In this document: positions 1 through 64,000 of the stretch, one piece after another
How the letters are laid out: every line of letters begins with the position of its first letter
Position numbering within the stretch: position 1 is the first letter of the stretch
DNA from: Deefgea piscis
GTDB lineage: Bacteria; Pseudomonadota; Gammaproteobacteria; Burkholderiales; Chitinibacteraceae
NCBI RefSeq assembly: GCF_019665785.1
Contig: NZ_CP081149.1
Coordinates: 1,364,001-1,428,000 of the forward strand
Direction: 5' to 3'
Length of the DNA: 64,000 bases
Translations under genes and position numbers: made by a program
Notes under the pieces: generated by a model
Databases searched by the model: none
Seen by the model: the letters and a program-made list of their open reading frames with translations, nothing else
Told to the model about the DNA's origin: nothing

Positions 1-702
1 CTGAATTTCATCGACAATCAGAACGCCGACGCCATGCATGTGAATTAAACGTGCAGCGTGATTCATTAGTGTCTCAGCGCCAGAGCGCGTATTGCCTCCG
101 TAAGTTTTTCCATAATTTGCATCGGGAAACAGGTTGTCGAGTTTCCGAAAAATTGACTCAGCCAAACCTTTTACACTCGCTCCATCATATGGCGTTTCGA
201 CCATCAAATATGGCACTTGATAAAAATTGAGCTCGGGATGAAAAATAACTTCAGGATAACGAGCCAATATACGCTTAATTGTTGTGGTTTTCCCCATGCC
301 GGGCATTCCCAAAAACGCAGCAGAAAGTTGAGCAGTTATTTGTCCCGCACTTTGACTGAAGCTTTGACCAGCTTGTTGCAAATCATATATCTTTCGTAGT
401 TTTGCATTAAATTCAGCCGTTCGTGGTGCCCTGCCAACGTATCCTTGTTTTATTAGCATTTCTATGGCCTGTGCCAGTTGAACATGGCGATTGAGCGGCA
501 TCATAAAGCTACCTAATTGCCCCAGCATCTGCATACGTTCTGCAATCGTCCATTCGCGTTGTTGAACGTCAAATTCTGGAACACATAGTAGTGATTTGAG
601 AAACTCACGTTCATCTATTGTGGGGGGCAATGCTTCAATTAAAGGATTACCTCGGTATTGCGGAATGCGTTGTTCTAAATATTGTGCCGTTACGTATCGC
701 AT
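1..702 (-). CDS. tnsC: Tn7-like transposition AAA+ ATPase TnsC (3' part beyond window)
   Basis: Reading the minus strand from an ATG at 702 gives 234 codons open to the window edge. TnsC-type ATPases connect the target-selection protein with the TnsA/TnsB transposase. The N-terminal part carries the sequence YRGNPLIEALPP near residue 16, typical of this family as I know it. The Walker A motif GMPGMGKTT lies at residues 132-140. The Walker B motif VGVLIVDEIQ lies at 225-234, just before the edge. The gene starts one base after the tnsB stop codon, so the two are probably translated from one message. The sensor motifs and C terminus are not visible. A TniB-type name would be equally acceptable; the presence of tnsA next to it favours tnsC. 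Confidence 0.9.
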   Translation of the reverse strand, partial: MRYVTAQYLEQRIPQYRGNPLIEALPPTIDEREFLKSLLCVPEFDVQQREWTIAERMQMLGQLGSFMMPLNRHVQLAQAIEMLIKQGYVGRAPRTAEFNAKLRKIYDLQQAGQSFSQSAGQITAQLSAAFLGMPGMGKTTTIKRILARYPEVIFHPELNFYQVPYLMVETPYDGASVKGLAESIFRKLDNLFPDANYGKTYGGNTRSGAETLMNHAARLIHMHGVGVLIVDEIQ

Positions 703-703
703 A

Positions 704-2809
704 TTATTTTCCGTTAATCATATCGTCTAGTAATGAACTTACTGACTTAGGGGCTTGCTTCTGAATTGATTGGCTGGACAAGCTTTTTTCGACCTCAGAA
801 CTGACTCTGAGTGTGTCCTCTCTATCTAGATTTGCTTCTGTCTGGCGCTGAGTGTGGCGCTCATCTTTGCGCGCTTCTACTGTATCTTTTTTCCGAGATT
901 TTCTGTTTAACCCTTTTGTCGCTTTTTTTGTTTCTGCTATGGCATTTTTAATCATATCTTCGGTATTACTTAAAAAGTCGCCGGCCAATTGTTTTTTAAT
1001 TGGCTTACTAATATGTGCGGCTAGATTAATTTCATCTTCAATAACTTTAACCTCTTCAAAACTTAATCCACGATACTTATCACACTTGTCCAATAAACTT
1101 GCAATGAAGTAACCATTTTCACTTTTTATATCGTGAACGTAAATTTTGTCAGCCAAACGCTTATCAAATGATATTGTGACTTTGGATATTCCATTTCTTG
1201 CCAATGAAAACCACCCCCGCGCCTCAGCCTCAGGTGAAGAGTAATAACATTTACCTTTCTTTATGCCCTCTGGCGTAACAGAAACAACTTCTTTTTCAAG
1301 TAAAGCAAACAAAACTTGATTTTCTGAGAAGCGAGTCAATTGTCCTGCACGGTCTCTAACTTCGAGATTCCAAATATTGATTGGCGTTGGCAATATATCA
1401 TTTAGTACATATTCAGGTGAAAGCGGACTATTAGTAAGTGGTGTTTTATTTGATTTAATTATATGCTCAATAACTAAGGTCGTGAATTCATGCAATGTTA
1501 ACGCTGCATCTTGCGCTGGGTCACTTATTTGTCGTTTTCCAAAATTTTCAGGAGGACTATACCCAGGAACTGAATTTGCATTTGGACGTAGTAATTTTTT
1601 AAACCCACTCTCAATATATGGTTTTTTATCTGCGCGTCGAGCAGGTAGATTAGTTACTTTAATTTTAAGTTCTTCAGCAAAATTTGAACTATTCTTGCCT
1701 AACATTTCGCTTCCTCGGTCTGCAAAAATACTCTGGGGAAATATTTTATCTGCGGGCCAGTCTCGTGCGTCATAATGAACACCATATCTTTGACACAACT
1801 TCTCTTTGTCTTCTGAAATAGATTTGAATGCATGCATTGCTGCAGACCAACAAGGGCTCTCAATTCCTACATAAAACCCGACAATTAAATTACTTTTTCT
1901 ATCGCAAATCATGTAAACAGTTGGTTTTCCAATAATTTTTGCTCGGTTACTAGAGTGAACAAGATACACATCAGCAATGGTTGCATCGACTTCATATACC
2001 TCCCCAACGGTGTAGGTTTCTTCGCGTAAACTTCCCAATTTTCCTCGATGTTCAAGTTCAAAAACTGCATCACCATGGCGTCGGCGAATCTGTTCTTCAT
2101 GACAATAGTTCTTTTTTAAGTAATACCTAAATTGATTTATGCTCGGGCATTCGCCAGGCGCCAAATGGCAGCGCTGACCATTTTCATTCAAATAAGAATA
2201 ATATCGATTGAGTAATTGAGTATGCGCAGCATCGATTGAGCAATTTTTATTTTTAAGATAAACTGACTCAATTATGTTCTTAATACATTTAAAATCTTTA
2301 TCAGAGAGTTGATAAATATCGTTTAGATTAAACTTTGTCGGTCTTCCTCTACGCACTGTATTGCCTTTTTGACTGCCACATCGATGAAAAGCTGCGCCAA
2401 GTGCATTCACTGTTTGTCCACCAGACCACCATGAACGTAGATACTTATAAAGAGTTTGATTTGAACAATTAAGTTCACTAGCCCTTTCAATAACCATTTT
2501 TGAGCGAAATTCAGCCTGCAAAATAAGGGGTGATTTTATAAGTGGCTCAATCCATTCGTATGCCTTTTTTCTACGTAAAAGAGCGGTTTCGGAAAGGCTG
2601 CGAAGCGTCAGAATACCATCAACGTCATGATTGGTAATGTCGCCATTAGCTAATGCTTGCTCAATTGACTCTTCAGAAAATGCCTGTGGAATTGCCAATG
2701 GGTCAGACAAGCTATATAACCAAACCAAATTCTCAGGTGAATTTATATAGAGAACCCTAAAGCGTTTTTTTAATTTAATTATTTCAAGAATTTGATTTTG
2801 GAATAGCAT
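704..2809 (-). CDS. tnsB: Tn7-like DDE transposase TnsB
   Basis: This 701-residue protein has the layout of TnsB/TniA/Mu-type transposases. N-terminal helix-turn-helix regions should bind the transposon ends. A retroviral-integrase-like core follows, then a basic C-terminal tail. The catalytic triad can be read as D275 (VYEVDATIAD), D364 (IFADRGSEM) and E400 (KKPYIESGFKK). TnsB cuts the 3' ends of the element and joins them to target DNA, working with TnsA and TnsC. It starts 2 bases after tnsA and ends one base before tnsC, so the three genes form a tight tnsABC operon. Base composition is A+T-rich compared with the genes right of 12.7 kb. No frameshift or stop is seen, so it may be active. 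Confidence 0.93.
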   Translation of the reverse strand: MLFQNQILEIIKLKKRFRVLYINSPENLVWLYSLSDPLAIPQAFSEESIEQALANGDITNHDVDGILTLRSLSETALLRRKKAYEWIEPLIKSPLILQAEFRSKMVIERASELNCSNQTLYKYLRSWWSGGQTVNALGAAFHRCGSQKGNTVRRGRPTKFNLNDIYQLSDKDFKCIKNIIESVYLKNKNCSIDAAHTQLLNRYYSYLNENGQRCHLAPGECPSINQFRYYLKKNYCHEEQIRRRHGDAVFELEHRGKLGSLREETYTVGEVYEVDATIADVYLVHSSNRAKIIGKPTVYMICDRKSNLIVGFYVGIESPCWSAAMHAFKSISEDKEKLCQRYGVHYDARDWPADKIFPQSIFADRGSEMLGKNSSNFAEELKIKVTNLPARRADKKPYIESGFKKLLRPNANSVPGYSPPENFGKRQISDPAQDAALTLHEFTTLVIEHIIKSNKTPLTNSPLSPEYVLNDILPTPINIWNLEVRDRAGQLTRFSENQVLFALLEKEVVSVTPEGIKKGKCYYSSPEAEARGWFSLARNGISKVTISFDKRLADKIYVHDIKSENGYFIASLLDKCDKYRGLSFEEVKVIEDEINLAAHISKPIKKQLAGDFLSNTEDMIKNAIAETKKATKGLNRKSRKKDTVEARKDERHTQRQTEANLDREDTLRVSSEVEKSLSSQSIQKQAPKSVSSLLDDMINGK

Positions 2810-2811
2810 AA

Positions 2812-3654
2812 TTATGCTCTCGTAATTTTATTTTCTACGTAAGAAGCTAATTTGAACGTAGGCATGGGTTGTTCTGTCAGACGAGCGGAATTTAAGTCAG
2901 TTAGCAACTCTCGGTGCCAAAGCAAATTGCGAATAACAAACAAAGAACTACCAATATCTAGACCCGCTAACTCGTCTTGTTTCTTGCAGAAATCCCCCAA
3001 CGAACCCCGGCCCGCACGGCGAATAGCATGAATCAAACGCAGACGATGTTCAGCCTGTACATCGAGTTCTTCAGAGCTGACTTCCCCACCAGCAATGGTT
3101 GCCCCGCGACACCACAAAAGATTTTTAATTTTGTTTTTTGAGAGCTGACTTGAAATAGCAAGGTGATATGGAATACCGAGCCGCTCGAAATAGCTGCGCT
3201 CAAGCTCAAGTTTTTCGAGGTCCCTCAACTTTTCAATACCGGCTTCATTCTTACAACTAAAAGCACGCAGACTGTTTTTACCTTCTTGATTTAGCGTAAC
3301 CAAAAAATCACAGGTCATAACAGTCGCAATTTTGGTTGCGGGATAAATCGGATGCTTGATATCTAACTCCGCAGCGAGTGATAGCGTCTTCTCGCGCTTT
3401 AGCGGATATTGCTCGCGGATATCTAAAACATCTCTTGAATGCTCTAACATAAGAAATAAGTGCCATTCGATGTCTGACAGCAAATGATGTACTCTTTTTG
3501 TTTTTTCGCTATAGACCCGATGACTGTTGCCTAGTGACGACAAGTCATTGATTTGAACCCACGGCTTATAATCGGATTGAATACCCTTACCGCGACCTTC
3601 GCGTTCTAACCGAGTGATTTTCTCTTCAGTCCAAATTGATTTTCTTGGTCCCAT
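2812..3654 (-). CDS. tnsA: Tn7-like endonuclease TnsA
   Basis: TnsA cuts the 5' ends of Tn7-like elements, which makes transposition cut-and-paste. The open frame extends to 3726. I choose the ATG at 3654 because GGAG lies about 7 bases before it and it gives 280 residues, close to the 273 of Tn7 TnsA. With this start the restriction-enzyme-like catalytic residues read E63 (SDIEWHLFLMLE), D116 (TCDFLVTL) and K135 (AFSCKNE), almost the positions known for Tn7 TnsA (E63, D114, K132). The C-terminal winged-helix half contains AIRRAGRGSLGDFC. It is the first gene of the tnsABC operon. In Tn7 relatives the transposon end lies just outside tnsA, so an end is expected to the right of 3654. Confidence 0.92.
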   Translation of the reverse strand: MGPRKSIWTEEKITRLEREGRGKGIQSDYKPWVQINDLSSLGNSHRVYSEKTKRVHHLLSDIEWHLFLMLEHSRDVLDIREQYPLKREKTLSLAAELDIKHPIYPATKIATVMTCDFLVTLNQEGKNSLRAFSCKNEAGIEKLRDLEKLELERSYFERLGIPYHLAISSQLSKNKIKNLLWCRGATIAGGEVSSEELDVQAEHRLRLIHAIRRAGRGSLGDFCKKQDELAGLDIGSSLFVIRNLLWHRELLTDLNSARLTEQPMPTFKLASYVENKITRA

Positions 3655-3743
3655 ACATTTCTCCAATTCTGTCTCATTAATTAACCGTTTTTCGCAGCAA
3701 ATAGTTCTGAGAAAGAAGCGGCTCAAAAGTATCGGAAAGCTAC

Positions 3744-3773
3744 ACAGTCATGATTTTATGAAAACAGTCATGA
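3744..3773. promoter_or_regulatory. Direct repeat ACAGTCATGA x2 between tnsA and the DUF6471 gene
   Basis: The 10-mer ACAGTCATGA occurs at 3744-3753 and again at 3764-3773, exactly 20 bases apart, in the gap between the divergent tnsA and DUF6471 genes. The spacing of two helical turns suits a protein-binding site. It could be an operator for tnsABC or TnsB-binding repeats of the transposon end. The sequence alone does not decide between these. Confidence 0.4.
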
Positions 3774-3837
3774 ATCTCATATATGGGATAAATATCTTTT
3801 TTATGAGATAATTTTTTTGTGGAAAAAGGGAATTTTG

Positions 3838-4152
3838 ATGGAAAAGATGAGTAATCAAGAACGCTATTGGCTGCAAGAGGCAAAGTCGACACTAAGAGCA
3901 GAACTTGAGCGAAGAGATATAAGCTACGCACGACTCGTAAAGCGACTACAAAAGCAGGGAGTGACAACCACAGAAAGAGCAATCGCAAATAAAATTTCTC
4001 GCGGCAGCTTTTCTTTCGTTTTTTTCTTACAGGTGATGAGAGCAATAGAAGCCGAGTTGGTAATTGTGACGGCAACTCAGCGAATTGACAGAGTTCAGTT
4101 TTCTGGTCCAGCTGAGTCAAAAAACCGCAGCCAGGATTGTGATTTGACGTAG
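3838..4152 (+). CDS. DUF6471 domain small protein
   Basis: This 104-residue protein is recognisable as a DUF6471 member. It has the block WLQEAKSTLRAELERRD near the N terminus, then YARLVKRL and a motif around ERAIANKISRGSFSF. The arrangement of helices resembles a small DNA-binding fold, but no function is established that I know of. The frame opens at 3817; the ATG at 3838 is preferred because AGGG stands about 7 bases before it. It diverges from tnsA, and proteins of this kind are commonly seen on mobile elements, so a regulatory role for the neighbouring transposition or replication genes is possible. That role is inference. Confidence 0.75.
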   Translation: MEKMSNQERYWLQEAKSTLRAELERRDISYARLVKRLQKQGVTTTERAIANKISRGSFSFVFFLQVMRAIEAELVIVTATQRIDRVQFSGPAESKNRSQDCDLT

Positions 4153-4682
4153 CAAAATTACGTAGGTAAACGTCACGTATATCGTTTGATACATTAACTT
4201 CAAACACTGAAATCTCCAGCATACCCTCTCAAAAATAGGAGATACCTGCCTGATTTTAAGGCATCATTTCAAGTGTTCTTTGGTTGCGTAGTACGCTGTT
4301 TTCACTTTAGAGCATAAATAGCATGTTGCAAAATTTCTTAGGCCGCACTGAGGTTCTGTCATTTTTTAGCTTCCATAAATGCCACCTTCCTTGGTTGCCA
4401 AAATTACGCAGTACGCCTGCACAAAATTATCAGCACTAGACGTTTCATAGTTCGATGTAATACGTTTAAATAACGATGACAACGAGCAAATGTGGCTCTA
4501 TTGAGTATGGAGCTTTTACTGCGACGGAAAAGTGCGAGCGTATTAACATGCTGAGAATCCGAGCCTGACTCACATGAACTAAACAGACTATAAAGTCTAT
4601 AACTCCTAAGTAGATGTATATATGAGCAAAACAGCTTGTATTTTCAGTGTGTTTTTTCCTCTGCTGGACAAGATACGTTACC
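4153..4682. other. A+T-rich non-coding stretch with CAAAATTA-type repeats
   Basis: No convincing gene is seen here. The motif CAAAATTA (one copy ends in T) occurs at 4153, 4329, 4399 and 4422, and TTGGTTGC is followed by a GTAGTACGC or GCAGTACGC motif near 4280 and 4391. Repeated short sites outside tnsA could be TnsB-binding sites of the transposon end, or part of the replication origin that follows. I could not identify a clear TGT/ACA terminus, so the right boundary of the Tn7-like element stays open. Confidence 0.4.
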
Positions 4683-4770
4683 AACCCCCAGTCAATACGA
4701 TGCAAAGCCCAAACTATTTCAATATCAACCCCAAGTAAACACGCTCTAAACCCCAAGTTAACTAACTGAC
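4683..4770 (+). repeat. Four 22-bp iteron-like direct repeats (candidate oriV)
   Basis: Units begin at 4683, 4705, 4727 and 4749, an exact 22-base period. Two units start AACCCCAAGTAAAC and AACCCCAAGTTAAC. The first has AACCCCCAGTCAAT, and the second is degenerate (AAGCCCAAACTATT). The outer 8 bases of each unit vary. The array sits about 120 bp upstream of an RHH gene and a TrfA-family initiator gene. TrfA of plasmid RK2 binds iterons with a similar spacing of about 22-23 bp. A replication origin recognised by the neighbouring initiator is the natural reading. Confidence 0.65.
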
Positions 4771-4857
4771 CAATAAAATTTACCTGCAATTAACATGCCT
4801 TTTTGCCTGAGTGATAGTGTGCGCTTAGGTCATGCAGGAAAATTGTACATATACCGT

Positions 4858-4875
4858 GAAGTTACCAACAACTTC
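4858..4875. promoter_or_regulatory. Inverted repeat GAAGTT-N6-AACTTC before the RHH gene
   Basis: The arms GAAGTT (4858-4863) and AACTTC (4870-4875) lie just upstream of the ATG at 4887. Ribbon-helix-helix proteins often repress their own promoter by binding such short palindromes. An autoregulatory operator for the rep operon is therefore plausible, but the arms are short. Confidence 0.35.
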
Positions 4876-4886
4876 GTGTATATAAA

Positions 4887-5057
4887 ATGGCCACTAAAAA
4901 GACGCCCGACAACGATACTATCCAGCTAGCAGTTAGAGTTCCAAAACATCTACATAAAGAATTTTATGCGACTTGCACTAGCAGGGGCAGCAACGGTTCT
5001 TCAATGATTCGTGCATTGATGACTCTTTTCATTGAGAAGGCACGTAACAATGAATAA
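4887..5057 (+). CDS. Ribbon-helix-helix (CopG/Arc-type) protein
   Basis: This 56-codon gene reads MATKKTPDNDTIQLAVRVPK at the start, then a helix pair ending in SSMIRALMTLFIEKARNNE. A short strand (TIQLAVRVP) followed by two helices is the classic ribbon-helix-helix layout of small plasmid regulators such as CopG. Its stop codon overlaps the start of the trfA-like gene by 8 bases (ATGAATAA), so translation of the two is probably coupled. A role as copy-number or autoregulatory repressor of the replication operon fits. No strong ribosome binding site is seen before the ATG. Confidence 0.7.
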   Translation: MATKKTPDNDTIQLAVRVPKHLHKEFYATCTSRGSNGSSMIRALMTLFIEKARNNE

Positions 5058-6180
5058 GCCGCTCAAACTTGTTAAAAAAAATGAAATTGAGGAATTACGG
5101 AGTTTAGTAAGTCGAACTGCAAGTGCAGCATTGACAGCGTTACCTGACAGCCAAATAACAATTTTAAATGCAGCAGAACGGCTTAATAAACTTGCAGACG
5201 GTCTTGAACGAAAAGAAAAACTAGAAAATTTAGTTCCAAGCATTGCTGTGATACCAAGTGAAGCGACAGCAGAAGAATTACAAGAGTCGAGACGGTATCA
5301 AGCAACACGCCGTGGTAATGACGTATATCTCCCTTGTTTAGTGGAAGTTACTTCAATCATGCCTAAGGCGTTTATACGGTCTGCGCTTTTCTCACCAAGT
5401 GCAAGTGTTCAGGCAAATAATGCCAATGTGCTTGCTGGTGACCAAACGTTATTAGTCGCATCCAAGATTATTGCAACGTATAAAAGTTTGACGCTATTGT
5501 TTAGTGGGTATGAGCTGTGTCAATTTGATAGAAAAGTTTACGCTAATTGTTTGTCATACTATAGAGAACAGCCATTGGCTTTAGACAAAAATGCAGATAT
5601 CGATGAAGTCGTATGTACGGATGACATACAAACTTCGTTTTATAAATTTTGTCTTCGGTTGGGGGTTAGTTACAGTATTGACTCTCACAAAGCGATTAGA
5701 GCAAGTCTACTTAGATTAAGTTTTGCTCAACTGCGACTTCGTATTAATCGAATGAATATTGAGATACCAAAACTTTTGGCAATTAACTTCGAAGATGGAG
5801 AACCAACAGGGAATTTTCGTGCCAGTGACAAAATGGCACTAAGAGTTACTAAATCATTTGCTGAGCTTTTTGGACCAAATGAATGGACTTCAATTAGTAA
5901 AAAAGCCAGCAGTTATGATGGACTCAAAGGATGGTTAGCATGTTTTTATACTAGTCATTCAAAACCAAAATGGCTAGCAGTTGAGTGGCTATATTGCCTT
6001 TCGGGATATTCTTCAAACAAGAATAACTTTAAAGCAAGTTTAATCCGCGCCTTAGATAAACTGAAGAGTGAAAAATCAATGGGTAACAATCATATTACAG
6101 CATATTATTTTTCACAGGATGGTAAAAAAATACTAGTTATTCGTTCAGACTGGAATGCTCCAGAACTTTCTGAAGAATAA
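5050..6180 (+). CDS. trfA: TrfA-family plasmid replication initiator
   Basis: This 376-residue protein follows the pattern of TrfA, the initiator that binds iterons of IncP-type plasmids and opens the origin. From residue 98 it has YLPCLVEVTSIMPKAFIRSA, then RSALFSPS. Next come SLTLLFSGYELCQFDRKVY (TrfA has a matching YTGxEL...D..VW block), FYKFCLRLGVSYS, and a C-terminal winged-helix-like part around LKGWLACFYTSHSKPKWLAV. The open frame starts at 5032; the ATG at 5050 overlapping the RHH gene is preferred. The iteron array lies upstream at 4683-4770. Together they form a complete-looking basic replicon of plasmid type inside an otherwise chromosomal window. The family assignment is by pattern and not by a search. 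Confidence 0.82.
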   Translation: MNKPLKLVKKNEIEELRSLVSRTASAALTALPDSQITILNAAERLNKLADGLERKEKLENLVPSIAVIPSEATAEELQESRRYQATRRGNDVYLPCLVEVTSIMPKAFIRSALFSPSASVQANNANVLAGDQTLLVASKIIATYKSLTLLFSGYELCQFDRKVYANCLSYYREQPLALDKNADIDEVVCTDDIQTSFYKFCLRLGVSYSIDSHKAIRASLLRLSFAQLRLRINRMNIEIPKLLAINFEDGEPTGNFRASDKMALRVTKSFAELFGPNEWTSISKKASSYDGLKGWLACFYTSHSKPKWLAVEWLYCLSGYSSNKNNFKASLIRALDKLKSEKSMGNNHITAYYFSQDGKKILVIRSDWNAPELSEE

Positions 6181-6278
6181 AGGCCAGTGATTAATATCCC
6201 TTGCGCTATATATGTATTGGCATTATTCGAATAAATATAATCTACAAAGGGGCAAAGGGCCGCAGGTTCGTTTGTTAA

Positions 6279-7550
6279 TCAGTTTGCTTTTACAATCGGA
6301 ATCTCTGCCCATCTTGTTGTCCAGTGCAGCGATTCGCGATTCTGTCGCATTTTCCACCCGTGGTTGAATCCTGCACTAGCCACTCGGATTGAGCCGCGGC
6401 CCCATTGTCGATTGATGTCATCCATTACTTTGTTCAGTGCTGCGCGCTTAATGGGGTCGGCGGTTTGTAGGAATAAATGACCTTGCACCGCCGTTCGGGG
6501 CTGCAGGTCACACAGCATCACGCCTGCTTTTGCATAGGCAAATCCGGTTCGATAAATCCGCTTGAGTACCCACAGCGCGGCGCGGGTCAGTAGTAGCGTG
6601 TCGTCGCTGGCTTGGGTGAGTGGAACGAGGATGTGCTGGCTGTATTGTGGGTCTTTAGGGCGGAATGGATTGGTGCGAATAAACACAGCTAAACTCCCCG
6701 CCACTGAACCTTGTTTCCGTAGTTTTTCAGCGGCGCGAGCAATGTAGGTGCTGATGGCTTGGCCCAACTCTTGTTCGGTATAAATAGTTTGGCCAAAGCT
6801 GCGTGAACACAGGATTTGCTGTTTGTCGGGAGTCGATTCTTCCAGTTCAATGCTAGGTATGCCACGTAGTTCATGTACGGTGCGCTGCACGACAATGCTG
6901 TAGCGTTGGCGTATCTGGTCAGCGTTCGCTGCTCTCAAATCCGCAATGGTGTGTATACCTTCCAGCGCCATTCGTTCAGATATTTTCCGACCAATACCCC
7001 AGACTTCACTAGCCGCTAAGGATTGCATTTGTGCATCTTGCTGGCCGGGGCTGAGTTTGAACCATTCGCACACGCTATTAAACGGTGCTTGTTTCTTAGC
7101 GGTGTGATTGGCCAGCTTGGCGAGTGTCTTGGTTGGTGCAATGCCAACGCAGACGGGTAAGCCAGTCCATTGCAGTACAGTGCGACGGATTTCTTGCCCT
7201 AGTTCGGTATGGTCTTGCGGTAAACCGTCAAAACTCAAAAAGCACTCGTCGATACTGTAAATTTCTTGGTTCGGACTAAAGCGGTTCAGTATGGTCATTA
7301 CCCGATGGCTCATATCGGCATACAGCGCGTAATTGCTACTGCGAGCAATGATGCCTTCCTGCTCCGCAAACTCACGTAACTGATGCCACGGTGCTCCCAT
7401 CTTGATGCCCAAGGCTTTGACTTCGGCACTGCGCGCCACTACACAGCCATCATTATTTGATAGCACCACCACGGGTTTACCAATCAGCTTGGGTTCAAAT
7501 ACGCGTTGGCAGGATACGTAAAAATTGTTCACATCGACCAAAGCAATCAT
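6279..7550 (-). CDS. umuC: Translesion DNA polymerase V catalytic subunit UmuC
   Basis: UmuC is a Y-family polymerase that copies past DNA lesions when joined to processed UmuD. The N terminus reads [20 protein letters not shown] and contains the first metal-binding Asp. The second acidic site is in [10 protein letters not shown]. The helix-hairpin-helix region ([12 protein letters not shown]) and the little-finger domain follow. Length from the ATG at 7550 is 423 residues, close to E. coli UmuC (422). The frame extends further upstream, but this start overlaps the umuD stop as ATGA, the usual arrangement in umuDC operons. Such operons are common on plasmids and integrative elements, in keeping with this region. 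Regulation is probably through the operator at 8032-8045. Confidence 0.93.
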
Positions 7551-7996
7551 CGTGGCCTCACTATCCATGCGGTGACTACGCCCCAAATCGACAACTCTTG
7601 TTCATCGCCAATCACGATAGGCGGATAAGCCGGATTCTCTGCAATCAATGCCAAACGCTTGCCCCTGCAATACAGCCGCTTCACAGTAAAATCACTATCA
7701 ATCACCGCCACGACAATATCGTCATGCTTGGCGCTCAAGGCACGGTCAATAATCAGCGTTGCGCTATCGGGAATTGAACGCTCCGCAATTGGGCTGACCA
7801 TGCTGTCGCCTGAAACGGTAAAATAGAACGTCGCTTCGGCATGCTGAACATAGCGCAGGTTTAAATCGACGCGCTCTTCTGCCCAATCTTCGGCAGGAGA
7901 TGGAAAACCTGCCGAAACAGAAACGCCCATCAGGGGCAACAGCAGTAATTGCGGCTCAAGTGCGGCGGGTATAGGTGGATGCAAATGGAGTGACAT
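7547..7996 (-). CDS. umuD: UmuD, self-cleaving polymerase V subunit
   Basis: UmuD is a LexA-like S24 peptidase. RecA filaments make it cut itself, and the shortened form activates UmuC. The 149-residue protein has the cleavage region [11 protein letters not shown], with an Ala-Gly bond where E. coli has Cys-Gly. The nucleophile serine is in SGDSM, and the general-base lysine is in DFTVKRL. The N-terminal arm before the cleavage site is about 28 residues. It is first in the umuDC operon and has a clear ribosome binding site (AGGA) before its ATG. A perfect TATAAT and a palindromic operator lie about 30-50 bases upstream. Confidence 0.93.
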
Positions 7997-8026
7997 GGGT
8001 TATCCTGAAACTATCTGAATCAGAAT

Positions 8027-8045
8027 ATTATAGAACGAACGTTCT
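8027..8045. promoter_or_regulatory. umuD promoter with LexA-like palindrome AGAAC-N4-GTTCT
   Basis: On the minus strand a perfect -10 box TATAAT occupies 8032-8027. The palindrome AGAACGAACGTTCT at 8032-8045 directly overlaps it and fills the spacer towards the -35. A repressor bound here would block umuDC transcription, and the site also faces the divergent SRAP gene. The GAAC-N4-GTTC form is that of Bacillus-type SOS boxes, not the CTGT-N8-ACAG expected in most beta- and gammaproteobacteria. Confidence 0.6.
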
Positions 8046-8050
8046 TTGTT

Positions 8051-8719
8051 GTGTGCGTAAACTACATTCCAATTCCTAAACGGTTAGTGCTCAGCCATTT
8101 TGCTGCTGGTGAACCGAAAGCCGACTAGCCTGATGAAGTCTGGCAAGACTACGCTGCGCCGATGATTGTGCATGGCCGCCAAGGGCGACAAGCCGTGGTT
8201 GCGAACTACGGCTTTTTACCCAAAGCAAAACTACCGCAAGGTGCGCGCTACAGCACGATGAACGCGCGGGCTGAAACCATAGGGCAACTCAAAAGCTACC
8301 AAGGCGCATGGCAACGCAGCCAACTTTGTCTGGTGCCGATGAAGGGATTTTTTGAGCCATGCTATGAATCAGGCAAAGCAGTACGACACCAAATTAGCTT
8401 GGCGAACAATGCGCCATTTGCGGTGGCCGGACTGTGGCGAGCATGGGAAGAAGAGAATGGCCTGCGCAGCTATTCGTTCACACAAATCACCATCAACGCT
8501 GATGAACACCCGCTGATGAAGAGAATGCACAAGCCCGATGATGAAAAACGAAATCTGGTCATTATTCCTGAGGCCAATTACGACGCATGGCTAAGTTGCA
8601 AAAGCATGGAACTAGCACGTACTTTTTTGAAAAACTATCAAGCAGAGTTAATGAAGGTTGAAGCACAATCTTTGCAAAAAACACACTCAAATTTGTTGCA
8701 GCAGAAGTCTTTGTTTTGA
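8051..8719 (+). pseudogene. yedK: SRAP/YedK (HMCES) family gene interrupted by an in-frame TAG
   Basis: SRAP proteins form a covalent link through Cys2 to abasic sites in single-stranded DNA and shield them. From a GTG at 8051 the frame reads M-C-V-N-Y, giving the essential Cys2. It meets TAG at codon 26 (8126-8128) and continues open to 8719. After the stop come PDEVWQDYAAPM, TMNARAET (active-site Asn), CLVPMKGFFEP (Glu) and ADEHPLMKRMH (His), all in good order. Related proteins usually have Trp at the interrupted position as far as I recall, so one TGG to TAG change would explain it. The gene is divergent from umuDC, a common partner on mobile elements. Without Cys2 a product from the ATG at 8162 should be inactive. 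Suppression or a sequencing error cannot be excluded. Confidence 0.8.
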
Positions 8720-8864
8720 GAGGATTAGAAACTGATGCGGAATCCTATTCAATTTATCCACCCAAACTCTTTGAGCATCGCGACCCCCTTACCAGTTTAG
8801 CCACAGCTAAACTTGGATTGCAGCCCACTATGATTGACTGGTTTAAAATATGCGACAGGCAGTA
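8720..8864. other. Spacer between SRAP gene and IS1182 element
   Basis: No gene is seen. A small perfect hairpin, AGTTTAGC-CACA-GCTAAACT, lies at 8794-8813 but has no T-run. The sequence GTTTAAAATATGC at 8841-8853 is repeated at 10511-10523 on the other side of the IS element. Confidence 0.5.
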
Positions 8865-10491
8865 GTCGGCCCAGACTGTGTAAAAACGCTGCGGCAGGCC
8901 AAGCCCACTTCACCTTCACAATCGTTTTTTGTGTTTTTCACTGCTCATTTGTTCGCAAACCTAGCCGCCATTAGCTGCAAAAAAGCCTTTTAGGCTCTCA
9001 TTGCCACCATTAGGTTCTCAATTCCTACAATCTTCATTGCTCGCTTCATGTTGTAAGCGAGTATATGCAAACTCATCTCAGTTCGGACGTGCTCTAGGCT
9101 TTTGGTTAGGAAGTGTGTCGCGCCCATCCATTCCTTTAAAGTGCCAAACGGATGCTCGACCGTTGATTTTCTAATCCGCATCGCATTGGGCATTTGGTCT
9201 AGCCGAGTTTGCATTGCATCTAAGATATTTTCATGTTCCCAACGAGTAACACGTCGTTCCTTGCCTGGAGTGCATTGCGTTTTCAAATGGCAAACCTGAC
9301 ATTTAGAACTCCAGTATTTATGTAGCGTCTGTCCTTTCTCAATGCTGATGCAACGTTGCGTAAGTTGCTCACCAGCAGGACACTGATATTCATTAGTCTG
9401 CGCGTCATAAATGAAATCGGATTTATCAAACCGACCTTTTGCGTTCGCGCCGGAGGTCATGCACTTAGGAACGATGGCGCTAATCTGCGATTCATCGCAG
9501 GCCTGAATTTCTTCGCTTTTAAAATAACCACGGTCAGCAATCGCGGTGAGTTTCTCGACGGCCATCGCTGTTTTTGCTTGCTGTGCCATCTTGCTGAGTT
9601 GCGAACGGTCAGAACCCTCGTTGTTCACATCATGCGCAACAATCAAATGATTTTTGGTATCCACTGCAGTTTGCGCGTTGTAACCAACGATGCCATTCCC
9701 TCGCGATTTCATGGAGCGGGCATCGGGGTCGGTCAGTGATATTTGCTTATCGGGGACTTGATTTAGCGCCACTTCAATCGTTTGCAACTCAGCCATTTTG
9801 GCTTTCAAAGCTGTGATTTTGTTCTGCAAGCGCTCGGCGTTCACCGCCGCAGTGGCGGGCTCTTGGCGGTCTGCTGTATCGAGTGCTGCCAGATAACGCT
9901 GAATGCTGTTTTCAATTTCTTCCATGCGGCGTTGTAATTTTGCGCTGGTGAAATTGCGGTCTCGATTATTAACCGCTTTGAATTTACTCCCATCGACCGC
10001 GACGATGGCTTCGGTGAATAAACCGAGTTGCTGGCAGAGCAATACGAACTGGCGACAGACTTTGATGATGGCCTTGCCATTGTCTTTGCGGAAGTTGGCG
10101 ATGGTTTTGAAGTCGGGGGTTAATTTGCCACTCAGCCACATCAGTTCGACGTTGCGCTGTGCTTCGCGCTCCAAGCGACGACTTGATTGAATGCGGTTCA
10201 AATAGCCGTAAATGTAAATTTTGAGCATCACGCTGGGGTGATAGGACTGCCGTCCCGTTATGGCTGGCGCGACACAGTCGAAACCAAGTTGAGCCAGATT
10301 GAGCTCATCGACAAAAACATCAACAATGCGCACTGGATTCGCTTCAGCAATGTAGTCATCAAGGCATTCTGGGAGTAAGGTAGTCTGCGTTCGGCTTTCA
10401 CCTTCGATAAAGCGTTTCAAAACAAACACCTCGTCCCTTGGTCATGGCAAAATCATACTACAAGGCGCGTTTTTACACAGTCTGGGCCGAC
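8865..10491. mobile_element. IS1182-family insertion sequence
   Basis: The element has perfect 25-bp terminal inverted repeats at 8865-8889 and 10467-10491 (inner part CAGACTGTGTAAAAACGC) around one transposase gene. The similarity continues outward imperfectly to 8855 and 10501 through ACAGGC and GCCTGT. The true tips are therefore uncertain by up to about 12 bases, and no clear direct target duplication is visible. The outward motif is also found behind neighbouring genes at 11188 and 11612, so the element may have entered, or may share ends with, a local repeat. Confidence 0.85.
8990..10429 (-). CDS. IS1182-family DDE transposase
   Basis: This 479-residue protein has the full length usual for IS1182 transposases. 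It begins from a GTG at 10429. The N-terminal domain contains HPSVMLKIYIYGYLNRIQSS and ANFRKDN. The DDE core shows AIVAVDGSKFKAVNNRDRN (first Asp), AIADRGYFKSEE (second Asp) and EHPFGTLKEWMG (Glu region). A cysteine cluster (CQVCHLKTQC) lies between, as in many relatives. No frameshift is seen, so it should be functional. It lies between matching inverted repeats. Confidence 0.93.
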   Translation of the reverse strand: MFVLKRFIEGESRTQTTLLPECLDDYIAEANPVRIVDVFVDELNLAQLGFDCVAPAITGRQSYHPSVMLKIYIYGYLNRIQSSRRLEREAQRNVELMWLSGKLTPDFKTIANFRKDNGKAIIKVCRQFVLLCQQLGLFTEAIVAVDGSKFKAVNNRDRNFTSAKLQRRMEEIENSIQRYLAALDTADRQEPATAAVNAERLQNKITALKAKMAELQTIEVALNQVPDKQISLTDPDARSMKSRGNGIVGYNAQTAVDTKNHLIVAHDVNNEGSDRSQLSKMAQQAKTAMAVEKLTAIADRGYFKSEEIQACDESQISAIVPKCMTSGANAKGRFDKSDFIYDAQTNEYQCPAGEQLTQRCISIEKGQTLHKYWSSKCQVCHLKTQCTPGKERRVTRWEHENILDAMQTRLDQMPNAMRIRKSTVEHPFGTLKEWMGATHFLTKSLEHVRTEMSLHILAYNMKRAMKIVGIENLMVAMRA

Positions 10492-10503
10492 TGCGGCCTG
10501 TGA
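10487..10503 (-). repeat. Gene-following repeat, copy 1 (next to IS1182 end)
   Basis: On the minus strand the segment reads ACAGGCCGCAGTCGGCC. It lies downstream of the gene at 10573-11121 and abuts the right tip of the IS1182 element. It matches the copies at 11188-11204 and 11612-11627, which have the same orientation relative to the gene before them. Confidence 0.65.
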
Positions 10504-10572
10504 GCCACATCATGTTTAAAATATGCCATTGAAAGCAATAACAGGCAGCTTCGTCCCAATGTTTAAATACAA

Positions 10573-11121
10573 TTATTTTGAAGTAGGGCAAGGACTTTCA
10601 ACAAGCCGAGTATCACAAACAATTGCGGAACGCAGATATTGCGTCCATTGGGCAACCTGTTCTTTAGTTGGGTCAAACTTAAATGCTTTTTGAACAATAT
10701 AAAAACTATCATTTCCTTTGATTGCTTTGAACCAAGTATTTTCTGGCTTTCCTGTCGCAGAATTTAACGGACATGTTTGCACCCAAAGTGAAAAATCATA
10801 GCCATTTTCTTTACCATTTTTAAGTGGTGTAACATTCCCATCTTTGCATGCAGCTAACCAAGTTTTGCCCATGTATGTTTGAAATTGCGCCAGAGTTACA
10901 TTATTAATTTTTGAGCCTAAAAAAACCTGTGTCGTGACCATTTCAGTCCAATTACTAACGGACTCTGCTTGAGGAACCATTTCGGTTGTGACTATGGTGC
11001 CTTGTTTGTTCTGGAAGTCCATCTTATAGCCAGTTGGAAGTGTGACTAATAAATTTTCATCTAACAGTGAGGCATAACTCATGCATGGCAAAGCAAGAAG
11101 TAATAAGAAAGTTGATTTCAT
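10573..11121 (-). CDS. Hypothetical exported protein (cassette-like gene)
   Basis: I do not recognise the family. The 182-residue product from the ATG at 11121 starts MKSTFLLLLALPCMSYASLL, a clear Sec signal peptide with likely cleavage after SYA. The mature part is small and has no membrane segment. It has four cysteines (AACKDG, QTCPL, VCDT, ESPCP) that could form two disulfides. The start is chosen because GGA lies 8 bases before it and it begins the signal peptide. The gene has no close operon partner and is followed by the shared short repeat at 10487. A periplasmic or outer-surface role is likely from the signal peptide only. Confidence 0.7.
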   Translation of the reverse strand: MKSTFLLLLALPCMSYASLLDENLLVTLPTGYKMDFQNKQGTIVTTEMVPQAESVSNWTEMVTTQVFLGSKINNVTLAQFQTYMGKTWLAACKDGNVTPLKNGKENGYDFSLWVQTCPLNSATGKPENTWFKAIKGNDSFYIVQKAFKFDPTKEQVAQWTQYLRSAIVCDTRLVESPCPTSK

Positions 11122-11187
11122 AAAATTCATCCAAATGATTACATTTATTAGCACATAAAACTAAACAGGGGGTTGACCACATTTGGC

Positions 11188-11219
11188 CGACTGCCGCCTG
11201 TTTTCGACCCAAAGGAGCC
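11188..11219 (-). repeat. Gene-following repeat, copy 2
   Basis: The minus-strand sequence is GGCTCCTTTGGGTCGAAAAC followed by AGGCGGCAGTCGG, located between the DUF2750 gene and the next gene. Its core GGGTCGA-AACAGG-GC-AGTCGG is shared with the copy at 11612 and, more weakly, with the copy at 10487. Confidence 0.65.
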
Positions 11220-11242
11220 ACTCTAGTCAATTAGTAAGCTTG

Positions 11243-11575
11243 CTAACTCAAGGGGGCGACTTCCAAACCTGCAAGGTCGGCATTGAAGTTAACTCCAGCA
11301 AGCAGGCCATCTTTATGCATTCCATTAAGCCAATTATCTATAAATGATTTAAGTTCGATTTCTGCTGGTTGATAGTTCGCCCACTCTGCTTTTGCATGCC
11401 GCTTTGCGTAAGCCTGCTCAGACCAAAAAAGTAAAACTTGGCAGTCAAACTCATTTGAGTCGCAATTAGCCCAGCCATTCTCAGATTTCAAACCCCAAAC
11501 GATTTTAGACTCACGAACCTTCTTAATGAAGCGCTCATAGTTATCATGCAAATCTGAAACGAGATGTAAATTCAT
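11243..11575 (-). CDS. DUF2750 domain protein
   Basis: The 110-residue product matches the DUF2750 pattern: YERFIKKVRESKIVWGLKSE near the start, GWANCDSNEFDCQVLLFWSE in the middle, then EIELKSFIDNWLNGMHKDGL and a C-terminal LAGLEVAP. Function is unknown; members often sit in gene cassettes or next to stress genes. A strong AGGAGG stands 8 bases before the ATG at 11575, which suggests the gene carries its own translation signal. It lies on the minus strand in a row of three unrelated small genes separated by a shared repeat. Confidence 0.85.
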   Translation of the reverse strand: MNLHLVSDLHDNYERFIKKVRESKIVWGLKSENGWANCDSNEFDCQVLLFWSEQAYAKRHAKAEWANYQPAEIELKSFIDNWLNGMHKDGLLAGVNFNADLAGLEVAPLS

Positions 11576-11611
11576 TAATTTAGCCTCCTGATTCTTAATA
11601 AGTTCCGCCTG

Positions 11612-11642
11612 TAGCCGACTAGCACCTGTTATCGACCCTAAG
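11612..11642 (-). repeat. Gene-following repeat, copy 3
   Basis: The minus strand reads TTAGGGTCGATAACAGGTGC then TAGTCGGC, within a larger imperfect hairpin whose outer arms are TTCCGC and GCGGAA. It lies between the 11657-12241 gene and the DUF2750 gene, in the same orientation as the other two copies. Confidence 0.65.
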
Positions 11643-11656
11643 CGGAAGGAAATAAA

Positions 11657-12241
11657 TTATGTAGAGCCCTGATTTCTTGACCACGCCTGAATTTCATTTA
11701 GTCGTTTTTCAAGGTGGCTGATATATCTAAAATCCTTGTTGATGTCATCATCTGCCTGCAAAATCTTTATTGCTCTGATGACTCGCCATCCATAGCCTTT
11801 TGATGTCGATTTAATAAATGTTTTAATAAACAAATCAAGTAGGCTCTGTTTTTTCTTGATGACAATTAAAACATCAACAGAGCACCATTTACTTAAAGGG
11901 TCCATAGGTGAATTTATTTCTTTCATGCACTGATGAAGGAATTCATTCATTAACTTTTCACGATTTCTATTTATTGCTACCAGCAGAGGCCTGCAGGCAA
12001 CACAAACCCGCCGGTTGGAATCATGGCACATCATTGCAGATTGGAAGGACTCACTCAGTATTTTGTTTATTGAAAAGTCTGATGCTTTTTCTGCGACAGC
12101 ACTTAATGCTTGGCAACGATACCAAGGGTGTCGAATTGATTTTGCAAGTAGATAAGCAGCATCAATATCCTGACTGACAATCTGGTTAACTTGCTTCCTG
12201 AGTGCAACACCTTGCGCCCAATCAGATTGATTATTTCTCAT
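11657..12241 (-). CDS. Hypothetical protein with helical repeats
   Basis: I do not recognise a named family. The frame is open from 12352; the ATG at 12241 gives 194 residues and is preferred because the sequence from MRNNQSDWAQ onward looks protein-like. The part upstream is low-quality and has no good ribosome binding site. The segment AAYLLAKSIRHPWYRCQALS followed by VAEKASD resembles a HEAT- or TPR-like helical repeat unit, and the rest is predicted to be mostly helical. Six cysteines are scattered. There are no membrane segments. It is the most upstream of three minus-strand genes that are each followed by a shared repeat, so it may be cassette cargo. Function unknown. Confidence 0.6.
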   Translation of the reverse strand: MRNNQSDWAQGVALRKQVNQIVSQDIDAAYLLAKSIRHPWYRCQALSAVAEKASDFSINKILSESFQSAMMCHDSNRRVCVACRPLLVAINRNREKLMNEFLHQCMKEINSPMDPLSKWCSVDVLIVIKKKQSLLDLFIKTFIKSTSKGYGWRVIRAIKILQADDDINKDFRYISHLEKRLNEIQAWSRNQGST

Positions 12242-12736
12242 TAAGTTGCTCGTTTGTTTGGAAGCAGAGGCGAGGTTTGTTGTAGCCGTCCGCTCCTGGC
12301 AGATACCTCTCACCTGACTAGCCATTGTCGGTTCACTCAGTTGCTGTCGCAAAAGTAAAATGGTTGATGTTGCCTAAGAAGAACATGATGTTAGCTTACA
12401 GTCCAGCAATCGACGCAACCCTATTCAAAAGCGGTCAGCTCAAATTTATTTATAGAATTAACATTTTGCCTCAGTTTTATTTATGAAAAGACCTCCAAAA
12501 CCCAAAAAATCCATATTTTTTAAGTGATTGGATAAAAATTTTATACAAACATAACTACAGCACGATAGAGGAAATATTTTAATAATAAAATCTGAGATGA
12601 AATAAGTAATTGATAATGTGGGAATATTAATCGATAAATGCGGAAGTCAGTAAAAATTGAAAGGAGAGGAATGGCTTTAGCTCAGATTTTATTATTAACT
12701 CATTTTTTATTGGCACACATCAGGTTTCATTTGTAA
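12242..12736. other. A+T-rich junction region upstream of truncated comEC
   Basis: No long gene is seen. A 21-codon plus-strand frame at 12671-12736 has a strong AAGGAGAGG ribosome binding site and reads MALAQILLLTHFLLAHIRFH. Its stop TAA at 12734 lies in the same frame as comEC, directly before the comEC-like sequence. The stretch is much richer in A+T than comEC. The join between foreign DNA and comEC falls between about 12735 and 12755. Confidence 0.55.
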
Positions 12737-14395
12737 ATTACCACCAAACCGCAGTGGCAACGATTTGCGCTGACGGGGATTACGCATTTAATCAGTATTT
12801 CAGGTTTACACATTACGATGCTGGCGGCGATGGGCATGGCGCTGGTGCTGTATGGCTGGCGGCGCAGTGCGTATTTAACGCAAAGGCTGGCCGCGCAGCG
12901 TGCGGCTTTAATCGCCGGGGTGTTGATCGCGTTGATCTATAGCGTGTTGGCGGGAATGAGTGTGCCAACGCAGCGCACCGTATTAATGCTGTTGGTCGGC
13001 GCCGTGTGCTTGTGGCGAGCTAGGCCGATGGCGATCAGCGCGATTTGGGCTAGTGCCTTGGCGGTGGTGCTGTTGTTTGATCCTTTTGCCGTGCTATCGG
13101 TTGGTTTTTGGCTGTCGTTTTTGGCGGTGGCGTATTTGATTTGGATGGGCGCCAATCGTATTGGGCGCGAACCGGCGTGGCGCTTGTGGTTAAGTACGCA
13201 GTGGGCGGCGACGTTGGCGTCGTTACCGATTTTGGTGCTGGTATTTGGGCAGGTGCCTTTGATGTCGCCACTGGCCAATGCATTGGCGATTCCTTTGGTC
13301 AGTGTCTTGATTACGCCTTTGGCCTTATTGGGTTTGCTCGACCCAACGGGAACGCTGTTGCGTTGGGCTGAAGGCTTGTTTTCAATCTTAGATCGCTTAC
13401 TGCAATGGATCTTGACTTGGCCGTGGCCGGCGCTAGAGATCAGTTCTCCTCCAATGGGTATATTGCCAGTAGCGATGCTGGGTGTAGCTTTGCTGCTATT
13501 ACCCCGAGGTATTCCAGCGCGCTGGCTCGGTTGGCTGATGCTACTGCCCTTGTTTTTTATGCCGCAGCCCAAATTGGACGATGGGCAGTTTAAATTACAG
13601 GTGCTCGACGTAGATCAAGGTTTGAGTGTGCTGGTGCAAACGCGGAAACACGCTTTGTTGTTTGATACTGGGCGTGAGGCCAATGCCGAGCGCGTGATTT
13701 TGCCGGTGTTGCGTCAGGCAGGGATTACCCGGCTGGATACTTTATTGCTTTCGCATAATGACAACGATCATATTGGCGGCGCGCCGATTTTGCTGGGGCA
13801 GGGCGATCGTTTAGCTTTTCCAATTGCTTTGATTTTGCATAGCTTGCCAGACAATCAGCCGATTTTAAGCAGTAAAATCACCCAACAACGCTGCCAAACA
13901 GGGCAGCGCTGGCGCTGGGATGGCGTTGATTTTGAGGTCTTGTGGTTGCATCCCAACTATGTCGCTAACAATGACAATGCGCGCGGCTGTGTGCTGCGAA
14001 TTCATAATCGCTGGCATAGTGCTTTGATCCCGGCAGATATTAGTCGCCTTGAAGAAGGCGAGCTGCTCGCGGCGGGACTGCCGGCGACGGCGATTGTGAT
14101 TGCGCCCCATCACGGCAGTAAAAGCGCTTCATCGGATGCGTTTATTCAAGCTTTGCAACCACAATACGCGGTATTTTCAGCGGGGTTTATGAATCAATTT
14201 CGGCATCCGCATCCCGAGGTGTTGGCGCGCTATGCCGCAGCAGGTGCGACGCTATTGCGGACGGATCAGGCTGGATCATTACAATTTACTGTCGGCGAAC
14301 TGATTAAGCTACAAGAGCAACGCGCCATCGCGCCGCGATATTGGTACACTGCGACTTATTCTGATCCAAAAACGGCTGTTGGAATTTCGCCATGA
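12737..14395 (+). pseudogene. comEC: 5'-truncated comEC (DNA uptake channel)
   Basis: ComEC carries single-stranded DNA through the inner membrane during natural transformation. Full-length members have about 700-800 residues. Here recognisable sequence starts abruptly near 12755 (WQRFALTGITHLISISGLH, the start of the competence membrane domain). An in-frame TAA stands at 12734, so the N-terminal 200 or so residues, with the DUF4131/OB part, are missing. The remaining frame includes several membrane helices (for example VLIALIYSVLAGMSVPTQRT). It ends with the metallo-beta-lactamase-like domain, with LLSHNDNDHIGG and IAPHHGSKSASS. An ATG at 12818 could start a 525-residue fragment. The gene overlaps the MOSC gene by ATGA. 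The lost part coincides with the border of the accessory region, so disruption by insertion or deletion is likely. Confidence 0.85.
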
Positions 14396-15192
14396 CGATG
14401 TTGCTTTCTGCTTTATACCGCTACCCCCTTAAATCATGTCGTGCTCAAGCACTGAGCCAAAGCCAGCTCGACATGCGTGGCTTGCCACAAGATCGAGAAT
14501 GGATGATAGCCAATTCGGCTGGCGTGCAAATCACTGCGCGCACTGAGCCACGGATTTTATTGATTTGTGCTGAAGTCACGCCCGATGGTCTGTGGCTCAA
14601 AGCACCCGGCATGGCCGATTTATTTGTCGCGCTCGCGCAGTTTAATGAACTGCATCAGGCTGATGTTTGGGAAACCGAATTTTTAGCACGGCGTGGCGCT
14701 CTCGATGCTGATGCGTGGTTGTCTGCATATTTAAATCAAACCGTACATCTGATGTGGCTGGGCTTAGAACCGCACCGGCGCTTAAAAAACCATCCAGATG
14801 TGGCGATTAGCTTTGTCGACACCTATCCCTTATTAATCATTGGTGAAGGCTCTTTACAAGCGCTGAATGCACGCATTGGCCGTGAGTTATCGATGCTGCG
14901 TTTTCGGCCTAATTTGGTTATTGCCAATAGCGCGCCATTTGCTGAGGATACTTGGCAGCGGATTCGGATTGGCGAGGTGGAGATTGAATTAGCCAAAGCG
15001 TGTGAACGCTGTTTGATGACGACCCTCGACCCTGATACCGCTGAGCGCACCAAAGATTCAGAACCGCTACGTAGTTTGGCTAAGTTTAGAAAAAGCGGCG
15101 CTGCGGTGGTGTTTGGTCAAAATGCGCGGGTGGTGCAAGGCGGCGCATTACAACTGGGATTGCCGGTTGAAGTGCTAAGTTATAAGGGTTAA
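14392..15192 (+). CDS. MOSC domain protein (YcbX-like)
   Basis: The 266-residue protein has an N-terminal MOSC beta-barrel (LYRYPLKSCRAQALSQSQLD, DREWMIA) and a C-terminal MOSC domain. The latter contains LRFRPNLVI and the conserved cysteine in KACERCLMTTLDP, which in this family binds the sulfur-carrying molybdenum cofactor. YcbX relatives reduce N-hydroxylated compounds using molybdenum. The start overlaps the comEC stop as ATGA, suggesting coupled translation in the ancestral operon; the ATG at 14398 is an alternative start. No iron-sulfur domain is attached, so it would need a separate electron donor. Substrate unknown. Confidence 0.85.
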   Translation: MTMLLSALYRYPLKSCRAQALSQSQLDMRGLPQDREWMIANSAGVQITARTEPRILLICAEVTPDGLWLKAPGMADLFVALAQFNELHQADVWETEFLARRGALDADAWLSAYLNQTVHLMWLGLEPHRRLKNHPDVAISFVDTYPLLIIGEGSLQALNARIGRELSMLRFRPNLVIANSAPFAEDTWQRIRIGEVEIELAKACERCLMTTLDPDTAERTKDSEPLRSLAKFRKSGAAVVFGQNARVVQGGALQLGLPVEVLSYKG

Positions 15193-15349
15193 GTGATTCA
15201 GTCCGCGTTGTCTTGCATCGTTGTCGCGCTTTGCCCTACTCGATATTCTGTCTACGGTTTTCATGCCTTGCCGTGAAACCTTGTCATAAAATATTTGCAC
15301 GAGCACTGAAGTGATTGCATTTGCAGGCCAAATACTTAAGGAGTGCACG

Positions 15350-15853
15350 ATGATTCGACGCCGATCTTTGCATGTTTCGCTACAGGTAGCGATTGTTTCT
15401 GTATTGTCATTTTATTTTGGGGTGCATTTTACGCAGTTTTTTCAAGGTGAATCGGCGGGTATTGGTGGCTTGTGGGCGGCGATTTCATCGATTGTGGTAT
15501 TGCAGGCGACACAAAAAGCCACGATTGAATCGGCGTGGATGCGTGCTTTAGGCACTTTGATTGGCGCGAGTACCAGTGCACTGTACTTTCAGTTTTTTCC
15601 GTTTAGTTTTTGGGGAATGGGCACGACGATTTTTGCAACGGTTTTATTGTGTGAAATGCTCAATATTCCAGACAATGCCCGTTTAGCATCGATTACCGTG
15701 TGCATCATCATGGTGATGGCAAGCTTAAACCCCTCGATTAATCCCTATTTAAATTCAATATTGCGTTTTAGCGAATCAATGATTGGTATTGCTTTATCGA
15801 TGGCGGCAATAGTTATGTGGCCAACGGATGCTGAATCTAAAAGTGAAAAATAA
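15350..15853 (+). CDS. FUSC-like inner-membrane protein
   Basis: From the ATG at 15350 (AAGGAG at 15338-15343) the gene encodes 167 residues, almost all hydrophobic. I see four or five membrane segments, including VAIVSVLSFYFGVHF, GLWAAISSIVVLQAT and MIGIALSMAAIVMW. The pattern GLWAAISSIVVLQATQKATI with a following ALGTLIGA is typical of the membrane half of the fusaric-acid-resistance/aromatic-acid-exporter superfamily. Full exporters are longer, so this is a short, single-module member. A small-molecule efflux role is inferred from family only. It stands alone, with about 150 bp before and 240 bp after without genes. Confidence 0.75.
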   Translation: MIRRRSLHVSLQVAIVSVLSFYFGVHFTQFFQGESAGIGGLWAAISSIVVLQATQKATIESAWMRALGTLIGASTSALYFQFFPFSFWGMGTTIFATVLLCEMLNIPDNARLASITVCIIMVMASLNPSINPYLNSILRFSESMIGIALSMAAIVMWPTDAESKSEK

Positions 15854-16094
15854 ACGTCCGCGCTAAGCGATCAATCAATGCGTGCTTTGCTCAGGTTAAG
15901 CGGGCATTTCTAGATTAAAAAAAACACACTAATTACCTCGATAGAGTGAGTTTGACGTATTGATTTATACCTATTGTGGGTATTGCTTACGAAGTAGTTT
16001 GTGGGTGTTGGTTCTGATATAAGTCAATTTATTACACCGTTATTCGGAGTAGTCTAGACGTATTGTAGTTCTACTGTGAAACGAGGTATTGATC
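15854..16094. other. Intergenic region upstream of the alcohol dehydrogenase
   Basis: No gene is seen. The region is A+T-rich and presumably carries the promoter of the dehydrogenase gene. An AGTAG/CTACT inverted repeat flanks about 18 bases near 16050-16077, but I cannot assign a regulator. Confidence 0.4.
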
Positions 16095-17246
16095 ATGACA
16101 ACGACAGCTTTTTTTATCCCGAGTGTGAATTTAATGGGTGCTGGTTGCTTACGCGATGCGGCAAAAACAATTAAAAGTTATGGCTTTAAAAAAGCGTTGA
16201 TTGTGACTGATGTACCCTTAGTTAAAATTGGGGTAGTTAAAACGGTCACTGATTTATTGGCACAAGAAGACGTTGCCAGTGTGGTGTTTGATGGTGTTCA
16301 CCCTAATCCAACTACGGCCAATGTGGCGACCGGTTTGGCCATGCTGCAAGCCAATGGCTGCGACTGTGTGATTTCAGTCGGTGGTGGTTCACCGCACGAT
16401 TGCGCCAAAGGGATTGCACTGGTTGCAGTCAATGGCGGTGATATTAAAGATTACGAAGGGCTAGATCGCTCGGCAAAACCCCAATTGCCTTTAATTGCGA
16501 TTAACACCACGGCCGGTACGGCCAGTGAAATGACGCGGTTTTGCATTATTACCGACGAAGCGCGACATGTAAAAATGGCGATTGTCGATAAGCACACTAC
16601 GCCGATTTTGTCGGTGAATGATCCTGAGTTGATGCTACTGAAGCCAGCAGGTTTAACCGCCGCCACGGGGATGGATGCCTTAACGCACGCGGTAGAAGCG
16701 TATGTATCGACCGCAGCCACGCCGATTACCGATGCTTGTGCGCTCAAAGCGGTTGAGATCGTCAGCCAATCATTACGCCAAGCGGTGCGTCACGGTGATG
16801 ATATTGCTGCGCGTGAACAAATGGCGTATGCCCAATTTTTGGCGGGGATGGCATTTAATAATGCGTCGCTCGGTTATGTGCACGCAATGGCGCATCAATT
16901 GGGTGGTTTTTATGATTTACCGCACGGTGTTTGCAATGCAATCTTGTTGCCACATGTGCAAGCGTATAACAAGCAAGTGTGTGCCAAACGTTTGGGCGAT
17001 ATTGCCCGGGCAATGGGTGAGAAGGTAGATGGCTTAAGTGACGACGCTGCCGCGGATGTTTGCCTTGCCGCGATTCGCAAACTGTCGGTTGATGTGGGTA
17101 TTCCTACAGGCGTTGCGCAATTGGGGGCCAAGCTCGAAGACATTCCAACATTGGCAACTAATGCATTAAAAGACGCGTGTGGTTTGACCAATCCACAACA
17201 ACCTACCTTTGAAGAAGTTTGCGAAATTTATCGCGCTGCGATGTAA
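16095..17246 (+). CDS. Iron-containing (group III) alcohol dehydrogenase
   Basis: The enzyme should interconvert alcohols and aldehydes using NAD(H). The 383-residue length is typical of this family (FucO, YiaY, Zymomonas AdhB). Visible motifs are the dinucleotide-binding [11 protein letters not shown], then [13 protein letters not shown], the metal-binding [12 protein letters not shown] (Asp and His), [16 protein letters not shown] (two His) and a following LLPH. I place the start at the ATG at 16095, with ACGAGG 8 bases before it, not at the TTG two codons upstream. It is a single-gene unit ending in a strong terminator. Similarity of the ends to AdhB/YiaY suggests ethanol or a short alcohol as substrate, but specificity cannot be read from sequence. 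Confidence 0.92.
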
Positions 17247-17265
17247 AGCAAGGGGTGCAGTCAAA

Positions 17266-17292
17266 AACGCCACATCGTTGTGGCGTTTTTTT
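17266..17292. terminator. Rho-independent terminator between adh and doxX
   Basis: The stem AACGCCACA/TGTGGCGTT with loop TCGT is followed by a run of eight T. It lies between two convergent genes and, with A-rich sequence on the other side, may work in both directions. Confidence 0.9.
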
Positions 17293-17312
17293 TGCGCTGA
17301 AAATTTAAACTT

Positions 17313-17771
17313 TTAAATATTTGGCGGTTTTTGGGCACGAAGTAGTACGCAATCTAAACTCCAGCGCCGCGTAGGAATACACACTAAGACCAACAGCATT
17401 AAGCCCCATTCCAAATGGTCTTGTATTGCCGATGGCATCGTTTTGAGCACATGAAAATACGCCACAACCGCCATAGCATTCACGAGCAATAAGCCCAGCG
17501 CCGACCAGCGAGTGAATAAACCGATGAGTAAACAGATGGGTAAGATCAGCTCGGCAGCAGTGCCAAATAAAGCGGCCATAGCAGGGGGTAGCAGTGGCAC
17601 ATGATATTCATCGGTAAATAAAAATAGCGTGGTATTCCAGTCTTGAATTTTAGTTAAACCAGAAAGAAAGAAAATTTTACACAGATATAGCCGCAGTAAA
17701 AAATCGGCTACCGGGGCTAAGGCGTCGAGTATTTTGGCTTGGATCAGCGCGGGAATACATTTTGGCAGCAT
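17313..17771 (-). CDS. DoxX family membrane protein
   Basis: The 152-residue protein has four membrane segments. It carries the DoxX pattern, with FLLRLYLCKIFFLSGLTKIQ in the first helix, LFGTAAELILPICLLIGLFT in the second, then ALGLLLVNAMAVVAYF and WGLMLLVLVCIP. DoxX proteins are small inner-membrane proteins connected in different bacteria with thiol/redox stress or quinone-linked oxidation; the exact role here is unknown. It is transcribed convergently to the alcohol dehydrogenase gene and stands 170 bp downstream of efp, from which it is separated by a terminator. It is therefore likely a single-gene unit. Confidence 0.88.
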   Translation of the reverse strand: MLPKCIPALIQAKILDALAPVADFLLRLYLCKIFFLSGLTKIQDWNTTLFLFTDEYHVPLLPPAMAALFGTAAELILPICLLIGLFTRWSALGLLLVNAMAVVAYFHVLKTMPSAIQDHLEWGLMLLVLVCIPTRRWSLDCVLLRAQKPPNI

Positions 17772-17895
17772 TTTGCTTCACCTTGGTCAGTTGATAATAC
17801 TGTAGTCGCTGACTCGGTGAATTTCTTACGTGAATAGCTAAATTGGTCGAGAAAGGATTTATTGCGGACGTTGATCTGATCGTTTTAATGCCAAT

Positions 17896-17923
17896 AAAAA
17901 AGCCACCGATTCGGTGGCTTTTT
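17896..17923 (-). terminator. Terminator of efp
   Basis: On the minus strand the stem AAAGCCACCGA/TCGGTGGCTTT is followed by a T-run, about 20 bp after the efp stop codon. Confidence 0.88.
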
Positions 17924-17940
17924 GCTGAGCAGTAACGCGA

Positions 17941-18513
17941 TTAAGCTGCGCGTTTTTTGAATTCGTTAGTGCGAGTATCGATCTCGATTTTGTCGCCGAT
18001 TTCGATAAAGGCAGCCACTGGCAATTCAAAGTCAGTGCCTTTGAGTTTAGCTGGCTTCATCACTTTACCTGATGTATCGCCACGAACTGCAGGCTCAGTG
18101 TATTCCACTTCACGCACAACGACTGTTGGCAATTCAACAGAAATCGCTTTGCCTTCGTAGAAAGTTACTTGGCATTGATCTTCCATGCCGTCAACGATCA
18201 AGCCACGAGTGTCGCCAAGGTTGTCAGCTTCAACGTCGTGCGAGTTAAATTCTGCGTCCATAAATACAAACATTGGATCAGCAAAATAAGAGTAAGTGCA
18301 GTCGAGTTTTTCTAAAGTGACAACGTCGAGTTTGTCATCAGCGCGGTAAACCACTTCAGAACCTTGGCTTGATAACAAGCCTTTGGCTTTAACTTTTACA
18401 ACCGATGAGTTACGGCCTGATTTGCTGTATTCAGTTTTTTGAACAACCCAAGGTTGACCATCAACTAAAATCACATTACCAGCGCGAACTTCTTGAGCAG
18501 TTTTGATTGCCAT
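17941..18513 (-). CDS. efp: Translation elongation factor P
   Basis: EF-P relieves ribosomes stalled at proline stretches. The 190-residue sequence has the three barrel domains of the family. The tip of domain I reads YSKSGRNSS with arginine at position 34, matching Arg32 of Pseudomonas EF-P, which is rhamnosylated by EarP. This places it in the arginine-type EF-P class instead of the lysine class modified by EpmA. The C-terminal motif [18 protein letters not shown] is highly conserved. The earP gene lies directly upstream on the same strand (156 bp gap), so modification enzyme and substrate are genetically linked. Confidence 0.97.
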
Positions 18514-18669
18514 TTTTTTACATACCTAAAAGCAGATTAAATAGAACGGGTTTTAAGAGTGCGGCGATTTTGTCGGTGTGAACCAGAGCATCCGTTGATA
18601 CTTGGCTGTGCTACGGCCAAAAAACATCAATCGAGCCACGTACTTTTAAAACACGCTCGACACAATCCA

Positions 18670-19806
18670 CTATTTTAACTTGGATTGGGTGAACTTGACC
18701 AGATTAGTCGCAAGATCTCCTTGTTCCGCTAGTCGAAAAGCCCAGCTTTTGGCGTGTTCTTGCAAGATTGCCCATTGTTGGCAATAGGCCGACCAACTGG
18801 CAGCAACGTCGCCCCCTTGGTTCCAACACTGATAAAACGCGGTTAACGCCGCGGCACTTTGCGTGGGTAAATCGGCGGTATACAGCGCCAAAAAAGCGGC
18901 GAGTTTGTCTAAATGTGCATTTTCACTTTGCGGGTAAATTTGCCACACCATGGGTATGCCTGCCCATTGTGCGCGAACAAAACTATCTTCGCCGCGAACA
19001 AAATTTAAATCACAGCTCCACAATAGTTCGTCGTAATCGTCTTGGCTGAGCATCGGTAATATGGCCATATGACACGCGCCGTATTGATAGACTTGCCCGA
19101 CGTATAGCGCTGGCTGATTCAGTAGCTGTGCGATCTGAGGCAATACCTTGCCGGTTGGAATAAACAAATGAATCGGGGTCGGGCTGTCTTTTAGCGTGCT
19201 GAGCCAGTCGATAAGGGCGGGGTTTTCATAGGCAAATAAAGAAATAAACTGGGTGTCGGCACTTGTTGCGGGTAATTGCGGTGCTAATTGGCGGCGCTTT
19301 TGCTGGCTATCGCTATCACGCCATTGTGCACGGCGGGTGAGCAGGGCGCGCTCGGCGAGTAGTCCTCCGGTTTGCTGGCTAAAGCCCGGAAAGAAAAAAT
19401 ATTTATTTAAGCCCATCTGCGGTGACGGTAGGCCGTGGCAGCCGGCCACCCAGTCTTCGGCGCTTAAATATTCTAAATTGAGCCAAATTGGCCTCGTTGG
19501 CCATTGCTGCATTTGCGCGAGGTACTCGCTGGGTAAATCGCAGCCAAAGGCTTCGATGACTACATCGCTAGCCGGTGGGGTATCGCACCATTGCGTGGGC
19601 CAATGTTGAATGGTCACCGTATCGAGCGTTTGCTGTGCTAAATCGGGCTGAATTTCTGGGCGAATTTGAGCAAAGCTCGCCAGATCGTCGACCCATAAAG
19701 TGACGGCCAAGTGATGCTCATTGGCCAATTGTCGAGCTAGACGCCAACACACGCCAATATCCCCAAAATTGTCGACCACGCGACAAAAAATGGTCCAAGT
19801 TTGCAT
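18670..19806 (-). CDS. earP: EarP, EF-P arginine rhamnosyltransferase
   Basis: EarP transfers rhamnose from dTDP-rhamnose to the tip arginine of EF-P. The 378-residue protein begins MQTWTIFCRVVDNFGDIGVC, which contains the two catalytic-site aspartates (D12, D16, matching D13 and D17 in Pseudomonas EarP). The nucleotide-sugar binding motif RGEDSFVRAQWAGIPMVWQI in the C-terminal half contains the conserved Glu. A GT-B fold of two Rossmann-like halves is expected. It precedes efp on the same strand, the standard partner order in Neisseria and Pseudomonas relatives. Confidence 0.95.
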   Translation of the reverse strand: MQTWTIFCRVVDNFGDIGVCWRLARQLANEHHLAVTLWVDDLASFAQIRPEIQPDLAQQTLDTVTIQHWPTQWCDTPPASDVVIEAFGCDLPSEYLAQMQQWPTRPIWLNLEYLSAEDWVAGCHGLPSPQMGLNKYFFFPGFSQQTGGLLAERALLTRRAQWRDSDSQQKRRQLAPQLPATSADTQFISLFAYENPALIDWLSTLKDSPTPIHLFIPTGKVLPQIAQLLNQPALYVGQVYQYGACHMAILPMLSQDDYDELLWSCDLNFVRGEDSFVRAQWAGIPMVWQIYPQSENAHLDKLAAFLALYTADLPTQSAAALTAFYQCWNQGGDVAASWSAYCQQWAILQEHAKSWAFRLAEQGDLATNLVKFTQSKLK

Positions 19807-19919
19807 GGGCTTTCCTTGTTATCGATTGGTTTTGGCGCAGAGCATCGCTTGCGCAGCTTTTAAAACAAACAAGGCTTCGTAGGAGAAATACAGTTCACTT
19901 AACGACAAACCCTGAAAAC

Positions 19920-19984
19920 CTGACGCAGAGGCGCGGAGGAAATTCAGGGTTTGCCATTGATTTTCTCTGCGCCTTTGCGTCAAA
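19920..19984. repeat. GACGCAGAG-type hairpin repeat, copy A
   Basis: TGACGCAGAGGCGCGGAG (from 19920) is mirrored by CTCTGCGCCTTTGCGTCA (19962-19980), forming a long imperfect hairpin in the gap between the DUF945 and earP genes. The same GACGCAGAG unit occurs several times at 45271-45460. It is a dispersed non-coding repeat family. The short open frame overlapping it (19819-20010, minus) is not considered a gene. Confidence 0.7.
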
Positions 19985-20071
19985 AATAACAGGAAAAAAA
20001 TGCCGCTCACTTGACTTAAGTGAACGGCATTCGCCTCGTAGGATGCCTTGTTTTTAATTTGCCGCCGGGAT

Positions 20072-21523
20072 TTATTCGGCTTCTGCGTTGGCCGGTGTTG
20101 CCCATGGCAGCGGCACTTTAATACCGTTGAGAATAAAGGTGCCTTGCTTTAGTGAAGCGGTGGCCGCTAGTAATTTGCCATCAACGCGAATTAGGTTTTG
20201 CTCGGCCAGTTTATTAATTTGTCCTTCGACAAATTGCCCCGCCAGAAAGTCCAAATCGGCCATATTTACTTGGCTATCGGCGCCGCCAAATACATTGCGT
20301 GCTTGCCATAATGCCAAGGTTTCAACGACTTTTTTCGGTACCGAAAAATCGGCTTTAGCGTCGATTTTATTGACTAAATCAACTGGGTTTTCTAGGTCGC
20401 TAGCGACAAAGCCATTTAAGCCTACTTCACCGGTAAAGCGCAGCGCGCCATCAGGGAGTTTGACTTCGAACTTTTTGATCGCCAGTTGCGGATTGTTTTG
20501 CAATAAAGGCAGACCTTGGGTTTTAGCTAGGTTGGTGAGCGCTGCAGTAAGCTGGTCACGATCAAGGTTTTGTTTTTGCAATAAGGTGAGCTCGTCACCA
20601 ATTTTAGCCAAAGTTTTGCCGTGCAAATGATTGGCCTCGGCGATCAATACCGCAGGGCCGTAGGGCTGCTGATCCAGCGTCAAGGTATTGAGGTCGATCT
20701 TGGCGCTGGCATTGATAAATTCACCGGCTTCTTTGATGTCGCCGGCGTAAGTCAATTGATCCAACTTGAGTTTAAATGGCGTGCCTTCAACCAAATTCAG
20801 ATCAAGCTGGCCGATTTTGGCGGTGGTGTTGCCAATCATTAAGCCGCTGGTGCCGCGCACTTGTTGGATGTTAAAGCTAAAGTCTTTCAGGGCAAACTGG
20901 CCTTTGTTTTTGGCCTCGCCTTTCAGCCCTGGCGCATTGGCAATCAGCGTAACGCGGTTAAAGTCACCACCGTAATCCAGGCTGGCCGTCAGACCTTCCC
21001 AGTGCGCTTTAATGCCAGACAAGGCTTCTTCGTATTCAAACGCGGGGATGGATAAATTCACAATCCCATCGTCGTTAAAGCTGATGCGATTTTCGATTTT
21101 AATCGGCTGTTGTTCGCCAAAGAATTTGCTTAAAAATTTCTGTGTATCGGGCGCAAACACAAATTGTGTGTTCACTGCAGCCTTATACGGCATGAAATTA
21201 AATTGGCTGAGCAAGGGCAGCGGGCCATGCTTGATGTGATTGGTATACGTCACCGCAAAGGTTTGCAGTGGTTCGCCTTCTTTTTCCAGCATAAAGCGAT
21301 ACAGTTCAGGACGCACTTGCAAAGTCGTGGTTTCAGTCGAGCTAAACCAACCGCGCTCATAGCTGTGCGATTTCACAATAAAATACGGCAAGTTAGCCAG
21401 CCAAGCATGTTGCTTTTGCATGGTCTGTTCTACGGCTTGGCCAGCATAATAGCTACCCCCGACGTAGGCGATGGCAAGCGCGGCGAAGGTGAGGCTACTG
21501 GCCAAAACAACTTTACGTTTCAC
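20072..21523 (-). CDS. DUF945 (YdgA-type) protein
   Basis: From the GTG at 21523 (AAGGA 8 bases before it) the product has 483 residues. It begins VKRKVVLASSLTFAALAIAY, a membrane-anchor or signal-anchor segment, followed by the typical GQAVEQTMQKQ...KSHSYERGWFSSTETTTLQV of DUF945/YdgA proteins. The rest is a long beta-rich domain with repeated KLKLDQLTY-like segments. YdgA-type proteins are inner-membrane-anchored periplasmic proteins of unknown detailed role. The frame extends upstream to 21637, but that part overlaps a small inverted-repeat element and is unlike the family. The gene follows purB on the same strand with about 140 bp between. Confidence 0.85.
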   Translation of the reverse strand: MKRKVVLASSLTFAALAIAYVGGSYYAGQAVEQTMQKQHAWLANLPYFIVKSHSYERGWFSSTETTTLQVRPELYRFMLEKEGEPLQTFAVTYTNHIKHGPLPLLSQFNFMPYKAAVNTQFVFAPDTQKFLSKFFGEQQPIKIENRISFNDDGIVNLSIPAFEYEEALSGIKAHWEGLTASLDYGGDFNRVTLIANAPGLKGEAKNKGQFALKDFSFNIQQVRGTSGLMIGNTTAKIGQLDLNLVEGTPFKLKLDQLTYAGDIKEAGEFINASAKIDLNTLTLDQQPYGPAVLIAEANHLHGKTLAKIGDELTLLQKQNLDRDQLTAALTNLAKTQGLPLLQNNPQLAIKKFEVKLPDGALRFTGEVGLNGFVASDLENPVDLVNKIDAKADFSVPKKVVETLALWQARNVFGGADSQVNMADLDFLAGQFVEGQINKLAEQNLIRVDGKLLAATASLKQGTFILNGIKVPLPWATPANAEAE

Positions 21524-21576
21524 TGTGAGTTCCTTAAATACGGTAAAAAGAGTCGGGCAGGGGGGCTGCCCGAGCT

Positions 21577-21654
21577 CTAGGGTTTGTTGATATTTGGTGT
21601 GCCAACCCCAGAGCACTCCAGCGCGGCGGAAAATCAAACGTCAACAGACCCTAG
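21577..21654. repeat. 78-bp inverted-repeat (MITE-like) element
   Basis: The arms CTAGGGTTTGTTGA (21577-21590) and TCAACAGACCCTAG (21641-21654) are inverted repeats matching in 13 of 14 positions. The inner 50 bp is non-coding. It lies between purB and the DUF945 gene. The clean outer ends suggest a tiny non-autonomous element, but no target duplication was recognised. Confidence 0.55.
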
Positions 21655-21665
21655 CAACTACAGAC

Positions 21666-23063
<1,398 letters not shown>

Positions 23064-23319
23064 CTATCAAAGCGCCGATTCTAACACAGTGCCTTCATCC
23101 ACTCACAGCAGTGCTTGCGTGTGCGTGACAGCGCGCATTATGTGTATGGTTTGCACAGCAAAAAATCGATTCGTGACAGTGATTGCAAATCAGATGAATA
23201 ATATCGTTGTCTTACAGTTTTGGTGTATTTGTTGCCGCTTTTAGTGGTGATTGTAAGTATCGATCAAGTGACGAGCTGGCCGTTCGAGCTGGCCGTGATA
23301 AAACCTATGGAGAGAGTGC

Positions 23320-23523
23320 ATGTCCAGTTATACCCATTTAACCCCCGAATGGCAGCAATGGATTATTGAAAACCTTGAGCGCGGTTGTCAGGCCCAAACT
23401 TTGGTGCAGACGATGATTGCCAAAGGCTTTGATGCTATGTTTGCCAATGCAATGGTGTTTCACTTTTCATCGAGCCTAGCAAAAGAATCGCAAAGTGCTG
23501 CGCCACTAAAGGATGCGCATTAA
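23320..23523 (+). CDS. Small protein resembling the N-terminal helix module of prolyl-hydroxylase-like enzymes
   Basis: This 67-residue protein has a GGAGAG ribosome binding site before its ATG. Its core, LTPEWQQWIIENLERGCQAQ followed by TLVQTMIAKGFDAMFANAMV, resembles the short helical module placed in front of the 2-oxoglutarate/iron oxygenase domain in some betaproteobacterial prolyl-4-hydroxylase-like proteins. Here no oxygenase domain follows; translation stops and tonB starts 215 bp later. It may be a remnant of a longer gene or a free-standing module. A link with the PiuC-type dioxygenase at 28.5 kb is possible but speculative. Confidence 0.6.
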   Translation: MSSYTHLTPEWQQWIIENLERGCQAQTLVQTMIAKGFDAMFANAMVFHFSSSLAKESQSAAPLKDAH

Positions 23524-23703
23524 TTTGTAGATTGTCTTTGGGTATAGCCTGCACACCAAATTTGATTAAATAGTGCCGAGCTATACCCATCCTATCGCAA
23601 TCCGTCGCAACGTCACCGTGTTGTGTCAGGTATTCAAATTTCACCCCATTCAATTGAATTAAGTCGCCACGGATCGGCAAGTAAAGATAAATTCAATGGC
23701 ATA

Positions 23704-23748
23704 TTGCTAATGAGAATGCTTCTTGATACTATACGAGAATGATTCTCG
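23704..23748 (+). promoter_or_regulatory. tonB promoter and Fur-box-like palindrome over the start codon
   Basis: TTGCTA (23704-23709) and TACTAT (23727-23732) are 17 bases apart and form a plausible promoter. The perfect palindrome CGAGAATGATTCTCG (23734-23748) resembles a Fur box made of GAGAAT units and covers the ATG at 23739. A second partial unit, ATGAGAATGCTTCTT, lies in the promoter spacer. Iron-dependent repression of the tonB operon is the obvious reading. Confidence 0.7.
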
Positions 23749-24455
23749 ATAACAAATACTCTTTATGTTTGGTGGTGTTGGCCCATGCCGGTTTACTGCA
23801 TGGGGTGATGAGTACGCCAAGTGCTAGCCGATTGCCCGAGCCGATGCTGCTGCAAGCTGTGCCGATCAGTCAGGGCGAGCCTGCGCCAAAACTTAACCAA
23901 GCTGCTGCGCCCGTAGCCAAGCCCAAAGTAAAGCCTGTGACTGCGGCGAAGACGCCGCCGAAAACGGCTGCCAATCCCGTGATCGCCAAAGCCAAACCCA
24001 GTCGCATCGCACCGACGCCAGAGCGCACGGCAACGATGACGGTGGCTGCCGCCGAAAAAACCACGCCAGCCGCTGAAAGCCAAACGGCTGACGCGGTGCC
24101 GCAAAGTAGTCCTGCTGCGCAATCGAGCGCCGGGGCGCGTGGGCAAAGTCGTGAGATGGTCGACAGCGTGACTGAGCCGAGTTTTCACGCCAATTATTTA
24201 AACAATCCCAAACCGCCGTACCCACCACAGTCTTTGGCCTTAGGTGAAAAAGGCGTGGTGATGCTCCGGGTTGAAGTGAGTGCCACGGGCAGCGCCGAAG
24301 CGGTGAGTTTGCAGCAAAGCAGTGGTTATCCGCGCTTAGATCGGGTGGCGCAGAACACCGTGACGCAATGGCGTTTTGTTCCAGCCAAGCGCGGCCAAGA
24401 TGCGGTAGCGGGTACGGTGATTGTGCCGGTGCATTTTTCTATTAAAAAGTCTTGA
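23739..24455 (+). CDS. tonB: TonB energy-transducing protein
   Basis: TonB links the proton motive force, gathered by ExbB/ExbD, to outer-membrane receptors. The 238-residue protein has an N-terminal membrane segment (LCLVVLAHAGLLHGVM). A long Pro/Lys/Ala-rich periplasm-spanning part follows (for example VAKPKVKPVTAAKTPPK). The C-terminal TonB domain contains NPKPPYPPQSLALGEKGVVM and QWRFVPAKRG. The start ATG at 23739 has no ribosome binding site and lies about where the promoter predicts the first RNA base, so the message may be leaderless. exbB follows after about 8 bases and exbD after that. The receptor and dioxygenase genes downstream point to catechol-type siderophore uptake. Confidence 0.93.
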   Translation: MILDNKYSLCLVVLAHAGLLHGVMSTPSASRLPEPMLLQAVPISQGEPAPKLNQAAAPVAKPKVKPVTAAKTPPKTAANPVIAKAKPSRIAPTPERTATMTVAAAEKTTPAAESQTADAVPQSSPAAQSSAGARGQSREMVDSVTEPSFHANYLNNPKPPYPPQSLALGEKGVVMLRVEVSATGSAEAVSLQQSSGYPRLDRVAQNTVTQWRFVPAKRGQDAVAGTVIVPVHFSIKKS

Positions 24456-24463
24456 GGTTGATG

Positions 24464-25123
24464 ATGGATTTGTCTTTGGTTTTGCATTCGGGCGACCCGA
24501 TTTTGCAGTCGGTATTTGGTTTATTGGTATTGATGTCGATTGTCAGTTGGGTGGTGATTGTGGCGCGCTCACGCTTGCTATGGGTGATGAAGCGCCATCA
24601 GCAGCGTTTTATGAGCCAATTTTGGGAGGCGAGCGATTGGCAAGTCGCGCTTAATTTGGCGGCCAAGAATCAATCACCAGCGGCAAAATTGGCGACAACG
24701 GGCGCTGCTGGTTTGCAGCATTACCGTGCACACGAAGGCCGAGGTTTGGCCAAAGCGGTGGCACTTGATGATTATTTAGTGCGGCAATTGCGTACTGGTT
24801 TAAGCCAAGAAACGGCCAAGATGGAGCGTGGTTTAACTTGGCTGGCCACCACCGGTTCGGTGGCACCTTTTATTGGTTTGTTTGGCACGGTGTGGGGCAT
24901 TTATAACGCCCTAGTTGGCATTGCTGCCAGCGGCAATGCGTCACTTGCGACGGTGGCGGGGCCCATTGGTGAGGCGTTGGTGGCAACTGCCGCTGGTTTG
25001 GCGGTGGCGATTCCGGCAGTGGTGGCGTACAACGCGTTTATCCGCGCCAATCGCCGCTTTGGCCAAGAGCTCGATGGCTTTACCCATGATTTACACGCGC
25101 AATTATTAAGCGAAGTGAATTAA
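24464..25123 (+). CDS. exbB: ExbB proton-channel subunit
   Basis: ExbB forms the pentameric scaffold of the proton channel that powers TonB. The 219-residue product is in the MotA/TolQ/ExbB family. It has a first membrane helix near residues 15-35 (VFGLLVLMSIVSWVVIVARS). The conserved region RGLTWLATTGSVAPFIGLFG with GTVWGIYNAL gives the second. The third contains GPIGEALVATAAGLAVAIPA. Two ATGs, at 24461 and 24464, are possible; the second has better spacing to GAGG. It follows tonB by 8 bases and precedes exbD, as in the usual tonB-exbB-exbD operon. Confidence 0.95.
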   Translation: MDLSLVLHSGDPILQSVFGLLVLMSIVSWVVIVARSRLLWVMKRHQQRFMSQFWEASDWQVALNLAAKNQSPAAKLATTGAAGLQHYRAHEGRGLAKAVALDDYLVRQLRTGLSQETAKMERGLTWLATTGSVAPFIGLFGTVWGIYNALVGIAASGNASLATVAGPIGEALVATAAGLAVAIPAVVAYNAFIRANRRFGQELDGFTHDLHAQLLSEVN

Positions 25124-25185
25124 TGCTGGATTAAAAATCCAGTGCGGGCTTGGGCCCGCGCTGGTAATGAATCAAGGAGTTGCAA

Positions 25186-25602
25186 ATGGGATTTGGTAGT
25201 TTTGGGCAGCAAGATGCCGCGCCAATGGCAGAAATCAATACCACGCCGTTGGTGGATGTGATGCTGGTGCTGCTGGTGGTGTTTATTGTGACTGCGCCAG
25301 TGATGACGCATGCCGTCAAAGTCGAGCTGCCAAAGGCGACGGCCAGCGTGCAGCAGGTGGTTAAAACGCCGCTGCGTTTAACGCTCAAAGCCGATGGCAG
25401 TTTGCTCGATGAGCAAACGGTGCTCAATCCAGCGCAGTTAGACGCTAAATTGGCCGCCGTTTTTAAAGCCGATCCGCAAACTGAGGTGCATTTATATGCC
25501 GATAAAACCGTGCAGTACGAGCGAATCGCGCAAACCATGGCCGCAGCGCAGCGTGCCGGTTTAAGCAAAATTGGCCTGATGACCAATGGGCAAGGAGGCT
25601 GA
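25186..25602 (+). CDS. exbD: ExbD proton-channel subunit
   Basis: ExbD sits inside the ExbB pentamer and carries the essential proton-accepting aspartate, here in the membrane helix NTTPLVDVMLVLLVVFIVTA. The 138-residue product has a short cytoplasmic N terminus, one membrane segment and a periplasmic domain ending in ERIAQTMAAAQRAGLSKIGL, typical for TolR/ExbD. The ATG at 25186 is preceded by AAGGAG, so the in-frame TTG two codons earlier is less likely. It ends the operon; a terminator-like hairpin follows about 115 bp later. Confidence 0.95.
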   Translation: MGFGSFGQQDAAPMAEINTTPLVDVMLVLLVVFIVTAPVMTHAVKVELPKATASVQQVVKTPLRLTLKADGSLLDEQTVLNPAQLDAKLAAVFKADPQTEVHLYADKTVQYERIAQTMAAAQRAGLSKIGLMTNGQGG

Positions 25603-25680
25603 TTTGTCCTGTTAACTCAATTTGCTTAAGCAAGATTTTGCTGGCCTCTCGCGCCCCAGTCTGCTGTCTTGGCTGCGTTA

Positions 25681-25741
25681 GAGGGTTAATGATTGTTTGG
25701 GCACTTACCCTCGTTTTGGCGGTTAACCCCGCCTTTTTTTT
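25681..25741 (+). terminator. Terminator after exbD
   Basis: Two hairpins stand in series. The first has arms GAGGGT/ACCCTC (25681-25712). The second has stem GGCGG/CCGCC (25718-25733) followed by eight T. The second has the form of a rho-independent terminator and separates exbD from the receptor gene. Confidence 0.75.
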
Positions 25742-25769
25742 GTTCAAAAATTAATTAATAGAGATACTC

Positions 25770-27986
25770 ATGCGAGATAAATCAGGTATTCGGCATTTTG
25801 CCAAATTCCCCGCAGCAGCAGCGTTGTTCAGCGCCGTTGCTGGCGGCGTACATGCTGCCGAGGCGGTATTAGCGCCGGTTGAAGTGAGTGCTGAAGCCAG
25901 TCAAAATGGCACTTCTAATACGTATAACGCGCCAACCGTGAGTGTTGGCCGTATGCAGCAAGATACCCTTGATGTACCGCAATCGGTGACCACCATTACC
26001 CAAGAATTAATGCACGATCAAGATGCCAACACGGTCAAAGAAGCGCTGCGCAATGCTGTTGGCGTGACTTTTAATGCTGCTGAAGGTGGCGCCAGTGGCG
26101 ATGGCATTCGCATTCGTGGCTTTGGCGCTTCCAATGATTTGTATCTCGATAGTTTCCGCGATGCCGCGCAATACAATCGCGACACCTTTTTTATTGATTC
26201 AGTCGAAGTATTACGCGGCCCAGCATCGATGTTATTTGGCCGTGGTTCAACTGGCGGCGTTGTGAATCAAGTCAGTAAAAAAGCCTTTAAAGGCGATTTA
26301 AACCAAGTGACCACCACCTTGGGAACCGATGCCTATTACCGCGCCGAGGGCGACTTTAATAAAGCCATTAACGACAACACCGCCATTCGTTTGAATGTGA
26401 TGGGGCAAAAAGCCGATAGTTTTCGCGATGGCGCCGAGATGAATCGTTGGGGCGTTGCGCCGACGGTGACCTTTGGTATTGGTGAGCCGACCCAACTGAG
26501 CGTGATGTATTTGCATTACGAAGAAAACAACGTGCCCGATTATGGCGTGCCGTATTACCGTAAGAGTGCGTCGATTCATGGTACGGACCAACCGATCGAT
26601 AAAGTCGATCAGTTTTATGGTCTACGCGACTTTGATTCGGAAGACACCGTGGCCGATATGCTGAGCTTGAATTTCCAGCATCAAATTACCCCGAATTTAT
26701 TGCTAAAAAACGGCACGCGCTTGGGTAAATACCAGCTTGATTTACGCGCTAGCGCGCCGGGCTTGCAATTTGCCAGCCCTTCTGACGCTTTAAGCGACAG
26801 CACGAAGGTTAATCGTGGCCGTAAATTACGGATGCGCGATCAAGAAATCATCTCCAATCAAACCGATGTCTTGTGGGATGTAGAAACCGGCACCATCCGC
26901 CACAGCATTTTGGCGGGGATGGAATTAACGCGCGAAAAACTCACCAGCACCGGCCGCATGCAATTAGACCTAAGCGGCACGGCTAAACCCAATGATGCCG
27001 GTTTAAGACCATGCATTATGCCGTCGACCACCGTGGGTAATCCAAGTTTAGGCGGCGCGCCCAATTGCAGCGCACCAGTCAATACTGTTGCGGCGCATTC
27101 AACCGCCGATACCGTGGCGTTCTACTTGCAAGACATGATTGATTTAAACCCGCACTGGAAAGTTTTGCTTGGTGCACGTTACGATCATTTCAAAGCTGAA
27201 ACGACCAATGAATCCTTCACCAAACTACCCGCTGCGACCAATACCGGCCGCACCGACAATGTTTGGAGCTGGCGCACTGGTTTGATTTATCAGCCGTCTG
27301 CGGTGCAATCGTATTATGTGTCGTACGGTACGTCGTTTAATCCATCGGCTGAGGCGTATTCAACCGATCCAAAGAGCGCGCTGACCGATCCAGAAAAAAA
27401 CGCCAACTACGAAATTGGCGCCAAATTTAATTTGTATGACGGCCGTTTGGCCTTGCGCACGGCGATTTTCCGTACCGAGAAAACTAATGAGCGACAAACC
27501 GATATCGAGCCCGGTGTCGTGAAACCGTATTTGCTGTCGGGTCGCCGTTATACCGACGGGATTGAGCTAGAAGCCGCAGGGCAGTTGAGCGCAGATTGGC
27601 AAATTTTTGCCGGTGTGGCGTTGATGGATCCGGTGATTGCTGAGATTACTAATCCACAACGCAAATACCAAGAAGGCAATCTGCCGGACAATGCGCCGCG
27701 CTATACCGCCAATTTGTGGACCACGTATCAAATCGACGGCAATTGGAAAGTCGGTGGCGGATTTAACGCCATGGGCAAACGCTACACCAATTTGGACAAT
27801 ATCGTGAATCTGCCGGGCTATGTGCGTTGGGATGCAATGGCCGAATGGAATCACCGCGATGTCAGCGTGCAGCTTAATGTGTACAACTTATTTGATACCG
27901 ACCATTACGAAGGTTTGTATCAAGGCTTCACTCTACCGGGCACTAAGCGTTCTGCCCGTTTGAGCGCCAGCTATAAGTTTAATTAA
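25770..27986 (+). CDS. TonB-dependent siderophore receptor (Fiu/PiuA-like)
   Basis: The 738-residue protein is an outer-membrane receptor. A signal peptide ends near VHAAEAV. The TonB-box/plug region contains LDVPQSVTTITQELMHDQ, then GIRIRGFGASNDLYLDSFRD and SVEVLRGPASMLFGRGSTGG, the typical plug-domain signature of ferric-siderophore receptors. The remaining part alternates short beta strands as expected for a 22-stranded barrel and ends LSASYKFN. It is preceded by tonB-exbB-exbD and followed by a PiuC/YbiX-type dioxygenase, the arrangement known for catecholate receptors such as Fiu-YbiX and PiuA-PiuC. Iron-regulated expression is likely, although I see no clear Fur box in front of this gene. 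Confidence 0.93.
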   Translation: MRDKSGIRHFAKFPAAAALFSAVAGGVHAAEAVLAPVEVSAEASQNGTSNTYNAPTVSVGRMQQDTLDVPQSVTTITQELMHDQDANTVKEALRNAVGVTFNAAEGGASGDGIRIRGFGASNDLYLDSFRDAAQYNRDTFFIDSVEVLRGPASMLFGRGSTGGVVNQVSKKAFKGDLNQVTTTLGTDAYYRAEGDFNKAINDNTAIRLNVMGQKADSFRDGAEMNRWGVAPTVTFGIGEPTQLSVMYLHYEENNVPDYGVPYYRKSASIHGTDQPIDKVDQFYGLRDFDSEDTVADMLSLNFQHQITPNLLLKNGTRLGKYQLDLRASAPGLQFASPSDALSDSTKVNRGRKLRMRDQEIISNQTDVLWDVETGTIRHSILAGMELTREKLTSTGRMQLDLSGTAKPNDAGLRPCIMPSTTVGNPSLGGAPNCSAPVNTVAAHSTADTVAFYLQDMIDLNPHWKVLLGARYDHFKAETTNESFTKLPAATNTGRTDNVWSWRTGLIYQPSAVQSYYVSYGTSFNPSAEAYSTDPKSALTDPEKNANYEIGAKFNLYDGRLALRTAIFRTEKTNERQTDIEPGVVKPYLLSGRRYTDGIELEAAGQLSADWQIFAGVALMDPVIAEITNPQRKYQEGNLPDNAPRYTANLWTTYQIDGNWKVGGGFNAMGKRYTNLDNIVNLPGYVRWDAMAEWNHRDVSVQLNVYNLFDTDHYEGLYQGFTLPGTKRSARLSASYKFN

Positions 27987-28195
27987 GTCGTAAAACCAAG
28001 ACAGCAAAGTCCACATCATTGAATGCAGGGCTTTGCTGTTGCTGGTTTTTAGTTGGTGTTCAGACTTTGGGTTGATGCCGTACCGTAGGCACTTCAACCC
28101 ATTGATAAGCAATCTGAGTTTTATTTCTTGGGTATTGCCATGGCGGCGTTGAATAGCATGGCTTATATTTACATACCTATATTAAATTGAGCGTA
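27987..28195. other. Intergenic region after the siderophore receptor
   Basis: A hairpin with arms CAGCAAAG and CTTTGCTG at about 28004-28040 follows the receptor stop codon and could end its transcript, though its T-run is interrupted. Nothing else is recognised before the 261-bp repeat element. Confidence 0.45.
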
Positions 28196-28456
28196 TCCAG
28201 ATTAGGTGTTGATGCTGTGTCGCGCTCGTCGAGCTGGGGCTTAAAAACCCGTCTAAGCGCACCGAGTGAGGAGAGAGACAAACAGCTATATCGTTTGGCT
28301 CACGACGATCGAGGGCACAGCGGAGCTGGGCGAGATCAAAATCGCCTTTCTTTTCCCCCAACTCTTTGGCGGACAAAGAGTTGGGGTCCCCGTCGCGGAC
28401 TGCGACTGTAAAATAATGTGCCGCAGGCACTTAAAACCATCAATACCAAATCTGAA
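28196..28456 (+). repeat. 261-bp MITE-like element, copy 1
   Basis: The 19-bp ends (28196-28214 ATTAGGTGTTGATG, and 28438-28456 CATCAATACCAAATCTGAA) are imperfect inverted repeats. The interior matches the element at 30689-30949 in inverse orientation, with the same total length. It contains a perfect 12-bp hairpin, CCCCAACTCTTT/AAAGAGTTGGGG (28356-28386), and a smaller one, GTGCC-GCA-GGCAC. Frames across it share protein-like strings with the other copy only because the DNA is repeated; I see no real gene. Confidence 0.85.
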
Positions 28457-28537
28457 CATGGTCACTAAATGGCAAAGATATGGCGAGTCTGGTTGTGTTT
28501 TTGCTTGATGTTTGAAATCTGAAATCTGGAGTTTTGT

Positions 28538-29218
28538 ATGTTGTTACACATCCCCGCAGTACTTGATTTGGCAACCGTCAAAGCCTGCCGTGAACGGCTA
28601 GATCAAGCCGATTGGTTGGACGGGCGAATTACCGCTGGTAGCCAGTCGGCCAAAGTCAAAAACAATCAGCAATTGGCCAATGATGAAGCCAATGCGGTGG
28701 CAGTGCGGGCGGTGATTTTGGCGGCGCTGGCTAAAAATGATTTGTTTTTTTCTGCCGCTTTACCCAAGCGAATTTTTCCGCCGTTATTTAATCGTTACGG
28801 CCAAGGTATGGGTTTTGGTATGCACGTTGATAATGCCATGCGCCGCATTACCGACACCGGTGAATGGGTGCGTTCGGACTTATCGGCAACGTTGTTTTTT
28901 TCTGACCCAGATGAATACGATGGCGGTGAATTGGTGATTGAAGACACCTACGGCGTGCACGAAGTCAAACTTGCAGCAGGCGATATGGTGTTGTATCCAT
29001 CGAGTAGTTTGCACCGCGTTGAACCAATTACTCGAGGCCATCGCGTGGCGTCGTTTATGTGGCTGCAAAGCATGATTAAAGACGGTGCTGAGCGCGGCTT
29101 ACTCTTTGATTTGGATCGTAATATTCGCCAGTTACGCCAAGATATGGGCGACACCGAAACGGCGATTTCAATGACCGGGATTTACCATAATTTGCTACGA
29201 AAATGGGGTGACATTTAA
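28538..29218 (+). CDS. piuC: Fe(II)/2-oxoglutarate dioxygenase, PiuC/YbiX type
   Basis: The 226-residue protein is a PKHD-type hydroxylase. The iron-binding triad is visible as His and Asp in GMHVDNAMR and a distal His in SSSLHRVEP. The 2-oxoglutarate-binding Arg lies in HRVASFMWLQS. The middle contains DLSATLFFSDPDEYDGGELV, very typical of YbiX/PiuC. These enzymes are induced by iron starvation and stand beside catecholate receptors; their substrate is not firmly known. It lies behind the receptor gene, but a 261-bp repeat element has inserted between them, so it may now need its own promoter. Confidence 0.94.
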   Translation: MLLHIPAVLDLATVKACRERLDQADWLDGRITAGSQSAKVKNNQQLANDEANAVAVRAVILAALAKNDLFFSAALPKRIFPPLFNRYGQGMGFGMHVDNAMRRITDTGEWVRSDLSATLFFSDPDEYDGGELVIEDTYGVHEVKLAAGDMVLYPSSSLHRVEPITRGHRVASFMWLQSMIKDGAERGLLFDLDRNIRQLRQDMGDTETAISMTGIYHNLLRKWGDI

Positions 29219-29304
29219 AAATACCACGCTAAACGGTCGCATTTGCATTGAATTTTTTGGCTTTAGCCGCATCTATACAAATTATTTACAATTTGGATTG
29301 ATTC

Positions 29305-30624
29305 ATGGAAGTGTTCATGCTGCTGGGGCTGATTTTGCTAAACGGCCTATTTGCAATGTCGGAGTTGGCCTTGGTTAGCTCACGCAAAGCGCGGCTGAGT
29401 AAAATGGCAGAAGCGGGAAACAAAGGCGCAGCAGCGGCTTTAAAGCTGGCCGATGAACCGACTAAATTCATGTCTACGGTGCAAATTGGCATTACCTCGA
29501 TTGGGGTTTTAAGCGGTATTGTTGGTGAATCGGTGCTGGCCGAACCATTTGCCGAGTGGTTGATCCAATCGGGCATGCGCCCTGAGCTGAGTACCACTAT
29601 CGCCACTGTGCTGGTGGTGATGTCGGTGACTTATTTTTCGATTGTGTTTGGTGAATTAGTCCCCAAACGTCTTGGACAAATCAGTCCAGAAAAAATTGCT
29701 TGCTTAATCGCCCGGCCGATTCAGTTTTTAGCTTTGATTTCCCGCCCCTTTGTGCACTTACTTACGGGTTCAACCAAAGGCGTACTGAGCTTACTGGGTG
29801 CCGATCAAGATACCCAACAAAGCGTCACGCAAGATGAAATCGATGCCGTGTTGCACGAAGGCTCAGCGGCCGGTTTAATCGAAGAGCATGAGCACACCAT
29901 GATGAAAAATGTGCTGCGTTTAGACGATAGAAAAGTGGCGTCCTTGATGGTGCCACGCTCAGAAATGGTTGTGCTCGATTTAGATGACTCGGTCGCAGAA
30001 AACATGGCGATTGTGTCTGAAGCGCGTTATTCACGCTTTCCGGTGTGCCAAGATGGGCTTGATAATTTGCTCGGAATTTTAAGTGCCAAAGACATTTTGC
30101 AAAAAATGCTCAAAGGCGAATCGATTGATTTATCCAGCAATTTGCAGCCTTGCGTGTTTGTGCCAGAAACGTTAAGCGGCCTAGAGTTACTCGACCAAAT
30201 GCGTACTTCCGGCGTTGAAATGGTCTTTTTGATCGATGAATACGGCGAAGTGCAAGGCTTGGTGACGTTGCAAGACGTACTTGAAGTCTTAACCGGCGAA
30301 TTCACTACCGAGGATAGTGACGACGCATGGGCGGTGCAGCGGGTGGATGGTTCGTGGTTACTCGATGGCTTGATTCCGATTCCTGAGCTTAAAGATCGCT
30401 TGGCCTTGCCGACGGTACCGGATGAAGAAAAAGGCAGTTATCACACCTTAAGTGGTTTGGTGATGCTGCTGTTGGGGCAAATGCCAAGAACCGGTGATAT
30501 TGCGCAATGGGAAAACTGGCAGTTTGAAGTGGTCGATATGGATGGTCGCCGCATCGATAAAATCCTCGCCACCGAAAAACCAGCAACGCCGATTGACGAG
30601 ATGAGTAGAAATAGTGATGGCTAG
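29305..30624 (+). CDS. CNNM/HlyC-CorC family membrane protein (DUF21-CBS)
   Basis: The 439-residue protein has three parts. A DUF21 membrane domain of about 180 residues contains LNGLFAMSELALVSSRKARL and FGELVPKRLG. A pair of CBS domains follows (SLMVPRSEMVVLDLDDS to DVLEVLTGEF). A C-terminal CorC_HlyC domain contains WLLDGLIPIPELKDRL. Related proteins (YfjD, CorB, PaeA) take part in magnesium or cobalt export or polyamine export, with CBS domains sensing nucleotides. It is a single gene, followed by the second MITE-like copy and a terminator-like hairpin. Confidence 0.9.
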   Translation: MEVFMLLGLILLNGLFAMSELALVSSRKARLSKMAEAGNKGAAAALKLADEPTKFMSTVQIGITSIGVLSGIVGESVLAEPFAEWLIQSGMRPELSTTIATVLVVMSVTYFSIVFGELVPKRLGQISPEKIACLIARPIQFLALISRPFVHLLTGSTKGVLSLLGADQDTQQSVTQDEIDAVLHEGSAAGLIEEHEHTMMKNVLRLDDRKVASLMVPRSEMVVLDLDDSVAENMAIVSEARYSRFPVCQDGLDNLLGILSAKDILQKMLKGESIDLSSNLQPCVFVPETLSGLELLDQMRTSGVEMVFLIDEYGEVQGLVTLQDVLEVLTGEFTTEDSDDAWAVQRVDGSWLLDGLIPIPELKDRLALPTVPDEEKGSYHTLSGLVMLLLGQMPRTGDIAQWENWQFEVVDMDGRRIDKILATEKPATPIDEMSRNSDG

Positions 30625-30688
30625 GGTATCGCTATGTTTAACTTGTAGGTCAAAACCTGCATAGATATACATACTTTTTTTTGCGATG

Positions 30689-30949
30689 TTCAAATTACGT
30701 GTTGATGATTTTAAGTGCCTGCGGCACATTGTTTTACAGTCGCAGTCCGCGACGGGGACCCTCTTTCTTTGACTCGCCAAAGAAAGAGGGGGAAAGAAAG
30801 GCGCCCCGAGCGCGCCCAGCTCCGCTGTGCCCTCGATTGTCGTGAGCCAAACGATAAAACCGTTTGTCTCTCTCCTCACTCGGTGCGCTTGAACGGGATT
30901 TTAAGCCCCAGCTCGACGAGCGCGGCACAGCATCAACACCAAATCTGAA
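30689..30949 (-). repeat. 261-bp MITE-like element, copy 2 (inverted)
   Basis: Ends at 30689-30707 (TTCAAATTACGTGTTGATG) and 30931-30949 (CATCAACACCAAATCTGAA) are imperfect inverted repeats of each other. The interior is the reverse complement of copy 1 with scattered changes. Its hairpin CCCTCTTTCTTTG/CAAAGAAAGAGGG (30759-30790) is perfect at 13 bp but has a different sequence from the hairpin at the same place in copy 1. No gene is inside. Confidence 0.85.
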
Positions 30950-30976
30950 TATTACCTTTTTTTGCCTAGTTTGAAG

Positions 30977-31050
30977 TGCAGCATTTAAATGCTGCAGCAT
31001 GAGTTGGTCAACGATGAATGCCGTTACGTAATTTACGTAACGGCTTTTTT
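30977..31050 (+). terminator. Palindrome and rho-independent terminator before rhlE
   Basis: A perfect 20-bp palindrome TGCAGCATTTAAATGCTGCA (30977-30996) is followed by the hairpin GCCGTTACGTA/TACGTAACGGC (31020-31044) with six T after it. The latter should end plus-strand transcription coming from the CNNM gene or the repeat. Confidence 0.8.
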
Positions 31051-31175
31051 GTCGCTGTAATCGGGGCAATTCATGGCTTGGTTTTGCCGTTGGCAAAGCT
31101 AAACCGCGATGTTTTTCGGTCAGTGTTGCCCTCACTTGGTATCATGCACGACATATTCTTTGATTAAGGCCTGCT

Positions 31176-32417
31176 ATGCCCTTTAGCGTTTTGGGTTTAT
31201 CGCCCGCTCTGACCCTTGCTGCCAGCAAAAAAAAATTCCTTCAGCCTACGCCGATTCAAGCCGCCGCCATTCCGGCGATTTTACGTGGTGAGGACGTGCT
31301 GGCGCAGGCGGCGACCGGATCGGGTAAAACCGCGGCTTTTGCTTTGCCTTTATTGCAATTGGTGCAAGGCGCTGGGCGTAAGGTGTTGATTTTGGTGCCA
31401 ACGCGTGAGTTGGCGATGCAGGTGGGGCAAGAAATCAAATCGCTAGTACAAACGCTGGCTAAGCCCATTAAAGTGGTGGCGGTGTTTGGTGGTGTATCGA
31501 TCAATCCACAAATGATGCAATTGCGTGGTCGGGCGGATGTGTTGGTGGCCACGCCGGGGCGCTTGCTCGATTTGATCGGACAAAATGCCATTAAGCCCGA
31601 AGTCTTTACCACGCTGGTGCTCGATGAAGCCGATCGCTTGCTGGATATGGGTTTTAGCGAAGAAATCAATCGTATTTTGGCTTTGCTACCTAGTCCTAGA
31701 CAAAATTTATTATTCTCGGCAACGTTTCCAAGCAATGTCAATGCGCTGGCCGATGCCATTTTGCAGCAGCCCACACGCATTATTATTGAAAACAACGATG
31801 AAAATCGCCCGGATATTTTGCAACGTGCGATTGTGGTGGATGAGGCACGCCGTGCGGATTTATTGGTGCAGTTGATTTTAGATAGTGGCGATGCGCGCGC
31901 TTTGGTGTTTGTTGCGTCGAAAAATATCGCCGAACAATTGGCGCGCTATTTAGCCAGCGCAGGGATTAAAGCCGCGCCGTTTCATGGTGAGTTTAGCCAA
32001 GGTCGGCGTAGCCAAGTTTTGGCCGAATTTAAATCCAGTAATTTACAAGTGGTGGTGGCGACCGATTTAGCTGGGCGCGGGATTGATATTGACGACTTGC
32101 CTTGCGTGATTAATTTTGACTTACCGCGCTCGCCGGCCGATTACACGCACCGCATTGGCCGCACTGCGCGCGCGGGTGGCAGTGGGGTGGCGATTAGCTT
32201 AGTCACGCCGCATAGTGAAGCGCATTTCAGATTGCTGGAAAAACGGCTTGAAATGCGCATTGCACGCGAGCAAATCGATGGCTTTATTGCGCAAGAGCAG
32301 GCCGTTGCTGGTTCGGGTGAGGGCGGTATTAAAGGCGCTCGAATGAGTAAAAAAGATAAATTACGTGCCGCAGCTGCCAGAGCTCAGCAAGAAGGACATG
32401 AGCCAGATTCAAACTGA
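31176..32417 (+). CDS. rhlE: DEAD-box RNA helicase, RhlE-like
   Basis: The 413-residue protein carries all helicase motifs in order: Q motif FLQPTPIQ, motif I AATGSGKT, Ia PTRELAMQ, TPGR, II LDEADRLLDMGF, III SATF, then in the second domain FVASKN, FHGEFSQGRR, motif V ATDLAGRGIDI and motif VI HRIGRTARAG. The tail after about residue 360 is short, basic and unstructured, ending KDKLRAAAARAQ. These features and the short tail fit RhlE-type helicases, which remodel structured RNA, in ribosome assembly and RNA decay. RhlB or other DEAD proteins are less likely. It appears to be a single-gene unit. Confidence 0.92.
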   Translation: MPFSVLGLSPALTLAASKKKFLQPTPIQAAAIPAILRGEDVLAQAATGSGKTAAFALPLLQLVQGAGRKVLILVPTRELAMQVGQEIKSLVQTLAKPIKVVAVFGGVSINPQMMQLRGRADVLVATPGRLLDLIGQNAIKPEVFTTLVLDEADRLLDMGFSEEINRILALLPSPRQNLLFSATFPSNVNALADAILQQPTRIIIENNDENRPDILQRAIVVDEARRADLLVQLILDSGDARALVFVASKNIAEQLARYLASAGIKAAPFHGEFSQGRRSQVLAEFKSSNLQVVVATDLAGRGIDIDDLPCVINFDLPRSPADYTHRIGRTARAGGSGVAISLVTPHSEAHFRLLEKRLEMRIAREQIDGFIAQEQAVAGSGEGGIKGARMSKKDKLRAAAARAQQEGHEPDSN

Positions 32418-32558
32418 CAGCAAGGCGATAGGGATTTTCAGGCTGAAGGTAAACCACCGATAGTCCAATTAAGTCGCGCCGTTGAGCGCTATTTAGCCCG
32501 ATTTCAAATCAGTAGGCGCTATAGCTAAAGCCGGATGAATCGATATAGGAGTAGGACG

Positions 32559-32699
32559 ATGAAAACTCTCTTAATGCTGGCCTTGGCGTTTACTTTTGCG
32601 ATGAGCGCCGTACATGCTGGTGATATGAATCACATGGGACTTTCGGGCGCTGAGCAAGCCGATCTAGCAAGCAAGTATGCTGGTTCACAGGGAAAATAA
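32559..32699 (+). CDS. Small exported protein, 46 residues
   Basis: This short gene reads MKTLLMLALAFTFAMSAVHA at the start, a textbook signal peptide with an AHA-like cleavage site. About 26 mature residues follow, including GDMNHMGLSGAEQADLASKY. An AGGAG ribosome binding site lies just upstream, and a strong terminator follows 47 bp after the stop, so it has the marks of an independent, real gene. The mature peptide contains His and Met that could bind metal, but no function is known. Confidence 0.7.
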   Translation: MKTLLMLALAFTFAMSAVHAGDMNHMGLSGAEQADLASKYAGSQGK

Positions 32700-32745
32700 T
32701 GGCGCTACGGCTCATTTAAATGCATCGCGTCTTAAATTAACAACA

Positions 32746-32770
32746 GGGCATCTTCGGATGCCCTTTTTTT
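32746..32770 (+). terminator. Rho-independent terminator
   Basis: The stem GGGCATC/GATGCCC with the stable loop TTCG is followed by seven T. It ends the transcript of the small exported protein gene. Confidence 0.93.
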
Positions 32771-32934
32771 ATTGATGCTGCTTGCGGTAAGGCGTCAGCT
32801 TACGGCATAAGGCTGCGCGGCTAAGAGGTCGATTTCATATAGAACAAATTATTGTATGTCATATAAAATTGATTTGGCCGTGATAAAACTTCAATACATC
32901 TAGACGACGATGCTGACTTTTCTAAGGAGAAGTC

Positions 32935-35838
32935 ATGAGTTTCGATCGTCGTCAGTTTTTAAAATATGCCAGCGCCAGCGGCGCATTGGCCGCTTTGCCT
33001 TTGAGCGTGCAACGCGCTTTAGCCGCCGGAACCAGTAGCGGTAGTTTGTCTTCGGTGGCACATGTGGTGATTTTGAGTCAGGAAAACCGCTCATTTGATC
33101 ATTATTTAGGCACGCTGAACGGCGTGCGCGGCTTTAATGATCCACACCCATTACGCCAACCCGATGGCAGTAGCGTTTTTGCGCAAAAAAATGCCAATAA
33201 TCAGTCAATTTGGCCGTTTCGCCTCAATAGCAAAACCAGCAATGGCCAGTGCATGGTCGATGTCACGCATGATTGGGTTTCTGGCCGTAATGCATTTAAT
33301 GGCGGGCAAATGAATCAGTGGATTGCCAATAAAGGCAATTATGCGATGGGTTATTACCAGCGCGAAGACATTCCCTTCCATCACGCTTTATCCGATGTCT
33401 TTACCACGTGTGATCATTTTTTTTGCGCAAGCAATACCAGTACCAATCCCAATCGCTTATTTCTAATGAGTGGTAGTAACGGTCAAGGGCTGTGGTCGGC
33501 TGGCGCGGTAATGGACAATAGCGAAACAATTCCATTCACGTGGACTACCTATGCCGAGCGGCTGCAAGCTGCCGGTGTCAGCTGGAAAATGTATCAAGAG
33601 CAAGACAATTATGACGACAATGCCTTAGCGTGGTTTACTAAATTTAAAACTGCACTGCCCAGTTCACCCTTGTATTTAAATGGGATGGTCAAGCGTAGCC
33701 GCGATGCATTTGCGCAGGATGTGGCCAACAATGCTTTGCCAGCGGTGAGCTGGATTATTGCTCCGGCAGCGCTGTCTGAGCACCCAGCCCATGCACCAAA
33801 CGCTGGCGCTAATTACGCCAAGATTTTTTTAGATGCACTAGCGAGCAATCCTGCTGTATGGGAAAAAACAGTTTTTATTTATACCTATGACGAAAACGGC
33901 GGGATTTTTGATCACGTTGTGCCGCCCACTGCGCCGATTGGCACGGCCAATGAATGGAAAAATGGCTTTCCGCTGGGCTTAGGCCACCGCATGCCAACGT
34001 GGCTGATTTCACCGTGGAGTATCGGCGGTTATGTTTATAGCCAAACGTGTGATTTAACGTCGACGATTCGCTTTTTAGAAAAATTCACTGGCGTGCAAGA
34101 ACCGAATATCAGTGCGTGGCGGCGCAGTGTATGCGCAGATTTAATGGATGGTTTTGACTTTACGGCCAGCCCTTATGCCTATCCAACGGGTTTACCCGAT
34201 ACCGCAATTTTGGCCAGTGATGCCGCTTTTGCCTGTAGCAGTTTGCCGGCCGCACAACCGAATGGAGAAACAGGGGCGCCGATCAGCTCGGCTGGTGGCT
34301 CGCGGCCATTACGACCGGTGGCGGTGCAAGTGAATGTCGATGCCGTGGTGGATACGGCGAGTAAAAAAATTACGCTGCAAATGAGTAATAGCGGGGCGCA
34401 AGCAGCCGCTTTTGATATTCATGGTTATCAAAGTTTGGTGTTTAATCCGATATTTGTCACCGTGCCGAGTAACGGCGCGCAAAATCAAATCATTGATGGT
34501 GCCGCCGCCACTGCTGGGCAGTTTGATTTGGCGATTCATGGCCCAAATAGTTTTTATCGGCGCTTTGCCGGTAGTTTATTGCCCAATGCTTGGCAAAATG
34601 GCGCTTATCCGCAAATCAGCATGCTGCCCAATTTAAATGGGGGTTTTATCACGCTGCAGGTGCAAAACCGCGCACCCGCGGTGTTAACGCTGTATGTCGA
34701 TGACTATCTAACTGGGCAGCGCAGCCAGCAAGTGATTGGCGCAAATGCCAGCGCCAGCTGGACGATTTCGACGCTGAATAATTGGTATGACGTGATGATT
34801 TTGCTTGCCAATGATAGTAGCGGCCGGTTTATTTATGAATACTGCGGTCATATCGAAGGCGGTATCAGCCAAACTTATCCGGGCCGTTTGCCGATTGCAG
34901 GCATCACCACGCCTACGCCAACTCCGGCACCCACGCCCACGCCGCCGCTGCAAGCGCCATTTACCGCCGCCATACTTAGCCAAGTGAGTCATTATTATCA
35001 ATTTGAAAACACACTCAATGACGAGATCGGTAGTGCGGCGTTAACGTCAGTTGGTACTGTAGGGTATAGCGCTGGCGCCAAGTATTTATCTGCCTTGCAG
35101 CTTGATGCCACTAAGGGTAGTGCTGCATTTATGCCTTTTGATCCGAGTGCCGCTGATTTTACCTTAGGTTTTTGGGTCAAAATGCCAAGCAATATGGGCG
35201 CCAATATGTGCAGTGTTGTCGCCAATAAAGACTGGGCATCGGGCAAAAATGCCGGTATTTCCATTGGCCATTCGGGCGATGGCCGCTTTAAATTTAATAT
35301 CGGCGACGGAACCAATCGCGCCGATACGTATTTAGGAATGGTAACTGGCGCTTGGGTGTATGTCGCGATTGTGTTGGAGCCAGCGCAAAAACGCATGCGC
35401 TGTTATGCCAGCAATGCCGCCGGTTTGATTGGCGAAAGTGTGCTGTCGTATGCCAATGTGACGGGAAAAATCGTGCCAAGTTATCAACGCTGGGCGCTCA
35501 ACGAAGATGCCCGTGGTGATTACTACAAACGCTACCCGAAAGAAAAATTTGTTTTGGCTTTTGACGATGTAGCCGTGTGGAATCGTGCATTACCAGCTAG
35601 CGAAATTCGCGCCATTGCCGCGGCCAATCAGCCATTGCAAACGCTGCGTAGTGTGAGCATGAACGCAAAAACGCTCAGTTGCGCTAGCCCTTGGCAAAGC
35701 CAAGTGAGTTATCCAGCGGGTAGTGTTGTCACCGATCAGGGGCGGCAATATCAAGCCAAGTGGCTCAGCCAAGGCGAGCGGCCAAGCCGCAATGCAGGTA
35801 GTGCCATGCCGTGGCAAGATTTGGGCGCTTGTCAGTAA
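32935..35838 (+). CDS. Tat-exported phosphoesterase/phospholipase C with LamG and chitin-binding-type modules
   Basis: The 967-residue protein starts with a twin-arginine signal (SFDRRQFLKYASASGALAAL). Residues 40-440 form the phosphoesterase domain of the phosphocholine-specific phospholipase C/AcpA group, with ILSQENRSFDHYLG (metal Glu50/Asn51), STNPNRLFLMSG and TYDENGGIFDHV (Asp319, Glu320, Asp326, His327). Two beta-sandwich domains like those at the end of bacterial PLCs span about 460-560 and 565-650. Then come a Thr-Pro linker (660-671), a LamG/concanavalin-like domain (about 680-890) and a C-terminal module (915-967) with YPAGSVVTDQGRQYQAKWLS, like CBM5/12. The start has AAGGAG 6 bases before it. 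The extra C-terminal modules are unusual for this enzyme family. Substrate is probably a phospholipid or phosphodiester. Confidence 0.85.
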   Translation: MSFDRRQFLKYASASGALAALPLSVQRALAAGTSSGSLSSVAHVVILSQENRSFDHYLGTLNGVRGFNDPHPLRQPDGSSVFAQKNANNQSIWPFRLNSKTSNGQCMVDVTHDWVSGRNAFNGGQMNQWIANKGNYAMGYYQREDIPFHHALSDVFTTCDHFFCASNTSTNPNRLFLMSGSNGQGLWSAGAVMDNSETIPFTWTTYAERLQAAGVSWKMYQEQDNYDDNALAWFTKFKTALPSSPLYLNGMVKRSRDAFAQDVANNALPAVSWIIAPAALSEHPAHAPNAGANYAKIFLDALASNPAVWEKTVFIYTYDENGGIFDHVVPPTAPIGTANEWKNGFPLGLGHRMPTWLISPWSIGGYVYSQTCDLTSTIRFLEKFTGVQEPNISAWRRSVCADLMDGFDFTASPYAYPTGLPDTAILASDAAFACSSLPAAQPNGETGAPISSAGGSRPLRPVAVQVNVDAVVDTASKKITLQMSNSGAQAAAFDIHGYQSLVFNPIFVTVPSNGAQNQIIDGAAATAGQFDLAIHGPNSFYRRFAGSLLPNAWQNGAYPQISMLPNLNGGFITLQVQNRAPAVLTLYVDDYLTGQRSQQVIGANASASWTISTLNNWYDVMILLANDSSGRFIYEYCGHIEGGISQTYPGRLPIAGITTPTPTPAPTPTPPLQAPFTAAILSQVSHYYQFENTLNDEIGSAALTSVGTVGYSAGAKYLSALQLDATKGSAAFMPFDPSAADFTLGFWVKMPSNMGANMCSVVANKDWASGKNAGISIGHSGDGRFKFNIGDGTNRADTYLGMVTGAWVYVAIVLEPAQKRMRCYASNAAGLIGESVLSYANVTGKIVPSYQRWALNEDARGDYYKRYPKEKFVLAFDDVAVWNRALPASEIRAIAAANQPLQTLRSVSMNAKTLSCASPWQSQVSYPAGSVVTDQGRQYQAKWLSQGERPSRNAGSAMPWQDLGACQ

Positions 35839-35903
35839 TGGCCTATTCATCGCTTGGACTGGATTGACTGAATTGGATTGACTGAGTCGGATTGTTGCAT
35901 GAA

Positions 35904-35930
35904 ACAAGGGCCGCATTTGCGGCCCTTGTT
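35904..35930. terminator. Bidirectional terminator between phospholipase and fumC
   Basis: The stem ACAAGGGCCGC/GCGGCCCTTGT with loop ATT(T) lies between two convergent genes. The fumC stop codon lies directly beside it at 35932. Confidence 0.8.
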
Positions 35931-35931
35931 G

Positions 35932-37320
35932 TTAGGAATGCGTCATCGCTTTGGCATTCACCCAAGTATCAAATTGCTCAGCAGTTAACAGGCCTAAATC
36001 CAGCGCAGCTTGTTTTAAAGTGCAGTTTTGTTTCAGAGCATATTTGGCGATTTCGGCCGATTGATCGTAGCCCAAATGCGGGCTTAGCGCGGTAACCAGC
36101 ATTAAGGATTGCTCAAGCAGTGCGGCAATATGCTCGCGCTCTGCAGCGATGCCGACAATACAATGCGTCGTTAGGCTAGCCATGCCGTCGCGTAATAGGC
36201 GCAGACTTTGCAAAAAATTATAGGCAATTAAGGGTTTAAAGACATTGAGTTCAAAATTGCCTGACGCCGCCCCGATGCTGATGGCGACATCATTGCCCAA
36301 TACTTGGCAGCACAGCATCGTCATCGCTTCGCACTGGGTAGGATTGACTTTGCCGGGCATGATTGAGCTGCCCGGTTCGTTTTCAGGTAGGCGTAATTCG
36401 CCCAAGCCACAGCGCGGGCCAGAGGCTAACCAACGAATATCATTGGCGATTTTAATTAAGGCCGTGGCCAAGGTTTTCATCGCACCATGCGCGCTAACCA
36501 TCGCATCGTGCCCAGCTAAAGCGGCAAATTTATTACTCGCGCATTCAAAAGGTAAACCCGTTTGCAAGGCTAATTCGGCGGCAACGCGAGCGCCAAACTG
36601 TGGATGGGTATTGAGGCCCGTGCCGACGGCCGTGCCGCCAACGGCCAATTGGCATAAAGATGGCAAACTGAGTTTGAGCATGTGTTCGGCGTGCTCCAGT
36701 TGACTATACCAGCCGGATATTTCTTGCCCGAGCGTGATCGGGGTTGCATCTTGTAAATGCGTGCGGCCGATTTTGATAATGTCGGCAAACTCAGCCGCTT
36801 TGCTGTGAAGGCTGTCAATCAGGCGGCTTAAACTGGGCAGTAATTCATTGTGAATCCCTTGCGCGGCGGCAACGTGCATCGCGGTGGGGAAAATATCATT
36901 ACTCGATTGCCCAAGATTCACGTCGTCATTGGGGTGCAATAAGCGCGCTGCACCGCGCGAGCCACCGAGTAATTCAGATGCTCGATTGGCGAGCACTTCA
37001 TTCATATTCATATTGCTTTGCGTGCCTGAGCCTGTTTGCCAGACCAAAAGGGGAAACGCCGCTGCATGTTGCCCAGCGAGCACTTCATCGGCAGCGGCAA
37101 TAATCGCGTTGGCCTTATTGGCATCGAGCAAACCCAGCGCTTGATTACTTGCCGCACAGGCGCGTTTAACCCGCGCTAAAGCCTGCATTAATTCAGTCGG
37201 CATCGCCTCGGTTGAGATATGAAAATGCAGCAAAGAGCGCTGCGTTTGCGCGCCCCATAATGCCGACTCTGGCACTTCAATGGCGCCAAACGAATCAGTT
37301 TCGATGCGGTAATTGCTCAT
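35932..37320 (-). CDS. fumC: Class II fumarase
   Basis: Fumarase converts fumarate to malate in the citric acid cycle. From the ATG at 37320 the protein has 462 residues, close to E. coli FumC (467), and starts [19 protein letters not shown]. Key blocks are [55 protein letters not shown] and the superfamily signature [13 protein letters not shown]. The frame runs 34 codons further upstream but with no family similarity. Class II enzymes lack iron-sulfur clusters and tend to serve under oxidative or iron-poor conditions. It is a single-gene unit. Confidence 0.96.
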
Positions 37321-37701
37321 GATCTTGCCCTGTGACGAGTCGATCATTTGGTATAGCGCAAGCGAGCCAGCGCTGCCGTGCGAGTGCTGAATTGGCGCTA
37401 CTGTGGTGTGTAAATTAATCAATCAGATGGTGTTGTATTACATGTTTTTAAATCTTCTTTAAAGCTGTTTTCATGCTTGCACGATGCTTATCGTGATGTT
37501 TTTATGGTGATTTTTTTTGAGGTTAAAGCGCAGTGGTTAACACATTGCCTTACTAATTGGGCTCACTTTGACTTGGCATTATGTCACTACGGCTCGACTG
37601 TTAAAAATTGATACCTGTCAATTTTTAGCCTTTGGGCTTGCCTTACTATCGCTAGCATTCGGAAACGATACCGTTGGGTATGCTTTAAGCAAAGGAAAAT
37701 A
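37321..37701. promoter_or_regulatory. Divergent control region of fumC and the DUF3100 operon
   Basis: Two clear palindromes stand here: CACGAT-GCTT-ATCGTG (37480-37495), followed after GATG by a T-run, and TAAAAATTGA-TACCTG-TCAATTTTTA (37602-37627), a perfect 10-bp inverted repeat about 75 bp before the DUF3100 start. The first may end a short transcript. The second has the form of an operator for the downstream operon. AAAGGA at 37691-37696 is the ribosome binding site of the DUF3100 gene. Confidence 0.5.
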
Positions 37702-38568
37702 ATGTCCACAAATCAGGATCATGCCAGCGCAACGCCGCCAGCGGATGAGTTAGGCCCTAGTCGTAGTGGAGTAAGAATTGCAGTGACCAGTGGGATTGTC
37801 GCTGCGATTGTCATTTTTATCGCGCAATTTATTATTGGCAAACAAGAAATCGATGTCGGCATCGCTAAATTACCGATCTTGCCGATGTTGTTTGCAGTGA
37901 TGATTGGCATGGGTTTATCAGTCAATTGGACTAAGCAAAAAGTTAAAGCTTGGGGCCAGATTTTTACTGAAAAAGAAGAAAACTTCTGCTCCAAAATGGT
38001 CGGTATTTGCCTCTTGGTACTTGGTACCCAATACGCAGGCATGATTATTCCGAATCTGGACATTATCGTTACCGCCGGTATTCCTTTGGTGATGCAAGAA
38101 TTAGGCAATTTATTACCGATTTTTATCGCGATTCCATTGGCGGTGAAGTTTGGTTTTGGCCGTAAAGCCATCGGCGCTTGCTCGTCAATTAGCCGCGAGC
38201 CGTCTATTGCGGTGATTCAAGGCCGATTTGGTACGGGTAGTCCTGAGTATGTTGGCGTGCTGGCGATTTATCTCTGTGGCTCAGTGGTTGGTACCTTATG
38301 GTTCAGTATTTTGGGTAGTTTAGGTCCATTGACCGGCTTAAATCCATTGGCCTTGGCGGCTGGTGCTGGTGTGGGCAGTGGCTCAATGCTCAGCGCTGCT
38401 TCGGGGGCATTAATTAATGGCTTAGAGCCGCAACTCGCGCAACAAGTGCTCAGTATCGCAGCCGCATCCAATTTATTGTCATCGGTGTTGGGGGCTTTGT
38501 CGTTGACCTACCTTGGTATTCCGCTGGCTGAGTTTATGTATAAATTTTGTAATAAAAAGGCGGGCTAA
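37702..38568 (+). CDS. DUF3100 membrane protein
   Basis: The 288-residue protein has about eight hydrophobic segments, among them VTSGIVAAIVIFIAQFIIG and PILPMLFAVMIGMGLSVNW. The arrangement, with KFGFGRKAIGACSSISREPS and GAGVGSGSMLSAASGALI, matches DUF3100 proteins as I know them. Their function is not established, but they are typically encoded beside M20-type amidohydrolases, as here. A transporter for the amidohydrolase substrate is a fair inference. A second small membrane protein follows after 5 bp, and it may complete the transporter. Confidence 0.82.
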   Translation: MSTNQDHASATPPADELGPSRSGVRIAVTSGIVAAIVIFIAQFIIGKQEIDVGIAKLPILPMLFAVMIGMGLSVNWTKQKVKAWGQIFTEKEENFCSKMVGICLLVLGTQYAGMIIPNLDIIVTAGIPLVMQELGNLLPIFIAIPLAVKFGFGRKAIGACSSISREPSIAVIQGRFGTGSPEYVGVLAIYLCGSVVGTLWFSILGSLGPLTGLNPLALAAGAGVGSGSMLSAASGALINGLEPQLAQQVLSIAAASNLLSSVLGALSLTYLGIPLAEFMYKFCNKKAG

Positions 38569-38573
38569 ATTCA

Positions 38574-39023
38574 ATGAAAGCCATCTTAATTGATATGAAA
38601 TTGGTGTTCTTGGCGATTATCTTAGCCATGTTTACCCAGCTCCTGACGACAGGAACGCCGATTGTTGACATGCTGCATAGCTTTTTAGCGATGTCGATCG
38701 TGGTGTTTTTATCACTGGTTGCCAAACAGTTTATTCCATCGTCCCTACCGACTTTTGCCTACGCCACTTTGATCGGGATTGCGATTTGCCTGCCCGATAC
38801 ACTGGTTCGTGCTTACTTTTTAGAGTCGATTGGTAAAGTGTCGTTTTTGTCTTGCTGTGTTCCTTTACTGGCTTTTGCTGGTTTGTCGGTCGGTGGCCAG
38901 ATGGAAGAATTGAAAAAAATGTCGTGGAAAGTCATTGTGATTTTCTTGATTGTTTCAACGAGCTGCTTCTTTGGCGCATCCTTGGTGGCGCAAATCGGCT
39001 TCCAAATGAAAGGAATTATCTAA
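38574..39023 (+). CDS. Small inner-membrane protein, probable partner of DUF3100
   Basis: The 149-residue product has four or five membrane segments (LVFLAIILAMFTQLLTTGTP, SFLAMSIVVFLSLVAKQF, CCVPLLAFAGLSVGGQME, VIVIFLIVSTSCFFGASLVA). I cannot name a family with certainty. It lies 5 bp after the DUF3100 gene. The amidohydrolase gene starts directly after its stop codon at 39024, so the three genes form one operon with coupled translation. A two-protein importer (DUF3100 plus this protein) feeding the hydrolase is the simplest model. Confidence 0.75.
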   Translation: MKAILIDMKLVFLAIILAMFTQLLTTGTPIVDMLHSFLAMSIVVFLSLVAKQFIPSSLPTFAYATLIGIAICLPDTLVRAYFLESIGKVSFLSCCVPLLAFAGLSVGGQMEELKKMSWKVIVIFLIVSTSCFFGASLVAQIGFQMKGII

Positions 39024-40208
39024 ATGAACACGTTGAATGCTTTTCAATTGAACGCCAAATTGCGTGAGTTGCACGACTTTAGTATTCAAACGCGGCGCCA
39101 CTTGCATCAAATTCCTGAATTATCCGGTCAAGAGCATAAAACCACGCAGTTCTGCCAAGACTTGATGCGTGAAGTGGGTTACCAGATCACGACGTATCCC
39201 GGTTTTACTGGATTTATTGCTGATTTAGAAATCAATCCCGACGCGCGCCGCGTGGCATTTCGTGCCGATATGGATGCCTTGGCGATGGATGATCTAACCG
39301 ACAATGCGTACAGCTCAACGCATGCCGGCTGCGCACACAATTGTGGTCATGATACGCATATGACGATTGCGCTGACTGCCGCGCGCTATCTGGCTTTGCA
39401 CCGTGAAGAATTAAAGCACAATGTGCGTTTTGTCTTCCAAATGGCCGAAGAAGACATGCGCGTTCCGGGCGCGGATAAAATGGTTGAATTGGGCTGTATG
39501 GATGGCGTTGACGAAGTGTATGCGCTGCATAACGACGCTTCACGCGAATGCGGTACGGTGTTGATTAATGCTGGTGTGATGTCGTCATATGGTTCGGCTT
39601 GGACTTTGGAGGTGCAAGGCATTTCGGCGCATGGCTCAACACCAGAAAAAGGCTTGGATGCGATTCGCGAAACCGCCAGAATCGTCATGGACTTTGACTA
39701 CATTGTCGCCAAAAAAACCAGCCCATTTAGCCCTGCCGTCTTTGGCTGCGGTATGTTTCATGGCGGCACGATTCCTAATGCCGTTGCCGATCATGCCCAA
39801 GCGCGCGGCACAATTCGCGCCATGGATGCCAATACCGATCAAATCTTAAAAAATAGTTTTGATGGCATTGTTAAAGAAAGCACCTTGCGTGGTTTTGTTA
39901 CCAGCATGGATTACTGCGGTTACCCTGCAGTGATTAACCATCAAGATGCGTATCAACGGGTGGTTAGCGCAGCCAAAGCCATTATTCCTGCTGAGCTACT
40001 GCAAGCCGATTGCAAGCCAATGACCGGCAGCGAAGACTTTAGCCTGATGGTGAACGCCGCCCGCGAGCAACGCGGTGCGATGTTCTTTTTAGGTAGCGGT
40101 AATAGCAGCAAAGGCATCAATAACTATTTGCACGCGAACCCGTATTTTGTCGATGATGACTTTATGCTGGTTGGTGCTCAAATCTTTATTCATCTGGCTA
40201 CGCATTAA
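39024..40208 (+). CDS. M20 family amidohydrolase/aminoacylase
   Basis: The 394-residue protein belongs to the M20D peptidase/amidohydrolase family (relatives: hippurate hydrolase, IAA-amino-acid hydrolases, AbgB), which split N-acyl amino acids or similar amides. Visible are RRHLHQIPELSGQE at the N terminus, FRADMDALAM, the metal-ligand block CAHNCGHDTHMTI, QMAEEDMRVPGADKM (Glu pair), the dimerisation/lid domain with ISAHGSTPEKGLDAI, and MTGSEDFSLM near the end. The start ATG at 39024 follows the stop of the membrane protein gene without a gap. The operon ends with a strong terminator. Which acyl-amino acid is used is not visible. Confidence 0.92.
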   Translation: MNTLNAFQLNAKLRELHDFSIQTRRHLHQIPELSGQEHKTTQFCQDLMREVGYQITTYPGFTGFIADLEINPDARRVAFRADMDALAMDDLTDNAYSSTHAGCAHNCGHDTHMTIALTAARYLALHREELKHNVRFVFQMAEEDMRVPGADKMVELGCMDGVDEVYALHNDASRECGTVLINAGVMSSYGSAWTLEVQGISAHGSTPEKGLDAIRETARIVMDFDYIVAKKTSPFSPAVFGCGMFHGGTIPNAVADHAQARGTIRAMDANTDQILKNSFDGIVKESTLRGFVTSMDYCGYPAVINHQDAYQRVVSAAKAIIPAELLQADCKPMTGSEDFSLMVNAAREQRGAMFFLGSGNSSKGINNYLHANPYFVDDDFMLVGAQIFIHLATH

Positions 40209-40230
40209 GTATTGCTCCCTAGATCAATCA

Positions 40231-40268
40231 AAAAAAGCCCTGCAGCTTAATACCTGCAGGGCTTTTTG
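40231..40268 (+). terminator. Terminator after the amidohydrolase
   Basis: The stem AGCCCTGCAG/CTGCAGGGCT with an 8-base loop is flanked by A- and T-runs. It lies just outside the left end of the IS66 element. Confidence 0.92.
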
Positions 40269-40318
40269 TTGGCTTGGATTTCATCAGTAAGCGCTCAGCC
40301 GCTCCACCGCCTTGACGC

Positions 40319-41911
40319 TTAAGTTTCTGCTAGCGCTCTTAGCGGTAATAATTCGTCGATGCGGCTGTTCGGCCAAGTGGGGAGCTTTTCTAGGGTGTCG
40401 GTGAGCCAGGCCATCGGGTCAAGGTCGTTGAGTTTGGCGGTGCCCAGTAGCGTTTGAATTGCGGCAGCGCGTTGACCGGCGCGCTCGCTCCCCGCAAATA
40501 ACCAGTTCTTTTTGCCAATCGCAATCGGCCGAATGCTGTTTTCGACCGGATTGTTATCGATTGGCGCGATGCCGCTTTGGGCGTAGCGTTCAAGCGCCGT
40601 CCAACGCCGTTGGCTGTAAATGATCGCTTTCGCGAGTGCGCTATTGGGCGCAACTTTGCTACCGGTTTCATCCAGCCAAATTTTGAATTCGAGCAGTTTA
40701 GGTTGCGCTTGTTGCTGCCGTAGCGCTCGGCGTTGTTCGGGGTTTAAATCTTTGGCCTGCGCTTCTAGTGCATACAATTCGCCAATTCGACGCAGTGCCT
40801 CTGCGGCAATCGGGCTGCCGTTGGCTTGATGCAATTCGAAGAATTTGCGCCGTGCGTGCGCCCAGCAGCCCAGCTCAATCACGCCGGTTTTGAACAGCGC
40901 TTTGTAGCCGCCATAGTCGTCGACCATCAATTGACCTTGCCAATCGGCGAGGAAATCTCGGACGTGTTGACCCGAGCGACCACCTTGATAGTCGAACAAA
41001 ATGATCGGCGCACTGCCACTCAAAGGCGTATTGCGATACGCCCATAAATACGCGGTTTTGGTTTTGCCTTTGCCCGGATCAAGCTGTTTGACTGGCGTTT
41101 CATCGGCATGCAGCACCGTTTCGCCTTTCAATCGTTCACGCAATCGATCCGCCAATGGCTGCAACCACCAGCCAACGGTGCCTACCCAGCTGGCCAGCGT
41201 GGTTTCCGCTAACGGCACTTCGCTGCGTTCAGCGATTTGTCGTAGCCGATACAGCGGTAAATGATCAATGTATTTGCTGACCATCACCCACGCCAAAGTG
41301 GCCGCAGTGGGTAAACCGCCATTGATGATCGCCGCCGGAATCGGCGCAGCGCTCATCGTTTGGCAGCTGCGGCAAGCGTATTGCGGGCGAATGTGGCGCA
41401 ACACGCTAAACACCGCCGGTTGCACATGCAGTTGCTCGCTGATGTCTTCGCCGACTTTAACTAAACCCTGACCACATTGGCCGCAACTGCATGATTCAGG
41501 CTCGTGAACCATATCGGTACGCGGCAAATGCGCCGGTAAGGCTTGGCGACCTGCGCGAATGCGTGGCTTTTTATCGCTGACCTCGGGGGTGTTGTTGGCT
41601 TGCTCGGCGGCGAGTTTGGCTTCCAGCGCCGCCATATCGGCATCGAGGGCTTCTTCAAACAAATCTCGCTGCTCGCGATTCATCACTTCGGTCTTAGCGC
41701 CATAACGCATGCGGCGCAGATAGGCCAATTCCATCGTTAGCGCTTCGATGGTTTGCGTTTTATTTTGGATGTCGGAGACGTATTGTTTGAGTTGTTGATC
41801 TTGCTGAGTGACTAATTCAGTATGCTGAGCAAGGAGTACCGACTGCGCCAAAATCGCCGCGCGGACTGCGGCGGGTAGGTTTGAATTGGCGAGTTCTTGA
41901 GCGAGATCCAT
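40319..41911 (-). CDS. tnpC: IS66 transposase TnpC
   Basis: The 530-residue protein is the catalytic transposase of IS66-type elements. It has an N-terminal coiled-coil/leucine-zipper-like part (SVLLAQHTELVTQQDQQLKQ) and a zinc-finger-like segment, CSCGQCGQGL...CRSCQ. The DDE core contains LHADETPVKQ, MVDDYGGYKALF and DNNPVENSIRPIAIGKKNWL with the final Glu. The sequence is intact. It is read after tnpA and tnpB, with a gap of 94 bp to tnpB. Confidence 0.95.
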   Translation of the reverse strand: MDLAQELANSNLPAAVRAAILAQSVLLAQHTELVTQQDQQLKQYVSDIQNKTQTIEALTMELAYLRRMRYGAKTEVMNREQRDLFEEALDADMAALEAKLAAEQANNTPEVSDKKPRIRAGRQALPAHLPRTDMVHEPESCSCGQCGQGLVKVGEDISEQLHVQPAVFSVLRHIRPQYACRSCQTMSAAPIPAAIINGGLPTAATLAWVMVSKYIDHLPLYRLRQIAERSEVPLAETTLASWVGTVGWWLQPLADRLRERLKGETVLHADETPVKQLDPGKGKTKTAYLWAYRNTPLSGSAPIILFDYQGGRSGQHVRDFLADWQGQLMVDDYGGYKALFKTGVIELGCWAHARRKFFELHQANGSPIAAEALRRIGELYALEAQAKDLNPEQRRALRQQQAQPKLLEFKIWLDETGSKVAPNSALAKAIIYSQRRWTALERYAQSGIAPIDNNPVENSIRPIAIGKKNWLFAGSERAGQRAAAIQTLLGTAKLNDLDPMAWLTDTLEKLPTWPNSRIDELLPLRALAET

Positions 41912-42005
41912 GCTTTGATTTTACTGGGTATTGCCATACAAATCATATCCTTCATGATTTATAGGGTAATACTGCGACAACTATTTTATCCATCCGCAGC
42001 GTGAA

Positions 42006-42347
42006 TTAGTAGACATATTCTGGCAGCGGTGGCGGCGCTAATCGCTGCCAGTCGACACCGCTCACCAACCATTGCCACTGCGCCGCATCCAGCGTAAACA
42101 CAGCATCGCCCGATTGTGGCCAAATAAATCGACCGTGATGCAAACGCCGTTGCGCCAACCAGACGCCAGAGCGATCCCACAGCAACACTTTGAGGCGATT
42201 GCTGCGCTGATTGCGAAACGCATACGCTGCACCTTCGACGGGTGAACGCTGCAAACAGGCGTGAATCTTGGCCGACAAACCCTCGATGCCAAGGCGCATA
42301 TCGACCGGTTCGACGACCAATTGCAGCGAAGTGAATGGCGGCATCAT
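42006..42347 (-). CDS. tnpB: IS66 accessory protein TnpB
   Basis: The 113-residue protein is the IS66 Orf2 type, recognised by VVEPVDMRLGIEGLSAKI, then AAYAFRNQRSNRLKVLLWD and VWLAQRRLHHGRFIWP. It is needed for IS66 transposition but has no known catalytic motif. The start ATG overlaps the tnpA stop as ATGA, so translation is coupled. This TnpB is unrelated to the RNA-guided nuclease of the same name. Confidence 0.93.
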   Translation of the reverse strand: MMPPFTSLQLVVEPVDMRLGIEGLSAKIHACLQRSPVEGAAYAFRNQRSNRLKVLLWDRSGVWLAQRRLHHGRFIWPQSGDAVFTLDAAQWQWLVSGVDWQRLAPPPLPEYVY

Positions 42348-42676
42348 GCCAAACCGCGCAATAACGCCGCGACCCAAGCCGGATCGGTCGCCGCAGGCAA
42401 AGTCAGGGTCACGCCGGAGGGGAAATTCAACTGCAACTGCGCCGCAACGGGTGCGGGCCATTGTGCGGGCACGATGCTTGACGCCGATGGTTTCGGGGCG
42501 ATCTGCGGTTCGGTGATTGCAGCTGAAGATGCGTCGGCAGATTCGAGGCGGCTACGGCGCAGCCAACTGGAAAAAGTAGTGCGTTTAAGCTGGTGCACTC
42601 GGACAAACTCGGCTTGAGTTAAACCGCTAGTCTGCCAACGTTGAACCCATTGCAAAGCATCAATCCACCGTCCCAT
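42344..42676 (-). CDS. tnpA: IS66 accessory protein TnpA
   Basis: The 110-residue product starts MGRWIDALQWVQRWQTSGLT and has the helix-turn-helix AEFVRVHQLKRTTFSSWLRR typical of IS66 OrfA proteins. GGAG lies 6 bases before the ATG at 42676. It is the first of the three transposition genes and lies about 55 bp inside the right inverted repeat. Confidence 0.9.
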   Translation of the reverse strand: MGRWIDALQWVQRWQTSGLTQAEFVRVHQLKRTTFSSWLRRSRLESADASSAAITEPQIAPKPSASSIVPAQWPAPVAAQLQLNFPSGVTLTLPAATDPAWVAALLRGLA

Positions 42677-42752
42677 GCTGCGCTCCAAAAAATCAAAAGC
42701 GCAGCATGCCTGAATTAAAACGATAATTGAGGTGGAACGGCTAAGCCCTTAC

Positions 42753-42919
42753 TTTCATCAGGATGGGTAGAGCTTAAAAATAGCTTGCCGGTGGCTTGGG
42801 TTCTGCATTTTAAAGATCAACGCGGCTTGGCACGCTTACAACAGAATCAAAAATAAAACACTCGTTTATATTTCTGCAATACAAGGCGAGGAGGATGGCG
42901 CTCTTTCTGGGAGAAAACC
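42753..42919 (+). other. Possible gene-end remnant beside the IS66 element
   Basis: A plus-strand frame ending with TAA near 42856 reads LPVAWVLHFKDQRGLARLQQ before the stop and looks protein-like for about 35 codons. It continues across the IS66 target site into LAWISSG on the left flank but then reaches the amidohydrolase terminator. It may be the tail of a decayed gene. No family is recognised. The 60 bp before phoD hold its ribosome binding region. Confidence 0.35.
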
Positions 42920-45187
42920 GTGGATCGCCGTCAATTTATTCGTCTTGCTGGCTTTATGACTGCCAGCGCTGCTAGCCCGCTGTTGCTCACTGCTTGTGGT
43001 GGTACTGACACCGCTTTAGGGCCAACGGAGAGCCCGAGCCCAAGTTCGAGTCCTAATCCTTTGCAGTATCAGTTTCCGCAAGGCGTTGCGGCTGGCGATC
43101 CGCGCAGCGACAGCATCGTATTATGGACTCGCGTTTTGCCGCGCAATGTCGACCCAATTGCCAGCCATGGTGCGGCAATGAATAGCACGATTCAGTTATT
43201 GGTGACTGAGGGCGATCCGGCAGGCTTAACCGGGAGCGAAGGGGTTTTGACTGGCAAAGTGGTTGCTAATGTGACTCTGGCGGCACTCTCTGAGTGGGAT
43301 CATAGTGTACGCCACAAATTAACTGGTCTAGCGGGCAATACCTACTATGGGTATCAGTTTATTGTGAATGGTTCGCGCTCGATGGTGGGGCGCTTTAAAA
43401 CCGCAGCGGCAGCCAATGCTGATTTAGCGCAATTGCAGTTTGCGTTTTTGTCTTGTCAGGATTGGAGCATTCATCACTGGGGTGGCTTTAGCCAATTGTT
43501 GACTGAGGATCTCGATTTTATCGTGCATCTTGGCGATTATATTTATGAAACGATTGGTGAAGACTTTCAAACTGGGCAGGTTGAAGCCCGGCATGGCGCT
43601 TTAAAACTGCCCGATGGTGCGTTTAAAGCGGGCAATTCCGGTGCGCGCTATGCGCTGACTTTGGCCGATTACCGCGCGCTCTATAAACAATACCGCAGCG
43701 ATGCACGTTTGCAGCAGGTGCATGCGCGGTTTGCGATGATTGCCATCTGGGATGATCATGAGTTTTCGGATGATTGCTGGGGCGACGCGACCACGTACGA
43801 CAATGGGACTTACGATCCACAGCGCGGCGGGGATAACAAGCATGAAACGACGCGTCGCCGCTCGGCCAATCAAGCATGGTATGAGTTTATGCCGGCAGAT
43901 ATTGTGTTTGACGCCAATGCCAGCAGTTTTCATACCGTGCGACTGTATCGCGATTTCCAATTTGGCCAGCTGATGCATTTGGTGATGACCGACGAGCGAC
44001 TCTACCGCGCCGATCATATCTTGCCCGAGGCGGCAGTAGGCAGCAGTATTGGCAGTCGTTACTTAGTGCCTAGCCAGCAATTAAGCGCGGTGGAAGCGCA
44101 AAAAATGGCCATCGGTAAAGCGCAGGGCGACGAGTTGGCGCTGGTGTCGATTTTGGGTAAAACCCAGCGCGAATGGTGGAAAAGCACGCTTAAAAATTCC
44201 AAAGCGCAGTGGAAAGTGTGGGGCAATGAAGTGTCTTTGCTCAAAATGCGCTTAGACGCCCGCAATTTACCGGGCGTACCGAGCGCTTTGCAGCAAGACT
44301 TGGTCCTTAACGCCGATCAGTGGGACGGATTTAATGCCGAGCGCAGCGATTTACTGCAATTTATTCGCCAAAATCAAATCAAAAATGTAGTGGCCATTAC
44401 TGGTGATATTCATAGTTTTTACGCCGGTGTGGCGCATGCTGACTACAGCGCTACGCCGCCCAATACGCCAGCATTGATCGATTTGGTGACGGCTGGAATG
44501 AGTAGCGATTCGTTCTACCATTATTTTGCCAGTGCCGTGCGTGACCCGGCTTTGGCGAGCGCGCAGGCTTTGGTGTTTAGTAGTGAAGCGGGGTCCGAGC
44601 AGATTGCGATTCAAATGCTCAGCGTCGGTATCGCACAGCAAGCTGGGGTGAGCGATTTAAGTAATAGCAGCCAAGTGAGCGCCGCTGTAACGGGGGCAAT
44701 TAACGCCAAAATCGTGCCAGCACAAGCCTTTGTCGCCACTGCCGGCCTAAGCCGTAGTGAGGTCAATACCTTTAATGATTTGCTTGGCGGGCAACTTGGG
44801 CAAACCATTGCCGCGCTGATTGCTAATTTGGCGGCGACTAAAAAATCCATCGCCGCGCAAACGCTGGCGGGTTTTATTGCGCAAAATATCGCGCAAAAAG
44901 TCGGCGGCGGCATCACTGCGGCGCAGATCCCCGCCAGCCAAGTCACACCGTTTCTAAATCCATTTGCCAACCCAGCAACGGGTGCTGCGCCGGTGAATAA
45001 TCCATGGATTCGTTACGCCGATACCGATGCACAAGGCTACGCGCTGGTGAAACTAACCCCGACGCAATTGCAATGCACCTTCCGAAAAATCAATCCCTTG
45101 CAAAACGGCCAAGTCCCTAGCCCGGTGATTATGAAAGACACGCAATTGTCGATTCAATCGGGAGTGCTTGAGGTGAAAGTCAATTAA
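42920..45187 (+). CDS. phoD: PhoD-type alkaline phosphatase/phosphodiesterase
   Basis: The 755-residue protein starts with a twin-arginine signal (MDRRQFIRLAGFMTASAA) followed by a possible lipobox, LLTACGG. The N-terminal PhoD domain contains YQFPQGVAAGDPRSDSIVLW. The calcium/iron active site shows LSCQDW (metal Cys), VHLGDYIYE (Asp), IWDDHEFSDD and AITGDIHSFYAG. PhoD enzymes release phosphate from phosphomono- and diesters outside the cytoplasm and are normally induced by phosphate starvation. About 130 residues near the C terminus (SAAVTGAINAKIVPAQAFVA onward) are Ala-rich and not typical; they may be an inserted segment. No clear Pho box was seen upstream. Confidence 0.92.
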   Translation: MDRRQFIRLAGFMTASAASPLLLTACGGTDTALGPTESPSPSSSPNPLQYQFPQGVAAGDPRSDSIVLWTRVLPRNVDPIASHGAAMNSTIQLLVTEGDPAGLTGSEGVLTGKVVANVTLAALSEWDHSVRHKLTGLAGNTYYGYQFIVNGSRSMVGRFKTAAAANADLAQLQFAFLSCQDWSIHHWGGFSQLLTEDLDFIVHLGDYIYETIGEDFQTGQVEARHGALKLPDGAFKAGNSGARYALTLADYRALYKQYRSDARLQQVHARFAMIAIWDDHEFSDDCWGDATTYDNGTYDPQRGGDNKHETTRRRSANQAWYEFMPADIVFDANASSFHTVRLYRDFQFGQLMHLVMTDERLYRADHILPEAAVGSSIGSRYLVPSQQLSAVEAQKMAIGKAQGDELALVSILGKTQREWWKSTLKNSKAQWKVWGNEVSLLKMRLDARNLPGVPSALQQDLVLNADQWDGFNAERSDLLQFIRQNQIKNVVAITGDIHSFYAGVAHADYSATPPNTPALIDLVTAGMSSDSFYHYFASAVRDPALASAQALVFSSEAGSEQIAIQMLSVGIAQQAGVSDLSNSSQVSAAVTGAINAKIVPAQAFVATAGLSRSEVNTFNDLLGGQLGQTIAALIANLAATKKSIAAQTLAGFIAQNIAQKVGGGITAAQIPASQVTPFLNPFANPATGAAPVNNPWIRYADTDAQGYALVKLTPTQLQCTFRKINPLQNGQVPSPVIMKDTQLSIQSGVLEVKVN

Positions 45188-45517
45188 TCGCTGGGACGCA
45201 ACTTGTTCAGTGGATTGAGTTGCGGCATGAGGATCAAACGTTGGTTATGCCGCACTGATCAAAACCTTTTTGACGCAGAGACGCAGAGACGCAGAGAAAA
45301 ACCAAGTCAGATCAAACCCTAAACGCAATAAAACCTTTTGACGCAGAGACGCAGAGGCACGGAGAAAGGCCAAATCAGAATGGAGCAAACACGATGATTT
45401 AAACCGTGTTTTGCTGATGTTTTTGCTTGGTTTCCTCTGCGTCTCTGTGTCTCTGCGTTGGATTTTTTTCTACGCCTCAGCGTTGGATTTGATGTCTGAG
45501 GCTAATGCAAATCGCGT
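45188..45517. repeat. Hairpin and GACGCAGAGA repeat cluster after phoD
   Basis: Arms TGCGGCAT/ATGCCGCA (about 45220-45254) may end phoD transcription. Then GACGCAGAGACGCAGAGACG stands at 45272, a second copy at 45340-45357, and an inverted copy CTCTGCGTCTCTGTGTCTCT at 45435. These could pair into a long hairpin and belong to the same dispersed repeat as 19920-19984. No gene is seen in this stretch. Confidence 0.7.
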
Positions 45518-46204
45518 TTATTTACACCATTGTTTTTCGCAAGGAATGCCGTCGTTATTGCCGTCCATTTTGACATTGGGGCAGTTTTTGATGAAATACG
45601 TCGCTTCTGCGCAAGAGCTCATTTGTGAGCAGTGTTGTCGGCCGTCACAGCGGTAATTGCTGACGATGGCAGGCGGGTTGCTGGTGGCCGTTTTGCTGGG
45701 TGCCGCTTGGTTGGTGGCTGAGTTCACTACGGCTGGGCGGCTGGTTTTACCACTGGCGCGCCATTGCCATGGCGCTTCAGCTGCAGGATCGATCCACAAA
45801 CCATATTTAGCCGCCTTGGCTTGTTTCTCGGCTGCGCGGTATTTTTCATCGCTACCGTATTGGGTATAAAACCAAGCCATGCCGCGTTTGATTTGCTCCA
45901 AATTGACATCCATCCCACCAACAAAAACTTTACCGACGCTGCGACCATATTGATCTTGGGTGTCGACTTGCACGGTGACGTCTTTTCGATAAATTAAATC
46001 GGATAAAGATTGTTTGGATTTTTCGCCAAAAGCTTGGTCTCGTTCGGGGGCGTCGATTTGCCATAGGCGGATTTTGACTGGCTTTCTATCAGTAGTGAGT
46101 AACGTAGCGGTGTCGCCATCGTTAATGCCAATAATATGGCCGCTGAGTGTTTCGGCGTGCGCCGAGCTTATGAACAAAAAAAACAGAAAAAAACGCAGCA
46201 TCAT
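45518..46204 (-). CDS. Secreted SNase-type nuclease with Excalibur domain
   Basis: The 228-residue protein has a signal peptide (LRFFLFFLFISSAHA) and a staphylococcal-nuclease-type domain with INDGDTATLL, RLWQIDAPERDQ (active-site Arg/Asp region) and QIKRGMAWFYTQYG. A flexible Ser/Thr/Asn linker leads to a C-terminal Excalibur domain with the calcium-type loop MDGNNDGIPCEKQWC and paired cysteines. Such enzymes cut DNA or RNA outside the cell or in the periplasm. They may supply nutrients or clear DNA. It is a single-gene unit convergent with the repeat cluster behind phoD. Confidence 0.9.
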   Translation of the reverse strand: MMLRFFLFFLFISSAHAETLSGHIIGINDGDTATLLTTDRKPVKIRLWQIDAPERDQAFGEKSKQSLSDLIYRKDVTVQVDTQDQYGRSVGKVFVGGMDVNLEQIKRGMAWFYTQYGSDEKYRAAEKQAKAAKYGLWIDPAAEAPWQWRASGKTSRPAVVNSATNQAAPSKTATSNPPAIVSNYRCDGRQHCSQMSSCAEATYFIKNCPNVKMDGNNDGIPCEKQWCK

Positions 46205-46491
46205 GGGGCCTTAGGCAGGATGAATCGAATGGGTTTTAGGCTAGGCTGGTTGTTTTTTTAACCAGCTAAATTGCGAGGGATTGTACAGATAGTTGAAAGT
46301 TTTTGAATTAAATACTTTCAGGATCTTGATCAATAGCGCTGTATGAAACTGATGATTAAAAATAATGCCAACGCGCCATTCATCGACTACGCTTTATTTG
46401 CTGCGGCGCAGCAATGTTTTTTGCAATAGCGTGATTATCGTAATGCAAAAGATAAAACCGGTTTGCTGATTATTGGATAAAGGAGCGATTG
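46205..46491. other. Intergenic region between nuclease and patatin genes
   Basis: Divergent promoters are expected here. An AAAGGAG at 46479-46485 precedes the patatin gene. A possible short frame around 46340-46430 has no ribosome binding site and is not called. Nothing else is recognised. Confidence 0.4.
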
Positions 46492-47637
46492 ATGGCTGTG
46501 GCAGAAAAAAAATCATCTCAAAAACCGCGAATTGCCTTGGTGCTACAAGGCGGTGGCGCCTTAGGGGCTTATCATATTGGCGCGTATCAAGCGTTGCACG
46601 AAGCTGGCTTAGAGCCGGATTTTTTTGCGGGTATTTCAATCGGGGCGATTAATGCTTGCATCTTAGCGGGCAATACCCCTGAGCATCGTTTAAGCCAGCT
46701 TGATGCCTTGTGGTCAGATATTTCGCGCAAAAATATGAGCGGTGAATATCTGCAGGGCGATTGGCGGCGGATGTATAACAAATTGAGCTTTATGGAAGCG
46801 GTCACCATGGGGCAGCCCAATTTTTGGCAGCCACGCTTTCCTAGCCCTTTGCTATTGAATGATATGCCGCCCGAGACCGCCAGTTTTTGCGATACCGCGC
46901 CAATGCGGGCGACATTGCAGCGTTTGGCTAATTTTGATTTGATCAATCATCAAGGCGCGCAATTGGTGTTGGGCGCCACCAAGGTCACCACCGGCGACTT
47001 GGTTTTTTTTGATAATCATCGGCAAACCATCGGCCCAGAGCATGTTTTAGCCAGCGGCTCATTACCACCGGGATTCCCAGCGACTGAGGTCGATGGTGAG
47101 CTGTATTGGGATGGCGGCTGTGTATCCAATACGCCATTGGATGCGATTTTTGAAAGTGAGCTCGACGGCGACACCTTGGTGTTTATGATTGATTTATGGG
47201 ATGCACACGGGCCAGCGCCGCGCAATATGGACAGTGTGGCGTGGCGACAAAAACAGATTCAATACGCCAGCCGTACTCGGCAGCATATTGATTCCTTGGC
47301 CAAGCGACATAATCATCGCCGTGCGATGCATCATGTCTCGCAAGGCGCTAATGTCGATATCAGCGCGGTGAGCGATGATTTGAATCTAAGCGCGCATAAT
47401 GGCAACGCCCACTTTGATATTGTGCACTTGGTGTATCAACCTAGCGGTGAGCAGATTGCCGATTCAGATGCAGAATTCTCTCGACCGTCTATATTAGAGC
47501 GGCGCAATGCTGGTTATGCCGATATGAAACATGCCTTGGCTAAGTCGCCTTGGACGCAGCAGGTGAAACCGGCGCATTTGGGTACTGCCGTACACACGAT
47601 ACGCGGCGAAGACATTCATACGCTGTGCCCAGTTTGA
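46492..47637 (+). CDS. Patatin-like phospholipase with DUF3734
   Basis: Patatin-type enzymes are serine/aspartate lipid acyl hydrolases. The 381-residue product has the oxyanion motif LQGGGALGAYHIGAY, the nucleophile elbow GISIG and the catalytic Asp in WDGGCVSNTP. The C-terminal part (DVSAVSDDLNLS-like through EFSRPSILERRNAGYADM) resembles the DUF3734 domain often joined to bacterial patatins. There is no signal peptide, so it is probably cytoplasmic or secreted by another route. The ATG at 46492 has a good AAAGGAG; the TTG just before it is not needed. A terminator follows directly. Confidence 0.9.
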   Translation: MAVAEKKSSQKPRIALVLQGGGALGAYHIGAYQALHEAGLEPDFFAGISIGAINACILAGNTPEHRLSQLDALWSDISRKNMSGEYLQGDWRRMYNKLSFMEAVTMGQPNFWQPRFPSPLLLNDMPPETASFCDTAPMRATLQRLANFDLINHQGAQLVLGATKVTTGDLVFFDNHRQTIGPEHVLASGSLPPGFPATEVDGELYWDGGCVSNTPLDAIFESELDGDTLVFMIDLWDAHGPAPRNMDSVAWRQKQIQYASRTRQHIDSLAKRHNHRRAMHHVSQGANVDISAVSDDLNLSAHNGNAHFDIVHLVYQPSGEQIADSDAEFSRPSILERRNAGYADMKHALAKSPWTQQVKPAHLGTAVHTIRGEDIHTLCPV

Positions 47638-47656
47638 GTGGGCAGGTAGGATAAAA

Positions 47657-47688
47657 AACGGCGCTGCAAATCAGCGCCGTTTTTTTTA
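47657..47688. terminator. Bidirectional terminator between patatin gene and pilE
   Basis: The stem AACGGCGCTG/CAGCGCCGTT with loop CAAAT has A- and T-runs on both sides. The pilE stop codon lies inside the T-run at 47686, so one structure serves both convergent genes. Confidence 0.92.
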
Positions 47689-48108
47689 CCAGCAAGCGGC
47701 TGCGCCGCCGCTACCGCTAGCGGTTTTACCACCTTGTGAATCGATACTGAGCGCGCCGCATTGCGTGTCTTGGCTCAATTGCGTGCCAAGCGGGGTGGCG
47801 GTAACGGTGTAGCTGCGTGCGCTGGCAATATTAGTCGTAAATTGATAGCGCGTTGCCATGCCACTCTCCGTTTGGCAAGCCAGCGTTGGGGACGCGCCGG
47901 TGTAATTCATATGCGTGGTGTAATAGCGCTCCATCAATTGCGCTTGCTCAGAAAGACACGCTTTGGCCGCCGCACGATGGCTGCGCACTACGTATTGCGT
48001 GTACGAGGGGTAGGCGATGGCGGCCAAAATACCAATAATGGCCACCACAATCATCATTTCAATCAACGTAAAACCATGCGCAGCGCGGCGCGGGGATGGG
48101 ATTTTCAA
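47686..48108 (-). CDS. pilE: PilE-type minor pilin
   Basis: The 140-residue prepilin has a short basic leader and the prepilin-peptidase site [20 protein letters not shown], with Gly before the cut and Glu5 after it. The C-terminal domain has a cysteine pair ([13 protein letters not shown]). It matches minor pilins of the PilE/ComP-like kind that stand after pilY1 in Pseudomonas and Neisseriales. The product is small and the last of a six-gene operon, 2 bp after pilY1. It is probably a tip component and not the main pilin subunit, whose gene is not in this window. Confidence 0.9.
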
Positions 48109-48109
48109 C

Positions 48110-51100
48110 TTAAACTCCTAAAATTTCACGCCAAGAGGTGCGAACGATGCGGCCTAATTTGCCTTGGGTTTTAATGTGTGAAGTGCCGGCGTTTTCCAAG
48201 CTGGAAATCATACCGTCACCCACAAAAATGGGCGCATTGGGGCTGCTATCAAAGCCAACACCGCTGGCATACGCGCCGTCAATCTGATCTTTTTCGTCGA
48301 CTTTGCCATCGCCATTGAGATCAAAAAAGCCTTGATCTAAACTCGCGCCGCTAAATGGATCGATGGCCATGGTGTAGCCGCGACCTTCGGGTAAGCAAGG
48401 ATCGCTCCCGTCCGGAATCCGGCTGGTGCCGATTAAGCTATTGCCGCGAATTTGATTCGGCAGCAACATTCGCTCGCCCTCAATGGCAACGCCCGAGCCT
48501 TTAAAATCAATCACCCAGCCCGATTTGCCTTGCATATCATTAGGGCTTGGTGTGGACATCACGCGAATCGAGCCATTGGTGGTCGCGCCGTCCTTGAGGA
48601 TTCTTCGCACCATCAAGTTACTGCGATCCACGGCTTGATTGCTGTCGATAATCCCATACCAACTTTGCACGTCTTTATTGCTTAAGTCGTTGCTATTTAA
48701 AAACCGGCCAGTGCCAAAAAACACCCAGCGTACTTTGGTTTTCGGGTTCACGACGGCAATCGGCGCGGCGCTAATCGCTTGGGCGCCGGAGCTACTGGTG
48801 GCGCTAAACAGCTTGATGGCCGTGGGGTTGTTTTTTGTCAGATTAAACTTCCACAGATTGCCACGTTGATCGCCTGCGTAGGCGGTGTCATGAATTCCAT
48901 CGCTATTGGTATCCCACACATCGGCGGCAGACAGGCCGTTATTGCCTGCAATGCCGGTGTCGACAAATTTGGCATCACCGCTCTCGATATCAATCATCAT
49001 CAATTGGGCTTTGTCGCCCGTACTATTAAGGCCGTTGCCCATGATGGCGCTCCAACTGCCTTTGGCCAATTGCGCAATCACTGGTTTACCCAGTACTTGG
49101 CCGATGCTTGGTGCACGTTGCGGATTGTTTTCCCACATTGGCAACATATTGTTGGGGTCGGTCACGTCTAGCGCAAAAGTCGCCCGCCCGCCTCGGCCTA
49201 GGCTGGCGACTAAGATGGTTTTCCAGCGACTACCGACATACACATCGGCCACGGTGATTTCACCGTCGACAAAGTATTGGTGGCTGTAATCGGGTGAGGC
49301 CGTGTTGGCCAGCTGCTGATTGAGTACCGCATTGGGAATAAAAGCAAACACTTCAACACCGGTTTTGGCGTTAAACCCATGCAACATGCCGTCGTTACCG
49401 CCGACATACACCATCGGCGTGCGATTGGCTTTATCTTTGGCAAATTGCGCGTAGCTGGCGTCTTTGGCATAAAGCCGAGGATTAGGACTGCCGACATACA
49501 CTGGCGCTGAATTCACAATGTCACCGAGTGCACTACTGCGTGCCCGAAAAGCGCCACTCGGTACTTCTTTGCTGCGATCCCCGCGTAAGTAGTTAACGAT
49601 ATCCGTCGTGAATATACTTGTATCTAAACCGCTGGCGCCAGATTTGAATTCTGTCTTGCCTGAGGCCGCTTGTGGGGTTTGATTAAAATAAATTTTACGA
49701 TCCGCTGGCTTAGGTAGCGCAGCAACGGCGCTCCATAAGGGCGTAGTTTCTGGTTTTTGCGTGGTTTGATTGATGGCATAGGCGCTTAAATCACCACTCC
49801 AGCTGGAGCTAGAAAACGTGGTTTGAAACACCGCTACGCCGGGCTCAATTTTATTACTCGACGAAGTGAGTGCAGCGGCCGAACTGGTTCTCTCCGCGCT
49901 GATACTGGCAAAGGCTTTGGTCAGGCCCGAGACCATATTTTGCGCGTCACTGGCGACAAAGAAATTATCTGGACGCTTGTCGCCAGTCGATAAAATGTCT
50001 TTGGTGGTGTACCACAGCGCATCGGCAATACTGGTGGTTTGACTATCGTAGGGCTTAAAGTCGTTCGGGACTTTAAAACCGCCGTATTTACTCGCCAACC
50101 AATATTGATTACTGCTGCGGTTAGCCAAAATGCCGCCTTCACGTACATCGACCCAATACGTTGATAAGGTTTGCATGCCTTTAATGCGTTTGAGTAGCTC
50201 GCTACTGCTGGTGCTGCCTTCGGGCCGCATATCCACGGTGTGGGCGTCATACGCTAAACCGGCGATAAACGCTGAGTTGTCGCGACCAGTAAATTGCGCA
50301 TTAGCATTTATGTTAATGCCTTCTAATTGCGCGATTTTTTGCGTTGCGGTCACGACATTAATGGTTTTGTCATTACTCACTTCGCTGGGCATGGCAGGCT
50401 CACCGCTGCTATTGCTGCTACCTGGTAAGTTTTTGTCTCGGTGTGTATTGACGTCACCAATCCCTAAAATCACATTCTTTTGGCACCAGTATTTAATCGG
50501 ATCATCCCAGCGGGTAATCACCGGAAAGCCATCAGCTTGCTCATATTTCTGATTGCTATCGCCGGATAAAGTGGAATAACTCGCCACATTGCCGAGGTTT
50601 TTAAAGTAGCGGATTGCCGCGTAATACAGTTCGCTCACCGGGTCGAAACTTTTGTGCGCGCGTGTGGTCATCTGACCAAATTTATTCAGATAGTTAATCA
50701 CGCCACTGTCTTGAATGCCCGCATTGGTATCTGCCGCATCGGCTGAATCTGGATTGCGGTATAAAATCCCGGTGCTCGGGTCCCATTCGCGCGAACTATT
50801 AGCGACCAAACGATTGCTGCTGGGGTCGAGTTTATATTCACCAACGAATTTATTTTTGGCGCGCATCACGCCGCCATCTCTCAGCGCGTTACTGTCATTG
50901 AGATAGCCAAAAATACTGTATTGCAAATTACTTGAATATTGCTGGATCAAGCCTTCTGGCTTCCAATTGCTGCCATATTGCGCGCAGTTTTTTTCGGGGA
51001 AGGCCGAATCACAAACTTTAACGCGCACCGAGGCTTCAAATACCTGATCTTTTTTTGCATTGCTGATTGAATCAGGATAAGACCGCACGCTGGCTGGCTT

Positions 51101-51679
51101 GTTGACATCGCCAGTGCCGGTGAAATACATCTTATTGCCCAAGCCTGCGACGCGGATGGTGAGATTACCCCAGCTAAACGGCGTAGTGCCGGCGACGTTG
51201 CTGGTGCGATCACCATAACTGCCGCCACGATCATGCCGGGCTTTTTCTAGCCACGTCTCGCCTGCCGTGTCACGAACGCGATAACCGCCAGTCAGTGCCG
51301 AACGAAATGGATCGATGGTTTGTGTGACCGCCCAATTCATAAAATTACCACTCCAATTGCCTGAGCAACTGCGTGTGGTGGTTTTGCTGACGGGCTTGAA
51401 ATGGCGATCGGCTTCATTGCTGGCATTCACGTAGTCGTAGCATTTATTGGCGTCAAAATAGCCGGTGTATTCGTTGGCCGATGAATAAGCACCGACATTG
51501 GCCTGACTAAGAATGGTCGGAAACTCAACCGAAGGGACTAAGGCCAAACTACCCGGGACAAAACCACCGACATACAAAGGGGCAGGGGCAATCTCAATTG
51601 CCGCCCAAGCGGACGGCGTTAGTGATGCAACAGCGATCGCGACCAAGTAGGTGATCGATTTGATCTGATATTTAAACAT
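48110..51679 (-). CDS. pilY1: PilY1/PilC pilus-tip adhesin
   Basis: PilY1 sits at the tip of type IV pili with the minor pilins and controls extension, adhesion and surface sensing. The ATG at 51679 gives 1189 residues with a signal peptide ([17 protein letters not shown]). The N-terminal half is variable. The C-terminal Neisseria_PilC-type beta-propeller includes [19 protein letters not shown] and [15 protein letters not shown] calcium-loop motif, [20 protein letters not shown], and a second calcium-type loop, [12 protein letters not shown], lie near the end. The open frame runs 39 codons further upstream into pilX but without a signal sequence. It belongs to the fimT-pilVWXY1E operon. Confidence 0.94.
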
Positions 51680-51683
51680 GGTG

Positions 51684-52238
51684 CTACCTATCGACTTTGA
51701 CGGTGGTTTGTAGGCGAACTGCGGCACGGCCAGTGGCTGTGTCGGGCGCATGGCTGCGCGCGGTAATGCGGTAAGTGCGTGAAACAATCCCGCCACTACC
51801 GCCGTATTGATTGGCTAAGGCGCTGCCAGAAATCCCTGATTCATCATCGCTATTGGTTTCGGACATCAACTGAATAAAATACTGCGGCTTGCCTTCAAGC
51901 AGGGCGGTGTTGACTAAAAAAGCCGCGTCGATATCAGTCCAGCCGCTGGGGGCATCATCGGGCGGAGAAATCGGGCATAACGTTGGCGCAAGGCAGCTTT
52001 GCCCATTGAGCGCGGTGATATCGGGGTTGCTTTCAATCTTGGCTTCGGCGGCGCGTAGTGCTGATTCAGTGGCTTGTAAAGCCATAGACTGATCATAATT
52101 ATTGCCGCTGATTTTTTCTTGCATTAGCACATTGCGAATTCCCGATACGCCGAGCAAGGTCGCGATCAATAGCAAAACCAGCGCCATGATTAAAATGAGT
52201 CCCGCTTGTGCAGGGCGGTAAGGCGCTGCGCGCATCAT
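51684..52238 (-). CDS. pilX: PilX minor pilin assembly protein
   Basis: The 184-residue product begins MMRAAPYRPAQAGLILIMAL, with the hydrophobic helix VLLLIATLLGVSGIRNVLMQ. This non-canonical prepilin-like N terminus, lacking Glu5, is typical of PilX. The EKISGNNYDQSMALQATESA block is well conserved in PilX proteins. The ATG overlaps the pilW stop (ATGATG with TGA). The earlier part of the open frame (to 52376) lies inside pilW and is rejected. It acts with PilV, PilW, PilE and PilY1 in priming pilus assembly. Confidence 0.9.
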   Translation of the reverse strand: MMRAAPYRPAQAGLILIMALVLLLIATLLGVSGIRNVLMQEKISGNNYDQSMALQATESALRAAEAKIESNPDITALNGQSCLAPTLCPISPPDDAPSGWTDIDAAFLVNTALLEGKPQYFIQLMSETNSDDESGISGSALANQYGGSGGIVSRTYRITARSHAPDTATGRAAVRLQTTVKVDR

Positions 52239-53257
52239 AATGTTCGATTCCTCAGTGAGATCACTTGGGTGATTTCGCGCGTTAAACGGCCATTGGGCGT
52301 GGTCGCTGCGGTGGCAATGTTTTTTTCCGCACTTTGTAGGCTTAGCGTTAAAGTGACAGCATTGACTTGATCCCACTGCGCATTGCTTAAGCTGCTGGCG
52401 TCCACCCAGCTGGTGCTGCTAGGGATGCGATAGCTGATTTGCATGTCAACGACGCCAGCTGCCATCTCGATGCGTGTGCCATCGATGCCAACGCGATATA
52501 GCGAGCGACCACCGTCTTGGCTGCGGCCATTATTGCCAATATACCAAGTGGACGCCGCCAATTTAGCCACCGTTGAATTGGGCGCAAATTCATATTTACT
52601 GGTCGGCCCACTGCCGCAGTCAGTCGGAAAGGCCAAGTCATTGCTGCAATTGCCTGGAGAAGTGCCGCTGCCTTTGTTATGCACTAGATTGCCCGTGCCA
52701 TTGATATTTGAAACTTGAAAAATGGTGGCATGATCGCTATCGCAGACCATTAAAATATCCCCAGCGGTAATGTCGAAATTACTGCCTGCGAGCTTGATAT
52801 TGGCTGAGCCACCGTTATGGCTTTCGATGCTGTAGGCCGAATCGCTCATACCTTGTAATTGAATCGCATGTGTGCCGCTAATGCGCTGACCAACACCGCT
52901 ACCAAAAGCGGCGGCACTCGTTGCCGTACTCCCAGAAAATCCACGAATCGCCGCCCAGTTGGACCACCATTGTGAAGTTGGATTGTTTAAAACATTGGCT
53001 ACTTGCTGGGTATTGCCGCAGGCAATGACGCCCGTGCCACGAATGGCGCGCTCGAGAAAACTCAGTGCACTGCGGCCACTTTCGTTCACTTGCGACAAGC
53101 CCTCAGAGCTGCGATAACTTTGCTTACTCGACAGTACTACCCCAGACACTGCAGCAATCATCAATAAGGCAATCGCCACGGCAATCATCAATTCGACAAT
53201 CGAAAATCCGCGCTCAGTTACGCATCCCGCTCGAGCGGGTAGTGGTGCTTGGCTCAT
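52235..53257 (-). CDS. pilW: PilW minor pilin assembly protein
   Basis: The 340-residue prepilin has the leader ERGFSIVELMIAVAIALLMI with Glu5 after the predicted cut. A long C-terminal domain follows with the PilW features SSKQSYRSSEGLSQVNESGR and SFLERAIRGTGVIAC. It overlaps pilV by 4 bases at its start and pilX at its end, so translation is probably coupled through the operon. Length and position match PilW of Pseudomonas. Confidence 0.92.
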   Translation of the reverse strand: MSQAPLPARAGCVTERGFSIVELMIAVAIALLMIAAVSGVVLSSKQSYRSSEGLSQVNESGRSALSFLERAIRGTGVIACGNTQQVANVLNNPTSQWWSNWAAIRGFSGSTATSAAAFGSGVGQRISGTHAIQLQGMSDSAYSIESHNGGSANIKLAGSNFDITAGDILMVCDSDHATIFQVSNINGTGNLVHNKGSGTSPGNCSNDLAFPTDCGSGPTSKYEFAPNSTVAKLAASTWYIGNNGRSQDGGRSLYRVGIDGTRIEMAAGVVDMQISYRIPSSTSWVDASSLSNAQWDQVNAVTLTLSLQSAEKNIATAATTPNGRLTREITQVISLRNRTL

Positions 53258-53700
53258 AAAAACACCTCGGTGACGATGGTTTGTTCGCGCTCACCTTGCG
53301 CCGCGCGCGAATCATCCCAGCGTATGGTCACCGTACATAGCGCCGCTTTGCAGTTGACCGCACCGCTAGCGCCTTCACCCAATTGGCTGCTAATGCTGCT
53401 GCGCCAACGATCCAGTACCCCGCTGGCAAAACTGCTGCCAGAGCTGACATCGCTATCTATTGCCAAATTAAACTGACCGTTAATGGCGTTTTCGCGATCA
53501 GCGCGCATTGCGCTCAGGACTGAATTGGTTTGAATCACCGCCATATTGCGCTCGGTCGAGCTTTGATTGTGCTTGAGCGTGGCCAATTGCAAAGCCGCCA
53601 AACCCAATAAACCAACTGATAGCACCACAATCCCAATGAGCACTTCAATTAAGCTAAAGCCTGCTTGTGATCGGGGCGAAGACAATGAGTTTACTGGCAT
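53254..53700 (-). CDS. pilV: PilV minor pilin
   Basis: From the ATG at 53700 the gene encodes 148 residues. The prepilin site reads QAGFSLIEVLIGIVVLSVGL, and the following LAALQLATLKHNQSSTERN is typical of PilV. The start is inside the fimT 3' end (10-bp overlap). The upstream extension of the frame to 53793 has no similarity to pilins. It acts in the pilus priming complex. Confidence 0.92.
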   Translation of the reverse strand: MPVNSLSSPRSQAGFSLIEVLIGIVVLSVGLLGLAALQLATLKHNQSSTERNMAVIQTNSVLSAMRADRENAINGQFNLAIDSDVSSGSSFASGVLDRWRSSISSQLGEGASGAVNCKAALCTVTIRWDDSRAAQGEREQTIVTEVFL

Positions 53701-54254
53701 ACTTTGCTCCCTTTGGTGCTGACTAAACGACTTCCTGCGCCAATCGCAAGCGTCATTAAATTGTCGCTTGGGCGCCCCCAGCTGCACGACCAAATCGACA
53801 TGCTGGCAGCCGCTAAATTGTTATTGTTGTAAGCCAAGCCATCGGCCCCTAAGCGCAGTTGGTTGGCGGTTAAATCGCTGGTGACTTGTATATTGCTGGC
53901 GATGGTGATGACGCCACGGCGGATCAGGCCTTCGTTAGAGATCACTCCCCAATGCAGCCAATTGCCCACCGTGCTAGAGCAAGCATTGGCGGTGGCTGAA
54001 TCAAGCTTACAAAAAGTGACGCTGCGATTGAGTTTGATCGCTTCTGAGCGCGCTAAATTGATGGCGGCAATCAGCTCGTTGTTTTGCGTGGTCAGTCGAT
54101 TGGCGACCATCATTTGGCTGAAATTGGGTGCAGCAATCGCGGTTAAAATCGCCAAAATACTTAGCGTAACCATGAGTTCAATTAAGGTAAAACCCAGTTG
54201 AAATAGCGTCTTAACGCGATGGGTAGTCAGATTGAGATGAAGGTGGCGCGGCAT
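53691..54254 (-). CDS. fimT: FimT/GspH-type pseudopilin
   Basis: The 187-residue product has the prepilin site LGFTLIELMVTLSILAILTA, then NFSQMMVANRLTTQNNELIA and ARSEAIKLNRSVTFC, the conserved block of the GspH/FimT family. FimT proteins bind DNA in some naturally transformable bacteria. It is first in the fimT-pilV-pilW-pilX-pilY1-pilE operon. The ATG at 54254 is chosen; the one at 54281 is also possible. As comEC is broken in this window, FimT-linked DNA uptake may no longer lead to transformation. Confidence 0.9.
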   Translation of the reverse strand: MPRHLHLNLTTHRVKTLFQLGFTLIELMVTLSILAILTAIAAPNFSQMMVANRLTTQNNELIAAINLARSEAIKLNRSVTFCKLDSATANACSSTVGNWLHWGVISNEGLIRRGVITIASNIQVTSDLTANQLRLGADGLAYNNNNLAAASMSIWSCSWGRPSDNLMTLAIGAGSRLVSTKGSKVCQ

Positions 54255-54281
54255 GGTGACTTTGAATTGGATTAACAGCAT

Positions 54282-54829
54282 ATTAGATAATGCTGATGGT
54301 ATTGGTTTGTAGCTTAAATGACTAGTAATTTATTTGTCGTGTCGTCGTTTTAAGGGAAATGCCTAATGCAAATTGCCGCCTGCTGTGGTTTGCATGCATC
54401 AGTTCTTAGTCGTAGCATATTGATCTGTAAGGATTTAGTGGCTGTGAAATCGCGGCAAGGATAATTTGGCGAGCAAGCGGCGTAAATAAGGTGTTAAATC
54501 TTTCTTTTATCTTTCGTGGTTAGTATGGTTTGTGCTTGAGATCACCCTTAGTCAAGACATTGGCTTTATTTTTAGGCTGGTTTTAAAGGCGTAAAGGCGC
54601 GTGCTGAAATGCTATTGATGTGGGTATTTGCTTGTAGGTAATAATAAACAAAGTCTGCAAGTAGATACCCAACATCAATACTGATTTAGCTGGGCGATGA
54701 TCAGCGCATTGCAGTATGCTCTCCCCATGAAAGGGGAGGGCCGAGCGCATTTTGATTTACTACTGAATGGATCACTGCTGGCGCTGAACAAGTCAGCAAG
54801 AATGTGGTACTGGAATTAAGCGAGTAGGC
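54282..54829. other. Intergenic region between pncB and fimT with inverted repeats
   Basis: No gene is seen in about 550 bp. A long imperfect inverted repeat lies at 54613-54680: TATTGATGTGGGTATTTGCT on the left is answered by ATACCCAACATCAATA on the right. A small hairpin CTCCCC-ATGAAA-GGGGAG follows at 54721-54736. The fimT promoter must be near the left end. The hairpins may be a small repeat element or mark the end of another transcript. Confidence 0.5.
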
Positions 54830-56029
54830 TTATTTGATTTTAAAAACGTCACACAAATAATTAAGAAAATTGACGTCTTCACACATGCCTTTGCCCGGCG
54901 TATCGCTGACTTTGGCTACCGGTTGCCCGTTGCAATACACCAATTTCATGACGATTTGTAAGGGTTCTAAGCCGCAGTCATTGGACAAATCAGTGCCAAT
55001 CCCAAAGCCGACGCGTGAGCGCGGGGCAAAGTGTTGGTAGAGCGCAATGGCTTTATCAATATTTAGCCCGTCACTAAACACCAATTGCTTGCTGCTCGGG
55101 TCGATTTTCATTTTATGATAATGCGCGATGATTTTTTCGCCCCACAAAAACGGGTCGCCCGAGTCGTGACGCACACCGTCAAACAGTTTGCAAAAATACA
55201 AATCAAAGTCACGTAAAAACGCATCGGTGCCGACAACGTCGGTGAGCGCAATGCCCAAATCGCCGCGATATTCTCGCACCCAATGCTCGAGCGCATTTTT
55301 TTGAAAATCACGCAATCGTGAACCAAAGCTTTGAAACGCTTGCAGGTATTCATGCGCCATTGTGCCAATTGGCGTAAGGCCAAAGCGTTTGGCGAGTAAT
55401 ACATTACTGGTGCCGCGCATTGCGCTGCTTTGGCTGGCGAGTGCTTGCACCACTTCGGCATGCCATTGCCGAGAAAACCGTCGCCGGGTGCCAAAATCAA
55501 AAAATACAAAAGGATTGGCCAGCGGCGCTTGCGCTGCAAATTGCTGCAAAGTATTGATTTTGGCCGCCAGATGGGCGCGGCCAGTTGCGAGTGCAGGCGC
55601 GAGCTCAAATTGGCGGAAATACACTTCATTGACAATCGACAGCACGTAGATCTCAAACAACATGCAATGCAGCATCGGCCCTTTTACGGTGATGCTCAAT
55701 TGGCCTGGCTGTTGTGTTGATTCGCTGACGCAAATAAAGCGGCGCTGCAGCTGAAATAAACGCAAAAAATCGACAAAATCAGATTTGATAAAACGCAGTC
55801 CTGCCAAATACGCCAGCTCGTCTTCGCTAAAGCGCAGCGTACATAAATGATCAAGCTGAGCGTTAATTTCGGCTTGGCAAGCCGCGAGCGGCAGCGCGGT
55901 GCGATTGCGGCATTTAAACGCGTATTCAGACTGCGTTTGCGGTTGGCTATGCAAGATTTCTTGCATCATGGTGAATTTATATAAATCGGTGTCGAGTAAA
56001 GACTCAATCACAGGCACTAAAGTTGTCAT
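54830..56029 (-). CDS. pncB: Nicotinate phosphoribosyltransferase
   Basis: PncB makes nicotinate mononucleotide from nicotinate and PRPP, the entry step of Preiss-Handler NAD salvage. From the ATG at 56029 the protein has 399 residues (E. coli 400) and starts [20 protein letters not shown]. Typical blocks are [29 protein letters not shown] (with the phosphorylated-His region near), [20 protein letters not shown] and [16 protein letters not shown]. It lies 24 bp after pncA on the same strand, so the two steps nicotinamide to nicotinate to mononucleotide are encoded together. Confidence 0.95.
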
Positions 56030-56052
56030 GCAAAGATCGCTTTTAAGTTGGA

Positions 56053-56865
56053 TCAATGATCGAGCGCCAGCGCCAAATGGCTGGCGGTTTGCATGCCACG
56101 GGCGCGCATCTCGGTGATAAAAGCTTGCCCTTGTTCGGCAAAACCCGCGACTGGGCTAGTGCAATCGGTGAGTAATAATAATTTATGCAGCTGCGCTTCG
56201 CCCAAGGCGCTGGCTAAATCGCGCACCGTGCTGGCCACACAATGCGATAGCGCTTGGCCGGCAATCAAAATTAAATCGGCCTTGGCTAGCTCGGCCAACC
56301 ACGCGGTATCGGCAGGATTAACCGCATCATTCACATCGGGCACTTCGGCTTGCAGCGCCGAATAATGCTCGCTACGTGGATTGCTGCCTTTATGAATAAA
56401 GTGTAGCGGTCTGAGCGTTTGCCGTTGCCATGCATAGAGCGCGGCGAGTAAGTCGCTTTGCACCGCTTGCCCCCAGCTACCAATCAGGCAATGCTCGGGC
56501 CAAATCATCAACTGATAGCGTTGATTGCGGCTGAGCGCTTTTACATACGCCAAACTGTGCGCTTGCTGCGCCGGATCGCGCGCGCGCCACACGCCGCGTT
56601 CAACATCACTTTGGCTAATCACCGTAAACGGCGCAGGTAATTGGCCTGCGGCATCACACCACCAGCTCGGATGGGCAATATCCACCGGCAAATGCGAATC
56701 AAGCGTGATATGAATTTGGCTGAGCGCTGCGCCTTGCTGAGCCAAAAGCGCGCCAATGCGCTGCAAATCAGCGCTGGCGCCAGCGACGGGCAGCGCTGCG
56801 CCGGCTTGATCGCAAAAGTCATTTTGCGGGTCGATGATGATCAGTTGCACATTGCGCTCAGGCAT
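56053..56865 (-). CDS. pncA: Nicotinamidase-like cysteine hydrolase
   Basis: PncA hydrolyses nicotinamide to nicotinate and ammonia. The 270-residue protein has the catalytic triad of this family: Asp in [10 protein letters not shown], Lys in [15 protein letters not shown] and Cys in [13 protein letters not shown]. The metal-binding region is represented by [16 protein letters not shown]. It is longer than E. coli PncA (about 213) and closer in size to eukaryote-like or larger isochorismatase-family members. The adjacent pncB gene makes nicotinamidase the best call; another amide substrate is possible. Confidence 0.85.
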
Positions 56866-56990
56866 CGGCGTTCCTTAAACAGAGTCCCCAGCAGGGTGGG
56901 CAAAGCTTTAATCGGCTTGGCAGCATACCTTGAACTCACGCCAAGCGCAGTAAACTAGGCACACTGCGCGATCTGGATCAAGGTTGGGGC

Positions 56991-57025
56991 GGGAATGGGA
57001 ATGGGAATGGGAATGGGAATGGGGA
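56991..57025 (+). repeat. (GGGAAT)5 tract between pncA and sbcD
   Basis: Five uninterrupted copies of GGGAAT at 56991-57020 are followed by GGGGA. The tract lies in the space between the divergent pncA and sbcD genes, about 125 bp before sbcD. Regular GGG runs separated by three bases fit the G-quadruplex pattern. Hexamer repeats can change copy number by slippage. Confidence 0.8.
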
Positions 57026-57145
57026 GTAGGGATTCGTGCAGCTTTAGCTTGGCTTACTGACGGCGGCGGATTGATTCGGTTATATTGGGGCGTTTTGTGC
57101 TGATTTGGCTGCGAGCACATATGAGTGATTCACTTTGGGATAGTT

Positions 57146-58387
57146 ATGCGTTTTATTCACACCTCCGACTGGCATTTAGGCCAAACCTTGCATCATTTTG
57201 AGCGTCGATTTGAGCATCAATGCTTTTTGGATTGGTTGCTGGCGACCTTGGTGACTGAGCAAGCGCAAACTTTACTGATTTCGGGCGATATTTTTGATAA
57301 CGCCAATCCGTCAGCGGCAGCGCAAAAGCAGTTTTATCAATTTTTGCAGCAAGCTAAATCGCGCGTTCCGGCGCTCAATATTGTCATTATCGCTGGCAAT
57401 CATGATTCACCCGGACGACTTGAAATGCCTGCGCCGTTTTTAGCCGAGATGGACGCCAGCGTAATTGGCTTTGTGCCGCGCGATGCGGATGGGCAAATCG
57501 ACGTCAGCCGTTTAGTGATACCACTGAAAGACGCGCAAGGCGTGGCCGCTTGGTGTTTGGCGATTCCATTTTTACGCCCGGGGGATGTGCCGCGCGTTGC
57601 CGATTTAGCCGACGGGCTTGATCCGTATACCGCCGGCATCACTGCGCTCTATCAACAGACTTTGGCGTATGCGCTCAGCCAGCGCCAAGCGGGCCAGCCG
57701 ATTATTGCCTTGGGGCATTGCCATATGGTGGGCGGTGAGGTTTCGCAAGACTCAGAGCGGCCGATTGTCATTGGCGGCAGCGAAGCGCTATCGGCCAAAA
57801 TGTTTGACGCCAATATCGCCTACGCCGCTTTGGGGCATTTGCATTTGGCGCAGTTGGTGGGGCAAGAAGCGCATATTCGCTATTGCGGTAGCCCGATTCC
57901 GCTGTCGTTTGCCGAAGTAGCTTATCCGCATCAAGTGCTGCGCTTTGATACCGAGGGCGAAGCGGTGGTGGATATCACGCCTTTATTGGTGCCGCGCGCG
58001 GTGAATTTATTGCGCATCCCCAAAAAAGCCGCGCCAATGGCTGAGGTGTTGGCGGCTTTAGCAGCGCTGGAATTACCGGCTGATTTAGCGCCAGAGCAAT
58101 TTCCGTTTTTAGAGGTGCGCATTGCGCTGGAGCAGCCCGAGCCCGGTTTGCGCGCGCAAATTGAAGCGGCCATTGAAGGCAAACCGGTGCGACTGGCCAA
58201 AATTGAAACCCGCTTTGCCAACAAAAATAGCACGGCGCTTGAAGATGAAACCTTGCCAGAATTAGCGCAATTGCAACCCGATGCCATTTTTAATCGCCTC
58301 TATCGCAGCAAATATGCCGCTGATGCGCCGCCCGAATTGATGGCGGCGTTGGCCGAATTAATGCTCAATGCAGGGGCGGATGAATAA
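57146..58387 (+). CDS. sbcD: SbcD nuclease subunit (Mre11-type)
   Basis: SbcD is the nuclease of the SbcCD complex, which cuts DNA hairpins and protein-blocked ends. The 413-residue product starts MRFIHTSDWHLGQTLHHFER, the first metal motif. It continues with ISGDIFDNANPSA, IAGNHDSPGRL, ALGHCHMVGG and ALGHLHLAQ, all the calcineurin-like phosphoesterase motifs in order. The ATG at 57146 is preferred to 57125 because it begins the metal motif. Its TAA overlaps the sbcC ATG by one base. The promoter region holds the GGGAAT tract. Confidence 0.95.
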   Translation: MRFIHTSDWHLGQTLHHFERRFEHQCFLDWLLATLVTEQAQTLLISGDIFDNANPSAAAQKQFYQFLQQAKSRVPALNIVIIAGNHDSPGRLEMPAPFLAEMDASVIGFVPRDADGQIDVSRLVIPLKDAQGVAAWCLAIPFLRPGDVPRVADLADGLDPYTAGITALYQQTLAYALSQRQAGQPIIALGHCHMVGGEVSQDSERPIVIGGSEALSAKMFDANIAYAALGHLHLAQLVGQEAHIRYCGSPIPLSFAEVAYPHQVLRFDTEGEAVVDITPLLVPRAVNLLRIPKKAAPMAEVLAALAALELPADLAPEQFPFLEVRIALEQPEPGLRAQIEAAIEGKPVRLAKIETRFANKNSTALEDETLPELAQLQPDAIFNRLYRSKYAADAPPELMAALAELMLNAGADE

Positions 58388-61300
58388 TGAAAATATTAGC
58401 AATACGCGGTAAAAACCTCGCCTCTTTAGCCGGTGAATTTGACGTTGATTTTGAGCAAGAGCCACTTAAATCTGCCGGTTTATTTGCCATTAGCGGCCCC
58501 ACTGGCGCTGGCAAAAGTACCTTGCTCGATGCGCTGTGTATGGCGCTTTTTGAGAGCACGCCGCGTTTACTCAAAGCCGGTAGCGGTAAAACGCTGCCCG
58601 ATGGCACGGACTTAATCACCCATCAAGACGCTGCCAATTTGCTGCGCCGTGGCTGTGCTGATGGTTATGCCGAGGTAGATTTTGTTGGCAACGATGGCGC
58701 GAGTTATCGCGCCCGCTGGAGTGTGCGCCGAGCGCGCGGCAGTATTAAAGGCAGCTTGCAAGCCAGTACGATGACGCTGCTGCAATTGCCGCACATGCAG
58801 CCCATTGGCGGCAAAAAAAACGAAGTTAAAGCCGAGATCATCCAGCGCATTGGTTTGAACTTTGAGCAATTCACCCGCGCGGTGTTGCTGGCGCAAAATG
58901 AGTTTTCGAGTTTTTTAAAAGCCGATGATAACGAGCGCGGCGAGCTACTGGAAACGCTCACCGGCAGCACCATTTATAGCCAACTCTCGCAAGGCGCTTT
59001 TGCCCGCGCCAAAGCTGAGTTGCAAGCGCTGCAGCGGATTAACGATAGACTTGCCGACCAAAAACCATTGAGCGCTGAAGCGCGTAGTGAGCTCGATCAG
59101 GCGGCGACTACGGCTGCGCAAGCTTTAACCACACTGGATACCACGGCGCAGTCATTCAATAACGCGCTGCGCTGGTACACCGAGGCCGACAAACTCACCC
59201 TTGGTGTGAACGCCGCGCAAGTTGCGGTCGATGAACAAAACGCCGCTCACAGCGCAGCGGCCTCACGCCGCGAAACGCTGCAACAACTCGATTTGGTGCA
59301 AGCAGCCCGCCCTTTATTGCTTGATGTGGATCGCATTGCCGCGAGTTTGGCGCAAACTAGCGCGGCTATCGCTGCAGGGCAGCAGCAATTAAGTACGGCC
59401 AATCAGACCAGTGAAACGGCCAATGCCGCTTTGGCGCAAGCGCAAACCCAGCAACTGGCTGCCGAACAAGCGCAAATCGCAGCGGCACCGCAACTGGATG
59501 CCGCTAAAAAGCTCGACACTAGCATCGACATTCGTCAGTCGGCGCAAGCGGTGCTGCACAGTGCGGTGGCGCAAGCCAATCAAGCCGCGCAGCAAACATT
59601 GGCGCAGCACGAACAAAAACAAATAGCGCTTGATGATGGGTATAGCAAGCTAGCTAATGCTGAGCAATGGCTGCATGCGCATACCCAGTATCAAGATTTA
59701 GCCCAGAATTGGGCGGTGTATGCGGTGCAACTGCAACAAGCCGCAGCGGCGCGCACCGCTGCCCAAGGTGCAGCCAGCCAATGCGCTCTATTGACGCAAG
59801 CGCACAGCACGCAAACGGCGCAGCTCAGCGCAGCTAACGCGCAATTGGCAACGGCGCAAATTGCGCTGCAGCAGGCCGAGCAGCAGCGGCAAGCGGCCAC
59901 TGCCCAGCAGGCACAAATCGACATTGGCAGCTTGCCAGCGCAAAAAGCGCAATGGACGCAGCGGCGCGATGATTTAGCCAGTGCCCAGCAGCTTATGCAG
60001 CGCATCAGCGAGTACACGGCGCAGCTAGGCAAATACGCGCAGCAGCAACAAACGCAGCAAGCGGCGCAGGTGCAAACCGAGCAAAACTGGGCTGCATTAA
60101 CGCAGCAGCAACCGCTGATTGCTGCCAGCTTGGCGCAAGCCGAGCGCTCGCTCAAATTGGCCGAAGCGGCGTGTAACACCAACGTTGAGTCGCTACGCGA
60201 TGCGCTGCAAGACCATGCGCCTTGTCCTGTCTGCGGCGCGCTTGATCATCCTTACGTTAGTGCTAATCCGCAGTTGCAAGCGATGCTGGTCAGCTTGCAA
60301 GCCGAAGTCGCTACGCAGCGGCAGCAGCAACAACAGCAATTGAGCTTACACAGCCAATTGAGCGCCGAGCTCGCCAGCATCCAGCGCGCTTTGGCCGAAA
60401 TCCGCCCCGAAATCACTCGCCTTACCACCGCGCGCGATACGCTGCTTTTGCAATGGCAAGCGCACCCTTTGCGGGCCGAAATCAGCCCGATTACTGAGAC
60501 TGAGCAGCCCGCATGGTTTGCCGAGCAACACACAGCATTGCAAACGCAAGCGAATGCCATGGCAGCGCAAGAAGCCGCATGGCAACACGCGCAGCAGGCC
60601 AAAGACGCCGCGCAAGCAGCGCTAGAGCAAGCCCGCCTAGTAGAGCAAAGCCAGAAAGATGCTGTGCAACAATGCCAAAGCGCGTTGCAGCAGATCACCA
60701 CGCAACGGGCTGCCGCGCAAATCGCCGAGCAAGAGCATGCCGCGCGTTGCGCCGCCAGTTTGGCGCAATTGGCTCCGGCTTTACAGTTTGACGCCGATTG
60801 GCAAAGCCGTTGGCAGGCCGATCCGCTGGCCGAGCAAGCCTACTGGCAACAGCAAGCACAGCAGTGGTTGGCGCAATACACCGCGCACGCCAGCGGCTTG
60901 CAAAGCACGGCCTTATTGGCGCAAACGGTGGCTGGACTGCTCGCCACCGCGCAACAAGCTAGCGCCGAGCAGCAGCGCTTGCAAGCGCAACTCAATGCCG
61001 AGCAAGCGGCGTTAAGCGCGTTGCAGGCTGAAAGACAGGCGCTGTTTGCCGGGCACAGCGTAGCGAGCGTTGAGGCGCAATTGGCGCAAGCCTTGCTCAG
61101 CGCCAAAGAGCAGCAAAGCCAAGCCCAGCTCGCTGCACAATCGGCTGCGCAGCAAGTCGTTCGTGAGCAAACCGCGTTAGCGCAAGCTCAAGCGCAACTG
61201 AGCCAATGGCAGCAGCAAGCGCATAGCGCACAGCAGCAACTCGATCAATGGCTAGCCGAGCAGGGGATTGAGCTGGCTGTGCTGCGGCAACGTTTGGCAT

Positions 61301-62121
61301 TGGATGCCGCAGGCTTGGCCAGCGAGCGCGCTGCGCTATTGGCGCTCGATACAGCGCTATTACACGCGCAAACCGTATTGCAAGAGCGCCGTCTGCAACA
61401 GCAGCAACACCAAGCGCAACCGCCCGAGTTCGTCAATGTTGAGGACGCCGCAGCGCTGGCGCAATTGCAAGCGCAGGCCGCAACCATCAGCAGCGAGCAA
61501 GCCGCCGCGCAGAGCACAGCCGCGAGCTTACAATTACAGCTCGCCCAAGACGACGCCCGCCGCAGCGCCGCCGCCGATCTGCTGCTAGAAATCTCCGCGC
61601 AAGAAACCATCCAACGCCGCTGGGCGCAACTCGGTGATTTAATTGGTTCCAGCGATGGAAAAAAATTCCGTAATTACGCCCAGCAATACACGCTCGACGT
61701 GCTGCTCGGCTATAGCAATCGGCATTTGCAGCAACTCTCACGCCGCTACCGCTTGCAAAGGATTAACGACACGCTGGCGCTAATGGTGATCGATCAAGAC
61801 ATGGGCTTTGAGGCGCGCTCGGTGCATTCGCTCTCGGGCGGAGAATCATTCTTGGTCTCGCTGGCGCTGGCGCTAGGCTTAGCATCGCTGTCATCACAGC
61901 GCGTGCGCGTTGAGTCGCTCTTTATCGACGAAGGCTTTGGCAGCCTCGACGCCGACACGCTCAGTATCGCCATGGACGCCCTTGACGGCCTGCAAGCGCT
62001 AGGCCGAAAAGTCGGCGTGATCTCGCACGTGCAAGAAATGACCGAACGCATCGCCAGCAAAATCAGCGTACAAAAAACCGCCGGCGGGCGAAGCGTGATT
62101 AGCGTGATGGAAGGGCGTTGA
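58387..62121 (+). CDS. sbcC: SbcC ATPase subunit (Rad50-type)
   Basis: The 1244-residue protein is the SMC-like ATPase of SbcCD. Walker A (SGPTGAGKSTLLDAL) lies at residues 36-50. Long Ala/Gln-rich coiled-coil arms follow, with a zinc hook CPVCGALDHP at 613-622 in the middle. The ABC signature SLSGGESFLVSLALALGLAS lies near 1147, and Walker B with D-loop (SLFIDEGFGSLDADTLS) near 1178. It is longer than E. coli SbcC (1048), mostly in the coiled coil, which has an unusually high share of Gln and Ala (many CAG/CAA/GCG codons). It is encoded in one operon with sbcD. Confidence 0.95.
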   Translation: MKILAIRGKNLASLAGEFDVDFEQEPLKSAGLFAISGPTGAGKSTLLDALCMALFESTPRLLKAGSGKTLPDGTDLITHQDAANLLRRGCADGYAEVDFVGNDGASYRARWSVRRARGSIKGSLQASTMTLLQLPHMQPIGGKKNEVKAEIIQRIGLNFEQFTRAVLLAQNEFSSFLKADDNERGELLETLTGSTIYSQLSQGAFARAKAELQALQRINDRLADQKPLSAEARSELDQAATTAAQALTTLDTTAQSFNNALRWYTEADKLTLGVNAAQVAVDEQNAAHSAAASRRETLQQLDLVQAARPLLLDVDRIAASLAQTSAAIAAGQQQLSTANQTSETANAALAQAQTQQLAAEQAQIAAAPQLDAAKKLDTSIDIRQSAQAVLHSAVAQANQAAQQTLAQHEQKQIALDDGYSKLANAEQWLHAHTQYQDLAQNWAVYAVQLQQAAAARTAAQGAASQCALLTQAHSTQTAQLSAANAQLATAQIALQQAEQQRQAATAQQAQIDIGSLPAQKAQWTQRRDDLASAQQLMQRISEYTAQLGKYAQQQQTQQAAQVQTEQNWAALTQQQPLIAASLAQAERSLKLAEAACNTNVESLRDALQDHAPCPVCGALDHPYVSANPQLQAMLVSLQAEVATQRQQQQQQLSLHSQLSAELASIQRALAEIRPEITRLTTARDTLLLQWQAHPLRAEISPITETEQPAWFAEQHTALQTQANAMAAQEAAWQHAQQAKDAAQAALEQARLVEQSQKDAVQQCQSALQQITTQRAAAQIAEQEHAARCAASLAQLAPALQFDADWQSRWQADPLAEQAYWQQQAQQWLAQYTAHASGLQSTALLAQTVAGLLATAQQASAEQQRLQAQLNAEQAALSALQAERQALFAGHSVASVEAQLAQALLSAKEQQSQAQLAAQSAAQQVVREQTALAQAQAQLSQWQQQAHSAQQQLDQWLAEQGIELAVLRQRLALDAAGLASERAALLALDTALLHAQTVLQERRLQQQQHQAQPPEFVNVEDAAALAQLQAQAATISSEQAAAQSTAASLQLQLAQDDARRSAAADLLLEISAQETIQRRWAQLGDLIGSSDGKKFRNYAQQYTLDVLLGYSNRHLQQLSRRYRLQRINDTLALMVIDQDMGFEARSVHSLSGGESFLVSLALALGLASLSSQRVRVESLFIDEGFGSLDADTLSIAMDALDGLQALGRKVGVISHVQEMTERIASKISVQKTAGGRSVISVMEGR

Positions 62122-62456
62122 TGCTGGGGTATTGATTGATAGGCATTGATTATAATGCCCTGTAATTAAATACCCTAAGCGTAGGGCGGGCAGCCTTCTT
62201 GCGTAACCCGCCAATCTAGTATCTACAGTACTGATGGCGTGCAGCAATCTGCGGCGATAGGGGACTTGCGGGGAGTGCAGCAAGAATATGACAATGCTTT
62301 GTTTTTGTGAAAGGTTTGTAAGGACGTGGTGTAATATGCCGATGTGATTTTTTCTGGGCTGTACTGCTGCTTGGGCATGGTTTGCTGATGATTTGATTTT
62401 AGTTTTTTTGCACAAGAAGGGCTATCGGTTCAATTTTTGACTCTTGGAAATAAATA
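62122..62456. other. Intergenic region after sbcC with a hairpin repeat
   Basis: CCCTA-AGCG-TAGGG (62173-62186) overlaps a second pairing, GGCGGG/CCCGCC (62185-62212), giving a compound hairpin. It may end sbcDC transcription and resembles short dispersed repeats of proteobacteria. No gene is seen. The 100 bp before 62457 contain T-rich promoter-like DNA. Confidence 0.45.
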
Positions 62457-63272
62457 ATGAAAAAAACAAACGGGATATTTTCTTGCGCCTTATTGGCTCT
62501 GTTGTCTGCTTGTGGTGGTGGCGGTGGTGATAGCGTGGCGATAACTACACCGACACCTACGGCGACGCCATTGGCGATCGCAACACCACAGCCTACTGTG
62601 GCACCCGTACTTGGTTCTTCGGCAGGCTTATGGACTGGTAAAACGAATGCCAATCGAACGGTGACAACGCTCGTACTCAGCGATGGTACTTTTTATAATA
62701 TTTATTCGGCGGCAGGTAGCCCCGATTCGATTGCTGGTGTAGTGCAAGGTGGTAGTACTTCAAAAAATGGGGTATTCCAATCTAGCAATGCCAAAGATTT
62801 TAATCTTGAGGGGTCAGGGGTTCTGGCGGTGACGGTTTCTGCCAATTATGTGGATAAGAAAAACTTAAATGGTTCGATTAGCTATACCGATCCTCGTTAT
62901 ATGGGTTCTAGCTTCGTGAGTCAGTACGATGCTGATTTTGAGAATAAGCCAGTGTTGAGCCAAATTGTAAGCGGTTTCTCAGGCTGGGTTGCGACGTCTG
63001 CAGGTACTGAGAATGCCACGATGAATATTTCAGCTTCGGGTGTGATTAGTGGCCGCGGTACATCGGGTTGCACAATCACTGGAACGGTCATACCACGTCT
63101 TGATAGCAATGCTTATGACACGGCAATTAAATTTGGTAGCAGCCCTTGTGCATTTGCGAATCAAACATTCAAAGGGGTGAGCTATTTCAATGCAAAAAAT
63201 AATCGCCTGTATGCGCTGACTCTGAACACTGCACGTGATGATGGCCTTATTTTTGTCGGTAATAAGTTTTAA
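62457..63272 (+). CDS. Hypothetical lipoprotein
   Basis: The 271-residue product starts MKKTNGIFSCALLALLSACG with the lipobox LSAC, so it is probably anchored to the outer or inner membrane through a lipidated Cys19. A GGGGG stretch and a Thr/Pro/Ala-rich spacer (TTPTPTATPLAIATPQPTVA) follow. The remaining 210 residues are rich in Ser, Gly, Asn and Thr, with beta-strand pattern (AGLWTGKTNANRTVTTLVLS, NGSISYTDPRY). I do not recognise the family. It has one cysteine pair (SGCTI, SSPCAF). It is a single gene. Confidence 0.75.
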   Translation: MKKTNGIFSCALLALLSACGGGGGDSVAITTPTPTATPLAIATPQPTVAPVLGSSAGLWTGKTNANRTVTTLVLSDGTFYNIYSAAGSPDSIAGVVQGGSTSKNGVFQSSNAKDFNLEGSGVLAVTVSANYVDKKNLNGSISYTDPRYMGSSFVSQYDADFENKPVLSQIVSGFSGWVATSAGTENATMNISASGVISGRGTSGCTITGTVIPRLDSNAYDTAIKFGSSPCAFANQTFKGVSYFNAKNNRLYALTLNTARDDGLIFVGNKF

Positions 63273-63575
63273 TTCTGACTTGCTGTGAGCTACTTGCAGC
63301 CCAGTACGGTATGGCGCGTGATCGCTAAAAATATTACGCACCATACCGCAGTCATGTAATCAACCATCGCACACCACGCTGAATCCCTAAGCCGATTGGC
63401 GTATTGCCACTTCGCGTCGAATACCCTCTACTGGGGTATTTAATTGCAAGGCTTTATTTGCAATGTGTATCGGTTAATACAGCATCAAAAAAATACTGAC
63501 TAGCATGTGCAAACCTTTTGCACATGCTGCGATTGGGTATGTATTAAATTGCAGGGTCGTCTGCGAGGAGATCAA
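63273..63575. other. Intergenic region with two hairpins
   Basis: CGGTATGG (63307-63314) pairs with CCATACCG (63341-63348), extended inward by GCGT/ACGC, and may end the lipoprotein transcript. AATACCC-N7-GGGTATT lies at 63420-63440. No gene is seen. Confidence 0.5.
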
Positions 63576-64000
63576 TCACAATACATCCACGCTTTTGACC
63601 AATGGCACACGAGTTGAAACGGCGTTGAGGGCGATGAGGTGGATCATCTCGCTGACGGTGGTGCAGCAATCGGCCAGAATCGAGACGGTGTATTTTTCTG
63701 CTGCTTTCGAGATCGCGGTATGTGTCACGCAATTTTGCGTCATCATGCCGCAGACGAGTAGTTCGGTGACGCCAAGCTTCTGCAAAGTGGCTTCTAGATC
63801 GGTGTGGTGAAAACTATCGGCGTAGGCTTTGATGACCACTGGTGCATCTGGGGCTGCTGCGAGAATGCTTGGATGTATCTCTGCGCCAACACTGCCTTTG
63901 TTGAAGAAGGGGGCAATACCCAAGCTTGGGTCGGCAATGTGCTGAATATGAATGATGTGTGTGCCAACTGCTGTTGCCTTGGCGATGGCTTGCTCAATAT
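63576..64000 (-). CDS. Isochorismatase-family cysteine hydrolase (5' part beyond window)
   Basis: The minus-strand frame is open from the window edge to a stop at 63576. The visible part, about 141 residues, includes AKATAVGTHIIHIQHIADPS, FFNKGSVGAEIHP (family Lys region), KAYADSFHHTDLEATLQKLG, the catalytic Cys motif VCGMMTQNCVTHTA, and the C-terminal ILADCCTTVSEMIH. These are the marks of isochorismatase-like hydrolases. The N-terminal catalytic Asp lies outside the window. Substrate unknown; it is related to but different from the pncA product at 56 kb. Confidence 0.85.
   Translation of the reverse strand, partial: IEQAIAKATAVGTHIIHIQHIADPSLGIAPFFNKGSVGAEIHPSILAAAPDAPVVIKAYADSFHHTDLEATLQKLGVTELLVCGMMTQNCVTHTAISKAAEKYTVSILADCCTTVSEMIHLIALNAVSTRVPLVKSVDVL

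Follow-up and report, generated by a model that had tools for sequence, protein, structure and literature searches.

A putative TrfA-like iteron replicon carried by a Tn7-like defence transposon that splits comEC

Results

The window analysed here is the whole stretch of 64,000 nucleotides that covers bases 1364001-1428000 of the single-contig genome of Deefgea piscis (3,575,158 bp). It probably holds a compact iteron replicon that has become transposon cargo. The replicon consists of four repeats with a 22-bp period and, as one putative operon, a CopG-like regulator followed by a TrfA-like initiator. A 47.6-kb Tn7-like defence transposon inserted in comEC carries it, on the stretch from tnsA to the right end. 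We regard this reading, together with the working and history proposed below, as the probable one. The coordinates are those of the window.

1..702, minus strand: start of tnsC, which runs on left of the window (L043:2095-3702; TniB, E 4.6e-15)
704..2809, minus strand: tnsB of the host transposon (Mu-transpos_C, E 3.6e-5)
2812..3648, minus strand: tnsA of the host transposon (profile match)
3841..4152, plus strand: DUF6471 protein (E 5.4e-25), between tnsA and the repeats and opposite in direction to tnsA
4153..4886: putative origin region containing the repeats
4683..4770, plus strand: four iteron-like direct repeats with a 22-bp period
4887..5057, plus strand: small RHH (CopG-like) ORF, the proposed rep regulator
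5050..6180, plus strand: TrfA-like replication initiator (Rep), 376 aa
6279..7996, minus strand: umuC- and umuD-like cargo genes (IMS, Peptidase_S24; profile match)
8162..8719, plus strand: SRAP family cargo gene (profile match)
8990..10429, minus strand: IS transposase, cargo (profile match)
12716..12743: terminal inverted repeat at the right end of the transposon, sharing 22 of 28 bases with the left end (L002:5103)
12744..14395, plus strand: 3' part of the interrupted comEC (5' part, L002:4414-5102)

The host transposon

The element is 47,641 bp long and splits the DNA-uptake gene comEC. It encodes TnsA, TnsB, TnsC and TniQ/TnsD, the gene set of a Tn7-like element. At the putative ends TGG..CCA is found, with an overlap of 4 bp (CCAA; the terminal base is approximate); Tn7-like termini are TGT..ACA, with a target duplication of 5 bp. 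Removal of the overlap regains an open comEC frame. A 59-residue peptide across this joint was matched in 38 of 41 genomes. The gene is unbroken across the joint in all six other genomes of the same genus (78-98%) and broken there in G000 and G675. G677 shows the empty site at base level. A motif drawn from the element ends has 14 matches in the element. Seven of these begin at most 134 bp from the left end or at most 307 bp from the right end, a clustering that is partly built in. A 339-aa ORF follows tniQ (L001:16968-17987), and the score of its C-terminus against DUF4096 (IS4/5 transposase type) is just under the cut-off. The ORFs at 40319-42461 of the window resemble an IS66-type element.

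Related elements in G675 and G238 occupy the same place in comEC within a few codons, as judged from the 3' part. Their tnsA lies about 0.7 kb from the comEC edge, and the Rep profile gave no match in either genome. The corresponding stretch of the window element measures 9.1 kb and holds the replicon, the umuDC-like genes, SRAP and the IS. Because the two related elements have a short gap and no Rep match, this 9.1-kb stretch looks like added cargo. In three genomes of the family, Tn7-like elements related to each other sit at nearly one position of comEC (window 12744/L002:5102; L058; L059).

The repeat array

The preliminary description of this DNA reported four direct repeats at an exact 22-base period, and these are indeed present. 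Aligned with each other, the units are imperfect: pairs agree at 11 to 16 of 22 bases, and unit 2 is the weakest. Across the 734-bp intergenic region, lag 22 is the best of lags 18-26, with 40 of 66 matches. The periodicity goes beyond that of shuffled sequence, as none of 1000 dinucleotide shuffles equalled it. When 104 kb of real sequence was scanned at lags 12-40, at least 40/66 was reached at this array only. Tandem Repeats Finder and a repeat finder did not list the array as a four-copy family. Regular direct repeats beside rep, as at iteron plasmid origins, are therefore observed; the array ends about 117 bp before the RHH-like ORF. The DnaA boxes found in the putative origin region are one-mismatch matches only, and its AT-richest 40 bp contain 29 A/T. 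No inverted repeat above the threshold used was seen at the RHH promoter, and Rfam at gathering thresholds gave no match in window positions 1-14500.

The repeat unit had also been likened to the RK2 iteron core, a likeness that was not borne out. The oriV comparison used the sequence of R751, not that of RK2 itself. The window repeats bear no significant likeness to the R751 iterons, since 1179 of 2000 column-shuffled motifs were equally good. The same comparison gave 107 of 2000 for the best single locus (Paludibacterium) and 353 of 2000 for the 20 units of all loci pooled.

The RHH-like ORF and Rep

The two ORFs described earlier as an RHH gene and a TrfA-like gene exist and overlap by 8 bases, but the RHH identity of the smaller is weak (RHH_10, E 0.016, 15.9 bits for a cut-off of 27). 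The assignment of the larger to TrfA needs to be split in two. The Pfam TrfA model PF07042 does not match the window Rep. It found nothing in the whole genome either, but the controls in that search were silent too. The model matches one of the five alignment members (E 7.7e-7), and the G713 Rep scores 21.1 bits for a cut-off of 22. Homology to plasmid TrfA, on the other hand, extends across the initiator region. A tblastn search with the window Rep against plasmids gave 26 records, of which 22 are annotated TrfA (best E 1e-10, 26% identity), and profile-profile comparison of the Rep alignment with TrfA was strong. Judged by sequence, the window Rep is a TrfA-like relative and not a PF07042 member, because the curated model is unmatched by it.

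A structural model of the window Rep, modest in quality, resembles iteron initiators and has two winged-helix domains. No family in Pfam, NCBIfam or PHROGs matched the protein at a useful E value. The eight rows obtained against PDB sequences (E 0.46-0.57) were judged to be chance, and tblastn against phages gave no match. The ORF is full length and free of stops. Codon change between the window and Vogesella rep genes favours third positions, a value that belongs to the pair and not to the window branch alone.

Relatives of the replicon

Six distinct loci were found in total: the window, Vogesella fluminis, Paraburkholderia dilworthii, Duganella fentianensis, Paludibacterium denitrificans and G713. 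Two loci each appear under two labels in our data (L013 = G223; L016 = G741). The searches, whose counts include the source genome, had matches in 8 of 300 genomes at order level (one other strong), in 6 of 43 at family level (the other five distant) and, at E 1e-6, in 5 of 61 genomes of the Vogesella family (Vogesella and two more strong). A class-level profile search at E 1e-10 matched one of 369 genomes, the source genome itself. Scanning a genome collection with two peptide patterns gave 36 stretches and four confirmed loci, and more relatives may exist; 192 matches in a pattern scan of IMG/VR included no confirmed one.

Identity to the window Rep is 57% for Vogesella, 55% for Paraburkholderia, 54% for Paludibacterium, 47% for Duganella and 35% for G713. 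All five relatives have 22-bp repeats upstream of Rep (43-54 of 66 matches; 0 of 1000 shuffles as good in each case), and among the six loci the window array is the least regular. The RHH-like ORF is recognisable in Vogesella, where it is 48% identical to that of the window, and in Paludibacterium (weak models). The G713 ORF was found by weak models only and gave no BLASTP alignment; none was seen by reading the Paraburkholderia and Duganella loci. A midpoint-rooted tree without the distant chromosomal TrfA-like matches separated these six Reps from eight plasmid TrfAs (seven of the 26 tblastn plasmid matches plus R751) with 100/100 support. The Paludibacterium rep is broken in frame, and its first 285 residues alone entered the alignment and the tree. 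At this locus (L016:9947-10825 and neighbours), rep and nearby hsdR-like ORFs appear frame-broken, by decay or assembly error.

Chromosomal placement was judged from contig size and, by eye, from neighbours for the window, Vogesella, Paraburkholderia and Paludibacterium; the Duganella locus, on a 3.7-kb contig, and that of G713 are left unplaced. As far as placed, the clade is mostly chromosomal. Tandem integrases and tRNA-Ala adjoin the Paraburkholderia replicon, where no repeat of the tRNA 3' end that could serve as a far attachment site was found in the 40 kb examined. For Paludibacterium, integrases were matched about 7 and 20 kb away from the replicon; none is listed on the Vogesella and G713 contigs.

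The defence neighbourhood

The window element carries genes of Olokun, of type III Wadjet (JetB weakly matched) and of Shango, and 9.5 kb separate rep from the closest Wadjet gene. The three systems thus share one transposon with HipA-like and Mrr-like genes (L001:3387-6835, L001:8005-15561, L002:9434-15426). At the other loci PADLOC found DpdE-, DruE- and DrmMI-like genes (Vogesella), HmaA and HmaC (Paraburkholderia), type I restriction (Paludibacterium and Duganella) and type I restriction with JetD (G713). Defence genes are near all six loci and Wadjet genes at two, one of them by JetD only. Wadjet is an anti-plasmid system. The ten scanned neighbours of the relatives were hand-picked as defence-looking and have no background rate, so the defence setting of the clade is only a lead.

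Discussion

We infer the following working for the replicon. Rep would bind the 22-bp repeats, open the adjacent DNA and recruit the host replisome, and the RHH protein would repress the operon. Within the chromosome, this repression and Rep-mediated pairing of iterons may hold the replicon quiet. By analogy with SGI1, the most likely role of the clade was, and may be to this day, in islands that pass through a transient phase of replication as circles. One such island replicon would then have been acquired by the Tn7-like transposon.

Several other readings have to be weighed against this one. The replicon could be a relic, captured long ago from a plasmid or island and now functionless. This is possible, though on the unlikely side; it does not exclude the reading we prefer, and the likelihoods given here do not add up to one. 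The irregularity of the window repeats points this way, as do the lack of the replicon in the related elements of G675 and G238 and a reading of the window element that showed neither partition nor transfer genes. The intact Rep frame and the third-position bias, itself a property of the window-Vogesella pair, argue against decay. The chromosomal iterons and Rep might instead act as an incompatibility device, disturbing incoming plasmids with related origins from within defence islands. Defence genes and Wadjet near these loci fit such a role, and SGI1, when it replicates, makes its helper plasmid unstable (PMC7433901). We nevertheless consider it distinctly unlikely. In the same source the effect is much weaker for SGI1 mutants that do not excise or replicate, and the neighbours were chosen for scanning. 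In the window element even the closest Wadjet gene is 9.5 kb away from rep. Three of the Reps have no record at 60% identity or more among 72,556 plasmids, so there is no known target plasmid. A Rep turned transcription regulator is less likely still: the separation of the clade from the eight compared plasmid TrfAs would suit it, yet Rep has kept its initiator-like domains and the locus its iteron array.

Two readings concern the transposon itself, and both have very little probability. The 22-bp repeats lie on the tnsA side and Tn7 TnsB sites are of similar length, which could make them TnsB-binding sites of the right end. That end, however, is 8 kb beyond them, and repeats of a different sequence cluster at both comEC edges (the motif having been drawn from those ends). 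The iteron block and the end regions have no common 12-of-14 match, and the repeats also occur with Rep at loci of the relatives in which reading showed no tns genes. We rejected this candidate on the differing motif and the missing match. The preliminary description had further proposed that a whole plasmid, or a mobile element with its own replication system, integrated next to comEC. A plasmid-type rep and umuDC-like genes, which occur on plasmids, favour the plasmid version. It fails on the related inverted, transposon-like ends at both broken comEC edges, on the unbroken comEC of the other genomes of the genus, on the two elements at this comEC position that lack the replicon and on the plasmid backbone: a reading of the element's listed ORFs showed no partition, relaxase or transfer gene. 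What stands of the proposal is a TrfA-like, iteron-type replicon by anatomy within a chromosomal Tn7-like element. No tyrosine integrase (PF00589), as would go with SGI1-type excision, was matched in that element.

Beyond the preferred reading of a replicon carried as cargo, we put forward a wider proposal that we hold to be rather doubtful. A largely chromosomal lineage of TrfA-like replicons may have settled in defence islands, a Tn7-like transposon among them. There it could bar plasmids through incompatibility, or provide a reserve origin with which such islands survive as circles between one host and the next. Replication origins within chromosomal islands blur the boundary between plasmid and transposon. 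If the module works, this would be a Tn7-like element with its own origin, and the conservation of such an origin close to defence genes would open a role in plasmid exclusion to direct testing. The break in a competence gene, the defence genes and the replicon are united in one element.

Comparison with known systems

The TrfA (PF07042) replicons of IncP and related plasmids share a homologous initiator with the window, and 22-bp direct repeats lie near trfA in five of seven plasmids inspected. They differ in that the window Rep falls below the Pfam model, belongs to a clade separate from the eight plasmid Reps in the tree and is chromosomal, with iterons unmatched to those of R751. SGI1 S004-rep-oriV is similar in layout, with a small DNA-binding gene, rep and four iterons in an island, and its replicon can work after excision. 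As described in the available text (PMC7433901), it differs by a Rep of the RepA_C family, 17-bp iterons downstream of rep and integrase-driven excision. CopG-RepB of pMV158 and PrpA of pMBL6842 are RHH plasmid copy-number regulators (PMC7848731); the window RHH-like ORF is a putative regulator with a weak sequence link to them. The word TrfA is absent from the main text on pPDL2, an integrating iteron plasmid considered as a precedent (PMC3516476).

Tn7-like transposons with TnsA, TnsB, TnsC, TniQ and defence cargo are known (PMC8649781). The mobile cargo named there consists of insertion sequences and resolvase transposons, and the word replicon is absent from the main text. The three related elements at nearly one comEC position suggest that comEC is a regular target; comM is the target named in the available part of PMC11472951. 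A Tn7-like element with a TrfA replicon, or one in comEC, is not described in the accessible portions of PMC11472951 and PMC6563490. The yicC-specific SGI1-like elements resemble the window in having a TrfA homolog in a chromosomal island (PMC8409611; PMC9035990). They are set apart, by their description only, as Vibrio/Aeromonas elements that are SGI1-related and under predicted IncC activator control. Island-borne TrfA is thus not new, because such homologs are already in print (PMC8409611). What is new, within the open literature searched, is a clade that has conserved its arrays of 22-bp repeats, together with its occurrence in a Tn7-like element inside comEC and its defence surroundings.
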